Below are positions 1-64,000 of a DNA stretch of 64,000 bases, in pieces. Positions within the stretch are counted from its first letter, which is position 1, and each line of letters starts with the position of its first letter. This stretch comes from Meandrina meandrites. Its lineage: Eukaryota > Cnidaria > Anthozoa > Scleractinia > Meandrinidae. The notes below the pieces were generated by a model, which did not search any database, was not told where the DNA came from, and was given only the letters and a program-made list of their open reading frames with translations. A program made the translations under genes and the position numbers. The stretch covers positions 21,769,755 to 21,833,754 of the forward strand of contig OY855903.1 of assembly GCA_963693305.1 (NCBI GenBank), written 5' to 3'.

Positions 1-979
1 CCAGATTAATCACCACGTTTTTAGCGAATGACTCTGATCAACCCATCCTTCAGCTACTAGGTCTCACTTAAGTTTAGCCGCTTTTTTAGTGAAAACAACT
101 ACACATTAGTTAAGTAAACTCGACGAACGCAAAATTCGCAAGTGGTTCGTTTTATGTAGTGATTTCTTTTAAACTATAATTTTGTGATAAATAGTTTGTA
201 CATTTGAACCCAATAGTTTCTACATTTGAGCAGAGATTGCAGAGTAATTCTACTCATATAATAAAACACTTGTCTTTATTCAAACTTTACAACAAGAAGT
301 ACTTTGGCTTTACACAGATTTCGCAAATTGATAGCCACCTCATATAATAAATGCCCAGTTAAACTTAATTCTATCAGTCTTAGAAATTCACAGCGGGCAA
401 ACAGAAGATATTAGGATTATCCAGAGTCCGTAATCAAACTCCTCTTCAAAGTAAGGCACACCTATTAAAACCATTGGTAATTAGAGACTTTAGAACTGTA
501 CGCACTTCTTGCCAGTTATCTGAATTTGTTTTTCAGAAATTCTGTCTTCCGGTTTAGAAAACAAAAGCGTGCAAAACAGGAGCAATATGTGACTCGCACG
601 CATGCGTGTAAAAAAAGACTGAGCAAATGCAAAATTATAAGCTCTAATTCCATTGGACAAGGAGAAGAAAAAGAAAACAGTTCTAGCAAATAGCATTGCC
701 TGTTAGAATGAAAGTTTAATATGTATGCTGTTTCACTAACTTGTTTTTACGAAAACCTCAAATCAATACACAAAGTAAAAAGTGTCAGTTTGCTTGACTG
801 CGGAGTCAAAAGTAGTTCATTTCTGTTCTGAACAGCGACGTGAAAGGATTGCACTGTCAATGTAAGTGTTATTTTTTTTTTTTGGATTATTTCCTTCGTT
901 TCAATGTTAGATCATTGTAACACTCGTTTTTATCATCTTCCCCGTTTAGCCCATTCAGTTTTCCATTCTGACGATACAG

Positions 980-998
980 GCGCTGAGTTACTTCAAAG
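980..998 (+). other. Putative 5' UTR micro-exon of CTHRC1-like copy 1
   Basis: A 19-nt block is preceded by a pyrimidine-rich tract ending CAG and followed by GCAAGT, a good GC-type donor. The core CGCTGAGTTACTT recurs at 12080-12103 upstream of the second CTHRC1-like gene, again directly after a CAG acceptor and followed there by GTAAGA. Conservation inside otherwise diverged upstream DNA suggests a shared non-coding leader exon. A possible earlier exon ends near 860 (CAAT then GTAAGTG). There is no transcript evidence. Confidence 0.4.
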
Positions 999-2892
999 GC
1001 AAGTGGTTTAATTCACTGTACGAGTCTCGTTAGAGCATTCATTTTCGATTTCAAACACTTAGTTTTCGATTAAACTGAGCAAAGACACAAAAACTAAGAC
1101 AACCCAATTTTACAGGTACTATTAATATAAAACTTCATTTTCCGCTTATCAACTTATGAGCGCTTCTTGAAAAGTCGGTTTTATTTAACACTAAGGCTTT
1201 CAAAGTAGCACTATACCCCTATTAATTAACGTAGTAAGTGAAACAAACTACCAATGTTCCAATAGTACTGTTGAACAATCGACTCTGTTTTTGCTCGAAT
1301 GGAAAACTTTTACTTCAATCTTAAAAAGGAATGCTTTCTTTTTAAGATTTATGTGAATATGCCCGAAAATGGAAATAGATTTTAATGGAGAAAAATCGAA
1401 AGCGTCTCCACGAGTTTACTATCCATGTTTTCATGCAGCGTTATCTTTTTGCTATCCTTCAAGTTCTATTAACACGCGATTTCTATTCATTTTTTCTGGT
1501 TTTAATTTGATTTCACAATGCATGTGTGACTGAGAGATAATAATTTATTTAAGAATATATGGTAAAATATCATGATTATCAGCTTTTATCTACGAGATTT
1601 TGTACACGTTCATACACACCATCAATACTGCTCGTATGTTTTAACTTACCAATACGCTATTTCACAAACTTGTTCGAGCAAGAAGGTTATTATTGCGACA
1701 GGCGAGAATACTGTACGAGCTGACTGTGACGAGTACTTGTTTCTTCCTATACAGACCAAACCTATACACAAATCACTTGGTGTTAGTTCCAAGTACGGTG
1801 TCTTCAAGGCCAGTTTTGGAAGAAAAAAATCATGTCACGGCGCCTCAAAAAAGATTGAAACTGACGAAACTTTCAAAATTAATACAAGCACATTTTATTG
1901 GTATCTGCTCATTAAGCAGAGTCTAGCAAGTGAAGATTTCCACCCGCAGTTTGGTTATCTTTCTTTGTACAATTCGTAGGCAATGGTCTATCTCTTAAAT
2001 AATCTTTGGTAATGTTTTCAACATCCCCAGTTGACTGGTCATCTTTGCGCATTTTCCAAATGATGTATTTTGGTTGGCTTGACGTGGTCAGTTCTAAAAC
2101 TCGTTTAAACATGAAACTTGTCAAAACAAAAAAATGTAAATCAACATGGCAGACTCCTTGGCATTTGTCAATTTAGAAATGATCTGACCAATGAAAGTGC
2201 TGGATGTATTTCAACATTTAACACGTAAGAAGCTAGTAAACATGTTTTAACGTGGTACTTTATTGAAAATAAATTAAGATAAAATGTTCTGATATAATGA
2301 TAGCAGTATCATTTTGAAACAGACGCTGCTGCCACACTATAGGAAGGTGGATATTGCCTTGTTCTAGTAACTTAACAAACGAGTCGAGGAAACATATTTT
2401 TTCTTGCCAATTCTTCCTTTTCCGTGCTATGTTTTACAAGAAGGTTTACTCTTGCAAGGACTATATACATTGGCAGATGTGCAGTATTCGGACGATACTC
2501 CATTCGTGGCAAAAGATCGGATAGAAATTCAGTTTAATTGATCTGGTCTATAATTAATGCTTCATCTTTAAAAAATTAAAAAAAAGTGGATTAAAGCTGT
2601 CAGAAATTTTCGTTTCTGCTGTTACATGTACCAAAATTAAAATTAAATTTACAAAGCATCGAAAAATCAAAGTTTTACGAGGTCTTGTTAATATATTAGC
2701 CGCCAGTGTTCAGGATCGATGCCCTGGCATGATAATTCAGTGCTACTTAACGTAGAGAAGCATTCCAATTAAAAATGTGCAATGAATCCATTTCAATAAC
2801 AAAAAATACGATTACACATATGTAAGTACATTGACTGTTGGCGATGACTCATTCTTAAATTTATTGCTCTATCCACAGACCAAACGATATCA

Positions 2893-5800
2893 ATGGGAAA
2901 ATTTCGTATGGAGAACACGCTGATCATGTTGGGTGTACTGTTTGCGCTGATCTCCTTGGGTTCAGCGACGGCCAATAACATCAGCAGCAAACCACGTGAC
3001 AACAAAGTAAGCACTTTGCGTTTTATATAGTAACTACCTCTAGTGTATTGTTTGTTAGCAAACTTAAGTAAATCTTACATAAAATCCATAATATACACCG
3101 CAACTATACCTCGAAATCATCATTCAAGTCAAGATAAATTTTTGACAAAACATCTTGATCTACATTCAGTACATTCATTGCTGGTGATGCCACCTTTTTG
3201 TTTTCGCAGCATCTTCTAAGGGACGGACAATTTAAAAAGTGATTGTGGGGACGGGAAAAATCATGCAGGACCAGACCAGAATTATAATTCTTCTCGAAAA
3301 GTATTCCAAATCACCAAATGGCATTAGAGCGTGTCCAAATTTTCAAATTTTTCCCAGGGAAGGATTCCCCCGGACCGCCCTACGGAAATGTCCTCCCTCC
3401 CATTAAAATACATAGCAATCAGTGCTAACTTTTGGGCCCCCTCACCTCAAAGTTCGTTCCTACGGGCCTGACAGGTATATTAATTACACAATTTTTCACT
3501 ATAAACTGCTATTTGTTTTTGGAATTAAATTAAACTTGTTTAAGTGAACATTGTTCAAAAACAAGACCATAAAATAAACTTTAAAACGGAAAGTAACGTA
3601 AAGTACAAGCTATGTATTTAACTTTACAAAGCAGCATTGTTTTTAATTGATTCGATAGCAAGTTGTACATGAAACATTTTTTTTTTCTTTGAAAAAAAAA
3701 ATTCGTGCATAGGGCTGCAGTCAAAAAAGAAAATTCTTGCACAGGCGATGGGTCCCCCCAAAAAAGTATTGCAACCTAAATATCCCCCTTCCCTCCCCCC
3801 ATCAATTTTCTAATGGTCCGGCCCTAAAATTTGCTGACAATGACAAAGATACATGCTATTTTTTGGCTTTGGTTTTGCTCTCCTCTTCTTCTTCCTATCT
3901 CATATTCATTTTCCTACACAGGTCTCATTGTGTTACGGTGGACAACCAGGGACAAATGGTATTCCCGGTACGCATGGCATGCCGGGTTCTCCTGGGGCGC
4001 CTGGCCGTGATGGACGTGAGGGGGCCAAAGGAGACCAGGGCAGTCTGGGAAAGACTGGACCCCAGGGACCACCTGGTGCAGAAGGAAAGAAAGGAACAAA
4101 GGGAGAACCTGGTGTCCAGGGCTCTGCCGGTCAAAAAGGACAGAGAGGGGAGAAAGGTGACAGTGGAATTCCAGGAACACCTCAGCTTTCCTCGCACATG
4201 AACTGGAAAGAATGCACATGGAAAAAGAATGACGGCAAAGACTCGGGGGTGATCCAGGTAAATGACTTATGTCACTTTCTAATTTAAGAACAGACTTTTT
4301 AAGAAATCCAACCTGTAAAGATTCAGATTAACATGGTAAACAAGCTACAGCGCAGTGTACAGTTACCATGGGAACACTTACAAGGTTTTCCTGTCTTTAT
4401 CTACTCAATGGAAGAAATTTAAAAGACCATAAGTCTGTATAGCGTACTTTGATTTGATTTCATCAAGAATGGTTAGGTTCTTATTTGGAGTTGGAAGCTG
4501 TTTATCCATTAACAGTGTCGAGTCCAGGTCACTTGTCTCCCGCCAAGTTTAGAAGTGTCTACTGTGTCGAATGCAGGGGAAATAGTGACGAATATTCCCT
4601 GTCAGCTGAAGTTGTTTAAAGAGTAGGCGGTATGGGTGTGCATGTATGCATGTTAATACTTGATAGTTCATTTTTATTATCCAAGTTTCATTGTGGGTAG
4701 TAGTAACACTATACTTATTATGGGAACATATATTAACACCAGTTATGTCCAATACACGTACCGTAACTTCAGTACAAAAATAGATTGTACGACTCGTACG
4801 AGTGGACAAGCTGTCTCGACCGAAAAATGCATTTCATTGAGTAGTAAACAAGGGAACTGCGTTGGTTTTGTTGAGTCGTACGAGTGGGCACAATCATTGT
4901 CGACTCGACAAAAAGAGTTTTCGAGTGGAAAAATGCATTTCATTACTTTACTTACGGGTCCGCAGAGAAAATTTGTCGAGTTGAACCAGTCGCAAAAATG
5001 TGCAAAATTATTCTCAACTCGACAAAATAACTTATCGACTGGAAAAATGCATCTCATTAGCAAAGAGACGAAACAAGCGTCGAAACAAGTGTACTACACA
5101 CAAATATACCTTGTTCTATAATCCATGAGCCGGCTCATGAATATATACCTCGTTCTTTTATCCATGAGCCGAAACAAGCGCGCTACTCTTGAATATACCT
5201 CATTATATAGTCTATGAGCCGAATCAAGCGCGCTACACATGAATATACTTGGTTCTATTCCAAGCGACCTAATGAAATAAGGTGTTTCCTGGCTTAAATC
5301 TTTCAAAGGGGTCACTTAGGTGTCCGCAGAGAAAAGTTGTCGAGTCGAACGAGTCGCACGAATGGAGAAAATTATTGTCAAATCATCTTTCTCACTGTAC
5401 CACGCTGCCATGGAAGCCAACGACTTTTGGACAGAACCAATAATCACATGGATTACCATACCAGCAGATATTATATTGGTAAAAACAGCAAATAACCGCG
5501 TATTATATCCAACACTGCTTCGTAGAGAGCTGTAGAGTACAAATAACGCGCAAAACGAGTACACATATCACACGATATTTGAACTCGTCTCATTCCCCCC
5601 GACCGCGCGAAAGATTAAAAACCTTATCAGACATTTTAGTGTGTAGTATCGCTGTAAATTTTTACTCATCATTTGTATTTTGACTCGCCCTTCGGACTCC
5701 CCAAAATACTGCATGACTCATCAAAATAGACAACGATACTACACACTAAAATGTCTAATAAGATATATGTATTAACTTCTTTACCAAATAACGGCTGTTA

Positions 5801-6523
5801 CGTCGTACCCGGTGCTTCGTTCGTGACGAATCGGCAAATCTTGTCCATACAAACGACTCTTACGATTAAGACGTCGCCGACTCCATTGCTTACTTTTTTG
5901 AAACTTAACTCCCCTTAATGAGATGCATTTTTCCACTCGACAATTCAGTTTGCCCTGGTCCAGTCGACAATGAACTTGTCCACCCATACAGCTCATACGA
6001 CTCGACAGCCAATAGTACGGCCCTTGCTTACTACAACACGCTGAAAATGCATTTCTCCACTCGACAATTCGAGCCTTTCATCCTTTTCTGAACTTGTTTC
6101 TCCCCCCCATTTTCGTCGGAAATGATTGTTTATAACCAGATTTACAACTGATTGTTATATCCTTAGAACTGTGAATTTAGGAAGAACTTCACAGATACTG
6201 CCCTCCATGTTTACTTTGCTGGTAACCTCAGGATTTATGGATGTGACGGCTGCTGCAGCCGTTGGTATTTCACCTTCAATGGCGCCGAGTGCAGCTCTCC
6301 TGGACCTATTGAGGGTCTGTACTACATGCAAACCGGCAAGAACCACAACCTTCACCGTCACCGCCATATTGAAGGTCACTGTAATAACATTCACAAGGGA
6401 AAGGTGCGAGTGGGATTCTGGGTTGGAAGCTGCAACAATAGCATCAAGAATGCTGACGCGTATACAGGATGGGATTCCCTGTCCCGGATCTTTGTTGAAG
6501 AGGTGCCAAAAGCTCAGCAGTAA
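2893..6523 (+). CDS. CTHRC1: Collagen triple helix repeat-containing protein 1-like, copy 1
   Basis: Three phase-0 exons: 2893-3006, 3922-4257 and 6167-6523 (stop TAA at 6521), giving 268 residues. Exon 1 encodes a signal peptide (hydrophobic core LIMLGVLFALISLGSATA), so the product is secreted. Exon 2 encodes 27 uninterrupted Gly-X-Y triplets; the vertebrate protein, as I recall it, has about 12. Exon 3 carries the CTHRC1 C-terminal domain: an NFT sequon, CDGCCSRWYFTFNGAEC, EGHC, GFWVG and TGWDSLSRIFVEEVPK. In vertebrates CTHRC1 is a secreted glycoprotein linked to Wnt/PCP signalling and matrix remodelling; a similar role here is inference. All splice sites are GT-AG: donors GTAAGC and GTAAAT, acceptors CCACAG, ACACAG and CCTTAG. 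The coding exon begins at 2879, 14 nt before the chosen ATG. The poly(A) signal is at 6638. A paralogue lies about 10 kb downstream on the same strand. Confidence 0.9.
5089..5250. repeat. Short tandem repeat, about 55-bp period
   Basis: Three diverged copies of a unit containing ATATACCT(C/T)GTTCT, ATCCATGAGCC and GAAACAAGCGCGCTAC follow one another. They are part of the larger foldback repeat in this intron. Confidence 0.55.
5623..5762. mobile_element. 140-bp MITE with about 29-bp terminal inverted repeats
   Basis: The left end begins CTTATCAGACATTTTAGTG and runs through GTAGTATCG; the right end is its near-perfect reverse complement (one mismatch in 29). The interior is about 80 bp and non-coding. 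No clear target duplication could be set, so the superfamily is left open. Confidence 0.7.
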
Positions 6524-6637
6524 TCAGGTGATCCACTGGACTTTCTAGGAAAACGTTAGTAAAGTAGGATAGAAAAACTACACAGCTGTTTGGAAGCGAT
6601 CTTATCAACAGAGATGAAACTTCTGTATCAGCTGAGA

Positions 6638-6643
6638 AATAAA
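6638..6643 (+). terminator. Poly(A) signal AATAAA, CTHRC1-like copy 1
   Basis: AATAAA sits about 115 bp after the stop codon in the block CAGCTGAGAAATAAAGTCC. The same block follows the second copy, so this 3' UTR piece was duplicated with the gene and conserved. Confidence 0.7.
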
Positions 6644-7606
6644 GTCCAGGAACATTATGAAATGGTTGTCTTGTTTGAGTCAGAGGTCTCCTGATAACTG
6701 GATAATAAATTTCCGGATTTCCATCGTGGTGTAAACCAGGGAAATGCAACTGAAATACTTGGAAATACACACTACTAAAAATAGCTACAAACTAATAGAT
6801 ATACTTTGTACTGTTCGCGCAGAATTCGACCACTTCTTCCAGTTATTTAAAATGATCTGATCACGTGCGTTTTGCTATTTTTTTCTTTAATCTACATGCC
6901 TGTGTGATTTCAAAATAATATTCTCGTTGAAGCCAAAATTAAATCTCTCCTTTGTCTTTAATTTGATAGTCCACATGTTTTGGTTAGCAACTCATTCACC
7001 GCGTGACGGTTGTTACGAGAAAAATGTTTGTTTTCAAGCCATAACATGGGTTTTTCCAACGAAGCTAAAACATAAACCGGCGTGTCTATCAGATGTTTTC
7101 GGGGAGATTTTTAACATTTCATTGTCACACAATGAAAATTGTTCTGTGGTAGCTAGGTCTTATAGTTTCTTTGTGTAAAAGCTTTCTCTTAAAGAATAAC
7201 AGAAGCATGTCGTGGTTGCCGACTTGTGATTCTCCTTTTGCTTAATTGAGACATTGAAAACCGGCATATTTCTAAATTTTTATGGTCATTTTATGGTCAT
7301 CTTGTCATGCCGGATCTCCAGCAAAACACGCATCATTTTATTATTAACTCAAGAACGGGTTTGGCAACTTTTAGTCTCTTCTATCTATCTTTCAATAATA
7401 ATAGTGTTAAATCAAGAGAGTACTTCACACTCTCTTGTGTTAAATATAATATGGTAAAAAAACGGTGGGGCGAGGGGGTTTATGAACATGCATGGAACCT
7501 CCTGACCGACGGCCTTTTAGAGAAAAGGGGGTTAAAACAGAGGGGGTGGGGGGGATTAATTTGAGAGCTTTTACGGTGTTTCATTTGACATAATGAAACT
7601 AAGGGT

Positions 7607-7815
7607 GCTTACCGTAAGTCAGAACTGGCCGGCCGTTCCGGTGGCCTTGAATGTGAAACGGGTCTTTCCACGAGATGTTCCTACAAATACACCACGACAG
7701 TGTATAACTGATTTATGGATTTACTGATTCGGAGAGAACAAATCTGACCAACAACGTATGGAATTCTGTTCTCGAGAATCCCGGTCTGGCCGGCCAGTTC
7801 TGACTTCTGGTAAGC
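7607..7815. mobile_element. Inverted-repeat element (MITE-like), copy 1
   Basis: 209 bp with ends GCTTACCGTAAGTCAGAACT and its inverse, each followed inward by the palindromic GGCCGGCC. A second copy with the same ends lies at 8582-8796 within the duplicated unit. The interior is non-coding and contains CACGAGATGTTCCTACAAAT. Confidence 0.65.
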
Positions 7816-8581
7816 GTCCTTTGTATCGGGCTGATAAGGTCTTCTTTGCGCAAAATCTTTCTTTAGTTAGAGAAGCATTTCGTGCTTGTCGCTTTGTGAT
7901 TCCCCTTTATGATGAGATTTGAAAACTGGCATCTTTCTAAATATTTAGCATTTTATGACAATTTTGTCAGGGTCGAACGTCCATATCACGCATCATCTTA
8001 ACTTCAAATCAAGAACAATTCCGGCAGCATTTTGTCTCTTCCCTCTTTAATTTTTATATGCATAATCACTTATGAACAACGATAAAAGTGATGTCCTAGA
8101 GGAAGCCTTAAAAATTGAAAAGTGCAAAGTAAACATGTGGGGAAGGGTGGGGGGGAGGGGGTAGAACTACTGCTATCTGTCTAAAGTGTACGTCCGAAAG
8201 GAATACACTTTTCAGGCTTTATCAGACATATAAAAGGGTAGAGAGTTTACGAGTTGAAGTATAGGAAAGAATAGGCCTAAAGAGCTATCTCCAAAAGCTT
8301 CAGCCGGCATTTAATCGTCATCTCGTCAAGCTGGATCAAACGTGCAAAACACGCATCATTTTAATTTCAACTCAAGAACGGATTCGGCAACTTTTAGTCT
8401 CTTCTATCTTTTAATCTTTAACATGCCTGCTTTCAATAATAATAGTGTTAATATAACATGTTAAAGAAAGTGGGGGGGGGGGGGAACGGGGCTTATGAAA
8501 ATGTATGGGACCTCCTGACCGCGGACTTATAAGAGAAAGGGGGTTTAAAACAGTTTCACTATCACATAATGGAACTAAACG

Positions 8582-8796
8582 TGCTTATACCATAAGTCAG
8601 AACTGGCCGGCCGTTCCGGTGTCAGGCTTTGAATGTGAAACGGGTCTTTTCACGAGATGTTCCTACAAATACACCACGAAAGTGCATAACTTATTTATGG
8701 ATTGACTGATTCGGAGAGAACAAATCTGACCAACAACGTACGGAATTTTGTTCTCGAGAATCCCGGTCTGGCCGGCCAGTTCTGACTATCAGTAAG
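8582..8796. mobile_element. Inverted-repeat element (MITE-like), copy 2
   Basis: 215 bp and closely similar to the element at 7607-7815. It has the same CAGAACTGGCCGGCC ends in inverted orientation and the same interior block. It most likely arose by the local segmental duplication rather than by independent insertion, because the flanks match too. Confidence 0.65.
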
Positions 8797-9412
8797 CGCC
8801 CCTTGTCTCAGGCTGATAAGGTCTTTTTTGCGCAAAACCTTTCTTTGAGTTTTTTATTCTCCGTTATGATGCATGAGATTTGAAAACTGGCATCTTTCTA
8901 AATATTTAGCATTTGATGATAATTTTGTCAGGGTCGAACGTTGATTACACTTCATCATGTGTCGCACGCGACATTGCATACACCTCCCCTAGAAAGTGGC
9001 TTTTCTGGTTCCAAATTGCATTTGATTAAATGAGAAAAAATGCAGAGGCGCTCGGGCCGCGGATGGTTCGTGGAGGTTTACCACTAAAATATTGTCGTTT
9101 TGTCGGGGAAAGGATGTAACATTGGGAACTTTTTCGGTATGTATTTATACAATGACTATCGAAGCCTTTGAATTTGAGGCGTTTTGAGGGAAAGAGGGCA
9201 AACTTTGAGAATTACAGCTCATTTCCTGAACACGGCCGGGTCTGCATTCTGGCGGTTCGAGTGTGCAATCTTTCGCTTCGCTTTGATGGTTGGGAGCAAT
9301 TTTAGAATTAGCCTATTATCATGCTAATTTTCAAAGCTCACATGAATATGTAATATTAGATTGATAAAAAAATAAACATTTGACAATTTTAGATCATTTT
9401 ATTTATTTTCAG

Positions 9413-9503
9413 GCGTATCTTAAGCTTTGGCGACCTGTGAAAAGGGTAGAGATTTTACGAGTTGAAGCATAGGAAAGAATACGCCTAAAGGCCTATCTCC
9501 AAA
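9413..9503. repeat. Dispersed copy of a block also at 8216-8300
   Basis: AAAAGGGTAGAGA, TTTACGAGTTGAAG, ATAGGAAAGAATA and CTATCTCCAAAAG occur here and at 8216-8300 in the same order and orientation. It is a further piece of the duplicated intergenic array. The rest of 8950-12000 shows only low-complexity C-rich sequence (about 9820-9860) and a tetranucleotide repeat. Confidence 0.55.
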
Positions 9504-10168
9504 AGACGGCACATCAATTCGATTCGCTTTAGTAACCTCTTAATAGTTTAGAAAAGGGATTTCCTCACAATGGTTATATATATTTGTAAAGGGTGATCTT
9601 TTTTCCATAGAAGGTAGCAATTTATGAAAGACTCAGGATTCCGAAGGGTCATAGGGCACCAGAACCAAAACCAAACAAAAAGCCGGGCTCCAGGACCCCC
9701 GAACAACAGGGCGCAAGGCTCTGTGGCAAACGTTTTAAGGACTCCTTAAAAGATTATGGGCATCAAAGAAGCCTCGGGCCTCACGGCGAAAATTTTTGGC
9801 TTTTGGGTTCGGCCACCAAATCCATCCCCGCCCCAGGCCACCCCCCGCCCCCCAACTCCCTCCGCCACACCCATTTGGAATCCTGAAACTCTGAAAGGTT
9901 CAAACCATGCGTAGGTTATGTGTTATGTTTGTTGCCGCTGTTTGTATTTTATTTCTCGTTAAATTGAAATGGCCAAAGAACAAGAGTGTTTATCTTTTCT
10001 GTCAAAAATGGTATATTAAAGGGGTGTAGCTCCCCTATGTAAGCTTTGTTGAGTATCCCCCTTCCCAGGAAATAGCTAAGAAAATCCGCGTTCCTGGACA
10101 ATTAAAAAGTAAAATATTTTCCTTAGTGCCCCAGTCCTCCCCAGTCCTTTGTTGACAAAGGTTTGTTT

Positions 10169-10240
10169 GTTCGTTCGTTCGTTCGTTCGTTCGTTCGTTC
10201 GTTCGTTCGTTCGTTCGTTCGTTCGTTCGTTCGTTCGTTC
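10169..10240. repeat. (GTTC)n microsatellite
   Basis: About 18 uninterrupted tetranucleotide copies, followed by shorter TTCT and CATT runs to about 10285. A frame with Thr-Asn-Glu-Arg repeats through it is an artefact of the repeat. Confidence 0.95.
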
Positions 10241-12079
10241 TTTCATGCATACATGTATTCTTTCTTTCTTTCATTCATTCATTGCAGGATCTAAATGAAA
10301 ATGAAAACGAAATACCTGTTACGCTTCAGCCAGCTGGCATTTTTGGTAATCGACACATGTTTATGAAACAGATCTGACAGATAAAACGGAAGCAAATAGA
10401 ATTATTTTCACTTCTGTGGATTATGCAAAATTCTGTAGTATTTCCTATTTACTTTAGCGATCAAATACGTTCTATCTGCAAAGTGCATTTCACAGTCTGG
10501 GTGAACTCCCGTGTTCTCCATCCACATGAAATGAAAACGAGGGCTTAAGCTATTTTACAAATGGATTGGTGGCACGCGTGGTGTTTCGGGTCTGCTGTAG
10601 ATTGCGCGCGCTGATCAGGAGCTGAAATCGTTTCATAATTACAGTAGAGTCATGTGTCAATCATCACCGAATCGAACTGAAAGAGATAATGTATATTATT
10701 TTGAGGCAGTTGTCGTTAACGTGCTTGAGTGTGTATTAAATAAATCCGAAAGGAAAAAGGAAATCGATTATCTTCCTTCAGTTCGTGTCAGCAACAGAAA
10801 ACATAAAATGAAAACGCTCATCTTCCTTCAGTTCTTCGCATCAGTAACAAAGGAAGTCGGAGCTTTCATTTGTCGTCTTCCTGTAGTCCTGTAGTCACAT
10901 TTTCAGCACATTTTCAGTAGCAGCTCCACGTCATTGGACAGTCAAAAAACCACCGTTTTTCAACCAATCATTTTGTGGCTTTTGCCTTTACTAATAATCT
11001 GAACGTGCCCAGCAATGTAAATACAGCTTCTGGCTTTTACTTGCTTCAGTTTGTAACAGCAACTCGTTGGAAAGAGAGAGAGACGAGAACACGCTGGACA
11101 AGTGTATGTCCCAAAGTTTGCGTATTATGAGCCAAACTTTCATTTCTTTGATACATGTGATGGCTAATTTATAGCCGCTTCTCCATCTTTATATATCATT
11201 TAGGTTGTTCCAATCCAGACACAGATTACAAAGATTCAAGCTTCTTAGGTAATTACTTGGCCAAAACGACTGAATAGGCCTGGCGGGTAAAATTCAAAAT
11301 ATGATATGAGGTGATCAACAATATATCATTTTTTTGTATCTGAAGGAATCAGTTTTTATAACTGTTTTTTGTTTCACACCGAAAATCTTTCAATTGTTTA
11401 CATATTTTCACATTCAACAAAAACTACCTTCACGAATTTTATTTGCTGTTGCTGCTGCTGCTGTAACGACATGGTTTATTAATTAAGAATAGTGTCGCGG
11501 TCTTGATCGTCTTAATTTAGTACACCAGATATGCCGATTGTTCATGAACGACGTTAAAACAGCATGCCATTAAGGTGGCCTGACTGGATTTTTAGGGTAA
11601 CACCGCTCAACGATCACCACAGCTGAATTACATAAAATTGGAAATTTGTTATGACCAGTTTTATATTGACATTGGAGTTGTCATAGCAACGCAATGACGT
11701 CATTACGCTTTTCACTTTCGTTCGTATTCCTCGGCACCACAACGTTATTTTTCGGAAATCGCCCAAGGGAGCTTTTACTTCCCATAGCTGCCTTGTTGGC
11801 AAAGTGTAAAACAAATTCTATGAGAGCGTTATCGAAAGATTTGAAAATTAAAATTTTAAAACTTGTTCTGACGAGAAGTTCATTAAACAAACAAAACAAA
11901 AAGTTTGGTTCACTGGGAAGAAATATTTTCACTTCAGTTTTGAACATAGACAAGTAAGTGTAGAAATAAAAGCTTGTAGACATGTTGTTTTTCGAGATTC
12001 TTAGCTAACAATTGCTAACAATTGATTTTCTTTTCCTTTTGATGTCGTTTAGCTTTTTGTTTCCTCTCCGAAATCCCAG

Positions 12080-12103
12080 ACGCTGAGTTACTTACATTGA
12101 AAG
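12080..12103 (+). other. Putative 5' UTR micro-exon of CTHRC1-like copy 2
   Basis: A 24-nt block between a CCCAG acceptor and a GTAAGA donor shares the core CGCTGAGTTACTT with 980-998. It lies about 0.8 kb upstream of the signal-peptide exon, whose acceptor (TCTCCAG, ending 12866) precedes the start codon by 18 nt. Confidence 0.4.
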
Positions 12104-12884
12104 GTAAGAGATTTTGAAATGTTAATCGACTAGAAATTTAAAGAATGTTTCAAATAAATATACTACTCTACTCCTCTATAATTTTAATATGAACGAGTGG
12201 CAAATCACGCCGGGGTCAGTCCATAACATTCTCGGATCTTTGTTTCGTAGTCTCATCAGTTAATGATTATCCCGCGAATATTCTCAAATGCTTTCAATAA
12301 CCATTAAGAAAGAGCAAACAAGGCTAAGTAGGACAAAGGTATTTTAGGTATTCTATTTAAAACCTGAACATGGAATGACAAGAACGAATTTCACTAACAA
12401 GGACGATTGGCGTGTCACAGCATAGAGATATTCTTAATTTCTCTTCTTGTTTCTCAAGTAACATTGAACATTTCTTCTGCCTTCTACCAATTAGCGTACT
12501 TTTCCTTCTCCGGCCATCAGCTCAAATATTATAGAGAGGTATTATTAGAGATATATATTATTAGAGATATTATTTCTCATCGCCTTATAACGGTTTTCGG
12601 TTTACTTTGTAACCAAGGTGCTTTGAATGTCGAAAACCCAAACGTAGGCAGTTTTGAGCTCAAACACACTTGTCTAATAGTGTACCACAAAATGTCTTTT
12701 TTTTAGGTTTTACTAAGCTAACAAAAACCGCGGAATGGGAAAAAAGGCTAACTTAAAGAAACAGTGATCGTGTAAAAGTTGAATTAGAAAAGGAACCTAT
12801 TTCATACAACAAACCTACCGATCTGTTGATCGTAATTCTCCATCCTGATTATATTTCTATCTCCAGGTCAGAATCAAGATATCG

Positions 12885-15800
12885 ATGATGCGCATCATGT
12901 TATGTTTACTGATTGTACCGCTGATCACTTTGTGCTCTGCGACAAACAACAACAGCAGCAGGAAACCAAGTGGCAACACAGTGAGTTTAACATATTTAGT
13001 TAGCGAGGTAAATTAACCTAAACAAATTCTGCTACATTTATATAAGGCACATTTCCAAGCACCCTGCGAGCAGAGCCCTTTCTTTTCGCTAATAAACTAA
13101 ACTGGACAAGAAAGGGCTCTGCGGGAATCGTGTCAAATCTTTGTTGAGCATGCGCAAAGCTTGCGTGAGACTTGCGCGAACTTGCGCGAGGCTTTGCCTG
13201 GATCCAAAAAATGTAGCGGATTGATAAGCTTCTATCAAAATGCTTTCTTCTTTTGAACATTCATAGAGTAAATTAGCAACAGAAATAGTTTGTTTTTCAA
13301 GCCTGTTAGTACAGGGGTTTGTCTATAACCAAATGCCTGTGAGCAAAAAGATGTGTAAAAAAACTTCGTAAGTCTGTCGCGTACATTCACTAGCTTGCAC
13401 GCGTCAAACACAGCGCGCGCTATTCAGTACCGTTGACAGCCGAGTTTATTTAGTTGAGGATTTGAACATTAGTTGTGACTTTTTTCTCCCCCAATTGTAT
13501 CTCAAGATTGTGTCACTGGTCTTTCCCTGTGTACGAAAGTAGTTCATGACCTATTTAAAATGACCAACTATGAGATTATGCAAAGGTTACTTCAGTCTTC
13601 GTGCTGTGGGCTCGGTTTTGACCGTCGGTTTTTCCTAAAAAATAATGTTCGCGCTTCAAAAAACCGGTTTTATCCGGACTGACCAGCCCAAACTTTGGGG
13701 CTGCGGCGACTTCAAAGAATTGACGCGATTTATGCAGAGCCTCTTTTTCTTCCCAATTCTCAGCCGCAGGGAAGTTAAAAGAGGCTCTGCTCGCAGGGTG
13801 ATTTCCAAGTTGATTGCACAAAGCTCTAATTCTCTATTTTTACACTATATTATTTTTACTAATTCTGACCTAAATCCACTTTTCACACATTCTTTCCAAA
13901 TTCTCAGTATTTTCTTGTCCTCTCTTAATTTCTCGTGAACAACGTCATCTTTTCACTTTTCGCCGTCACAAACATAAAATGGAAGACATACAAATGGCTG
14001 ATAACAAAAATGATTTTCCAAGGATTGCAGCAGATTCGAGAAACTTTCGATTGATATCCGTTTTTACATTTCACACTTCTGTATCCACCACAGCCTCTTT
14101 CATTGTGTTACGGTGGACAACCAGGCACAAATGGTATTCCCGGCATGCATGGCATGCCGGGTTCTCCTGGGGCACCTGGCCGTGATGGACGTGAGGGGGC
14201 CAAAGGAGACCAGGGCAGTCCGGGAAAGACTGGACCCCAGGGACCACCTGGTGTAGAAGGAAAGAAAGGAGTAAAGGGAGATCCTGGTGCCCAGGGTCCC
14301 ACCGGCCAAAAAGGACAGAGAGGAGAAAAAGGTGACAGTGGAACTCCAGGAACACCTCAGCTGCTTTCCTCGCACATGAACTGGAAAGAATGCACATGGA
14401 AAAGCACTGACGGCAAAGACTCGGGGGTGATCCAGGTAAGTTATTTATGTCACTTTCTAATTTAAGAACAAACTTTTTAAGAAATCCAAGATGTAACCGA
14501 CAACAAACTGACAGATGTCAAGCAATCCTCAAGTTCTATACTTCGGCCAGAATTACAAATGAAAGCAGTAATTTATGTAATTTATAGCAGTAATTTCGTC
14601 TAGGACGAAAACAAGCTTAGCACCAAAACGTGTCTAAAAAAATGCATCCCACATGGGAGGAAAAGAGTTGAACAACTCTTCGTATATAAAGCTGTTCGCA
14701 TGATGAGCGTGTCAGAGCCCTCTCGGAAGAGTGGACCGGTGAGGGTGCGACTCTGCAGAGAGCCTACTCCCAGTGACTCTACCCCATAAGTGGGATAGGG
14801 AGAGGGGCAGCAGAGACGGGGAGGAATTTTGCTCGAATTACTTTTCATTTTTTTTTTTCGTTATATAAACTTGTTAGCAGGCGCGTTTCAACTGGTATCT
14901 GTATCAAATAGATTTAAAGGAGATATAGAAAAAAGAAAAATATTTTTGGAACACCACCATTTCAAATTCTAATTTCATTATCACATTTTATCTTCAACAT
15001 TTCTTTATTCCCCTAAATTTTACTAATCCTTAAAGAAAGTGTCTCCTTCCAAATATCCCCAAAAATCACCCCAAAACTTACAAAACACCGCAAATCATAG
15101 ATTCACGGGAATAATGAACAGTTTTTTAATTACTTGAAACGCGAACGAGATATTCGCATTAAACCCTAGTTACACGGCGGTAAGACGGCCTTCAGGTATA
15201 CCCGGCCTTAACAATATAAAGCATCAGATTAACATCACGACAAGAGAGGATCCTCTCTTGATCACGATGGTAACAAGGCGACGAGTCAGTGTATAGCACC
15301 CAAAGCCTGTGATAGCGGTGCAATATCCATGGAAACCGCAGGAACTTACTCAGTTTAATTACATAATTGACAAGGCTTTCCCGTGCCTAACTATCGTATA
15401 CAGAGTTAAGGGAGAGCATTACTATAACTAGGGGATAGCATTTTATTGGTAAAAAGGCCATAAGTTAGGTTGATTGGTAGCATTTCCTTAGTTATCTTCC
15501 TTGCCCAGAGCGCAAGATTCTGCGCCCACTTGTCTCTCTTCAATTGTAGAGGGGAAAATGTACAATGCATGAGATAAAGCGACGAATATTATTTTATAGC
15601 TTAGGTTGATTAAAGAATATGGGATACGCTCACGCTGTGTGGGTCCGATAATGTCTCCATGTTAATACTCGATAACTCGTTTCTATTATCTTAGTTTCTT
15701 GTCTCTCAGTAACACTTAATTTAATTTGTTTCAGTATGCTAATAACGTGATCATTTATACGTGCTGCCAACATTCGTCCAACAATCTATTACAAATCGAC

Positions 15801-16291
15801 ATTTATTAATTTCATAAATTTCATTTTTCGATTACCTTTCACTTTCCTTTCACTAAATTTATTTCTTCTCCCTTACTCATTTGAAATAATTATCTATAAC
15901 CAGATTAATTGATGACTGATAATTATCTCCTTAGAACTGTGAATTTATGAAGAACTTCACAGACACTGCCCTCCATGTTTACTTTGCTGGTAACCTCAGG
16001 ATTGCTTCCTGTGACGGCTGCTGTAGCCGTTGGTATTTCACCTTCAATGGCGCCGAGTGCAGCTCTCCTGGGTCCATTGACGGTGCATTCTACATGCAAA
16101 CCGGCAAGAGCCACAACCTTTTTCGTCACCGCCATATTGAAGGCCACTGTAATAACATTCACAAGGGAAAGGTGCGAGTGGGATTCTGGGTTGGAAAGTG
16201 TGCCACCGGCCACAAGCTTGCTGACGCAAACACAGGCTGGCATTCAATGTCCCGGATCTTTGTTGAAGAGGTGCCAAAAGCTCAGCAGTAA
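12885..16291 (+). CDS. CTHRC1: Collagen triple helix repeat-containing protein 1-like, copy 2
   Basis: Three phase-0 exons, 12885-12980, 14094-14435 and 15935-16291 (stop TAA at 16289), give 264 residues. The order is a signal peptide (MLCLLIVPLITLCSAT), a short Asn/Ser-rich linker, 27 Gly-X-Y triplets, then the CTHRC1 C-terminal domain with CDGCCSRWYFTFNGAEC and TGWHSMSRIFVEEVPK. The exon boundaries match copy 1 exactly in position and phase, so this is a tandem duplicate. The main differences are in the leader, in a few collagen X/Y positions, and around the last cysteine (GKCATGHKLADANTGW here, GSCNNSIKNADAYTGW in copy 1). Two adjacent ATG codons open the frame; the first is used. Intron 1 carries a Mutator-like MITE. 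The product should be secreted and trimeric; a role in Wnt or matrix biology is inferred from the vertebrate family. Confidence 0.9.
13060..13800. mobile_element. 741-bp Mutator-like non-autonomous element
   Basis: Perfect 18-bp terminal inverted repeats, CACCCTGCGAGCAGAGCC, are flanked by a perfect 9-bp direct repeat ATTTCCAAG (13051-13059 and 13801-13809). A 9-bp target duplication fits the Mutator (MULE) superfamily. A second inverted pair lies just inside each end (for example CCTTTCTT with AAGAAAGGGCTCTGCGG near 13075-13122). No transposase frame is present. Confidence 0.85.
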
Positions 16292-16416
16292 TCACGTGAC
16301 GAGTGATCCACTGGACTTTCTAGGAGAACTTTAGCATAGTAAGGATAGAAAAAACTGCACTGCTTTTTTTTTAAGAGTTCGTATCACCAGATCAGAAACT
16401 TCTGTATCAGCTGAGA

Positions 16417-16422
16417 AATAAA
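16417..16422 (+). terminator. Poly(A) signal AATAAA, CTHRC1-like copy 2
   Basis: The block CAGCTGAGAAATAAAGTCC is identical to the one after copy 1 and lies about 125 bp after the stop codon. Confidence 0.7.
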
Positions 16423-16651
16423 GTCCAGGAAGACTAAATAGTTGTCTGGCCTCAGTTAAAAGTCTCTTGATAATTAACGTCGATTACGCAAAGATTATTA
16501 TTCCACTATTGCGCCATTTTACCATATTAGGGCAAAAGAACGCGCAAAATATGCCACGTTATTACACTGTAGAACAGGGCAAAAATATGGACTGAAAGCG
16601 GAGCCACAAAATGGCCGAACAAAACTTCATTTTTTGTGGAATAATAAATTA

Positions 16652-16761
16652 CTTATTCGATGGTTTAGCATATAATACGAGCGGACATTTTGCTCATTTT
16701 GCTCAATACTACGCAACTCGCAAAATATCCGCGCGTATTATATACTTAACCATCGAATAAG
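16652..16761. mobile_element. 110-bp MITE
   Basis: The ends CTTATTCGATGGTT and AACCATCGAATAAG are exact inverses, and pairing continues inward (ATATAATACG with CGTATTATAT, then GCAAAATATCCGC opposite GCGGACATTTTGC). It is almost a complete palindrome. Confidence 0.7.
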
Positions 16762-16769
16762 GTGTATTT

Positions 16770-19700
16770 ATTTCCCGGAAATGCATCCGAAGTGCTTGGC
16801 CACAGGATAGCCCAGGCTCGATATACGAGTATCTGTTGTTACTGCGGATCACTCGAAACACAAGGTTTTGTATGAGAGAACGGTCGTATTAAGGAAAACC
16901 TGAAAAAATCAACGAGTTTGGAATAAAAGCATAGTACCTCGTCTCAGTCCTTTAATTTTTTTATTTCTGCGAGGTTTCTGGGTCGATTTATAGCCACTTA
17001 GGTGGTTTTTAGTTTCTATTAAAGAGAAAAAGAGCGCAAAGCAGAGGAACGAAAAACCGTCTAGAACGCTATTAATCGACTCAGAATCTTTGCCTTAACA
17101 ATGAAGCCAAACGACTGAAGCGGGATACTATTCTGGGTTTTCATGTTACGTCATAAAATTCTGAAATCAAAATTCAAAAGGCCTGCTAAACTTTTGATAT
17201 CACTAGGTGTAAGATAAACTAAAAATATATCTTTTCGCAAATTTCCAGCTTGGTTGTGCCCTTCGTTTTAAAAACAGAGCATTTTGAATATTCGAGTTCT
17301 CCGCCGTATGTGATATCAAGCTGAGTGCCGTGACAAAGTTGTTTTGATTCAAAAAAGGCCTTTCCTTTCCATTTTTGCAGATCGAACATTCTCAGTGTAC
17401 TAAGTGCTGTTTATGTGAAAGTGTAATAGATCATGAGCCAAAAGTAGTCGCTATTAATAGGAAAATTAAGTTCCAGATGTTTCTCTGACATTACGGCGGC
17501 CATGTTTGTGCCCCTCGGAAGGACACAAATATGGCGTCTCCATACTGAGCTTTATAAATTTGCGTGGGAAGGTTCGGCAAATAACTCGCAAACGGTGCAA
17601 CGCACAGACCTGAGATTTGGACAAATCGTTTATCTATTTATCTTCTATAATATCTGAAATTCATAGCTTCTGTCGTTGAATGGTTTCGATTTTATTTTTT
17701 TATTGCGTGACAGTGAAAACCACCAATTCTTTTTATTCCAAAATCGTTGATATTTTCAGGCGCTTTCAATGCTACGTGCATAGTGGCATCCATCTTTCGA
17801 CACGTTAAACAAACAAAATGGATCGAAATCCTCCAATCACCAATCAACTTGTGGCTCATTTCTATAAAAGTGCATTAGTTGATTGGCTTATTTCAAACAG
17901 CACGTCGAAAGATGAATGTCGAAAGATGGGTGCCGCTAAAAGTAGCCTGCGAGGGAGGGAGGGAGGACATGATTTCATGTTACACTAAATTCGGCTTGAA
18001 TAAAACCGTTCTCCTCATACAATGGAATCCTAATATTTCGAGTGTTGTGCGATAACTTACAACAGATACTCATATATCGAGCTTGGGATACATGTGTACA
18101 CACCACTAAAATAGAAAAAAATAGACATTCTTTTACGATTGACGCGCAATTTACTCCTTCCACAGTAAACCTGGTGACGTACGTTTTTGTCATCAAGAAC
18201 CATTCAAGCTAGAAGAAAAAATCGAATGTCACGAGTTACATTCATATGCCGCATGTTTTGGTCAGTTCACCAACCGCCTCGTGTATACGTTGGATGGGTG
18301 CTTGGGATATCCAGGGGTCATACAGAGGTCAGCCTGCACCCACCCCCCCCCCCCCTCCCCCCCAGATGGAATAACGCTCCCATGGCTGGCAATCTCCACA
18401 ATACAGCCATGAGCCCCCACACCCTAGCACCCGTTACACTGGCTAGGTCAGTGGAAAGGAAGACAAAAGAAAGGGAAGGAAAAATCACAAGAAATACTGC
18501 CATGATAAAACGTTAAACTACTCACAACTCGAAAGAGTTTTACAGATTTTCTTGGAGCAAAAAACTCACAGCATTTAAAAGTTCAAAAGATAATTATATT
18601 TTCCCAAAAAAATTCAGCAAATTACTAAGCTCGACAAACACAACCTTCTATACTTAGTCGCTTAGCGCACAAAACAAACTAAACAAAAGGTTTTACTAAA
18701 CAAAAGGTTTAGCGGTGCAGGGCACGAAGCGCGATCGCTCCGCGCTCTACCCACTTTTAAAGTCATGGCGACCACATGTTCAAGAGCTTTCAAAGCCTTT
18801 TTGCTTTCTCTTAGGTCTCCTTACTAGTATTTTCTAAGAATAATAAAAATTTAATAACTTTTTGCACTTGCAATTCCTTGTATAGAAAATAAACAAATTG
18901 CAAAGTATGCCCTTGTCAAACTGTTCAAATGAAGTTATTATTTACTAATGTTTGTAATTCGCGTTCATTTAGCTCATGTATTAAGGCGATATTCAAGGAA
19001 AGGCGAAACGACTCTTTACTTCATGAATTTAACAGAAGACGCGACTGGTAACGAGATGTTCTGGGGGAAGGGGAGTGGGTTAGCTATAACCTACATGCAG
19101 AGATAGTTCACAGAACACCGAGTAAGCACGATGGTAACATTTTTATGGTAATATCGTTACAAATAAAAGGGCCATATATAATAATGACTTTAATTCTTTT
19201 TTTTTTTAATGCTGACTTTGTCTTTATTAAAATTTCAATAAATCCTTTACAGTCCAGCTGTTGTAAGATTCCTTAATTTAAAAATATTTTTTCACTGTAC
19301 ATAACATAGCAACAAATAATACCGATATTTTATTAACTTTCCACGCACTCCAAGTCCAACCGTGACAAAAAAAAATCACGCAATGATTTGCGTATTGGAG
19401 TGAGCGACTCACGCACTCACATTACCTGTCACTCCACTTATTCTCACGCAAAGTAACGCACAAATCCATTCAGTCAACTCGCTCACGCTCTAAAAATGGC
19501 AAGCCGTTACTTAGATGCAAATCTTTAACTTAAAAGGCCCAGAGACAAGGAGGTTCAATTAAGAACCTCTTGAAACCAAGCCTACCTATGCAATCCTCGG
19601 TTCACTTCTCTGGTCCCTTGGGCTTCAAAAACCTCGGACGAATCACAACTGGCTCAGCTGAAAACAAATAAGTAAACATGTAAGATACCACACATCGTGT

Positions 19701-20200
19701 TTGTTGTTGTTGTTGTTGTTTTTTTTTTTAATAGCAACCACTGTTTTGTCATGCACCTTGATATGACATTTCGAGCAAAAAAATACCGCGAAAAGCAAAT
19801 ACATACATCACTATCTTTTTGCCGTTCTCACGCAGTGTTTCTTGTGACGACCCGTGAAAGGCTAATCATAGCATTTAATGAATACTCTATTTAACAACAA
19901 AGGCACTACATTAATACAATTAACAACAAATAAGATAAAGAAAGAAAAAAACATACAAATGTCTGTGCGCTCCCTCTACAGAAAATTGAAATTAACTTAT
20001 ATAATCATACTAGTCGGCTTTGGCTTTACTTCTGATTGGCTAAGAGCAGCAACAGTAATCTGATTGGCTAGTAAATATTTTGGAGCTTCTCTGTTGCGTT
20101 TAAAATCCAGTCTTGTACCACTGGACTCAAATGAAAAATAAAAAATGAAAACATCATGCTTTATATCTGCAACATTTTTAGTGGATTCTAGGGAATGCAG
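16770..20200. other. Gene-poor stretch between CTHRC1 copy 2 and ZC3H3
   Basis: No frame here has recognisable homology or convincing splice context on either strand. It contains a 150-bp foldback (17785-17934), a C-rich run near 18340-18363, a GTT run near 19700-19720, and otherwise AT-rich unique-looking sequence. Regulatory elements cannot be excluded. Confidence 0.5.
17785..17934. repeat. 150-bp foldback element
   Basis: The ends GGCATCCATCTTTCGAC and GTCGAAAGATGGGTGCC pair with one mismatch. An inner pair (CCAATCAACT with AGTTGATTGG) extends the hairpin. Confidence 0.55.
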
Positions 20201-20231
20201 GAGCCCCTAGAGGAAAGAGCTCTAAGCCAAG

Positions 20232-20308
20232 TCAACTCTCACCCGCCATCTCTTTCGTTTCGTCTGGTGTATTTTCCGACGGATCCTGTGCAGAAGTTTG
20301 CTCCAAAT
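20232..20308 (-). other. Possible alternative 3'-terminal exon of ZC3H3
   Basis: On the minus strand a TTGTAG acceptor precedes a 77-nt open stretch encoding an acidic tail (LEQTSAQDPSENTPDETKEM...) that ends at TGA (20232-20234). It begins with two nucleotides of a codon. The preceding ZC3H3 exon has a matching phase-1 donor, TCAG then GTTTGT, at 20782/20781. Splicing there would replace the last 18 residues (GLSWC...VID) read through to 20726. The composition looks coding, but no transcript supports it. Confidence 0.45.
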
Positions 20309-20725
20309 CTACAACACAAAACAGCTTAATCGACAGGCAAAAGCACTGGATTATTGGGTACACTTTGATAGTTTCATTTGACAACCTCAAAATGAATAAA
20401 GTCAACGTGCGTTAACCATTAAGATTTGTGATGTATCCACAAACAATTTTTCAAGTTGGCTACTTTCGTAGGCAGAGGCACTTAAGAAAAAGAAATTTCC
20501 GATAATAAGATCAAGAATCCTTACGAAGATTGAATAAGGTCGTAGAAGTTATGTTTGCTCGACTGAAACCCAGAAGTGAATTTCAATGAGGGATACTAGG
20601 CTGAGCAACGAAATCGACAAAGGCATGGGATTGTTTTTTTTCCAAAAGGGGATTCAGACCTGAAACAGCATACATTTATGTCACTATCTGGATAGTTTGC
20701 ATTGTGTGAAGTCTATATATTTACG

Positions 20726-23700
20726 TTAGTCTATTACTTCAGATGTGGAAGAAGGCTCAGACAACGAACACCATGACAAACCTGAGGTGCTAGCTGCAAG
20801 TGGCAAGAAACCTTCGTCACTCGTGAAATCCAGTTTGGAGAGTTTCGAGCTCTCATTCTCCTCCTTCGAGGAGGATTTTCGTTTACGGGCTGCGGCAGGT
20901 TTTCTTGCCCTGTGCATCAACTTGCATTTTGAGCCTTTAGAACACTTGCCAGTCGTTGAGAATTCTTCACACTCTAAGATGTGCTTTTTGTTACACTACA
21001 AACATAAAAAAAAGAATTAAGCACCCGCAATTAGGCATCATCAAACTATTTTGTGTCGTCACTGCGTGACGACACAAAATAATAGTTGAGAAGAAGAGAA
21101 GATTATCCATAAACTTACCTGTTGCCCTCGAGAACAGAAACCTTTGAGAAAATCTTCGCACACTTCTGCTGTCTTGCTGACATTTACATGAGAATACGGA
21201 CAATTGTCGTTAGAGCATTTACCGCGTAGAAAAAATTGACAAACTGGCATCTGAAATGAATAAAGTATTTACAGAAGATTAACTTTGAGAAACGGATTAA
21301 AATTCTAAGGAATTTGCTATTAATTGCGCAAATAACAAGTTGCAAGCTTACCTTGTCAGGATCAATCTTGTGTGAGAACGGACAAGACCCATCGACGTTT
21401 TTACACCGACCACGCAGAAATCTATAGAATATTCAAGACCTCAGCAGTCAAAAATCTGCGTTAGACTAGCCATTTGTTTGCTGGTTGGCATAATCATGCA
21501 GGTATCTAAATGCATACTCACTTTGTACACACTGCAACTTTTGTTGGGTCGTGAATGTACGGGCAAGTGTCTTGCTTGTTGCATTTTCCTAAAATTAATC
21601 GAACGTTTCAATATCCTCGGACGACTTCGTAAGTATATTATGGGGGTCACAAAGCAAAAATTATGGGAGTATCGTCATCGCCATCATTATTCTTATTATC
21701 TAATAATAATTACCAGGAAAAAAGGATCGTGATGCAATAGCACAAGATACAAGGAGACTCAGAGTTAGGAAATACAAAGTACATGTAGGTCAAAGTATAA
21801 TACAAAGCATTGCGCTATGTCGGCAGTCAAGTGTATTTTTGCTTTGGCGCGTCACCTTTCCAAATTCAGTTTATTTACAGTGCATTGTACCTGATTAACT
21901 TCAAGTTCATAATTAACAAAGCTATTAAAATACAAAATTAATGGCCAAGACACGACTTGATTTCGACTCTCACTGCTCTTGTTGCCATCCTCGTCACAGT
22001 AGGGAGTTTAAACAAACAACATGGAAACGGCAAAGGGAATGTCGCTTAACGAATATTTAATGAGAAGTACTTGTAATAGTCTGTACGTGCCATATATATC
22101 TATGTGAATTTGTTTGCCGTTCTCTGTAACAACAACGTGAACTTGCCAAATTCTATGTCATGGTGTAAGGCAAACGGGGAAGAGAATTAAATGTACTTGC
22201 TCGGACGGATTCTCTGGGAGCAAGTATAGAGAAGTACTTGTTCCTGGATATACTTAGGGCCCCCAGTTTCTGACTGCATGATTAGGAGCTTACCAAATCT
22301 GTTGTAGAACATGCAGTACTGCTGTGGCTTCTTCTTGTTCTTTTTGTACAGTCTGGCATTGTTAATACTGCGCCGCAATACACGACTGAAATTTTGACAG
22401 ACAGAAAAGGAGAAGTTAGGCCATCCTTTATATCAACCTTTCGTTAGCAAAAGGTCTAAATGAAATGAAATACAGCCAGGTTTTTCAATGAGGGTGGGGA
22501 GCTAGCCATTCCGGGGAGGCATATACATGTACACTTGCATCAATTTCATGTATTCAAACAAGGTCTTTCCTGTACATGTACTTGATGAAGTTACCAACAA
22601 ATAAGGTAAAGGTAAGATCAAGTCTGCCTTCGACCCTAGTGGCCCATACTGCCAGCGCTTATCCTCCCACCAGTGAGGCCTGGGTCCAATTCCTGGACCC
22701 TGCGTGAGGCCTGGGTCCAATTCCTGGACCCTGCAACATATCTGGGTTGAGTTTGTTGTTGGTTCTTATCCTTGCTCCAAGGGTTTTCTCCATATTCTCC
22801 AGTTTTCCTCCCTCCGCCAAAAAATTTCCAAATTCCAGTTCAATCACGAAAACCCAACAAGCTTCTGGCTTAAAATACTACCATGTCTAAACAAAGGTAA
22901 TTTATTTAGTAAAGTGTCTTGCCCATGAACACAGCACAATAACCCGGATCAGGGCTCACACCTGGACTGATTGATCTGCAGTCCACCACACAGCTAGAAG
23001 TTTTGCCATCACGCCTCCCAAATAAAACAGAATAACTGTACCTAGCAAGGGCCTTGCTGGGAGTATTACTGACTTTACTTCTGACCAATGTCGTTGGGGT
23101 ACGCAATATGACCATGTACCCATTACTTGATCGCCTTCTGCCTAAGGGCATTTGCTTTGCTTTGGAAGAGCCTGGTTGATTCATAGAAGCATTTCGGGGG
23201 GCTGAAACGTAAATAACATTCAGCGACTGGTCAATAAGTATCAGGGGGTGGACGGGTGCAAATAGGTGGGTGGGTCATTAGTTTTTGAGTCCTCACAAAA
23301 GGGGTGGGTAACTCAATCTCGAGCAAGTCAAAAGGGCATGAGTCATTTTATGATTCAAATATCAATTTTACATGTAAAATAAACACAGACAGAACTTTAA
23401 AAATTCTTACTGTTTCTGTTCTGTGATTTAATAATCAATACATGTACGTGGTATAATTTTAAACGACCATACAGCATGTGATCCGAATAGTTGGACATGT
23501 TGACAGCATTTAAAAGGAATACCACATGCAAAAGGAGTAAAAAAGTAATTTTCAACCTTCAATCGGGTTGGCTAAGTCACTGCCACTCTCCCAAATGCCC
23601 CCAACCCATAACCCCCACCCCCTCCCCTGGGAAGAGTTTCTCCCTGAAGTTTTCTTTCTACTGAAACAAGAAAGGAAAGGAACCCTCTTGGACCTGGGTA

Positions 23701-25848
23701 GGTTTCTCCAGTAAAATGTGGTGGCATAGCTCGACTCAGAGCTGTTCATGAAAAATCAGATCAGGCCAGATTACATCAGATCAGAAAACTTTTAATTTAA
23801 CTACAATAAACTATTCCTTTATGTACATACATAAAGGAATAGTTTCACATATCAACCTAGTAAATGGCCAAGCTCGCAACGAGTCTCTTGTAGCTCAGTT
23901 GGTTAGAGCGCCCAACCGGTATCTGGGAGGGCCATGGTTCAATTCCCGTCGGGGACTCAGAATTTTTCTTTGTCCCATGCTCATGTCATTGTTGAAAAGA
24001 TCATCTTCATTATTTATCACCAAGCTTAAAATTTGCCATCTTTATTATTTACTATACATGTACCTTTTCCAATTCTCTGAAGAGTCTTCCCTTTCGAATC
24101 CATAACAAACTTCTCACCCTGAATATTGACTGTTTTTGTCAACTTTCCTAAGGCACAAAACGATTGTAAGTTAGTTTCGAACTTCAGATACTGCAAGTTA
24201 GTATCAAACTCACAACTGAATAACATACGGTATTAGGTTGTACATCAATATTTCTAATGAGTAATGTGACAACATGGCAAACAGTGTAACTACTTTCTAG
24301 AAGGCAAATAAAATAAATTCATCAAGACATAGATCAGAAACCCTGGACGTTAATGGAAATCGCATATTAGAACAGTGGACCTGAGTGAATTAATCAGCAA
24401 TTAGCCATGTTCTAAACCAGCAGGGGACTGGGTACGAACATATTTTCTCTTTGGTACAAACATTCAGTATCAATTGAATTAAAAAATGGGGCACGTCATC
24501 TGAAAGAGCATCCAAAAATTAGTAAATTCACCAAATTTGACGGTTATTGGTTTAAACCCAAAGGCATGGTACACTTAGTATGGATTGGTGGGACAGGTTT
24601 CCTCCAATCCATACTAAGCTCTCTTATTTTAAAAGTGTACCATGCCTTTGCGTTTAAACCAACAACCATCAAATTTGGTGAATTTACTAATTTTTGGATG
24701 CTCTTTCAGATGACGTGCCCCATTTTCAATTCAATTGATATTGAACATTCGTACCAAGAAAAAATATGTTCGTACCCAGTCCCCTGCTCGTTTAGAACAT
24801 GGCCAATTAAAATTAATTTCGTCAAAACTGTCTTAATGTAGTAATTAGATGTTTATCCCGTTTTGCACATTTTTAATTACTATATACTGTAGGTCATATA
24901 ACTAGGTTTTTAGGCTTTAAACAAGGATAGATTAGCTAGGTGTCCCGAATTAGAATACTGTATTTACATAGACTACGAGCAGCCCCTATTTTTTTGCAGT
25001 CCGTCAAGCGTGAAGCGAAAAAAAAAAGAGCACTTTTTGCGTGCTCTATTTTTTCGCTTCACGCTCGACGGACTGCGAAAAATAGGGGCTGCACGTTAAG
25101 TCTAGTATTACAGAGAGCTAGAATAATAAAATTGCCATCATTATCATTATCATTAAAAATACTATTATTCCCAGTGGAAAAAGTATATTGCATTGAAAGT
25201 TAGAGTTCTTTGTTTCCAGTCGGCAGGGTGGCTTGCTGGCCCAAGTTGTTGTAGTAACTTTAAACAGTTGACTGTTGAAAATAACACAAGAGCAAAAAAG
25301 GACTCACCAAGTTTTTTAGTTGATAAACTTGTCATGTTTTTCCCACTTTCCTTCTCAGTTGAAGGTGTCTTAGCTTTTGTAAGTTTGTTAGATGATGTCT
25401 TGTATGAAACACCTCCAATCACCACCACTTTATTTAACTTCTAAAGTACAAGCAAACAGTATTAGGAAAGAAAAATAATTTTCACAGAACGTGTAGTTTA
25501 ACCACAACAGTACCATGAATTTATTTTAAGTTTCTTTGAGTTCTCACCAATACTCTATTTCGTCACCAGCAGTATACAAGTACAGTCACACTTTCTCCGG
25601 GACATTAGACCAACAACAGGTTTATTCCAAATATACACGTACAAACCTTTAAATCCCAAACATTTCAATTGAATACTTGATCATCTTTGTTCTCTTTGTT
25701 CTCATTTTTGTTCTCTTTGTCTGGTTGTTTACCTTGAAAATGTTCGCTTTCATTGTGAAAGGACACATCATTTGTTCTTTTTCCCCTTTTTGGGAAGATG
25801 AGGGGGAGGAGTTATTAATTTTGTGCTTTATATGTACTTTTTGTTTGT

Positions 25849-25885
<37 letters not shown>

Positions 25886-28800
25886 TCTTTCTTGGGATGT
25901 GTGTGTGTGGTGGGGGGGGGGGGGATGGGCAGGAAGTAATTGTTTTTTTTTTCTCACATGAAATTAATAGAGTTTGAGTGAAACATTAATTTGCATAATT
26001 TTGGATTTACATTGTACACCTCATTACAACATGTAACTACTGTAAGTTATTGTTCTTCTTTTTCGTTAACATCTAGGTTTTGAACAATTAGTCTTTTTCT
26101 TGACATGTTTTAATCTTACTCTGTGGATCAGCTGCAAGTACTAATCTCAGAACTTGCCTTTGTTTTTTATCAGTTCACAGCTTGTGTGGCAAAATAACAT
26201 TTTTAGCATTATTTAATTTTTTTTTCTATATTTGGTTTCCTAAATTTAGATAACAATATGTAATGTACCTGTTAACGGGAACTGCATTTAGTTCATTATT
26301 GTGTTTGTTTGTTTGTTTGTTTGATTGATTGTTTTTCTCTTTCTCCTTTTTTTTTGCGGGGGGGGGGGGGGGGGGGGGGAAGGGGGGAGGTTCAGTACAA
26401 GTTGGGCATAGTAATTAAATTAAATTAAATTTGCACTTTTTTTAATCCCTTTTCTTTTCTTATTTTTTTTTCTTTCATTTGTCAAGATTATGTTTCCTTA
26501 AGGTATCAGCCACCCTTCAGGACCGTCCGCGCGCCGATCACTTTAGCGCTTTTGTTTTTAATACAAACCCCTACAAACCATACATTTTCTGAAAGCTTAA
26601 TAGTTCCAGATTATGGATTTTTCCTTCAAAGTTAACAAAAACCTAAAAAAAAGCGATAGCGAAACTTTTTTGCGAAAGTATGTGTCTGTGCAAATCAAGC
26701 TCCACGTCCGCCGAAAATAAGCGGAAAAAAAAGATTAACACCGCATTTGCCTCTCAACAAGTTCCCCTTAAAAACCGTGTCTCAGATTTTTCACAAGTGG
26801 GTTTGTTCTTTTTTAATGAGCAGATAAAGTTAGGGAAGACAAATCACCAGCACTTCCTGTGGACAAATAGAGATTACTCGAAAACGAAAAAAGAAAACAA
26901 AAATTGCAGACACGGTTTTGGAGGAAAACTATCTGACTAGCAGCTGGCCAAATTTCAGCCAAATCGGTCGAGGGGCTGCCGACTTGGAGCTAAAAACGTA
27001 CGCTCATTTTGTCGAAATCTTCTTTCCGAGAAAAATAGCAAAACGTATTTTCGGCGGCGTCCTACCCGTAAAGGGATTACGACGCCTAAGCGTCAAAGTT
27101 GATGAATACCAGAAAGGGATCATCTTACTATAACAATAGGTACATGACAGGTAACATACAGCAGGCGATTTTAAGTTTACGCCGAACGTCGCGGGAAGTG
27201 CTCTTTACTTCGTTCTGTCACAGATCGCATTAGCACAGGTAAATAAATTCAAAATTCTGACTCCGCGCAAGGAGCCGCATTTCCGTAACTACTATTAATA
27301 CCACAAGTTGCTAATAAAATTTCTTGTTTATGGCAGAGAGACCAAAAATAATTGAATAGCTTTGAAGCCGCCGCATGTCCGCCACCGATGGATCGAAAGC
27401 CGAGAACGGATGCTCGATTTATCTCAAATACCCTGCTTTTTTCAGTCGTGGAAAATGCAAGATTTCTCTCATGCGACGGGCAGCTTTCGTTTTGGCACTG
27501 GAGCATCCAAGTCGAACCAAGGCCATTTTTATTGCCGACATTTTCGACCATTTTCAAGGAGTTCGACATTTCCTTGGCAAAATCGACAAGTCACCGCTTC
27601 GTCGAACTTTTCCTGTAGCCTTTCGCCAGCTATTATGGAATGGCCACTGAGCTTCTGCCATGTCTCTCCTGCTTCATCATTATCCCGTTCTTCCACAGGA
27701 ATCTTTGAGCGGCTCGCACTTTTTGTAGTACGAGCGCGAGCCTTTGTCACTTTACGATAATTTTTCAGCCCAGTCTGCGCTGAACGCTTTTTTATGCCTT
27801 GGCATGATAGAAGAGAACGGACAGGACCTTTTTATTCTTCTTTACCGAACTGAAACAGACGCCGCGAACTCGCAAATTTCTTGCGTGATACAATGGAGCT
27901 GAGCGACGTTTCGTGACGCGTTGACAAGTTATCCAGTACATGACAAGACTTGTCAACGGCTAATTAACATAATTGACCCAGTTAAAACTTTTACGCTCAA
28001 TAACTCCGCGCAGAATTAAAATTTTTTAGTGGAATTTTTTTTAAAAGAACGCTCTTGAAGAGCTTTATCTCAACATTACAAAATCCCAAACTTCGAAAAT
28101 GGAACTTTTTTAACCCTGGCTGATACCTTAATGGGGTTTCATTGCAGTGGACTAGATACATGTATAATAAATATGGGGTGGGATATTGCTTACAAATACC
28201 CTAACATACAATGTATCACATTTGCCGTAAGCTGCCTTTTAGTTCATGTACAACTTTGTTAATTTGTGTGCTTGATTGTTGCTCTAAGAGGCTGTTTATA
28301 TGGAGAAAAGGTGGCCTGGACAGGAAAATCACTGTCCATACAGAGCTTTCAGGGATGAAAGAGCTTTTCGATATATTTATAAATACATGTACACGTAGCA
28401 ATATGCAGTTTGTCAGCTACATATGTACAGTACATTCATGAGTACATTGTATACCGTGTACATGACAATGTATAAATTATAAATTTTAGGCTTCATAAAC
28501 CAAATCTGTAAATTAAATATTCAATAATAATGTTTTCTAGTTGTTATATCTATTTTCCTCTTTCTTTCTTTTCATGTGTCAAAACATTCATATAATTACC
28601 TTTTACCATGATAATTATATGTATATTCCTTAAACAAATAAAAATAAAATTTACAAAAAATTGAATTTACTCTACCCTGCTATAAGACACAAAATAAGCA
28701 TGTCCATATATTAAATAAAAAGCTACATGTACTCCAAGGGTCAAACCTGAGCTTTAATTGGAGCTTGTTTTCTCCTTGACCTCACAACACTGTATCTGGA

Positions 28801-31800
28801 AAAGTACATGCAAAGTTCAATAAGGAGCAAGACCTATATTCAAAATAGAATTTTCTTTTTTTTCCCTTTTAATACTATTATGTTCTCAAAGATACTAGCC
28901 TTTTCTAACAAATAAAGACAAAATAATGTCCTTTACCATTTAACTATAAACATACATATGTAGTTTATATTTTTCTTACAGGTTTTGTTTTGTTACCTTG
29001 TAACAACAGGGTTATCTTTTAGTACTGCCCTTTGCCTTCTGTAATGAAAAATAAAAAAAAATCCAAAGACTCAGACCACCATCACATGTAAAATAATTTA
29101 ATTATTATGGCAAACAATCAAAGCATGTACATGTACATTGTGTAATTAAATTTACAACCATACATTACAACCATTTATCACTTACACTGTAAGAAATGTT
29201 TTGAATTCAAGCAGGTTCAATTTTATTCTTGGTTCAAATTTTATCTTTCTTTGTTTTTAAGTATGGTAATGTATGAGTTTAAACAAAAGAAAACAAAATG
29301 TGTTGCTCCAGAAAATATCCCTACCCCTCCCACAGAAGGTTTTTTGGTTTGAATCAGGCCAACCCTCTGGAAATTCCAGTTAAGCCACATACCTTTCTTT
29401 AAAAATTCTGGCTTATGAGACCCCCTACCCCCTTGGAATTTCCACTGACCTTCCATGCATGGGGAGGGTATGGAAATTTCCTGGAACTGCACAATGTAAA
29501 CCAAGGATGAAATTGAACCACAACATTATAATCAGATAAAATAAATTTGTCAGTTCTATAGATCATTTTAGGAAAAAAGATCTTGCTGCCATTAAGGGCC
29601 ATAACCTGTAACACCTGTAACAGCCGAGTTAACTTGATGTTGCAGGTGAAGATGTTGATTGGTGCTACATGTACATGTATGTTACACTTGTGTATAGAGG
29701 GAAATGCTACAGGTGATAACTTCAATGAAAGGGCTGCTTAAAAATGTAATAACAGTCCTTTATAATAAAGCATTAGCTGGAGAATATCAACTGAAGGAAA
29801 TGCATGTTACATGTACATACATATACATGTATTCTGTGTCACTTTAGTCTGGCAAAAGACTGCTTCACTCTTTCACAAGAAAATGTTACTATACCTCTCA
29901 ATGAAACCTGCAGAAGATCTTCTTGACAACACCTTTTTGTTCACAGATTCTACATTTGGTTGAACTTTTCTTCTGTCCAACTTTAATGCATTTTGAGACC
30001 TCCACACATGAGAATTCTGCAAAATAGATCATACATGAAAACAAACTAATTAAGACTGTAATTTCATTTTAAATCTTTATACTATTAATCTGTACAATAG
30101 AAACATGAGTCAACCTGGCTAGCTTTTAGCTTGGGTTTGAAAAGTGTGAATCCTGAGATCATACATGTATAATTATGTGTAATCAGAAAAGTTTAATGCA
30201 CATGTTGCAGTTAATTTTTTTCTTTATCAGTTGAATTTTATTCTTCCTTTGTTTTTGGGTATGGTAATGTGTGATGACGAGTTTAAAAAGAAAAGGAAAA
30301 CTAAAACTAAACTGAAAAAAATTAACTGCAACAATTACACGTACACAACCCAAAAATTTCTTATACTGTGGAATGCAAATGCTTGTTTTCCACAAGTTTC
30401 TCCAAAGATTACATAGGCATACATACTTCACCTGGACACCGTTCCAACTAAAAGTTTCTCAGCCATCCTCTTTTTACCATAATTAATTTTATTAAATGTA
30501 AAAATAAAAGCAGTACTAAATGCCAGTGTAGCCCGTCATGAAAGGTCAGTTATCTTCTTGTTCCCCAACCCAAACCCAAAACAAGAGAGTGATGTATCAA
30601 TTCTGAGCACAATCAAGTTTGACTGCTCTGCTTCTGCAGCCAGTTTCCAACAAAACTAGTGACAAGCAACTTACAGTTTTTGTATTTCCCCTTCTGCTGG
30701 AAATGAAGAGTGACACTTTATGTTAACAGAGGATTTTTGATCCTCACACCACATTTTTCTTACATGTACAAATTTAATAGATGTTCAAGCACAGATATAT
30801 GTGTTGTGGTTCAATTTTATCCTTGGTTCATTGAAATTACATTTCCCTTTGTTTTGAACTCATACATTACCATGCCCAAAAACAAAGGAAAATAAAATTT
30901 GACTTGAACCACGGATAAAATTGAACCACAACATTTGTACATGGAAGTGGCCTATATGTAACTGCCTGAAAATAAACAATCAATACATCACGCCCTATAA
31001 TGACAATAACATTGTTGGGAATGGCATCTTAATACTTATGGTAAACTACCTGATTTTGTGTTGAATACACTGGCCTTTGTACCAGTTTACTTTTGCTAGC
31101 CGTTTTGGAGAATTTCGCTCCTTGTTTCTGACCAGCACTCCCACTTGGCAAGTTTTCTTTTCTTAATACATAAGGATTCAGTTTTCTTTTACTTCCAATT
31201 TGAGCAGGAATCCCAGGTTTGGTCCATTTCAGGGTGGATCTTGAAGGCTTGGATTTCTTTGCACTTTTTTTTTGGCCAAGGCTACTTGAAGCAGTCGGCT
31301 TTGTTTTTGACCATTTATAAGATCCTTGAACATTTGACATGGATGGAGCTTTGGCATGAATCATTGCAGATGATTTAACTTTAGTGAAGAATGAACTTGG
31401 CAACTGTCCTGTGTTTGTGTTTGATTTCTTAGTGTAAAGTTCTGAATCTGAAAGGCTTTTACCATCCTCGGATGACAAGGCAGAACTTGTAACACTTTGT
31501 TTCGACCACTTCAATGCTGACTTCTGTGCAACGGTCTTCCCAAAGGCCTCCTTTTTATTTAAAACATAAGGGTTGCTCGATGTCAAGCTAAGGCTTGGCT
31601 GTAAAGATGAAGAGTTATGCACCTTATCTACAGAGTTCAGTGGCAATACCACCTGTGGAAGTAATGACATTGTACGCGGTAATACTTTAGGTGCTTTTTC
31701 TGATAGTAGTTTGGAATCATTTTGTTTTGATACAGCTTTGGTATCCTTTTTATTTAAAGCATAAGGGTTTCTCAATGCTGCATTAAAGCTTGGCTGCAAA

Positions 31801-34800
31801 GATGAAGAGCTATGTGTCTTATTTACAGATTTCTGGGGTGATACAGCATGTGGAGGTAATACTGCTGTCTTTGTTGATGATGTAGGCATTGATGCTGATA
31901 ATTTTGAGTCATCGTTGTTTAGCATGGCTCTGTTGAAAGAAATTGATTTTGTGTCTTTTGCAGCCAGAGATAATCCAGAAGATCCAGGGATCGCTGTAAC
32001 ACTCATGTTAGTCGTTGCAGTGTTTGAACCTGAAATTACACAACACAGATACAATAAATTTTAAGTTACAGTTCTGGTATAGCAAGCCATACTTTTACAA
32101 TCATTATGACATTAAACAGTTTATATTCATTAAAACGAAAACTCCAACAAATAAATTCATATTATTAAGTGATTAAAAAGGTGTTATCATCAGGTTTAAA
32201 CAGATTTGGTAGAAAAGAGATTTAACCTGAAAACTTGCTTTATACACGTAACAACACATGCAACAACATTTTCGGTTTCGCAATAAGTTACCGACTAGTT
32301 CTGACTTAAATGCCGTAAATGTCTAACAGAGACTAAAGAAATTCATTACGTGTATCCAAGCAAAGGTCTATAAAGTTTAATCAAATTTAACTTTATTCGA
32401 CAAAGCTTGATTAAAACATGTCTTGCATGAGCTGTGAATTTAATCAATATTCAAATATTGCAATTTTGATTAATATTTTCCTTGTGATTTTCCAAATATG
32501 GTATGGTACTTATTGTAATGGCATCGAAAGTGCAAGCACTGTGTTAAATACAACTCATTGGGAGTAACACGTTTTAACCCTTATGGGTTTCTGATAAAAC
32601 TTATACCTGAACCAGAGCTGGTTATCTTTCTTCTGTCCAGACTATATGAAGACTTTTTTATTGCCATCTGTCCTCTGCTAAGTTTGTGAGGTGGGCCCAA
32701 GACTGAAGGCTTCTTTTCTTTATCTGGCTGTTTACTTCTTTGCCAAGAAAATGATTTTTTGTCGTTGTTTGACATGTTATTATTCCTTGAAGGTAAATGG
32801 CTTCCAGAGCCACCTGCTATTGGCCCAGTCTGTTTATGCGATTCAATGAGATCTGTAGAATCAAATCAAGAGATTATGGCATTACTGTAGATAACACAGT
32901 TTAAAATACATTTAAAAAAATTAAGCCTAAATTGTTAGTATATTGCTGACAGGTCCTAGTATCTAAAAAATTGTACATGGACCATACTAAGCAGGGCATC
33001 TGACAGGATGCGGTGGTGCAGAACTGCATAATTCGCTGACTTCCGCATCTTCCGCATCTTGAGAACATTTTCCGCATAAAACAGAGAAATTTGTTTCATA
33101 TTAACGATTAAGCAGCTGTGTACCATCCTCACAAACATAAATTTCGAAGAAATGGATTATTTTGACACAGTTTTTCTCCTAAAATAGCGACGAAAACACG
33201 GCACTTCGATCGTGAGCAATTTTTAACCTCCAGGCGTTCCTCACGTCTTTTCGTGATGGGCCTGGACACCAGTTGTCTTTTTTCGCTTCTTTCGCTCGTT
33301 CGGTCTTCCGAAAATTCTTCTGTGGTTACCTGTAGTATATGGATAAATTTGTCATCAAAGAGACCAAGACGAAGGATCCCCACTTCACTGTACAGTTGCC
33401 ACAAGTTGACCTCACGGGCTAGATGAGCGACGAATTAAGTGAAGCGAGCTTGAGGCCGCAAAGTGTTCTGTGAGCAACGTGCCATAATGAAGACGAAGGA
33501 CTTTGTTGAAAGTCTAATATCAGCAAAGGATTGAGTGAACCAGTATCCTGGAGTTTTCTATGTAGATAATGGACTGTTATTTTGTTCAACGTGCAATGTT
33601 GTAGCAGATCACGTAGCACCTTGAATTGTATTGTTTATGCATAAGAAGAAAATCAACTTCAGCCAACAAAATAACGGTTGTGTTATTTTCATTGAACATC
33701 GCATAATTGATAAGATAATTTCATAACATACCAAAATACAAATGAAAATAACTGGAAAAGCCCAAATACCGATATATATTTTTTTGTTTAAAATTAGCCT
33801 GTGAGCAGACTCTCGACTTCGGGGGCAGCTCGATTTTGGCTGCATGAAAAGGGGTGATTTTTGGCGAGTGAAGCTAGCCGAAAATTTCCGCATAATCCAA
33901 CGTGTTTTCCGCATAATCAGCACTTTCTTCCGCATAATGTTCCTGAAAATTTCCGCATAATTTGTTATTTTTTTCCGCACCCTATCAGATGCCCTGACTA
34001 AGACTATAATTATAACTTTGTGTTCTCAAGTCTTGAAAAATATTTTTATATAGTCTACTGTTAATGCATCAGTCAATTCCAGCAGTGCCCATCCCCCCCC
34101 CCCCCCCCCGGGCTAACCCCCGGGCATTAGCATTATTTTGTTTAAAAAAAAATTGGCAAATTCCCCGGGGTGGGGGTGAAGGAACCGGGCAAATGCCCCG
34201 CTCCCGGGTTAATTGTTTTCAATCTCTCAATAGGTGATATAAGAATATAATACAAGTTGTTGCTTCTTAGCAATGAAGAAATATCTAAAATTGAGCAAAT
34301 ATACCTTTAAAAACATCTATGAGCATCCACAAGCTTCTCTAGTCCTTCATGGACTAGTTAATCTGGAACGTACATGTAGTCCACGTCTTGGCCTATAAAC
34401 GCCTCCATCACGAATACGCGACTCATTCCATGGTTTTGAAACCACGTGTCAAATTCCCGGGGGTCAACCCGAGGTACGCAAATGCCCCACCCTCAGGACG
34501 GGCAACATTAGGAAATGCCCCGCGGTTGCCCGGGGGGGGGGGGGATGGGCACTGCTGGAATTGACTGATGCATAACCTTTCTTAAAACAGCCGTGTCCTA
34601 AGTTTGTAGTTTAAACCTTCACTGAGTCATTATTATTAGTATACATGTACATGTATATAATGCAGAAGGCTAAACTACAGAATACAGAGCCACTTCTTTG
34701 CATGTCGTTGAATTATAGCATCTACAGTGTTATACCAGGTGAATTGAAAACACAGACTCCCGATCCGGGGACTATATGTACCTACTGACCTCACTCCACA

Positions 34801-36277
34801 GACTAATTTATGGACTACCCTACAGACTACCCCTGCAGACTACCCTATAAAATCAACCAAATTTGCTTGCACATTTTACTTGAAATCCAACTTGAGAATC
34901 CAACCCAAAAATGCAACTCGAAATTTAAGTCAGAAGTTACACTGTAGTCTGTCTCACCATAAAAGAAAAATTTGGTTGATTACCAGGCTGCATTTTATGT
35001 AGGTTACGCCGCTGATCTTTGGCATGGATTTAAAAAGTTTGCGGCGTACTGGCATACAGATTACTTATTTTATATAAGAATAACAAAGAACCTTGACTTT
35101 TAAAACCTTGCCGTATCTTCGGCGTTGGATGTACCGTATTTTCTCAATTACACGCCCCCGGCGTTTATTTCAAAATTGGCCTTGTGGACCTGGCGTTCAT
35201 TTGAAGCCGGCGTTAAATCAGGGCCCAGCGTTTATTAATGAAGTGAAATTTTCTGAATTTTTTTTTCAGATTGATCTTTTATCACCCATCCTCCAGAACT
35301 AGGGCAGTTTCTCAATGCAGAACGGGTTTTTCCCTTGGTGCCGTCCTGGCAAACTGTCCCTGAGTCTTTGAAGATGATTATTTCCAAAAATTACAGCATT
35401 ATATACAGCAAATGAATGTTGCAATCAGGATATGCGGCAAACAAAACGCAGAGAATACCTTAAAAAATAGGAGCAAGTATGGTTCAAAGTTTTATGTTCG
35501 GCATAAACGTTTTTAAGATTATCAAAATACCATAGCGTACTAGTATGTTGAAGTAATACTATTTAATATGAGAAAAATCAACTTGTTGGTTTGAATGCAA
35601 ATAAACGCCGGGGCCTCGATTAAACGCCCCCGGAGTTTATTTAAAAAACAGCCATTTTTACCTCGCGTTTATACGAGGCCGGCGTTTAATCGGGGTCCGG
35701 CGTTTAATTAAAAAAATACGGTACACGGTATGCACCCTGGGTTGATTATTTGGGAAGTTCAGAGGGGTAGGTCCGTTGTGTAGTCCATGAAGTACTCCAT
35801 AGGATAGTCTGTGAAGTGCGGGTCAGTGGGTAGTCCGCAGACCGGGAATCAGTGTTTTCAACTCACCCATGTTATACCTCGTTCTACAAAGAGTTGAGGC
35901 ACATAATTTGTAAATGAGGTGGACCAAAGTGGCCCTGAATTCTGTAGTTGCTATGTTACTTTCCATAGCACTTTTCATGCAAACTTCGTGATTTGTCGCT
36001 TGGGCCCACTTTATACGCCGCACTTCACATGAGCCGAGACGACTGAGCAAAAAAACCTTCATGTAATAAGCAAATTATAAGCTCACTTTGATCGAAGCTC
36101 ACAAACATGTTTCTAGCGATATAAACTTAATTTAAGCCACATTTGTTCTACCAAATACTAAAGACACAACAGAGAGTTGTTTAAATTAAAATAGTAACAA
36201 CAAAAGGTGTGAAAAGGCTAGAACTTACTCTTTAGAAACGCAATTTGTGCTTTCAGCTTCGACGAGTCGTCCGCCAT
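20726..36277 (-). CDS. ZC3H3: Zinc finger CCCH domain-containing protein 3 orthologue
   Basis: Coding exons in transcript order: 36277-36229, 32852-32607, 32029-31050, 30016-29895, 29038-28997, 28795-28747, 25440-25308, 24147-24064, 23201-23042, 22385-22294, 21588-21522, 21421-21352, 21250-21119, 20995-20726. All junctions keep frame, giving 831 residues plus stop. The N-terminus (KLKAQIAFLKNLIESHK) resembles the vertebrate ZC3H3 leader helix. The long third exon is Ser/Lys-rich with diverged repeats around NPY(A/V)L(N/R)K. GGVSYKTSSNKL and SRVLRRSI precede five CCCH fingers starting near residue 645: C-x8-C-x5-C-x3-H, C-x7-C-x6-C-x3-H, C-x7-C-x4-C-x3-H, C-x7-C-x5-C-x3-H and C-x8-C-x5-C-x3-H. 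The family acts in nuclear mRNA polyadenylation, export and RNA surveillance. The exons at 29038-28997 and 28795-28747 are short and less certain. It is divergently paired with the phosphatase gene. Confidence 0.88.
22637..22920 (+). mobile_element. tRNA-related SINE relic with duplicated B-box segment
   Basis: A B-box-like segment (GAGGCCTGGGTCCAATTCC) occurs twice in tandem (about 22674-22731). It is followed by CTGGGTTGAGTTTGTTGTTG, GGTTCT, CTCCAAGGGTTTTCTCC and CCAGTTTTCCTCCCTCCGCC. From memory this downstream part resembles the conserved core of eumetazoan SINEs (Nin-type). Further degraded SINE-like sequence (GGGCAAGACACTTTACT on the minus strand) extends to about 22990. It lies in a ZC3H3 intron. 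Confidence 0.55.
23845..24050 (+). mobile_element. tRNA-derived SINE, copy 1
   Basis: A tRNA-like head at 23881-23959 has pairing ends (GAGTCTC with GGGACTC), an A box TAGCTCAGTTGG at 23891-23902, an anticodon-like loop CCGGTAT, and a B box GGTTCAATTCC at 23936-23946. It is not called a tRNA gene because conserved non-tRNA sequence lies on both sides (ATATCAACCTAGTAAATGG before; TTTTTCTTTGTC and AAGCTTAAAATTTGCCATCTT after). The same arrangement recurs on the minus strand at 59770-60060. Confidence 0.7.
24399..24808. mobile_element. 410-bp near-perfect foldback element
   Basis: Two arms of about 185 bp pair almost throughout. Landmarks are GCCATGTTCTAAAC, GGGGACTGGGTACGAACATA, GGGGCACGTCATCTGAAAGA and TTTAAAC...AAAGGCATGGTACACTT, all repeated as exact or near-exact inverses. 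The loop is about 40 bp. No coding content. It lies in a ZC3H3 intron. Confidence 0.75.
24970..25103. mobile_element. 134-bp foldback MITE
   Basis: AGACT...GAGCAGCCCCTATTTTT, GCAGTCCGTC and AGCGTGAAGCGAAAAA pair with their inverses on the right (TTTTTCGCTTCACGCT, GACGGACTGC, AAAAATAGGGGCTGC). The apex AGAGCAC...GTGCTCT also pairs, so almost the entire element is one hairpin. Confidence 0.7.
25849..25883. repeat. (GCTT)n microsatellite
   Basis: About eight tetranucleotide copies, followed by a GT run and a G homopolymer near 25910-25924. A second G homopolymer lies at about 26357-26380. These low-complexity tracts sit in the ZC3H3 intron between 25440 and 28747. Confidence 0.9.
26502..28127 (-). 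mobile_element. TTAA-flanked Kolobok-like DNA transposon relic
   Basis: A 1626-bp element begins GGTATCAGCCA and ends with its inverse TGGCTGATACC. It is flanked by TTAA on both sides (26498-26501 and 28128-28131). TTAA target sites with GG-starting ends fit Kolobok better than piggyBac. Decayed transposase sequence is present on the minus strand. The element is far too short to be autonomous. Confidence 0.8.
27249..27800 (-). pseudogene. Transposase fragment inside the TTAA element
   Basis: Reading from 27800 downward there is MPRHKKAF..., then in a shifted frame a basic stretch, CRFCQGNVELLENG, and in a third frame GLGSTW, C-x4-C, FEINRASVLGFRSIGGGHAA and an FNYF segment, all broken by frameshifts and stops. 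The INRA/GFRSIGGGH region resembles the Mutator-like transposase domain found in animal Kolobok/MULE-type proteins. The catalytic C-terminal part is absent. It is a dead N-terminal remnant. Confidence 0.6.
29216..29525. repeat. Foldback element related to the one at 30802
   Basis: The ends GGTTCAATTTTATTCTTGGTT and AACCAAGGATGAAATTGAACC are inverses with few mismatches. The same end sequence flanks the compact element at 30802-30933, and a partial copy (TTGAATTTTATTCTTC, TATGGTAATGTGTGATGA) lies at 30231-30280. All three are within ZC3H3 introns. Confidence 0.55.
30802..30933. mobile_element. 132-bp MITE of the TGTTGTGGTTCAATTTTATC family
   Basis: The ends TGTTGTGGTTCAATTTTATC and its inverse are perfect over 20 bp and pairing continues inward. 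Internally CCTTTGTTTTG pairs with CAAAGG-containing sequence. Confidence 0.7.
32992..33996. mobile_element. 1005-bp hAT-like non-autonomous element
   Basis: The left end CAGGGCATCTGACAGGATGC and the right end GCACCCTATCAGATGCCCTG are inverses with few mismatches. The CAGGG start is typical of hAT ends. It is flanked by ACTAAG on both sides (32986-32991 and 33997-34002), shorter than the usual 8-bp hAT duplication. The interior has many TTCCGCATAA copies near each end and no transposase. Confidence 0.65.
34064..34573. mobile_element. 510-bp inverted-repeat element in ZC3H3 intron 1
   Basis: ATGCATCAGTCAATTCCAGC at the left and its exact inverse at the right, each continuing into AGTGCCCATCC and a C (or G) homopolymer, then CCCGGG-rich arms with several short GGGGCATTTGCC-type inversions. 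There is no coding frame. Confidence 0.7.
35134..35721. mobile_element. 588-bp TA-flanked element with CCGTATTTT ends
   Basis: The ends CCGTATTTTCTCAATTA and TAATTAAAAAAATACGG are imperfect inverses, with TA on each side. Subterminal CGCCCCCGG(C/A)GTTTATT motifs are repeated in both orientations. TA target sites and this end sequence suit a Tc1/mariner-like MITE. It lies in ZC3H3 intron 1. Confidence 0.65.
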
Positions 36278-36705
36278 GTTGGTTGAGTCCTTTTATGCTG
36301 ACGTCACGGCCATCAAAACAATCACTGTTTCCAGGCTCCTTTTCCTCTGGAAAAGGAGAGTGGTCCTAGGAACGAGGTTACATACATACATACATACATA
36401 CATACTTTATTTGATAAGCTATGGCCCAACGTACTTCCGGTTTTGCGTGTGGCTTTTATGAAACGCTATAAAAAGAGCAGTGGTAAACCTAATTACGAGC
36501 CGGTAAAGAAGGTGGATAACGAGGTGTATAAGATGTTCATTAGCTAGAAGCCTATACATGTACCTACAGAGGATTAGGGCGCGTGTCGATTTTGCAATAA
36601 CCATTATAAAACATCCTGTAAGAAAGCAAAGAGAATCTACATTTTGATGAACAAAATAAAGGAGGGATTTCATTCTTTTTCTCAAGGTGTTTTCTAAAAG
36701 AAAAA

Positions 36706-36880
36706 GAAAACATGTTTTGCGTATTTCTATAAAGTTATAGAAACACTCGTGAAAGTTTTGGAGAACTCGAAAAAGCTGTGTAAACACGAGCCGATAGGCG
36801 AGTGTTCCGCAGCATTTCTCGTTCTCCAAAACTTCCACTCGTGTTTCTATTTAAAACGGGATAGAAACACGGAACATATT
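36706..36880. repeat. Foldback element in the divergent promoter region
   Basis: ATAGAAACACTCGTG, AAGTTTTGGAGAAC and an outer CGTATTTCTAT recur as inverses on the right (GTTCTCCAAAACTT, CACTCGTGTTTCTAT, ATAGAAACACGG). The arms are about 75 bp. Confidence 0.6.
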
Positions 36881-37108
36881 TTCTCAGTATTTTTTAAACA
36901 AAGAAACTCTGTGGTACCGCGGGGCAGTATTGAATTGAATGAAAAAATAAAAGCATTAAGCTACCTTTAAAATATATATGATTTTGAACCAATCATGGAA
37001 AAACTGAAAAACTACCTGAGGAATTTATCCCGTGTTAACTTTATTATTTTAATTTATTATCATGTAAATATATCTTACGAAAGCTCTTATCTAGCATTAA
37101 TGTCTACA

Positions 37109-37133
37109 ACCTCGTTCCCAGGGGAACGAGGTT
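37109..37133. repeat. AACCTCGTTCC palindrome
   Basis: AACCTCGTTCC, CCAGG linker-type bases, then GGAACGAGGTT form a perfect short hairpin. Related ends occur at 36367-36377 and at 59294-59364, so this is a dispersed sequence. Confidence 0.6.
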
Positions 37134-37182
37134 AAAATTATATGGTCAAGATTATAAATGCAAATCTAGCTCACTTTGACCA

Positions 37183-40100
37183 GTGACCGAAGATATGTTA
37201 CAAAATGCTAGTTTCTTGCCAACATTGCTCTTGTTACAGATGTGTTCCTATGTTGGCGGATACAGGGACTATCCAAGGCTCACTTTCGCTGCGATTGGAG
37301 ATATCGGCGGAATTCCATTTCCACCATATTATACATACACGCAAAGGAAGGTAGCTAAGGTCTTGGGAGAGGTAGGTTGTTAAAAATTGATAACTGGCTG
37401 TAACTGACTATACATAACGCGTATTACCCGTCTCGATACTAGAGACGCATGACCAGACGAACTACAAAATGTTTTCGGAAGCTCGTCCAGACGGATGACA
37501 CGTCTCTCGAAAAGCGATCATTGTTGAATCGTAGCGTACTTTTACTCCAGTTGAACGGGTGGTCTGTAGTTGTTTCAAGCGCTAAAAGAGCAAAAAAAAA
37601 CTTCAAACTTATTGTTTGCATGTCTTGATAAGTGTTGAATTGTCCTCACATGCTCAATCCGCCCGAAAAAATTAAAATTGAAAATTATTTATGCCATTTT
37701 CTTTCTCAAAATTATTTATATGTTTGGTTCCTTTTACAATCAATTCCTTTTGCACTCTATGCACAAATAGTACCTTAAGACTTATATCACTAAATGTGAG
37801 GGGTATCAGTAATTTTAAAAAACGAAGGATGATTTATACTTGGTTTAGAAAAAGAAATTTAGGCATAATATTTCTGCAAGAGACTCACTCCACAAAAGAA
37901 GTAGAAATTCAATGGAGAAATGAATGGGGTGCCAAAATTTACATGTCTCATGGAAGCTTGAACTCACGTGGGGTAGCAGTCTTGATGAAAAAAGGCGTGG
38001 GTGTTACTGTTCATTCTGAAATCATATATAGATCCTCAGGGACGTTTCATTGTTCTCAAGGTAGAGTTCAATGATAATATCTATGTTTTAATCAATGTGT
38101 ATGCTCCAAACAAAGATAAAGATATTGTCACATTTCTCGAAGCATTAAGAACAACCTTACAAACAGAAAATTTAGACGCAGAAGAAAATCTCATTGTAGG
38201 TGGGGATTTTAACTGCCCGATCAACCCAATTCTTGACAAGAAAGGGGGTTCATTGTTACCGAGAAAATCAGTTGTCGCAAGCATTAGCTGTTTTCATTAA
38301 GATCTTGATTTGGTTGATATCTGGCGTATCAAAAACCCTGTTACTAGGAGTTTTACAAGAGTCAACACTCTGCAAACATTTTTTTGCCGACTTGATTACT
38401 GGCTAATATCTAATAATTTACAAGATCTAGTAATTTCAACTAGTATAATCCCCGCTATAAAAACAGATCACTCTGCAGTTTTTGTAGAGTTTGGAACTAG
38501 AGACGACCAGCTGCAGATGAAAGGTTCCGGCCTTTGGAAAATGAATTGCTCAATTTTGGACGACGAAGATTATATACAAGATATTACTTTAAAAATTCCA
38601 GCTTGGATCGCTGATGGAGAAAAAGCATCGTCTGACAATCGTATTATTTGGGAATGGATTAAGTATAACATACGTGTACATGCTATCCAATATTCAAAAC
38701 GGCGCGCAAAGGAAAGAAGTGAACTAGAAAGTGTTCTACAAAATGACTACACAATTGCAAAAAAGAACTTTTGAAGAAAACATTAGACAATTCAAACGAA
38801 GATTGCGAGCGAGGGGTTATCCAGATAACCTTTCGGAGGGTATTTTGTCAGGAGTTAAATTTAGCGAAAGAATGTCGGCTCTACAAAATAAACAAAAGAC
38901 GCACATGATTCTACCTTTCGTAACAGAATATCGCCCTTCTGTGACTAATCTTAAGAACATTCTAATGAAAAAGTGACACCTAATAGAGAATCAACCGGTG
39001 CTCAAAGAAATATTCAAAGACCCTCCCATCTTTTCGTACAGAAAAGGGAGGTCGTTAAAAGACATACTCGTTAGAGCAAAAATCTGAAGGTCGTCAATAA
39101 CAAATCTCGACCAATGGGAGTCGTGTTTGGTCTGTCTTTTTATTTCACATCAAAAAAATTCTAAGTCTAAATACAGTAGCGTCTAATCCACCTGAGTCCA
39201 AATTCTCTAACTGTCTCAACAGATCCAATAATGTACCCCTCAACTGCACTCTTAAAGTTTCCTGTTCCTGTTCCATTTCCTGTTTAAAGAGTTCATATTT
39301 GTTTTCATTGCCACAAGGTTTCAGTTACAAGAACAAAAGTAAAGCCAACAATAATACTCGTTTATGCCCAACAAAAGATCTGCCCATTTACACGTCAGGC
39401 CCCCATTGTTAACCCAAAATGTATTCACTTTCTTTCCCCAGAGAGGGAGAATTCCCGAAAATTTGATAGGGGGGGGGGGGGGGGGGGGACGAATCACTGA
39501 GACCCTGTACCTGTTCCAGACAAAATAAGGTGAATTTGCGACCCTGTTCCAGACAAACATTGGAAATATAGGCACCCTGTTCCAGACAATATGCACGATA
39601 GAAAAAAATATATAGATATAAAAAACACTGGAGAATATCACAAAGTGCTCACTTGACTTCGTCTGTGGCTTGAAGGTAAGGCGATGAGGGAGCGGAGTTC
39701 TGGGGAAAAATCAACCCTGTTCCAAAGAGAAAGGCTGAATAATTTCTATAATAATTTCTATTTCTATATAGGCCATAAATGGCATCGCAAGGGTAGAGGA
39801 ATCTTTACTTTTTTCTTTCTCTGGTAGCGTTTTTGGAAAATCTGTCGTTATCCGAATGAACTTTCTTTTCTATATTCGCGGTAAGCTTAATTTGAGCTTA
39901 TTGTGGCAAGGAGATCGAGTTCACAAGTGATTTGCGATTGTTTGTGTCCGTTTTATCCGAGTTTAAGAGCATTCGATGCGTTGGAGATATTACACAATAA
40001 GACCTCCAAAGAAACATGCGCCACTTTCATGAATAAATCATATTCTAGGTACATATATTAAACATATATCCTTTGACGGTCGCTCAACGTGTAAACTGAA

Positions 40101-43100
40101 GAGCCCGCGGTAGTGTTTTGTCAGCGGATACAGTATACCAGCAAAGCATCTTGGGTATGGTGATCGATTTAGAAGGAAACTGATCGATTTGGAAGGTATC
40201 GAATCAATTTAAAGAGTGTCTGATCGAATTAACCTAATCGATTTAATGTGAACGATGTAATTTGCTCGATTTAGAAGGAAACTAGTCAATTTGAAAAGTA
40301 GCTGATCGAATTAACCCATCTGTTACGAGAAAATGGCATTCGATTTAGAAAAGGTTTGTTGATTGAATTGGAGCTATGGTGGTCATTTTGGAATGATGAC
40401 TTTCGATTTGTGATGTTCGATTTTGACAGTATAAACGCGCCATATTCGTGCGCGAGCTCGCTGGCACGAGCACGGCGAGAGAAGCACCAAGTACTTTCTT
40501 AATCTAGAGAAGAGGAATTATGTCAAAAAGCATATGCGGAAACTGGATATTCATGATTCGACAATAACAGATCCTTTTACAATAATGTCTGAACAGAAGC
40601 GCTTTTATCAAGATTTATATTCATCCGGTAACAATAGAACGGCTAATAATGACGCCAAATCCTTTCTTAGTAATCTAAATATTCCCAAGTTGACAGAAGA
40701 GCAGAAGCAAGCCTGTGAAGGAAAAATTCTTTTGGAAGAATGCGAGCTGATTCTTGAAACGTTTTCATCCAACAAAGCCCCAGGAAATGACGGAATCCCA
40801 ATTGAGTTTTATAGAAAGCTATGGCCTTTAATTAGTGAACCTTTTATTAAATGTGTTAATGAGTGTTTTGAGAAAGGTGAAATGTCTTTCTCTCAAAAAC
40901 AAGCTGTGATTACTCTCGTTGAAAAGAAGGGAAAGGACCGTACTCTGTTAGAAAATTGGCGACCAATCTCCTTAGTTAATGTGGACTCAAAAATTATGTC
41001 AAAAGTCATAGCATCTAGAATAAAAAATGTTTTACCCAGTATCGTTCATTACAATCAAACTGGTTTCGTTAAAGACCGTTACATTGGCGAAACAATAAGA
41101 TATATTTTTGACATAATGGAATTTACTGTCACGGAGAATATTCCTGGTTTGATGATTTTTTATAGATTTTCAGAAGGCGTTTGACAGTGTTGAATGGAAT
41201 TTCATATTAAACTGCCTTGAGGCTTTCAATTTTGGCCCGGACTTTATTCATTGGGTTAAAACATTTTACAAGAATATCCAAAGCTGTGTAATAAATAATG
41301 GTAACACATCCGATTACTTCCTTCTCGAACGCGGTGTTAGACAAGGGGACCCTCTATCCCCATACATTTTTGTTCTAGCAGCTGAGGCCCTGGCAATTGC
41401 TGTTCGTCAAGATGTGACAATAAAAGGCATCTCGGTAGGAGGAGAAGAGACGAAATTGCTTCAATATGCCGATGATATGACTGCAGTTCTTGCAGACGTT
41501 AACTCGGCTCAAGCACTTCTTGATTTACTGGAAATTTTTAAGAAAGCATCCGGTTTAATGATGAACTTTACCAAAACCGAAGGCATGTGGATTGGGTCCT
41601 CCAGGAATAACAAAACGGCTAAACCTTTAGGTATTAAATTACTCCGCCTACCCACAGTCGAGAACACTCTAATGAGAAAAGCCTGTAATTTTGTTTTTGA
41701 CTGCCTACAAGGCAACGTGACCACCCCTTTTAAAAACTATTTTAATTTTTTAACGCATAATCGTGATACGAGGAACTGTAGAGCCACTGTTGTTCTACCT
41801 AAAGTGAAACTTGAATTTGCACGAAAAAGTTTTTATTTCTCTGGCGCAAATATTTTTAATTCTTTACCTTTAAAAACTAGACAAACTAGCAGTAGGGTTT
41901 TATTTAGGCAGTATTTAAACGAATTATTTTTATAGGTTAAGTAAGCATAATTTAATAGATTTTTAACTTTTTACCTTTTATCCTTTTATATGATGTATTT
42001 TTATTTTTATATTGTTATATATATTTTTCTTTTTACAGGACCCCTTTGATAACAGTACGCATGTACTGAAGGGCCATCCTGTTTAAAAATTCGTTATTAT
42101 TATTATTATTAGCGAGCCAATTAAGGCCCTTGGGGTCTTTTACACCTATGATCAAAAGTTGCTGCTTGAAAAGAATTTCATCGAGAATTTAGACAAGATA
42201 AAGAAGCTAATTAATGTTTGGTCCTCTAGAGGCCTATCTATTTATGGTAAGGTTACTATAATTAAATCTTTAGTGATTCCTAAGTTTGTCTACGTAGCCT
42301 CGTTGATGCCAACCCCGAAAGATGTGGTCGTTGAATTGAATCGATTACTGTTTAAATTTTTATGGAATGGTAAGGACAAGGTTACTAGATTGTCAACAAT
42401 AAACGAGCTCGAGAATGGAGGTTTGAGAATGATAGACCTAGAATGTATGATAAAATCCTTGCGTTTGGCCTGGTTAAAAAGAATATGCAACGAAAGTAAA
42501 GTTACATGGAAAAATTATTTAAGGCATCTTCTGGCTAAATTTGGAGGCCTTTTTTTTCTCCGATGCAACTTTGACATGAAAGATTACACCATTAATTCAC
42601 CCTTTTACTCTGAACTCCTTAAGTGGTGGTCAGAGTTTCGTGAAAACTTTGCATCAACTGAGGACTGGCGCAATATCATATGGAACAACAAAGAAATCCG
42701 AATTAACAGTTCACCAATCTTCTATGAGGGTCGTACAGGGGGGGTCTCTGGCACGATTCACGGACGAAAAAAATAACGAATCACGGATCACGGATATTGA
42801 AATTTCATTTTCCCGAATCACGAAAATAAGTACTCTTTTATCCTGTTCTTACGCTTCAAATAGTGTTTGAAGAAATCAAAATTGATTAAGAAATTACGAA
42901 AATAAGAAAGAAACATACTCTTTTATCCTGATCTTACTCTACAAAGAGTGTTTGACGTTACGATAATTATACGGAGATCACATTTGAGGTCTCGCGTCTC
43001 AAAATCACGGAAAATAAAGTCAATAAAGTGGTGAAATCACGAATATCGGTTATTTAAATTCAAGCTCTTCACGTGTCACGCAAAACCTTCTGGTCACGGG

Positions 43101-46100
43101 TCACGAAGAATAAATTTTTTAAATTCACGTTTCACGGAAAATAAAATCAGCTAATCACGCGTCCCGAGTATACCCCTGTACGACCCTCTTCTATAAAAAC
43201 TTTTTTGATTCCGATATAGTTTTGGTAAGTGATTTGTTGTTCAATTTAACTAATACTGAATCGTTTAACATTATTAGGAACAGGATTGACAAAACAAATT
43301 TCCTCATCTAGGCCGGCCTTCGTCATGCTGTACCCCGTGAATTAAAAAATAATACGGACTCCACGTACGATCTCATTATCTTTTGCCATCAATAACAATG
43401 TTTTTGATATCTCCAAGAAAAGATCAAAACATTATTATTCATTGTTAATAAGTGAAAAGGCCCAACTCCCTGGTGCCGTTAACAAGTTGCAAGATGAGTT
43501 TCATCTCTCCATTGATTCTTTGCAGAACGTGTTTATGCTTCCACATAACGTTGCACTTGAGCCTTACGTTAAAGCATTTCAGTACAAGGTACTAAATAAT
43601 CTTTTATTTACCAATACAAAACTTTACAAAATTGGCTTCAGGACTTGTAATAAATGTTCCTTTTGTAAAACAGATTTAGAAACATTACATCATCTTTTAT
43701 ATAGTTGTCCAGTCCACACTCGAAAACTTTCTGGGATGAATTTGAACTGTACTGGTTTTCAATTTCAAAGGAGAGAATTTCTCTTAGTAAAAAAGATATA
43801 ATTGTAGGCATCATAACAAGAACATGCCCCTTACTTAACTATCTTCTTATCATCGCAAAACTCTACCTTTGGGATTGTAGAAGGAGCCAAACTATTCCAA
43901 ATATTAAAGCTTTTAGTTTTAAAGTTCAAATAAAATATGAAACTGAACTCTACATTGCACGAAATGGCAAAAAATTGGAATTTTTAAGAGAAAAGTGGGC
44001 TGATTTTCAAATATTATAATTTCTCTATTTTTGTTCTTAGTGGAGGAAGAATGTTAAGTATTTCTATAATTCAGATCGTAGTTATTTTTTTTTTTTTTGC
44101 GTACCTGTAGAGAATACCCCTTCTGACAATTGTAATTGTAATGTAAATGTAGTGTCAGTATAATGTTAAATTAGTTTTGGTATTTGTAATATGTGTATTT
44201 GCAGCAATAAAAAAAAAAATAAAAAAATAAAAACTTCAAAGGGCGCACTCCCTTCAGCTCACAGTTATAAACTTACTAGCTAAATTAGCGCTAAAAAGAT
44301 ATCAAAGACTAATCTATCCTTGCTGACACCTCTAGAAACTGTTTTTGGAAAATCGTCCGCCATTCTGGTTTGTTTATGTGAGTCTTGTCCGAGCCCGGAT
44401 GGCGTCACTCGCGCGCTTCGCTATTACAGACAAAAATTCGTTTAAATTCTACTTCTGTAATACGGACACTTCTATAAAACAGACAAGCTTCCTTGTCCCT
44501 GTGGTGCCCGTATTGCAACGAGGTTCGACTCAGTTTTAGTTTTCTTTTTATCCCGATGACAGTACATACCGTTTAGCAGTCCGGGGTCGTCCGGGAAATA
44601 ATAAAACGTTGTCATAGATAAAAGCAAATTGAAAAAAATCAAATAGGAATTAGCTAGGGGTTACAACAATACGTTTGAAATTTTCCGGACGAAACGGCGT
44701 CGCAGTATATGCCTCAAAATCAAGAACACGATTTCCTGTAAATGCAGCAAGCTATGACAGTAAGGCACTACCTCTCTGGAACCTCTATTTTCATTCGCCC
44801 GCTGGAAACACTACCTCTATTGTTATTCAGGGCTAGGGACATTGTTGTGAGCTGTTATCTATTGTAAGAACCAATGAAGTATCTCGTTCCGAGAGGTATT
44901 GGGCGACCCAGCTATGATGATTTAAGGTCGCCGGGGACATCTTAAGCTCATCATTATGCATTTATTTAAAACGAATACAAGAAGTGGCAACGATTGAGGA
45001 CCCGTCCACACTAATCCGCCGAATAAATTTGAAAACAGAGTTTTCGCCCCGAAAACGGATAAAATGTTCTCTGTCCACACTATCGTTTTCGTATTGTTCA
45101 TAATATTTTCAACGTCCACACTAATCCGGATAAATTTGAAAACGAAACACGGCATCGGCCCAAGATGAATGGCTGAGCATGCGTATATTATTACCAGAGC
45201 CCGCACTAAATTCAAATTAGGGTTTTATAATGTTTTTGTCGACGCTGAGGATAACTTCGATCAAAAAACTATTAATTTCTATTTTACTTAAGAACTTTGC
45301 AATAGTCTATATATTTCAGAGCTACTAGCTCAATATTTAAAGAATAAAGTCGAAATTTCAAAGAATGCAGGTTAACTCACGTGCAGTGCTATAACCTGCG
45401 TTGCAGACGAACTAAACCCCGGTATGCAGGCTAACAGTGCTATTGTTCTGCTAAATAAGATTACATGATCATGCATTTGGCGTCAGCGTTTTCGAAAAGC
45501 TCCGTCTTCGGCCGTTCATCCTACAACACCTAGCCGGCGTTTTCAAATTTCTGCACTTTAGAGCCGTTCTCGAAAAGCTCCGTTTTTGGTGACCGAAACC
45601 GCAGTTCCAGTGTGGACGGTTGGCCAAACGGGAGAAAAAAGATGCGTTTTCAGATTTATCTGGATAAGTGTGTACGGGGCCTGACATCCACACGTTTACG
45701 GAATATTTATGACTGAAAAGAAAATACGGCGCGTGGCTGGAAGTGTTCACGCGTGGCACGGACCCTGAGGCCGAGAGAAAAGCCAGTGATCCCAGTCAAC
45801 CGAACAGCAAAAGATTCAAGTTGTACACACGAAACAATTGTTTCCAATTCAAAATCTGCTGTTAGAGATTTTGTCTTGTTTATTGACCAGTTTATTTTAC
45901 AGTGCATTTTGGTTGTATGTTTTCTTTGTGAAAATAAGAGCATTCTGCCCCTCGATGGTTTATAAATAATTTGCCGATGTTGTCATCGGAGAGATCGGAC
46001 GAAAGATCCGAACCGTCAAAGTTATCCAACATAATGACAGGCGACAGTACTATCGGAAAGCTTGCAGTGTAACTTATTTACGGCGAACTTAGCCTGCGAG

Positions 46101-49100
46101 CAGGCTCACCTTTAGGTCACACGTGCGAACTGCGAAGCCGCGCCACGCGATCCAAAGGTGAGCCTGCTCGTAGGCTTTGGCGAACTTGAGTAATCAACCT
46201 ATTTAACTACAGTGTATATATATCTACGTGACATTGCAATGAAATCGTCATCATGCACTAGCACTCTGAACACCGTGGTGTCGAAACTCGAAGAGGAAGA
46301 TCACAGTGCAGGCCTTCTTTGTTTCAAATAGAGGCTCTACTAATGCGCAGTGCATTCTGGTCCGCTGATAACGAGGCTCTTCCACTTCGCAGAGCATTCT
46401 GGTCCGCTGAAAGCGAGGCTAAAAATCACGGCAAAATCTCGATTTTACCTCCCTTTCTTTTAAATTTTGATAATGCATGGCCGCTACGCTCGCTGCGCTC
46501 GCTCCGCAGCAGCAAAAAGTAAAATACGAAATATAATGAAATAAAAAAAAAAGATATAACGACGGGTCTTTCCCTTCTCCTTCTCCCCTCTGGTACGCAG
46601 GCCAAGGCTTTGCTGCAACCTGTTTTGTGAGCCGAAGGTTTCTTGAGAAAACGTTCATTAAAATTACCTTACTGATAAACAGACTGGTTCGCGATCTATT
46701 AACTGTGTGTCGCTTTTTTTTCGTTTCATTTTGCTCCTAGTATGCTGATTTAAAAGAAGTGAAATTCATCATTGGATTAGGCGACAATTTTTATCATGAC
46801 GGTGTTAAGACAGTGGATGATCCCCGATTTGACACAACCTTTGAGCACGTGTACACGAAGCCCACCCTAAAAACAGCCACGTGGTACATGATTGCGGGAA
46901 ATCATGACCATGTCTCAAACGTGTCTGCACAGATAGCTTACACAAAAATCTCCCCTCGCTGGCACTTTCCAGATTTCTTTTATAGTAAAGGTAAGCTTTT
47001 AAAACTAATAATAATGACAATGACAGTGGTTGCCAGGTTTATCATTTCAGTGTGGAAAGTTTTAAAACAAACGATTAAAATCGCTTGTTTTATGGTCGGT
47101 CCTCTCTTCCCTTCTCTTCTCTTCACTTCTCTTCTCTTCTCTTCTCTTCTCTTCTCTTCTCTTCTCTTCTCTTCTCTTCCCTTCCCTTCCCTTCCCTTCC
47201 CTTCCCTTCCCTTCCCTTCTCTTCTCTTCTCTTCTCTTCTCTTCTCTTCTCTTCTCTTCTCTTCTCTTCTCTTCTCTTCTCTTCTCTTCTCTTCTCTTCT
47301 CTTCTCTTCTCTTCTCTTCTCTTCTCTTCTCTTCTCTTCTCTTCTCTTCTCTTCTCTTCTCTCCTCTCCTCTCCTCTCCTCTCCTCTCCTCTCCTCTCCT
47401 CTCCTCTCCTCTCCTCTCCTCTCCTCTCCTCTCCTCTCCTCTCCTCTCCTCTCCTCTCCTCTCCTCTCTTCTCCTCTCCTCTCCTCTCCTCTTCCCTTCC
47501 TCTACATTTCCCAAAATTTTTACAGGGTTTATTTTACTGCCTTCGAGAACATCAAAGTGCTCTAGATTTTGAAGTTGGTTCTATTTTACCTAAACGCTTA
47601 ATAGATGCTTTTTTAGCTTTAAAGCTGAACTTGTTGGTTTATTTTTCACAAATTTTAAGTTTTTGCGGCTGTTCCGATATTTGTAAAGGAACGTTCCTCT
47701 AGGATCGAGTGTTCCTCATTTTTGTGTTCCTATTAACCTTAAGAGGACCAGCTTTTTACAGAGTAGGAACATAGCGTTCACTGTAAGGTGAGACAAGAAC
47801 ATTTTGTTCCGAGTTGTCAACTGCAAGTGGAACAAATTGTTCCCAAATGGGTGATTTAGGACTGTTTTGTTCCGAGTTCCTATTTGTACATGGAACACAT
47901 TGTTCCCAAATCGATAAATTAGGACTGTTTTGTTCCGAGTTCCTATTTGTGCATGGAACACATTGTTCCTAACTTGATAAATTAGGACTGTTTTGTTCCG
48001 AGTTCCTATTTGTGCGTGGAACACATTGTTCCTAACTTGATAAATTAGGACTGTTTTGTTCCGAGTTCCTATTTGTGCATGGAACACATTGTTCCTAACT
48101 TGATGAATTAGGTCTGTTTTGTTCCGAGTTCCTATTTGTGCGTGGAACACATTGTTCCTAACTTGATGAATTAGGTCTGTTTTGTTCCGAGTTCCTATTT
48201 GTGCATGGAACACATTGTTCCTAACTTGATGAATTAGGTCTGTTTTGTTCCGAGTTCCTATTTGTGCGTGGAACACATTGTTCCGAAATTAATAAAGAAA
48301 GACTGTTTTATTCCGATTTTGCTATCTGTGAATGGAATATATTGTTCCGAAATTGGTCATTAGGAACAAGTTTTGGACTTTATTGTTCCGATTTTATATC
48401 TGCTAATGGAACATTTTGTTCCAAAAGTGGTATTTCGGACTTTTTTTTTTCCGTGGTCCCATTTGCGTATGGAACATAATGTTCCCAAATTCATCGGTCA
48501 GGATTAAAGCTAGGACTGTTTTGTTCCGATTTATCGATCCGTTAACTATGTATTGTGTCCCTGAATTGAAAAAGGCGCGTACAGACCTGCTTGGGCAAGT
48601 TTGGGTTGTATCTCACTGTCATGAATTTTACACAATAGTAATGAGCGTGGGCAAGCAAGGGCATGTTTTGGCAAGTTGAAACGTCCTTTGTTTCGGCTAA
48701 GATTTAAAGGCGATTGTGTTAGCCACATGTTGTTTAAAGGGAAAAATGAGCAAGAAGTGCAAAGTCAATTGGTCAGATGTCCAAGGAGCATCACCCAAAC
48801 CAAAGCGGCTTCACTTGGAAAAAGATGAAGCAGACAGCTTGTACCATTGCCCGATACAAGAGTGTGAACATGATGGATTTCAAAGTCAGAGAGGCTGTAG
48901 AAAACACGTTAGCACTAAGCACAGTTGGTTCTTTTATTTTGACGAAAGGCCCGATTCTAAACAAGTAACAAAGTCGCTGACGATTGGAAGAAATGAAGAT
49001 GAGACAAGCGAAACCACAAAGCAGAACGTGAAGTTACTTTCGTCATTTCCATTATCATGTAACATTGGCGAAGTATTCACGAAATGGTTGACAGGAAGTG

Positions 49101-52100
49101 CTGGCGGTTGTAAGAAAGATCGTGCCGCTCAACAGATAGTGACAAGGTGCTTCAAATTTCTTAGATTTTGCTGTGAAGATGAAGAGGAGTTAACGTTTGA
49201 AGTGGTCGACTTTAGTTTGTGTTCTCCAAATCTGTTGTTTAAATTTATCGACTACTTACAAGATGAATGTAAGCTCGGCCATGGTGGGCGTTTGGGCTAC
49301 ATAGATGCTATTTCTGAATTGATCGACTTCAGAAAACTTCATGGCGCGTCAGAAGCAGTTCTAAGAAAGTTCCCTACGACAGAGTTGTACCTCAAGAGAG
49401 CCCGAAAAACAGTTGCAAAGATGATGAGATTGCAGTGGACACAAGATTTAGACATCGAGACTCTGGAAGCAAAAGGGCACTGGGCAACAATGGAGGAGTT
49501 ATTGGAGGTGGTGAAATTTCATCTGCCTCGTTACGAAAATACAGTGAAAATGTGCAAAACCAGTCCAGCCCAAGTTAACCCCTCAGACCTAACGTTTGCC
49601 ACGAAATTTGTAGCCATGTATCTGTTCATCAAGGTGAAGGGATCGCGGCCCATGACGTACCAATATTTGACGGTGGACATGATTGCCACAGCTAAGGAAA
49701 ACGGTGGATTTATCGATCAGAAAACGTTCAAGACGGCTGGAAAGTATGGCTTCGATTCTTTGATTCTGACCGACGCAAACATGCACGTTCTTAACGGCTA
49801 CATCTCGAACGTTAGACCGTTGCTTAAACCCCAGTGTGATTTCGTCCTCGTCACCAGAAATGGAGGTCAGCATGGCAAATTGGGCGAAACTATGAGCAAA
49901 CTGGTTTTTGATGCAATTGGAAAATACATTCATCCGACACGTTATCGCCAAATCGTCGAAACGCAAAGCCTCAATCAGCTCACTAGCGAAGAGCAAAGGT
50001 TTTTGTCTGAGGACCAGAAACACAGTTCTGCCGTTGCCAAAGTTCATTATCAAAAGCAACGATCGCGAGAAGTTGCCCTGAAGGGTCACGAGTGTCTTCA
50101 AAAACTTCAAGGTACCAAGGGTTCCGAGGTAGACGATGACGTACACGCAAGACTTGGCGGTTCAACGTCCAGCTCCGGGCCTTCAGTTGAGACAGCTCAG
50201 AATAACAACAGCTCGACCCTCATAAAGGATGTCCTGCCTAAGAGAAACTTGCACCTTCAGAGGAAAACTCGTCATGTTTTAAAATTCACGAAAGAAGAGG
50301 ATGATTTTCTAAAGGAAGGGATAACTAAGCACGGGTTTGGACAGTGGACCGCTATTTTGGGAGATCCCGATTTTCAATTTCAAGACGGTAGAACGGCGGA
50401 CTCTCTAAAGAAAAGGGCTGGACTCAAACTACCCCAAGCTTAGCAAGGATAAGTTTGCAGAAAAAGAGTAAAACTTCTGCTGATTTTGGTCCATGACTAT
50501 GACACTGGTTGCGAAAACCACTACCAAAACAATACTTCGAGTGGTCTTTGGAAACGAACCGTGCAAATATTACATCATTGACTGCAATTGATTAACACAC
50601 ACATTTTAATTTCTCTAACACGTATGCTCACAGTTACATCGTGTTCTCGTTGTCTTTGGGAAATGCACTAAATTAGCTTACTTGTGTTTGTCAATCTTCC
50701 ATTAAAGTGCACAATGACATGATCTCAGTCTATAATTTTAGGTTTAACATTAGTTTACATTGCTTCAAGAACTAAATTCTTTCCTGAAACCTACATGCTA
50801 TTACTTTCAGTACTTTCATTGCTCACTTTTGGCTAGTGCTTAAGTATCTCAGTATCGTGTTTGTCTTGGCTCTCTTGCTTTGTTGCCTTTGACTGGCAGA
50901 GATATTTCTGCGCCTCTTCGTGCCGTGCATACGCATCAACTGTTCTGACATCGCGCAGTCGTCAAGGTCTTCGGACAGTGGTGCACCACTTGGTTTGGGG
51001 GACGCTGGACTATGAATTCCGGGTGGTGTGGTTTGTGGAACGCAAGGTGGTGTCCGCTGTGTAACAAACAATGCGTTCTCATCTTCGTCTTCTGTTTCCA
51101 GGGAGGTGACACTACGTGCAGCGGGCAGTGGCTCATACAAGCTATTCACCATGTTTTGATCTTCCTTACGCAGCAGCCCGAGTTCCCTACACACCCGCTT
51201 TCTTTCTGCCAAGGCCTCTGAGCAACCAAGGGTGCCAAGGTTTCTGTGATGATTTCGAAGTTTGTCTGACAACAGTTCTCTCAACGCATCCATCGAAGCC
51301 GTTGTGTCAGCATCCTCGCTGATTTGTAAGGCGACCATACATTCGTGCAGTTCTTTTTCCGTATTCTGCAGCCACCGGGATTCAAATACTTCCTTCGCCC
51401 TGGACTTTCTAGTTTGCAGCGCTTCCTCGCGTTGTATATCTTCGAACGCAGCGATATCATTTCTGACTGGAGTCGGTAGTTGCTCTTGAGGGTCGGCCGG
51501 GAGCAGATTCAGGTTCTGGCTTGAGACACCCCTGCATCGGAGTACATTTTGCCTGCTTGCATATTGCTCTTGCCGCATCCGTTCTTCTTCGTTTCTTCTT
51601 CTCTCCTCCATTCTAAGTATCTTCTCAAGTTGCCTTCGACGCAGAGTTCCAGGATGCGACTGCTGGAGAAGTGTTTGCAACTCCCTTGCTCGATCGGCGT
51701 CCGGGTAGCTGTCTGTGTCGTCAGGGGGTTCATCGTCACTCGGTGCCTGACCCTCGTCGGCCAGTGCGTCTTGAGTCAGCAGAGCAGGAAGGGACAGACC
51801 TCTTATTTCTCCCTTTTCCATCTCCATCAGAATGCCTTCGGAAGCGGTCATGTCCTCTTCATCGGCGCTGCTTTCGTCTTCTGATTCCTCTTCTCCATCT
51901 GGTGCCTTGGCCATCTTGGCCGCCCAAACGACACAATCCATCGCATGCTTCTTCATCCAGGCAGAGGCTCCCTTCTTTGGCTTGGGCAGGCTTTGAAACG
52001 TGTAAGTCCTTAATCGTCTCTCCATCGCAGGTTGGTCGGCAGGACCGAAGTCAAGCTTGCGCTGTGACGTTATTAGCATTGGGCAGCGATTGATGAACGC

Positions 52101-55100
52101 TCGTGCATTTCTGTATTTCACGTCATGCGCGGCGTAACCCCCTTGAGTTAAGATTTTCCAATCGTCCATGTCGAGTGTTTTTTCCGTTGCCTCATCAATG
52201 AAAATCACCTCTGTGTATGGCGTAATCATTGATTTGTTAAAGGCACGTTGTTTTGTAACGGTGGCCACGTTCCCATGGTGGATAAGGCCAAGGATGGGAA
52301 AAAATACGCTGGTTTTCCCGCTGTTTGCATCGCCAACCAGGCATGGCACTTTGTCCTTGTGGCGCTTCTGATTGTAGCTCAGTAACTTCAAGAAATCGTG
52401 GCAAAAGTTCCTTAGGTCTTGTTCTCCCAGACTGTTTTCTAAAACTTCTTGGAAGTACTTTGGTTTGGGGTCCCCCGCCGGATCATAAACGCAGAACGCT
52501 CTTGGCGAAACTTTACCAATCTGGTGATTTTGAATGGCATCTTGGACGAAGGATCTCCTCTTGACAGACCAGCACCAACCGTCACTCACCTCAATTAGAT
52601 CATGGTCGATAATCAACGGTGCAAACAACTCGCAGTAGGGGTCTGATAATAATCCGATCACGTTCTTCATCTCTCGCACAAGTCTAGCCTTAAAAAACTC
52701 GTTTGTTGCCAAGGTGTTAATGAATGCCGCAGCATCGCATTTGTAAGCGTAAGTGAACTTCGATCGTGGATCTTTCTTGTAAATTGTGCCTCTATAACTG
52801 GCGTATCCCAGCTGTTTCATTGCGATCGAAATGTCATTTATCAAAACCGTTAGTTTGTCTGAAAGCATCTTGTCCCCAGTTGCCTTCTCGAGTGGACTTG
52901 AGTTTTCGCCTCCTGTGTCGACCGCATCAAATCTAAATTTGTCGATTCGCAGTCCAGCACCAAGGAGTTTATCGATTGCTGTTGTTAACACGGTTTGGAA
53001 ACGCGAGCTAACCAATGTCACTCGAACCACGTTTTCTGTACCGCAGTCATCCAGCTCCTGCAATGATAAGTTTCCCGCGCCGACGACATTTCTATGCTCC
53101 ATTGCAAAGGTGTGCCTGTAGGAGGATTGCACCAGATCTTCCATGAAGGGATTTTTGTGGTCTTTCAATACTTTGTATAGTTCTCTCATGGCCTCACATT
53201 CCCTACCTTCTGCAAACGTGGCCTATGAAAAATAATATTCTCCATTAAAAATAAATGCAATTATAATACATATACTGACGATAAATGATGGAGAGAAATC
53301 AAAAATGTGATGTTTGGCTTGGATGTTGCCCTACTAATTTCTTTATCTTAATTTCCGGTATATTTTTTGACTGTGGAATTTTTCAAACAAATGCAGAAAG
53401 TGCCCTTCCATTGTAGTCAATCGTCCCGAACCAACTGATGATTATTTTTAAGAGAATATAGGTACAATCTTAAAAATATACATAACATGTAATTTTCACT
53501 TTTAACCTTACGTTACAAATGGCATTTCGTCTGTCTTAGTTCGTTTGAAACCTACTTTTGCTCAAGGTCAACCGGAGAGTCCTGCAGTGACTTTAAAGAA
53601 AAACGTATGTAAAAACATAATGTTTTACCTGTTTAGCCGTGACACTCACGCCGTGCATATGCTTTAGCAACTTTCTGTGTACTGTAATGGGGTTGGCTGG
53701 GGCACCATTGGGCGTCGTCAAAGCTAGCCAGTAGGAAATGGCGGGATAAAGTGACTTATTGACAACCGTAGGACTTCCATCAATCCATTGTTCAAATGTG
53801 CTTGTCGGGATCTGGCTGGTCGGTTCATCGCTCTCATCACTCTCTTCTTCCTGTTCATCATTTACTTTGGCCTTACTCTTCTCATGCGTGCTTATTGCAC
53901 TGAAGAAGAATGCAACATCTACAATTTCTGAAAAAAAGTCCAAAATTATCACTATTCACGCCAACTTCTAAAACACTCTTGCTAGATTGAAAACAGCAAG
54001 TTAAAAGCCAAGTCAAGTTTGGGCAATACCAACCAGAAATTGCCGTGTCGCAAGCGTCTCTTGTAGCGCAGATCGTATCCCAAGACTTCTTGAGATTTCT
54101 TTCCTTGACGTCGCATACACATTTAGCACTTATAACGCTGCATTTTCCAGACACAACAGGACCCATAAAACAGAGAGCATTTCCCTTAATGGCTTGGCTG
54201 TTCAACTGTCTGCAAGGCTGTTTCGCTCTCAACATCTTCGCGTCTCGAATAGTAGTGCAAATAGCTTGAGAGAAGTGGCTCTTTATATACACTACGGTAG
54301 TTGCGAGATCACGAGGAATAAATCATATTTCACGTAAAAGCAAATGCCTTCACCATATTGGAAACTGCTCCTTTTGCTGCGAAATATCTGCGTGAGGTTC
54401 TAACAACAATTACCGCTTAATAAAACCCACCGAACCTATCGTTTCCACAATAATGATGTTCTAATTGCAGTGTTCAACTTTGTAAGACAGCATTCAGTAA
54501 AAAGGCGGACAAAAATATTCCTTCACCATATTGAGAAATGTCGCTCTTGTTTAAAACAGTGAAACCCTGTTTGGGTTACAATTTGGCTAGAAGCTGCTAA
54601 TGCCAAATGAACGTAGTATTGTCCAATAAAATAGTGGATATTTTAGCAAGAAAACGGAAAAAAGAGATCAAAAGGAAACACATGCACTTAGAGTTTTGGG
54701 ACTTCCGAAATTGTGCGAAATTCCGACATTGTGCTAATTTGACTAAATGCCGCTTTTGTAGAACAAATGTCACTTGTTCAAAAGAAATAAATAACAACGT
54801 CAGTTCAATGAATAAGTGTAATTTTAACAAAGGGATCTGAATAAACCCGAAAAATGGGTGATGATTGAGTACCAGCATTTGTGCCTATAGTTTCCAAATG
54901 AGTGATGTAGTTTACATGTTCATTTCTTCTTAGATACTTCTGATTATAAAGAAAAGTAAGAGAGTAGCACACTCTTGTTTCCGTCTTTGCCGTGACAACC
55001 GTCATATCCGACTTCAAATAAAAACTTTTCACTTGAAATATATTCCATCTAAACAATCATTCACTGCAAGTTCACCTGTCAGAGTAAAGTTTTAAAAAAC

Positions 55101-58100
55101 GAGCGAAAATGACGGACATCACGGAAAGGACGGAAACCTGAATAGAATTAAACTTTCTTCTCTATCTTACTGTAAGTATTTCTTACAAATTAAATATATA
55201 ATTGTTTTATATATTTCTTCTTAGATACTTCCAGTTGGAAAGAGAAGTAAAAGAGATAATATAGTCTTGTTTCCGTCCTTTCCGTGGTGACCGTCATATC
55301 CAACTTCAAATAAAAACTTTTACGCTTGAAATGTATTCCATCTAAACAATTATTCACTGCAAGTTCCCCTGTCAAAGTAAAGTTTTAAAAAACGAGCGGA
55401 AATGACGGACATCACGGAAAGGACGGAAATCTGAATAAAATTAAACCATCTTCTCTATCTTACTGTAAGTATTCCTTACAAATTAAATATATAATTTTTA
55501 TACTTATTTCTTCTTAGATACTTCCAGTTGGAAAGAGAAGTAAAAGAGATAATATAGTCTTGCTTCCGTCCTTTCCGTGATGACCGTCATATCCAACTTC
55601 AAATAAAAACTTTTCACTTGAAATGTATTCCATCTAGACAATCATTGACTGCAAGTTCCCCAGTCACACAATACAGTTTAAAAAAACGAACGGAAACGAC
55701 ACACATCACGGAAAGGACGGAAACCTGACTAAAATTAAATCTTCTTCTCTATCTTACTGTAAGTATTACTACGAAATTGGACATTTAGGAAGGGGAACGA
55801 GGACATTTGGAAAACGATCCCTTCCCTTCCCTTCCCTTCCCTTCCCTTCCCTTCCCTTCAGTTCCCTTCCCTTCCCTTCCCTTCCCTTCCCTTCCCTTCC
55901 CTTCCCTTCCCTTCCCTTCCTTTCCCTTCTCTTCTCTTCTCTTCTCTTCTCTTCTCTTCTCTTCTCTTCTCTTCTCTTCTCTTCTCTTCTCTTCTCTTCT
56001 CTTCTCTTCTCTTCTCTTCTCTTCTCTTCTCTTCTCTTACATTGTACATGATGTAAGTTGCAAAGTGCTGTTGTGCGTATTGCCACCCGTGTTGCAAGGT
56101 GCTGACACTTGCACAAAGTTGAACTCATGCCTACTTCGCGCAACATGTTGCATTGAAACGCATCCGGGTGGTAACATAGTTAACAGCCAACGCAACATTC
56201 TTACAAGACAAGATGAAAGAAGATGTTGTCCGTATTACTGGTCGTTAGCCGGATGTTCCATTTATTTTAATGAGATTTCCACAACATTTTACAGGAAATT
56301 TAGCTCGTTCTGGTTACTGCAAAGCGGTAAACTATTAAGGGGAATGTGTCACGGTTGAGTTAAGTTTATTTTATTAAGTTTTGCAAATGAACTCAATGTT
56401 TGCAAAGAAATTACTTCTATGGATCTAAATCACAAAACTATAGCTTCATTACAACCAAATGTGCGACTCGGGCGTCATATAAATTTAAAGTTACAAGCAA
56501 ATGAGATTAGCTTTAAAAACTGTACAGCCCTCTTCACTTATGGCCATTTGTTCCCTCTTTTGTATTTGCTGTGTTATTGAAACTTTTCTTTTTTTTTTAG
56601 CGGTTACTTTTAAAAGTCAACTCGTCTGCACCTCGTTGACAATCACTCACAGAAAACAAGAAGACTAAGAGGTGGTTTTCTTTTGACGAAAAAAGACTCA
56701 AAAATTAACTCCGTCAAGAGGGAAAATGAACTATATATCTTTTTCCCCTAAACCAAGACTTGATGTTAACATTTTTTCTATATCATTTAACTGTTTCAGT
56801 TCTTAATTTACCTGGATCATTCAAAACAGTACAGCTGGTAATGATTGATACGACTTTACTCTGTTGTAGAAAGTAAGTCAAAGTTTATCTACTATATAGA
56901 AGTTAAAATTCATGTGAAAATCTCTCGAGCGCAAAAATAGTGTTCCTTTTCTAGCCATTTTTCTTCCTTTGTGGAATGCAATGCATTGCTTCTTCCATAA
57001 TTCAATTGTTTAAAAAACATGTTTTAACGAAGCTGTATTGCCTCGTTCGCCGCTGTTCGTTGTCATGTACTTCTTGAAGTTAACGATATTTTACCAAACC
57101 CTCCTTGATCTCAATGCGTCATGTTGCTAAGTAACAAGCTGACGTAACTAGGCAACAAGCTGACATTGCAACATCGGCGTGGTATATCTGTTTGGACATG
57201 GGACAACAAATGGGAATTTCTTAGGGTGCGAAAACTAATTCCACTTGTCTTCTTTATCGGTGCATGAGCATGAGCTAAGTTTATAGAATGAAGAAGGATA
57301 GGAGGTGTGGAATTTTAGGATTGTCGTTAAAGAAACTTTGACACAGCTCGTTCAATTGCTAATTTTGAGGGGTTTTTTTTCTCTTTAATATAGGCTTCTT
57401 ATGGATTTAAGGAAATTTCCAAGTCATCAGTATCAGTTAAACTGGATAAATGAAACACTTAGGGCGCGTTCGTTTGGGATCAATCCGGAATAAGAATAAT
57501 TGGAATAATGCAAGTTAGCGTTCGTTTGGCTGCTCTTCCTATTCCGGAATACTTGGATTTCCATTCCGGCTATTCTGCTCCCAGGAGCAGAATAGCCGGA
57601 ATATATTCCAGAATATATTCTTATTCCAGAATATTCCCAAACGAACGCGCCCTTAGAAATTCTACTTGAGTATCTTTTTACATATACTCAGCAGGAAACA
57701 ACACCGTAAACTTCCCCTTAAAAGCCCCGGGTTATACAACTTCGTGAAGGGTTTTGGGTGAGCTTATAAACGGGGGGGCTCTATATCCGGGGGGGGCACT
57801 TATAAGCGGAATAAAAAAGCGTTTCAAAACGAGCCACGGAAGTGTTGATTGGAAATAAGTCATAACAAAGCAACATTTAGCTTTGTTTAGTACTGTCATC
57901 CAGCAGAAGCGGGGCTTATATCCGTGTAGGGGCTTATAACCGGATATATTTTATTTTGTCTCCAGGTCACGGATGGGCCTATAACGGGGGTGGGGTGGGG
58001 CTTATAACCGGTATTTTACGGTATGTGGCTTAAGGAAACTTCGAAGTTTGAAAACTCTGCAAGCAGAAAGGAAGTACTCAGAGCGCCTGAGATTTAGCGT

Positions 58101-61100
58101 TGTGATTGGTTAGCTCTTTCGCTTCAGTGCTTGCAAATGCGAATCAAAAAATGTAGTTTCCACTGGATCATAAGCGACTGAGTCACAGGCGGAATGTATT
58201 AATCTTTCACTCGTATTATAACTATGGAGTCGTGTTTCATTTTATCAGAATTGAGTAATTATTCTTTTCTTTAATATATCTGTGAATTTTAGCGCGGACT
58301 ACCTCATAGTAGCTGGTCATCATCCCGTCTTCTCAGCCGGTTTACACGGAAATACTCCTTATCTTGAATCTAACCTCAAGCCTTTGCTGGAGGAGAATAA
58401 CGTCACGCTATACCTTAGTGGTCACGATCACAATCTACAGGTGAGTGACAAGAGTCTTCTTTTTTTCGCCCCCGCCCCCTCGCGCCTCTCTTTTACGCTG
58501 GCGTCCAGTTCACTCACCGCTCTTTCCCCGCTTTAAACGATCAAAGAAAAACCCGAAAAAATAGAGGGCTGTGAGCAGTCTAACAAGATTCTGGAAACAG
58601 AAATGTTTCAGTCCCAGACTCCTGTTTGGAGATGTCTGCGCATGGAGAAGACTTATGGGTAGAGAGATAAATTTGTTTCTAGGGCAACTGTGTTCATGGA
58701 TTGAGCGCAAGTAGTTCACCTCATGGCTTGTCGGATTCAGGTTATTACCCGACATGATTAAAAAGTAGAGATCGACCTGCTAAGGTCTATTGGGAATCAG
58801 TGAATCTATTGGATGTGCAATCGTTGAGTATTCCTAAAATTTTTAGCCGATCAGTATGGAGCGTTTTCACTCACGTGACCAGCGGCCATATTGGTTTGCT
58901 AAAACAAAAGACAATTTTTTACATAAAATGGAATTAATTTCCGGAGGAATAGCTGAAAACACCAATATGGCCACCGTTTCTTTGTTTTGGAACACCAATA
59001 TGGCTGCCTTGACATCATTTGAAAACGCTCTATTCCTGATTTATTATAATATGGCTGAATCCGCGAGCGGGCGAGGAGAGGCGAATCCTGTGTTCTGATT
59101 GGCTACCCGTCATACCTAAAGCACCTGTTTACCCAAGAGGCTTTCCGCTTTCACTGAAGTTCAATTTTAAAAAGAAAGGTTTGTCAAACAAAGAAAACAA
59201 GAAAGCCTACCTACTTATTAAATAACTTATCACAATATTCGTCGTTGTTGTTTCGCCATGAAAATCGTATTGTTTTTTGAACAGTTGTCAACCCAACCTC
59301 GTTCCCAGAGCTTTTCGCCCGTCCCAAAATTACCAAAGGAAATTAAGTCCTGGGAACGAGGTTGCTGTCAAACGCAATAATTCCTTCCTGTATCATAAAC
59401 CGTTTTTCACTGAGTGCTGAAAGTAATGGTGTTTGCTTTGATTTTGCATTGCTATGCTTAGTGAAAGTTGATTTAAAAATCTCTTGCAAGTTTCTCGACC
59501 AATCATAAAACAAAATCCAATCAGTGAGTACTTACTGAAACATGTTTCCCTGCGCTTCATAAAAAGGTAAAGGTAAAGCAACTTTATTTATATATACACG
59601 GTTTGTGTCTAAAGCTAGAGGCTTGTGGGGCCGTGTATATGAAACAAATACTAAATAAAATAAACATAACATGGTTAAAAATCCCAACTGGCAGAAGGCA
59701 GACCAGTTGACTCTCTCTCTCGCTTCACTCATGTCGGCGAAGAACATAAAACTTTTAATACTACTGATTTATTGATAAATTTGATATGTTCATTTGCCGC
59801 GAGCCTGAGACAAAGAAAAAATCTGAGTCCACGACGGGAATCGAACCCATGGCTTCCCAGATACCGGTTGGGCCCTCTAATTATAACCACTGAGCTACGA
59901 GATGGTGGTGAGCTAGGCCATTTACTAGGTTGATATGTGACACGCCTCCTGCATACTGCCAGGATCAGCAATCTAGATCTCGAAGTCATCGAAAGCATCG
60001 TATATGCGTAAGATTTAATGGGAAGATGGTAAATTTTAAGCTCGATAAATGATTTGCTGATTACCATTACTGTTATACTTTATTTGCAGTATCTAAAGGA
60101 AAATCAATCAAATGTACACTACTTCGTGTCAGGAAGTGGATGCAAATACAGTCGAATCCACGAGGGGCATAAACAAAACGTCAGCATGTCACTTAAGTAA
60201 GTCACGGGTCGAGGCGCTTCTATCTGGCGAACTAACACTTTTACATAATTTAAAGTGCGTCACTTTATGTGTTTGACCTACAATGCCATTAGATATCTTG
60301 CATTGGAGGAAAATTAATTTTGTTTGCTTTGTTTTCCACCTCCATTCCGTTCCTTTTTCAAGTCAGTTGACATCAATTAAAAGTTTAAATCGTTGTACAG
60401 ATTTTAATTAAATATATTCTGAAAAAAACGAGGGCCTCTCATGGACGGATGCATGCTTCCTTTATAGACTTTATATGTTAAATAATAGACTAATTTCGAT
60501 AATTTTAAATAAGGTTTTTCGCCAAGAAAAGGCGATGGCCCTCGTTCCCTCGAAATAATCCAAAAATGTCCCTGTTCCTTTAAAATAATTATATAAATTA
60601 GCATGTTTAAATGCTCCCCAAAACCCCTGGGAGACCCTTAAAAATACTTGAAGGGTTTCGGTTTTTAGTTTCAAAGGCGAGTGAGTCACTGTGAGTCACT
60701 GCACAACTCATCATCCAGAATGTTGTAACGTCACTATGATGTCAAAGGCATACGCCATGTTGCTTATTGACTTATTTGACAAAAATTTCGCCGGGGGGGG
60801 GGGGGGGGAAGAAAGTTGTCGCCAGTACCGAGAGTTTCAACCGAGAGGAGAGAGGAATTCTTGACTCGCACTCACATATGGTTCAAGGCTTCCCTATTGC
60901 TTTTAACTTCGCCATTATGAAACGTTTTGGTTTTGTGTTTTCAGGTTTTTTAACGGTAAAAGCGGTGCATTCACTTTACTCCAAGCCTCTCCAGATTTCC
61001 TCAAAATCACGCAAATCGATGAGAATGGAAACGAGGTGAACAAGGCACAGTTAAAGCCAAGACGTTCGAGAACAGCGGTGACTTCCAGTGTTAGTAAAAG

Positions 61101-61269
61101 CTGGCCATGGGGTCTATTGATAGCTGGGTTACTAGCTCTTGTCTGTACGCTAGGTGCCATAAGCTTTTCACGAGCCCTTCGATCCAAGAAATCGCGGGAA
61201 AAAATAGTCTGGGCCAGGGTGTCTCAAGCCGAGTCAAGTGAAGACTCTGAAACTGAACACTTACCTTAG
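37183..61269 (+). CDS. ACP5: Tartrate-resistant (purple) acid phosphatase type 5-like, membrane-anchored
   Basis: Seven exons: 37183-37371, 46741-46990, 56800-56872, 57394-57462, 58293-58440, 60090-60196 and 60945-61269. They sum to 387 codons including the stop. An alternative start at 37195 shortens the protein by four residues and gives a cleaner signal peptide ([15 protein letters not shown]). Metal ligands of the purple acid phosphatase fold are present: GD40IGG, GD78NFY81, GN117HDH, AGHH204P and GH238DH240. Tyr81 is the charge-transfer residue. [15 protein letters not shown] closely matches vertebrate ACP5. Family members are di-iron phosphatases of lysosomes or the cell exterior. Unlike vertebrate ACP5, residues about 332-354 form a transmembrane helix ([20 protein letters not shown]) with a basic then acidic tail. 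Exon 4 has no GT donor where a MITE abuts it, so the locus may be damaged or alternatively spliced. Confidence 0.85.
38765..40445 (+). mobile_element. Insertion inside the LINE carrying a reverse-transcriptase-linked fragment
   Basis: LINE coding stops near 38765 and resumes at 40446 ([16 protein letters not shown]). The first 0.35 kb of the insert (to about 39091) encodes [36 protein letters not shown] and [20 protein letters not shown], a pattern I associate with the C-terminal part of Penelope-like element proteins before the GIY-YIG domain. The Trp expected before HLIENQP is a TGA stop. No GIY-YIG domain follows. The rest has repeats of CCCTGTTCCAGACAA (39500-39600), a G tract (39470-39488) and GATCGATTT repeats (40160-40360). 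Confidence 0.6.
41640..42110 (+). mobile_element. 3' fragment of a second LINE (CR1-like) nested in the first
   Basis: The frame changes family here. [26 protein letters not shown] and [10 protein letters not shown] match the C-terminus of CR1/Rex-type LINE proteins, followed by a short AT-rich tail and an ATT run (42094-42110). L1 coding resumes immediately after ([13 protein letters not shown]). It is a typical 5'-truncated insertion. Confidence 0.6.
42727..43187. mobile_element. 461-bp non-autonomous DNA element rich in ATCACG motifs, nested in the LINE
   Basis: The ends AGGGTCGTACAGGGG and CCCCTGTACGACCCT are exact inverses, flanked by CTTCTAT at 42719-42725 and 43188-43194. The interior has many copies of ATCACG and related words (TCACGGA, TCACGAA) in one orientation. 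LINE coding continues on both sides, so removing the element and one repeat restores the host sequence. Confidence 0.75.
44240..44995. other. Phosphatase intron 1 segment without recognised features
   Basis: Follows the LINE target duplication. There is no frame with recognisable homology and no clear repeat structure. Confidence 0.4.
44998..45690. mobile_element. Inverted-repeat element of the GTCCACACTAATCCG type
   Basis: The left end (CCCGTCCACACTAATCCGCC, AATAAATTTGAAAAC) pairs with the right end (GTTTTCAGATTTATCTGG, ATAAGTGTGTACGGGG). Subterminal CGTTTTCG and GTCCACACTA motifs are repeated in both orientations. The ends are imperfect and the limits approximate. Confidence 0.5.
46091..46178. 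mobile_element. 88-bp Mutator-like MITE
   Basis: AGCCTGCGAGCAGGCTCACC at the left and its near-exact inverse at the right, flanked by a perfect 9-bp repeat GGCGAACTT (46082-46090 and 46179-46187). The CCTGCGAGCAG core is shared with the ends of the 741-bp element at 13060-13800. A decayed relative starts at 33798. Confidence 0.75.
46332..46423. repeat. Two-copy tandem repeat
   Basis: GCATTCTGGTCCGCTGA followed by AACGAGGCT or AAGCGAGGCT occurs twice at about 50-bp spacing. Confidence 0.5.
47098..47495. repeat. Long pentanucleotide microsatellite (CTTCT/CTTCC/CTCCT)n
   Basis: About 400 bp of nearly perfect pentamer arrays in blocks: CTTCT, CTTCC, CTTCT, then CTCCT. Long frames through it are artefacts. 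A similar array in the same orientation lies at 55820-56038, on the other side of the recombinase-helicase unit. Confidence 0.95.
47689..48490. repeat. 63-bp iteron-like array of GGAACA-N3-TGTTCC palindromes
   Basis: Near-identical 63-bp units, each with the palindrome GGAACAcatTGTTCC, start at 47829, 47892, 47955, 48018, 48081, 48144, 48207 and 48270. Degenerate units follow at about 48334, 48409 and 48471, and GGAACGTTCC occurs at 47689-47698. The central units are most alike and the edges diverge. Because 63 is a multiple of three, a 186-residue minus-strand frame runs through it, which I treat as an artefact. It ends about 0.2 kb before the recombinase start codon. Confidence 0.85.
48716..50443 (+). 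CDS. Tyrosine recombinase with C2H2 finger and TRF-like Myb domain
   Basis: A single uninterrupted 575-codon frame; Met11 at 48746 is an equally good start. Residues 45-69 form a C2H2 finger (C-x4-C-x13-H-x4-H). Residues about 110-275 are helical and suit a core-binding domain. The C-terminal half has the tyrosine recombinase signature: Arg311 ([11 protein letters not shown]), a candidate Lys in [12 protein letters not shown], His406-x-x-Arg409 (HPTRYRQI), His436 (KHSS) and Tyr445 (KVHYQK). The His436 to Tyr445 spacing of nine equals the canonical arrangement. Residues 521-570 resemble a TRF/telobox Myb domain ([29 protein letters not shown]). Such enzymes cut and rejoin DNA through a 3'-phosphotyrosine; Crypton transposons use this class in animals. 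All catalytic residues look present, so it may be functional. It converges on a helicase gene 380 bp away. Confidence 0.75.
   Translation: MLATCCLKGKMSKKCKVNWSDVQGASPKPKRLHLEKDEADSLYHCPIQECEHDGFQSQRGCRKHVSTKHSWFFYFDERPDSKQVTKSLTIGRNEDETSETTKQNVKLLSSFPLSCNIGEVFTKWLTGSAGGCKKDRAAQQIVTRCFKFLRFCCEDEEELTFEVVDFSLCSPNLLFKFIDYLQDECKLGHGGRLGYIDAISELIDFRKLHGASEAVLRKFPTTELYLKRARKTVAKMMRLQWTQDLDIETLEAKGHWATMEELLEVVKFHLPRYENTVKMCKTSPAQVNPSDLTFATKFVAMYLFIKVKGSRPMTYQYLTVDMIATAKENGGFIDQKTFKTAGKYGFDSLILTDANMHVLNGYISNVRPLLKPQCDFVLVTRNGGQHGKLGETMSKLVFDAIGKYIHPTRYRQIVETQSLNQLTSEEQRFLSEDQKHSSAVAKVHYQKQRSREVALKGHECLQKLQGTKGSEVDDDVHARLGGSTSSSGPSVETAQNNNSSTLIKDVLPKRNLHLQRKTRHVLKFTKEEDDFLKEGITKHGFGQWTAILGDPDFQFQDGRTADSLKKRAGLKLPQA
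50823..54292 (-). CDS. Superfamily 3 helicase, parvovirus NS1-like, of the recombinase element
   Basis: Three exons in transcript order: 54292-54034, 53927-53629 and 53222-50823 (stop TGA). In-frame starts are at 54292 and 54235, giving 985 or 966 residues. Exon 1 has a Cys-rich segment. Exon 3 holds the ATPase: Walker [10 protein letters not shown] (about residue 464 of the shorter form), Walker [10 protein letters not shown], a B'-like [17 protein letters not shown], motif C CPMLITSQ and an Arg finger [10 protein letters not shown]. This order is that of SF3 helicases, which form hexameric rings and unwind small replicons. No HUH nickase motif was found upstream. The C-terminus has acidic blocks, a coiled coil ([19 protein letters not shown]) and a basic nuclear-localisation-like tail (KRRRN...QSKRAK). 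Frames are open throughout, so it may be functional. I take it as the partner gene of the convergent recombinase. Confidence 0.75.
54293..54879. other. Upstream region of the helicase gene
   Basis: No coding frame is recognised. It presumably contains the helicase promoter. TTCACCATATTG(G/A) occurs twice (about 54350 and 54522). The outer end of the mobile unit could not be located. Confidence 0.35.
54880..55780. repeat. Three-copy, about 292-bp tandem repeat with internal inverted pair
   Basis: The landmark TTCTTCTTAGATACTTC recurs at about 54923, 55214 and 55508. Each unit contains TTTCCGTCCTTTCCGTG...GACCGTCAT and, about 90 bp later, ATGACGGACATCACGGAAAG...GACGGAAA, a strong inverted pair. 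Each ends in a TCTTACTGTAAGTATT block. Confidence 0.75.
55820..56038. repeat. Pentanucleotide microsatellite (CTTCC)n(CTTCT)n
   Basis: About 220 bp: a CTTCC block with one interruption near 55860, then a CTTCT block. It has the same motif family and orientation as the array at 47098-47495. Confidence 0.95.
56040..56799. other. End of phosphatase intron 2, no recognised feature
   Basis: Unique-looking AT-rich sequence ending in the CTGTTTCAG acceptor of exon 3. No coding frame is recognised. Confidence 0.4.
57462..57652. mobile_element. 191-bp MITE abutting phosphatase exon 4
   Basis: The ends GGGCGCGTTCGTTTGGGA are perfect inverses, flanked by TTA (57459-57461 and 57653-57655). The interior is palindromic (TATTCTGCTCCCAGGAGCAGAATA at the apex, read in parts). 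A TTA target site and G-rich ends suit PIF/Harbinger. Its first base doubles as the last base of the predicted exon. Confidence 0.8.
57703..58022. mobile_element. Element with ACCGTAAA ends and GGCTTATA repeats
   Basis: The left end ACCGTAAACTTCCCC and the right end ATTTTACGGTAT are imperfect inverses. Internal AAAGCCCC...GGGGCTTATAACCGG, CTTATAAGCGG and polyG tracts repeat in both orientations. It resembles the CCGTATTTT-ended element at 35134 only at the tips. Confidence 0.5.
58859..59030. mobile_element. 172-bp inverted-repeat element
   Basis: GAGCGTTTTCA...ACGTGACC...GCCATATTGGT at the left pairs imperfectly with ACCAATATGGCTGCC...GAAAACGCTC at the right. An extra inner copy of AACACCAATATGG is present. 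Confidence 0.6.
59294..59364. mobile_element. 71-bp miniature element with CAACCTCGTTCCCAG ends
   Basis: Perfect 15-bp inverted ends enclose about 40 bp. Flanks contain TGTCAA on both sides. Related end sequence occurs near 36370 and 37109. Confidence 0.55.
59770..60060 (-). mobile_element. tRNA-derived SINE, copy 2
   Basis: On the minus strand the tRNA-like head spans 59902-59825, with TAGCTCAGTGG as A box, the same CCGGTAT loop, and a B box GGTTCGATTCC that is closer to consensus than in copy 1. It shares with copy 1 both the leader (ATATCAACCTAGTAAATGGC) and the TTTTTTCTTTGTC tail. A block (GAGCTTAAAATTTACCATCTT) that follows the tRNA part in copy 1 precedes it here, which suggests a tandem or dimeric source. 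It lies in phosphatase intron 5. Confidence 0.7.
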
Positions 61270-61294
61270 TAGCTACGTAAATTTACATATTTTC

Positions 61295-61608
61295 TAGTGT
61301 ATATTTAACAATTATTCACCGAAGTGGAGGTGAATAGTGGTGGATATTTACCGAGCCGCGAAGCGGCAAGGTAAATATCCACCACTTTCACCGACACTGA
61401 GGTGAATAATTGTTTTAGTATATACCACACAAGTTGAATAATTAAAGGACCAAAACATTACTTTCGGTACCCAAAGCGACGCGCGAAGCCATTTTATTTC
61501 TCTTCGGCTGCTCGGAAGTGAATAGTACTTTGCTAATCATCTCCGAGTTAACCAATCAGCGCGTGCGGAAAGCACTATTCACTTGTGTGGTATATACTAA
61601 ATAGAGGA
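61295..61608. mobile_element. Composite foldback element downstream of the phosphatase gene
   Basis: The left half (61295-61420) is a hairpin with ACAATTATTCACC, GAGGTGAATAGTGG and GTGGATATTTACC paired with their inverses. The right half is bounded by AGTATATACCACACAAG (about 61416) and CTTGTGTGGTATATACT (about 61591-61607). It overlaps the likely 3' UTR. Confidence 0.6.
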
Positions 61609-61648
61609 TATTGCACTGTGGCGAGAAGATATGAAATTTGTATATGTT

Positions 61649-61716
61649 CGAGTGGCAAAAACAATATCTCACGAGTGAGCGCAGCAAACGAGTAAGATAT
61701 TGTTTTTGCCGCGAGA
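61649..61716. repeat. Short hairpin with TGGCAAAAACAATATCT arms
   Basis: TGGCAAAAACAATATCT and AGATATTGTTTTTGCC pair, with CTCACGAGTGAG near the apex. It is probably another miniature foldback. Confidence 0.5.
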
Positions 61717-63129
61717 ACTCCAATCAAACAAAATACTTGTCAATTAAAGAATATAAGAACTGAGAATATCACTGACTTTGACTTGAATCCGATGCGGCAT
61801 TGTCTTGACGGCCGACAGTTTTCAACTGCTTCTGTTTTCTTCTTTACAACATCTTGCACCAAATTCCTTGCGAAAAATTCCCTCTAAAAATCTTGAATTG
61901 AAATCGTCAAGGTTCCCATTATCGTGTTAAGTTTTCGGAAAACTCAACGCCACTCGCGGGACCCCGGATGGAGTGGCGTATGCATATGAAATCTACGAGT
62001 ATTTTAGTTCCCAGTAAAACACTCTCCTCCGTAATAAGAATATAGGCATAAATGTTTGGATAAAGAGAACGGTCAGTTTCAGTTCTGAATGACTGCTGAT
62101 AACGATTTTTTTTTTCCGTTTCGCGGGAACAAATTTTTGAGGAATAGGACTTAGAAATAAAACTTTGTTAGATATTGGTTACGCCGAGTTCTAACTGCTT
62201 GCAGTATTTAATAGACGTGAAAATATTACATTCTGCACGCATTCTGTGTCGAAACGTTTAAGGAAATTGAAATCTTTGTTGAGCAGTATTGCATAAATTG
62301 TAAAGGAATTGAAAAAAATATATTTTGGCTTATTTTGATGGGATTTAGGATAGGCATTTGCCGATTGTGCTAGTAAAAGTGGCATATTATGCTAGTGGCA
62401 GTGCTCGTTTTTTGCCCAAATTATGCTCAAATTATGCTCGCTTTTCAAAATTATGCTACTTTTTTAAAAAAATTATTCTGTGCACAAACTTCACAACTCA
62501 CAAGACAAGTTTGAAAATGTATTTTATTAACCCTGGCCTGACGTTCTGGGCCCGGTTGTTCAAAACCTGGGTAACTTTATCCGGTGGTTAGGCCTATCTG
62601 GATGTAAGTTCACTGCACTTGACTCGTTTGGCGTGGCGGCCGCCATTTTGAAACGAGCACTGGGAGAAAGACTAAGTCTGGGACCGAGACACAGACTTCC
62701 GGTTCCGTTTCATCGAATTCCCGCGGTATCTCAACACAACTAATCAAAGGCCCTTTGGGCTGTCTCGTGTCTCTTTTCAATATTTTTGTGTAATTTGTGT
62801 TAAAACGTTAAACCACAAGGTATAGCCTTGTTTTGGTGCTAAGTTTGTTTTCGTTCTATAATTTTATAAAATGACTGTTCTTTTATAATTCTTTTTGATG
62901 TATTGATGTCTTGTTTCTTTTGTTTTTGTAAAGTTCTCAGGCTCATAGGCTAGTTTCTACCAGGTAGTTTTGTTTCGTCTTAAACTCAACCTGACAGTTG
63001 CAATTCGCTAAGGGTGCAGAGGATTACAAAGAAGGGGCATTCCAAATTAGGAAAAAATAGCTGCCCCCTTTCTTTGTCCGTGGTATATGCTTAAGTGTAA
63101 GATCAATGTAAGATATCAGTAGTAGAGAG

Positions 63130-63395
63130 TATTCTGGTCTCGAATTGTCACTATTCGTTATCGTCGCTATTTAGGACTATTCGTCACTATATTTGCAACT
63201 ATTCGTTAGTATTTGGAACTATAGTTTTTGTCACTTTTCGTTACTATTCGCCACTATTCAACTACTATTCGCTACTAGTTGTCATCATTCACGACTTACG
63301 ACTCGTATCAGGTCGTGTATATTGGACATGGATGACTTATCACAAACTATTCGCGACTATTCGTACTATTCGCGACTATGTGCTATTCGATTTTT
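63130..63395. repeat. Degenerate CACTATTCG-type tandem repeat
   Basis: Many copies of ACTATTCG(T/C) at irregular 12- to 20-bp spacing. Short frames through it are artefacts. From 61730 to 63130 only AT-rich sequence and a short TTATGCTC repeat (62370-62460) are seen. Confidence 0.6.
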
Positions 63396-63429
63396 CCAGA
63401 CATCTATTTAGACCAAGCCGTCATTCAAC

Positions 63430-63980
63430 ACAGGAGAGGGGACTGCTCAGAAGCTTTTTAGTCAGAGAAGCGCGTACTCGACATCAGACTGAGGCTGTTT
63501 GGTGAAGAACATCAAAAGACTGCTGACAGCTTCCATAAAGTAGGGGTTACATAACATTCACTGGGCGACTACATCTCCGTTCTTGAGCCCAAGAATCATG
63601 CACTTGATATCAGACGGAAACTGTTTGGTGAAAACCATTCAGAGACTGCGAACAGCTATCTTTCAGTGGGGGTTACACAACATTCAGTTGGAGACTACAA
63701 CTCTGCTCTCGAGTCCAAAACGGGTGCACTTGAAATCAGACGGAAAACTGTTTGGTGAGCATGACTAACAACAACCATGAAGTGAGGGTTACACAACATT
63801 CACTAGGAGACTACAACTCTGCTCTTGCCTATGAGAAGTGTTCACGTGATATCATACTGAGGTGTTTGGTAAAAAAACTTCCAACGACCACTTACAGCTA
63901 CCATTCAGTAGGTGTAACACAAACAACATTAACTTGCCGACTACAAACACAGCATGAAAACATAACTTTACTGTGGTGTA
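63430..63980 (+). pseudogene. Decayed tetratricopeptide-repeat (kinesin-light-chain-like) fragment
   Basis: Four diverged repeats of about 126 bp (42 codons) encode the pattern LDIRRKLFGE-H-x-TA-SY-x-GVTQHS-GDY-SAL. This is the TPR type expanded in cnidarian NLR-like and TPR proteins. The copies are broken by stops (VT then TAA before HSLGDY near 63550; TGG TGA near 63755) and by frameshifts. No start or intact domain is present. It may be the edge of a larger array beyond the window. Confidence 0.7.
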
Positions 63981-64000
63981 AAGCTGAAGTAACCGGCCCG

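What the first reader, a model, noticed from the sequence alone, without database searches (positions are those of the whole stretch)
47689..54292. Candidate new animal mobile element: tyrosine recombinase paired with an SF3 (NS1-like) helicase
Seen: two long open genes in convergent orientation, 380 bp apart, inside one host intron. One has a full tyrosine recombinase signature (R311, H406-R409, H436, Y445). The other has Walker A, Walker B, B', motif C and an Arg finger of an SF3 helicase. An array of palindromic 63-bp units lies upstream of the recombinase. Known: SF3 helicases serve small viral or plasmid replicons; animal Cryptons use a tyrosine recombinase and I know of no standard Crypton with an SF3 helicase. 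Inference: an integrating, possibly extrachromosomally replicating element.
Basis: partly seen in the sequence, partly recalled or inferred. Interest (0 to 1): 0.88.

Follow-up and report, generated by a model that had tools for sequence, protein, structure and literature searches.

The report
Coral mobile element: recombinase plus helicase
In a coral genome there is an 8.3-kb mobile DNA element, present in many copies, that pairs a phage-type DNA-joining enzyme with a virus-type replication helicase, often lands in simple pyrimidine repeats, and has kept its recombinase while exchanging its helicase, which is not how known animal DNA transposons are built.

Summary
It encodes a C2H2-tyrosine recombinase (YR)-Myb protein (48746-50443 +) and, tail to tail 379 bp away, a three-exon SF3-helicase gene (54235-50823 -). 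Upstream of the YR lies a 63-bp array built on the dyad GGAACA-NNN-TGTTCC. The window's genome (551 Mb) gave 77 YR matches. Of the 30 fetched with 1.5-kb flanks, 23 have a helicase relative just downstream, 23 of 23 on the opposite strand. In 17 of these 23 the YR-side DNA is 91.9-97.1% identical to the window's but the helicase only about 26-54% identical in protein: the helicase module is exchanged, with the break at the YR stop codon. Left ends are exact in the 23 of 30 loci where found (TC|CTCTACATTT). Four of four non-tandem right ends read abut pyrimidine repeats. Five tandem junctions carry 11-bp inverted arms (0-2 mismatches) around the crossover. Fourteen neighbouring copy pairs are all head-to-tail. 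This is site-specific integration by a YR. That the helicase replicates an excised circle from the dyad array is inferred, not shown. No description was found in the searched library.

The parts
47498..47520 (+). left end: TC|CTCTACATTTCCCAAAATTTT; inner arm TTTCCCAAAAT; crossover TCC(T)
   Evidence: same junction in the 23 of 30 loci in which a left end was found (near variants in L015, L018, L026), flanks differ
47103..47497 (.). left half of the target: CTTCT/CTTCC/CTCTC pyrimidine microsatellite (host side)
   Evidence: homology with other copies starts at 47490-47498 in many loci
47671..48530 (.). array of 63-bp units (8.4 tandem copies plus diverged ones) with dyad GGAACA-NNN-TGTTCC; candidate origin/control region
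   Evidence: exact dyads in 29 of 30 loci
48746..50443 (+). tyrosine recombinase gene, 565 aa: C2H2-like finger, YR domain (R301 K326 H396 R399 H426 Y435), C-terminal Myb domain
50428..50447 (.). module boundary: DNA homology with copies that do not carry the window-type helicase stops here
   Evidence: 22 of 24 such loci; exceptions L017 (50816) and L030 (50270)
50823..53222 (-). helicase gene exon 3 with the SF3 helicase domain; stop codon at its end
53629..53927 (-). helicase gene exon 2
   Evidence: GT-AG sites in frame; peptide matches homologues P0034, P0037, P0070, P0076
54034..54235 (-). helicase gene exon 1 (ATG at 54235)
54281..54289 (-). TATATAAAG box, 54 nt from the start codon
54922..55767 (.). 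293-bp tandem repeat (2.9 copies) with CGGAAAGGACGGAAA inverted motifs, inside the element
   Evidence: covered by homology in L036 (to 55700) and L038 (to 55850)
55801..55820 (+). right end GGACATTTGGAAAACGATCC
   Evidence: same end in L037, L038, L039 and at tandem junctions
55821..56038 (.). right half of the target: CTTCC/CTTCT microsatellite (host side)
   Evidence: same kind of repeat on both sides in window, L038 and L039

Best explanation
This is a two-gene integrating element of corals, 8.3 kb long here. Its YR recombines the two ends through a TCC(T) crossover flanked by 11-bp inverted arms (ATTTTGGGAAA ... TTTCCCAAAAT). It inserts at TCC, often in pyrimidine microsatellites, or at the end of a resident copy, which builds head-to-tail arrays. 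Shown by sequence: the ends, their motifs, the target type, the tandem junctions, the conserved gene order. Inferred: the excised form is a circle on which the dyad array lies between the two divergent promoters; the SF3 protein assembles there as a replicative helicase and copies the circle with host polymerases before reintegration. The helicase module has been exchanged among copies while the YR module stayed nearly the same, as in phages with swapped replication modules.
Against: No circle, no transcript and no activity was observed. The AlphaFold model of the YR was unusable (mean pLDDT 36) and profile comparison with six known YRs was not significant (E 0.36). 7 of 30 loci show no helicase within 1.5 kb, so the YR can spread without one in cis. 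8 of 23 left flanks are neither a clear pyrimidine repeat nor another copy's end. The fourth diverged array copy (48514) lost the dyad (6 of 12 arm positions). The 12-bp spacer between the arms is longer than the 6-8 bp quoted for YR sites (PMC3212892, passages).
Confidence: 0.8

Rival explanations
1. The mobile unit is the YR module alone (47498 to about 50447), a Crypton-like transposon; the helicase is a separate gene or another element beside it.
For: DNA homology stops at 50428-50447 in 22 of 24 loci without the window-type helicase; 7 of 30 loci show no helicase; YR relatives outnumber helicase relatives in the database (970 against 151 at E<=0.001, the latter from a capped candidate list).
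Against: The helicase is next to the YR in 23 of 30 loci and always tail to tail. Homology runs to 55850 in L038, and the right end lies beyond the helicase also in L039, whose helicase is another one. No terminal motif or target repeat was noticed at 50447.
Confidence: 0.07
2. An endogenous DNA virus (parvovirus-like, papilloma-like or polinton-like) that has lost its capsid genes and moves as a transposon.
For: SF3 helicases of this fold are typical of viral replication proteins; polinton-like viruses include members with YR and with SF3 helicase (PMC4642659, passages).
Against: No capsid-like ORF was recognised in the element (ORF list; only 4 ORFs scanned). Elements with other helicases are of similar size (L039 about 8.7 kb, L040 about 8.1 kb), so loss would have to be old and general.
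Confidence: 0.1
3. The element is as described, but the dyad array is a promoter/enhancer or YR accessory site, and the SF3 protein acts in another step (for example at the integrated ends) rather than replicating a circle.
For: The array lies just upstream of the YR gene and the YR carries a Myb domain that could bind it; no origin-binding domain was recognised in the helicase N-terminus.
Against: SF3 proteins of known function are replication proteins (established knowledge, recalled); paired short dyads resemble viral origins (recalled).
Confidence: 0.3

Closest known systems
Crypton DNA transposons (CryptonA in animals)
   Same: YR-encoding DNA transposon, short shared sequence at the ends in fungal and oomycete members, circle proposed as intermediate (PMC3212892, passages).
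   Different: Animal Cryptons were reported with a YR only, no C-terminal domain and no terminal repeats; here C2H2 + YR + Myb, an SF3 helicase gene, dyad array, inverted arms at the ends, pyrimidine-repeat target; no DUF3504 match.
Polinton-like viruses and virophages with YR and SF3 helicase
   Same: YR and SF3 helicase in one element; circular form proposed for integration (PMC4642659 and PMC12220804, passages).
   Different: Those are larger (14-40 kb for PLVs, abstract start) and encode capsid and packaging genes; none recognised here.
Integrated elements of Thaumarchaeota with integrase and SF3 replication proteins
   Same: Integrase, att sites and diverse replication modules, some with an SF3 domain (PMC6563490, passages).
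   Different: Archaeal hosts, other proteins, usually more genes.
Papillomavirus E1 / parvovirus NS1 / SF3 initiators
   Same: SF3 helicase fold; paired short sites in dyads near divergent promoters (recalled).
   Different: No HUH nuclease motif, low sequence similarity (weak matches in 12 and 16 of 45 relatives).

Membership tests
Tyrosine recombinase superfamily | R-K-HxxR-H/W-Y catalytic pattern with canonical spacing | tested here: met
   conserved in 22-23 of 23 and 26-27 of 27 rows; R399 to H426 is 27 residues, a few longer than in the fetched ones
Tyrosine recombinase superfamily | profile match or fold of the catalytic domain | tested here: inconclusive
   no Pfam match, hhalign E 0.36, model pLDDT 36
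Tyrosine recombinase superfamily | site-specific junctions with inverted arms around a short core | tested here: met
   5 of 5 tandem junctions, 0-2 mismatches in 11; spacer 12 bp
Crypton | short direct repeat shared by both termini | tested here: met
   TCC(T) at both ends and in the target
Crypton | YR related to Crypton YR (DUF3504 profile) | tested here: not met
   not among the Pfam matches of the window YR or of 23 and 27 aligned sequences (one search shows 25 of 42 families)
Crypton | animal Cryptons: YR only, no C-terminal domain | tested here: not met
   Myb domain and helicase gene
SF3 helicase | Walker A/B, motif C and SF3 fold | tested here: met
   invariant K460, D500, E501 of P0037
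Parvovirus NS1 / CRESS Rep | HUH nuclease motif in the N-terminal part | tested here: not met
   no HxH in 8 of 8 N-terminal stretches
Polinton-like virus / Polinton | major capsid protein and packaging ATPase | tested here: inconclusive
   none recognised in the ORF list; only 4 ORFs of the element scanned
DIRS-type retrotransposon | reverse transcriptase beside the YR | tested here: not met
   the two long frames of the element are YR and helicase; no RT among the 4 ORFs scanned; an RT was found at 40435-41935, outside

The most novel reading that the evidence does not exclude
An animal counterpart of integrative plasmids: a capsid-less DNA element that lives as an integrated copy and as a self-replicating circle, with its own recombinase, initiator helicase and origin, and that trades whole replication modules between lineages while keeping one recombinase and one set of ends.
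Probability: 0.5. Interest if true: 0.92.

Novelty: new variant of a known kind. Interest (0 to 1): 0.85.

Why it matters
The animal YR transposons described in the papers seen here carry no replication gene. An element with its own initiator-type helicase, mapped ends, att-type junctions, a definable target and nearly identical recent copies makes it testable whether animal genomes host self-replicating episomes that integrate. The swapped helicase modules point to phage-like modular evolution inside an animal genome, and the recombinase with its short target could be a new site-specific tool.

Tried and rejected
Viral contigs: helicase single, YR single (14), helicase alignment (38) and YR alignment (112) gave no confirmed relative; neither did genome contigs with the helicase alignment (113) nor phage records with either protein (101, 102). 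Contig coincidence in the protein database: 5 contigs of at least 50 kb shared (0.008 on average in shifted controls), one of 3,053 bp (0.17 in controls for small ones, so it may be chance). Whether sharing exceeds random placement depends on the assumed assembly total: P 0.68 at 2 Gb and 0.006 at 10 Gb over all large contigs, 0.0006 at 2 Gb for those up to 166 kb. For that count 113 of 120 helicase rows and 231 of 240 YR rows were used; chromosome-scale NCBI rows and duplicates were left out, and one row may have slipped in retyping. It was superseded. The terminal-repeat search before other copies were at hand found nothing. The YR model was too poor for a fold search. The ORF of 190 aa antisense through the 63-bp array was judged a by-product of a unit divisible by three; no test was run. 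The 10.5-bp phase of the pentamers follows in part from the 63-bp period itself and is weak evidence. A missing family in the VIA list is not evidence of absence. Whole-genome search with the helicase did not complete, so solo helicases were not counted. Repbase was not available. A search for papers on E1 binding sites gave nothing of use.
Full report
What is there. In the window a recombinase ORF (48746-50443 +) and a helicase ORF (50823-53222 -) face each other across 379 bp. They lie between two stretches that match Pfam Metallophos (46741-46992 and 58255-58440), so in an intron of a phosphatase gene. The host is a stony coral by inference: the closest named helicase relative (96% over 46% of the query) is from Oculina patagonica, other named ones from Acropora, Montipora, Porites and Desmophyllum (120 of 151 hits listed).

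The recombinase. Counted from its ATG, R301, K326, H396, R399, H426 and Y435 form the YR pattern. Each is the residue in 22-23 of 23 close relatives and in 26-27 of 27 broader ones. The pattern is found in 6 of 6 known YRs fetched for the purpose, in 188 of 238 YR-family proteins (many truncated), in 1 of 120 helicases and in 99 of 20,000 shuffles. A C2H2-like finger precedes and a Myb domain (E 2.5e-6) follows. Against the assignment: no Pfam recombinase or DUF3504 match, a non-significant profile comparison (E 0.36) and a failed model (mean pLDDT 36). The junctions described below settle it.

The array. 45 of the window's 132 GGAAC/GTTCC pentamers lie in 47671-48523. The dyad GGAACANNNTGTTCC occurs ten times, only there. 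In three diverged copies the dyad arms have 1 change in 36 positions and the rest 42 in 120; a fourth copy has lost the dyad (6 of 12 arm positions). Sixty-three bp is six turns of 10.5 bp; the phase seen at 10.5 follows partly from that period itself.

Other copies. After many unanswered tries the window's own genome (551 Mb, 56 contigs) gave 77 YR matches; 30 came with 1.5-kb flanks, chosen by score. By tblastn and by profile, 23 of 30 have a helicase relative directly downstream, 23 of 23 on the opposite strand. No helicase was found in L013, L014, L017, L029, L032, L033 and L034. Exact dyads lie in 29 of 30 (not L007). Six loci (L006, which is the window itself, L007, L008, L009, L019, L031) carry the window-type helicase, 96-100% identical over the C-terminal part seen. 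In the longer stretch at L019's place (L038) the first 612 residues match at 87.6% and the rest at 98.3%. Seventeen loci carry helicases only about 26-54% identical per matched stretch, while their YR-side DNA is 91.9-97.1% identical over its main match. In 22 of the 24 loci without the window-type helicase the DNA homology ends at 50428-50447, at the YR stop codon; the exceptions are L017 (50816) and L030 (50270). The simplest reading is exchange of the helicase module against a constant recombinase module.

The ends. The left end was found in 23 of 30 loci; all 23 read TC|CTCTACATTT, or a near variant in L015, L018 and L026. The 30 bases before it are at least 90% pyrimidine in 10 of 23, the right end of another copy in 5 (L009, L012, L013, L017, L023), and other sequence in 8, three of which (L014, L028, L032) end in short pyrimidine runs; the loci overall are 50.8% pyrimidine. 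The right end TTTGGAAAACGATCC is at 55806-55820 in the window and in L037, L038 and L039, four of four followed by a pyrimidine repeat. In window, L038 and L039 the same kind of repeat lies on both sides; L037 has another copy's end on its left. L036 showed no right end within its stretch (homology to 55700), and in L040 the end is followed by a variant left end. At the five tandem junctions the sequence is, in the type form, ATTTTGGGAAA-CGATCCTCTACA-TTTCCCAAAAT: 11-bp inverted arms around the crossover, exact in L017 and L023, 1 mismatch in L009 and L013, 2 in L012. That is what a YR circle junction should look like, though the 12-bp spacer is longer than usual. The window element is therefore 47498-55820 and includes the 293-bp repeat (54922-55767), which homology covers in L036 and L038.

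Tandem arrays. Fifteen neighbour pairs of YR matches lie within 12.5 kb (0.13 expected at random), one of them a single split copy; all are on the same strand. Six copies on C7 are spaced 7118, 7349, 7350, 7349 and 8212 bp. Integration into a resident end, or integration of concatemers, explains this; later unequal crossing over may add to it.

Mechanism. Shown by sequence: one unit, its ends, its target, its gene order, high identity between copies, exchange of the helicase. Inferred: excision as a circle, on which the array separates two divergent promoters; helicase loading at the array; replication with host polymerases; YR integration at TCC. Probability that it is one YR-moved element: about 0.95; that the helicase replicates an excised form: about 0.7; that the array is the origin: about 0.55.

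Known or new. Literature searches (open-access library only) showed no YR plus SF3 transposon in animals. I saw listings, and passages of PMC3212892, PMC5013282, PMC12220804, PMC6563490, PMC4642659, PMC3537659, PMC5753468, PMC11071296 and PMC4046053. Repbase itself was not searched, so single families may lie there unrecognised. Cryptons share the enzyme class and mode of ends but fail two tested features; polinton-like viruses share the gene pair but have capsids.

Noticed in passing
37682-43801 +: Broken LINE with endonuclease (PF03372, E 4e-4, below Pfam's cut-off) and reverse transcriptase (PF00078) in several frames.
   Followed up: partly
about 57460-57656: Small inverted-repeat element: GGGCGCGTTCGTTTGGGA ... 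TCCCAAACGAACGCGCCC with TTA on both sides, containing an inner palindrome; looks like a MITE (read by eye).
   Followed up: no
3844-4287 and 14055-14465 +: Two very similar collagen-repeat exons about 10 kb apart, probably a recent duplication (Pfam Collagen tested for the first only).
   Followed up: no
31029-32060 -: Open frame of 343 aa, rich in S and K, no Pfam match at E 0.01.
   Followed up: no
L017, L037: Internal deletion derivatives: L017 jumps from 50816 to the region near 54624 (helicase lost), L037 from 54296 to 55760 (293-bp repeat lost).
   Followed up: partly
L036, about 6334-6762: Copy with an insertion of about 430 bp at the place of window 53506.
   Followed up: no
G000 C7:8297285-8336357: Six head-to-tail copies with nearly constant spacing, five of them of the YR subfamily at 76-77% identity.
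   Followed up: partly
G000, many places: A second YR subfamily (73-79% identical to the window YR) makes up 46 of the 77 matches; its partners were not examined except in L033 and L034, where no helicase was detected.
   Followed up: no
P0336, P0338: YR relatives with Myb domain (63 and 47% identical in alignment A3) in the sea anemone Actinostola, so the recombinase is not limited to stony corals.
   Followed up: no
48746-50443, residues 513-557: The Myb domain resembles those of telomere proteins TRF1/TRF2 and CHD1 (profile E 5e-4 for TRF2); possible role in target choice.
   Followed up: no
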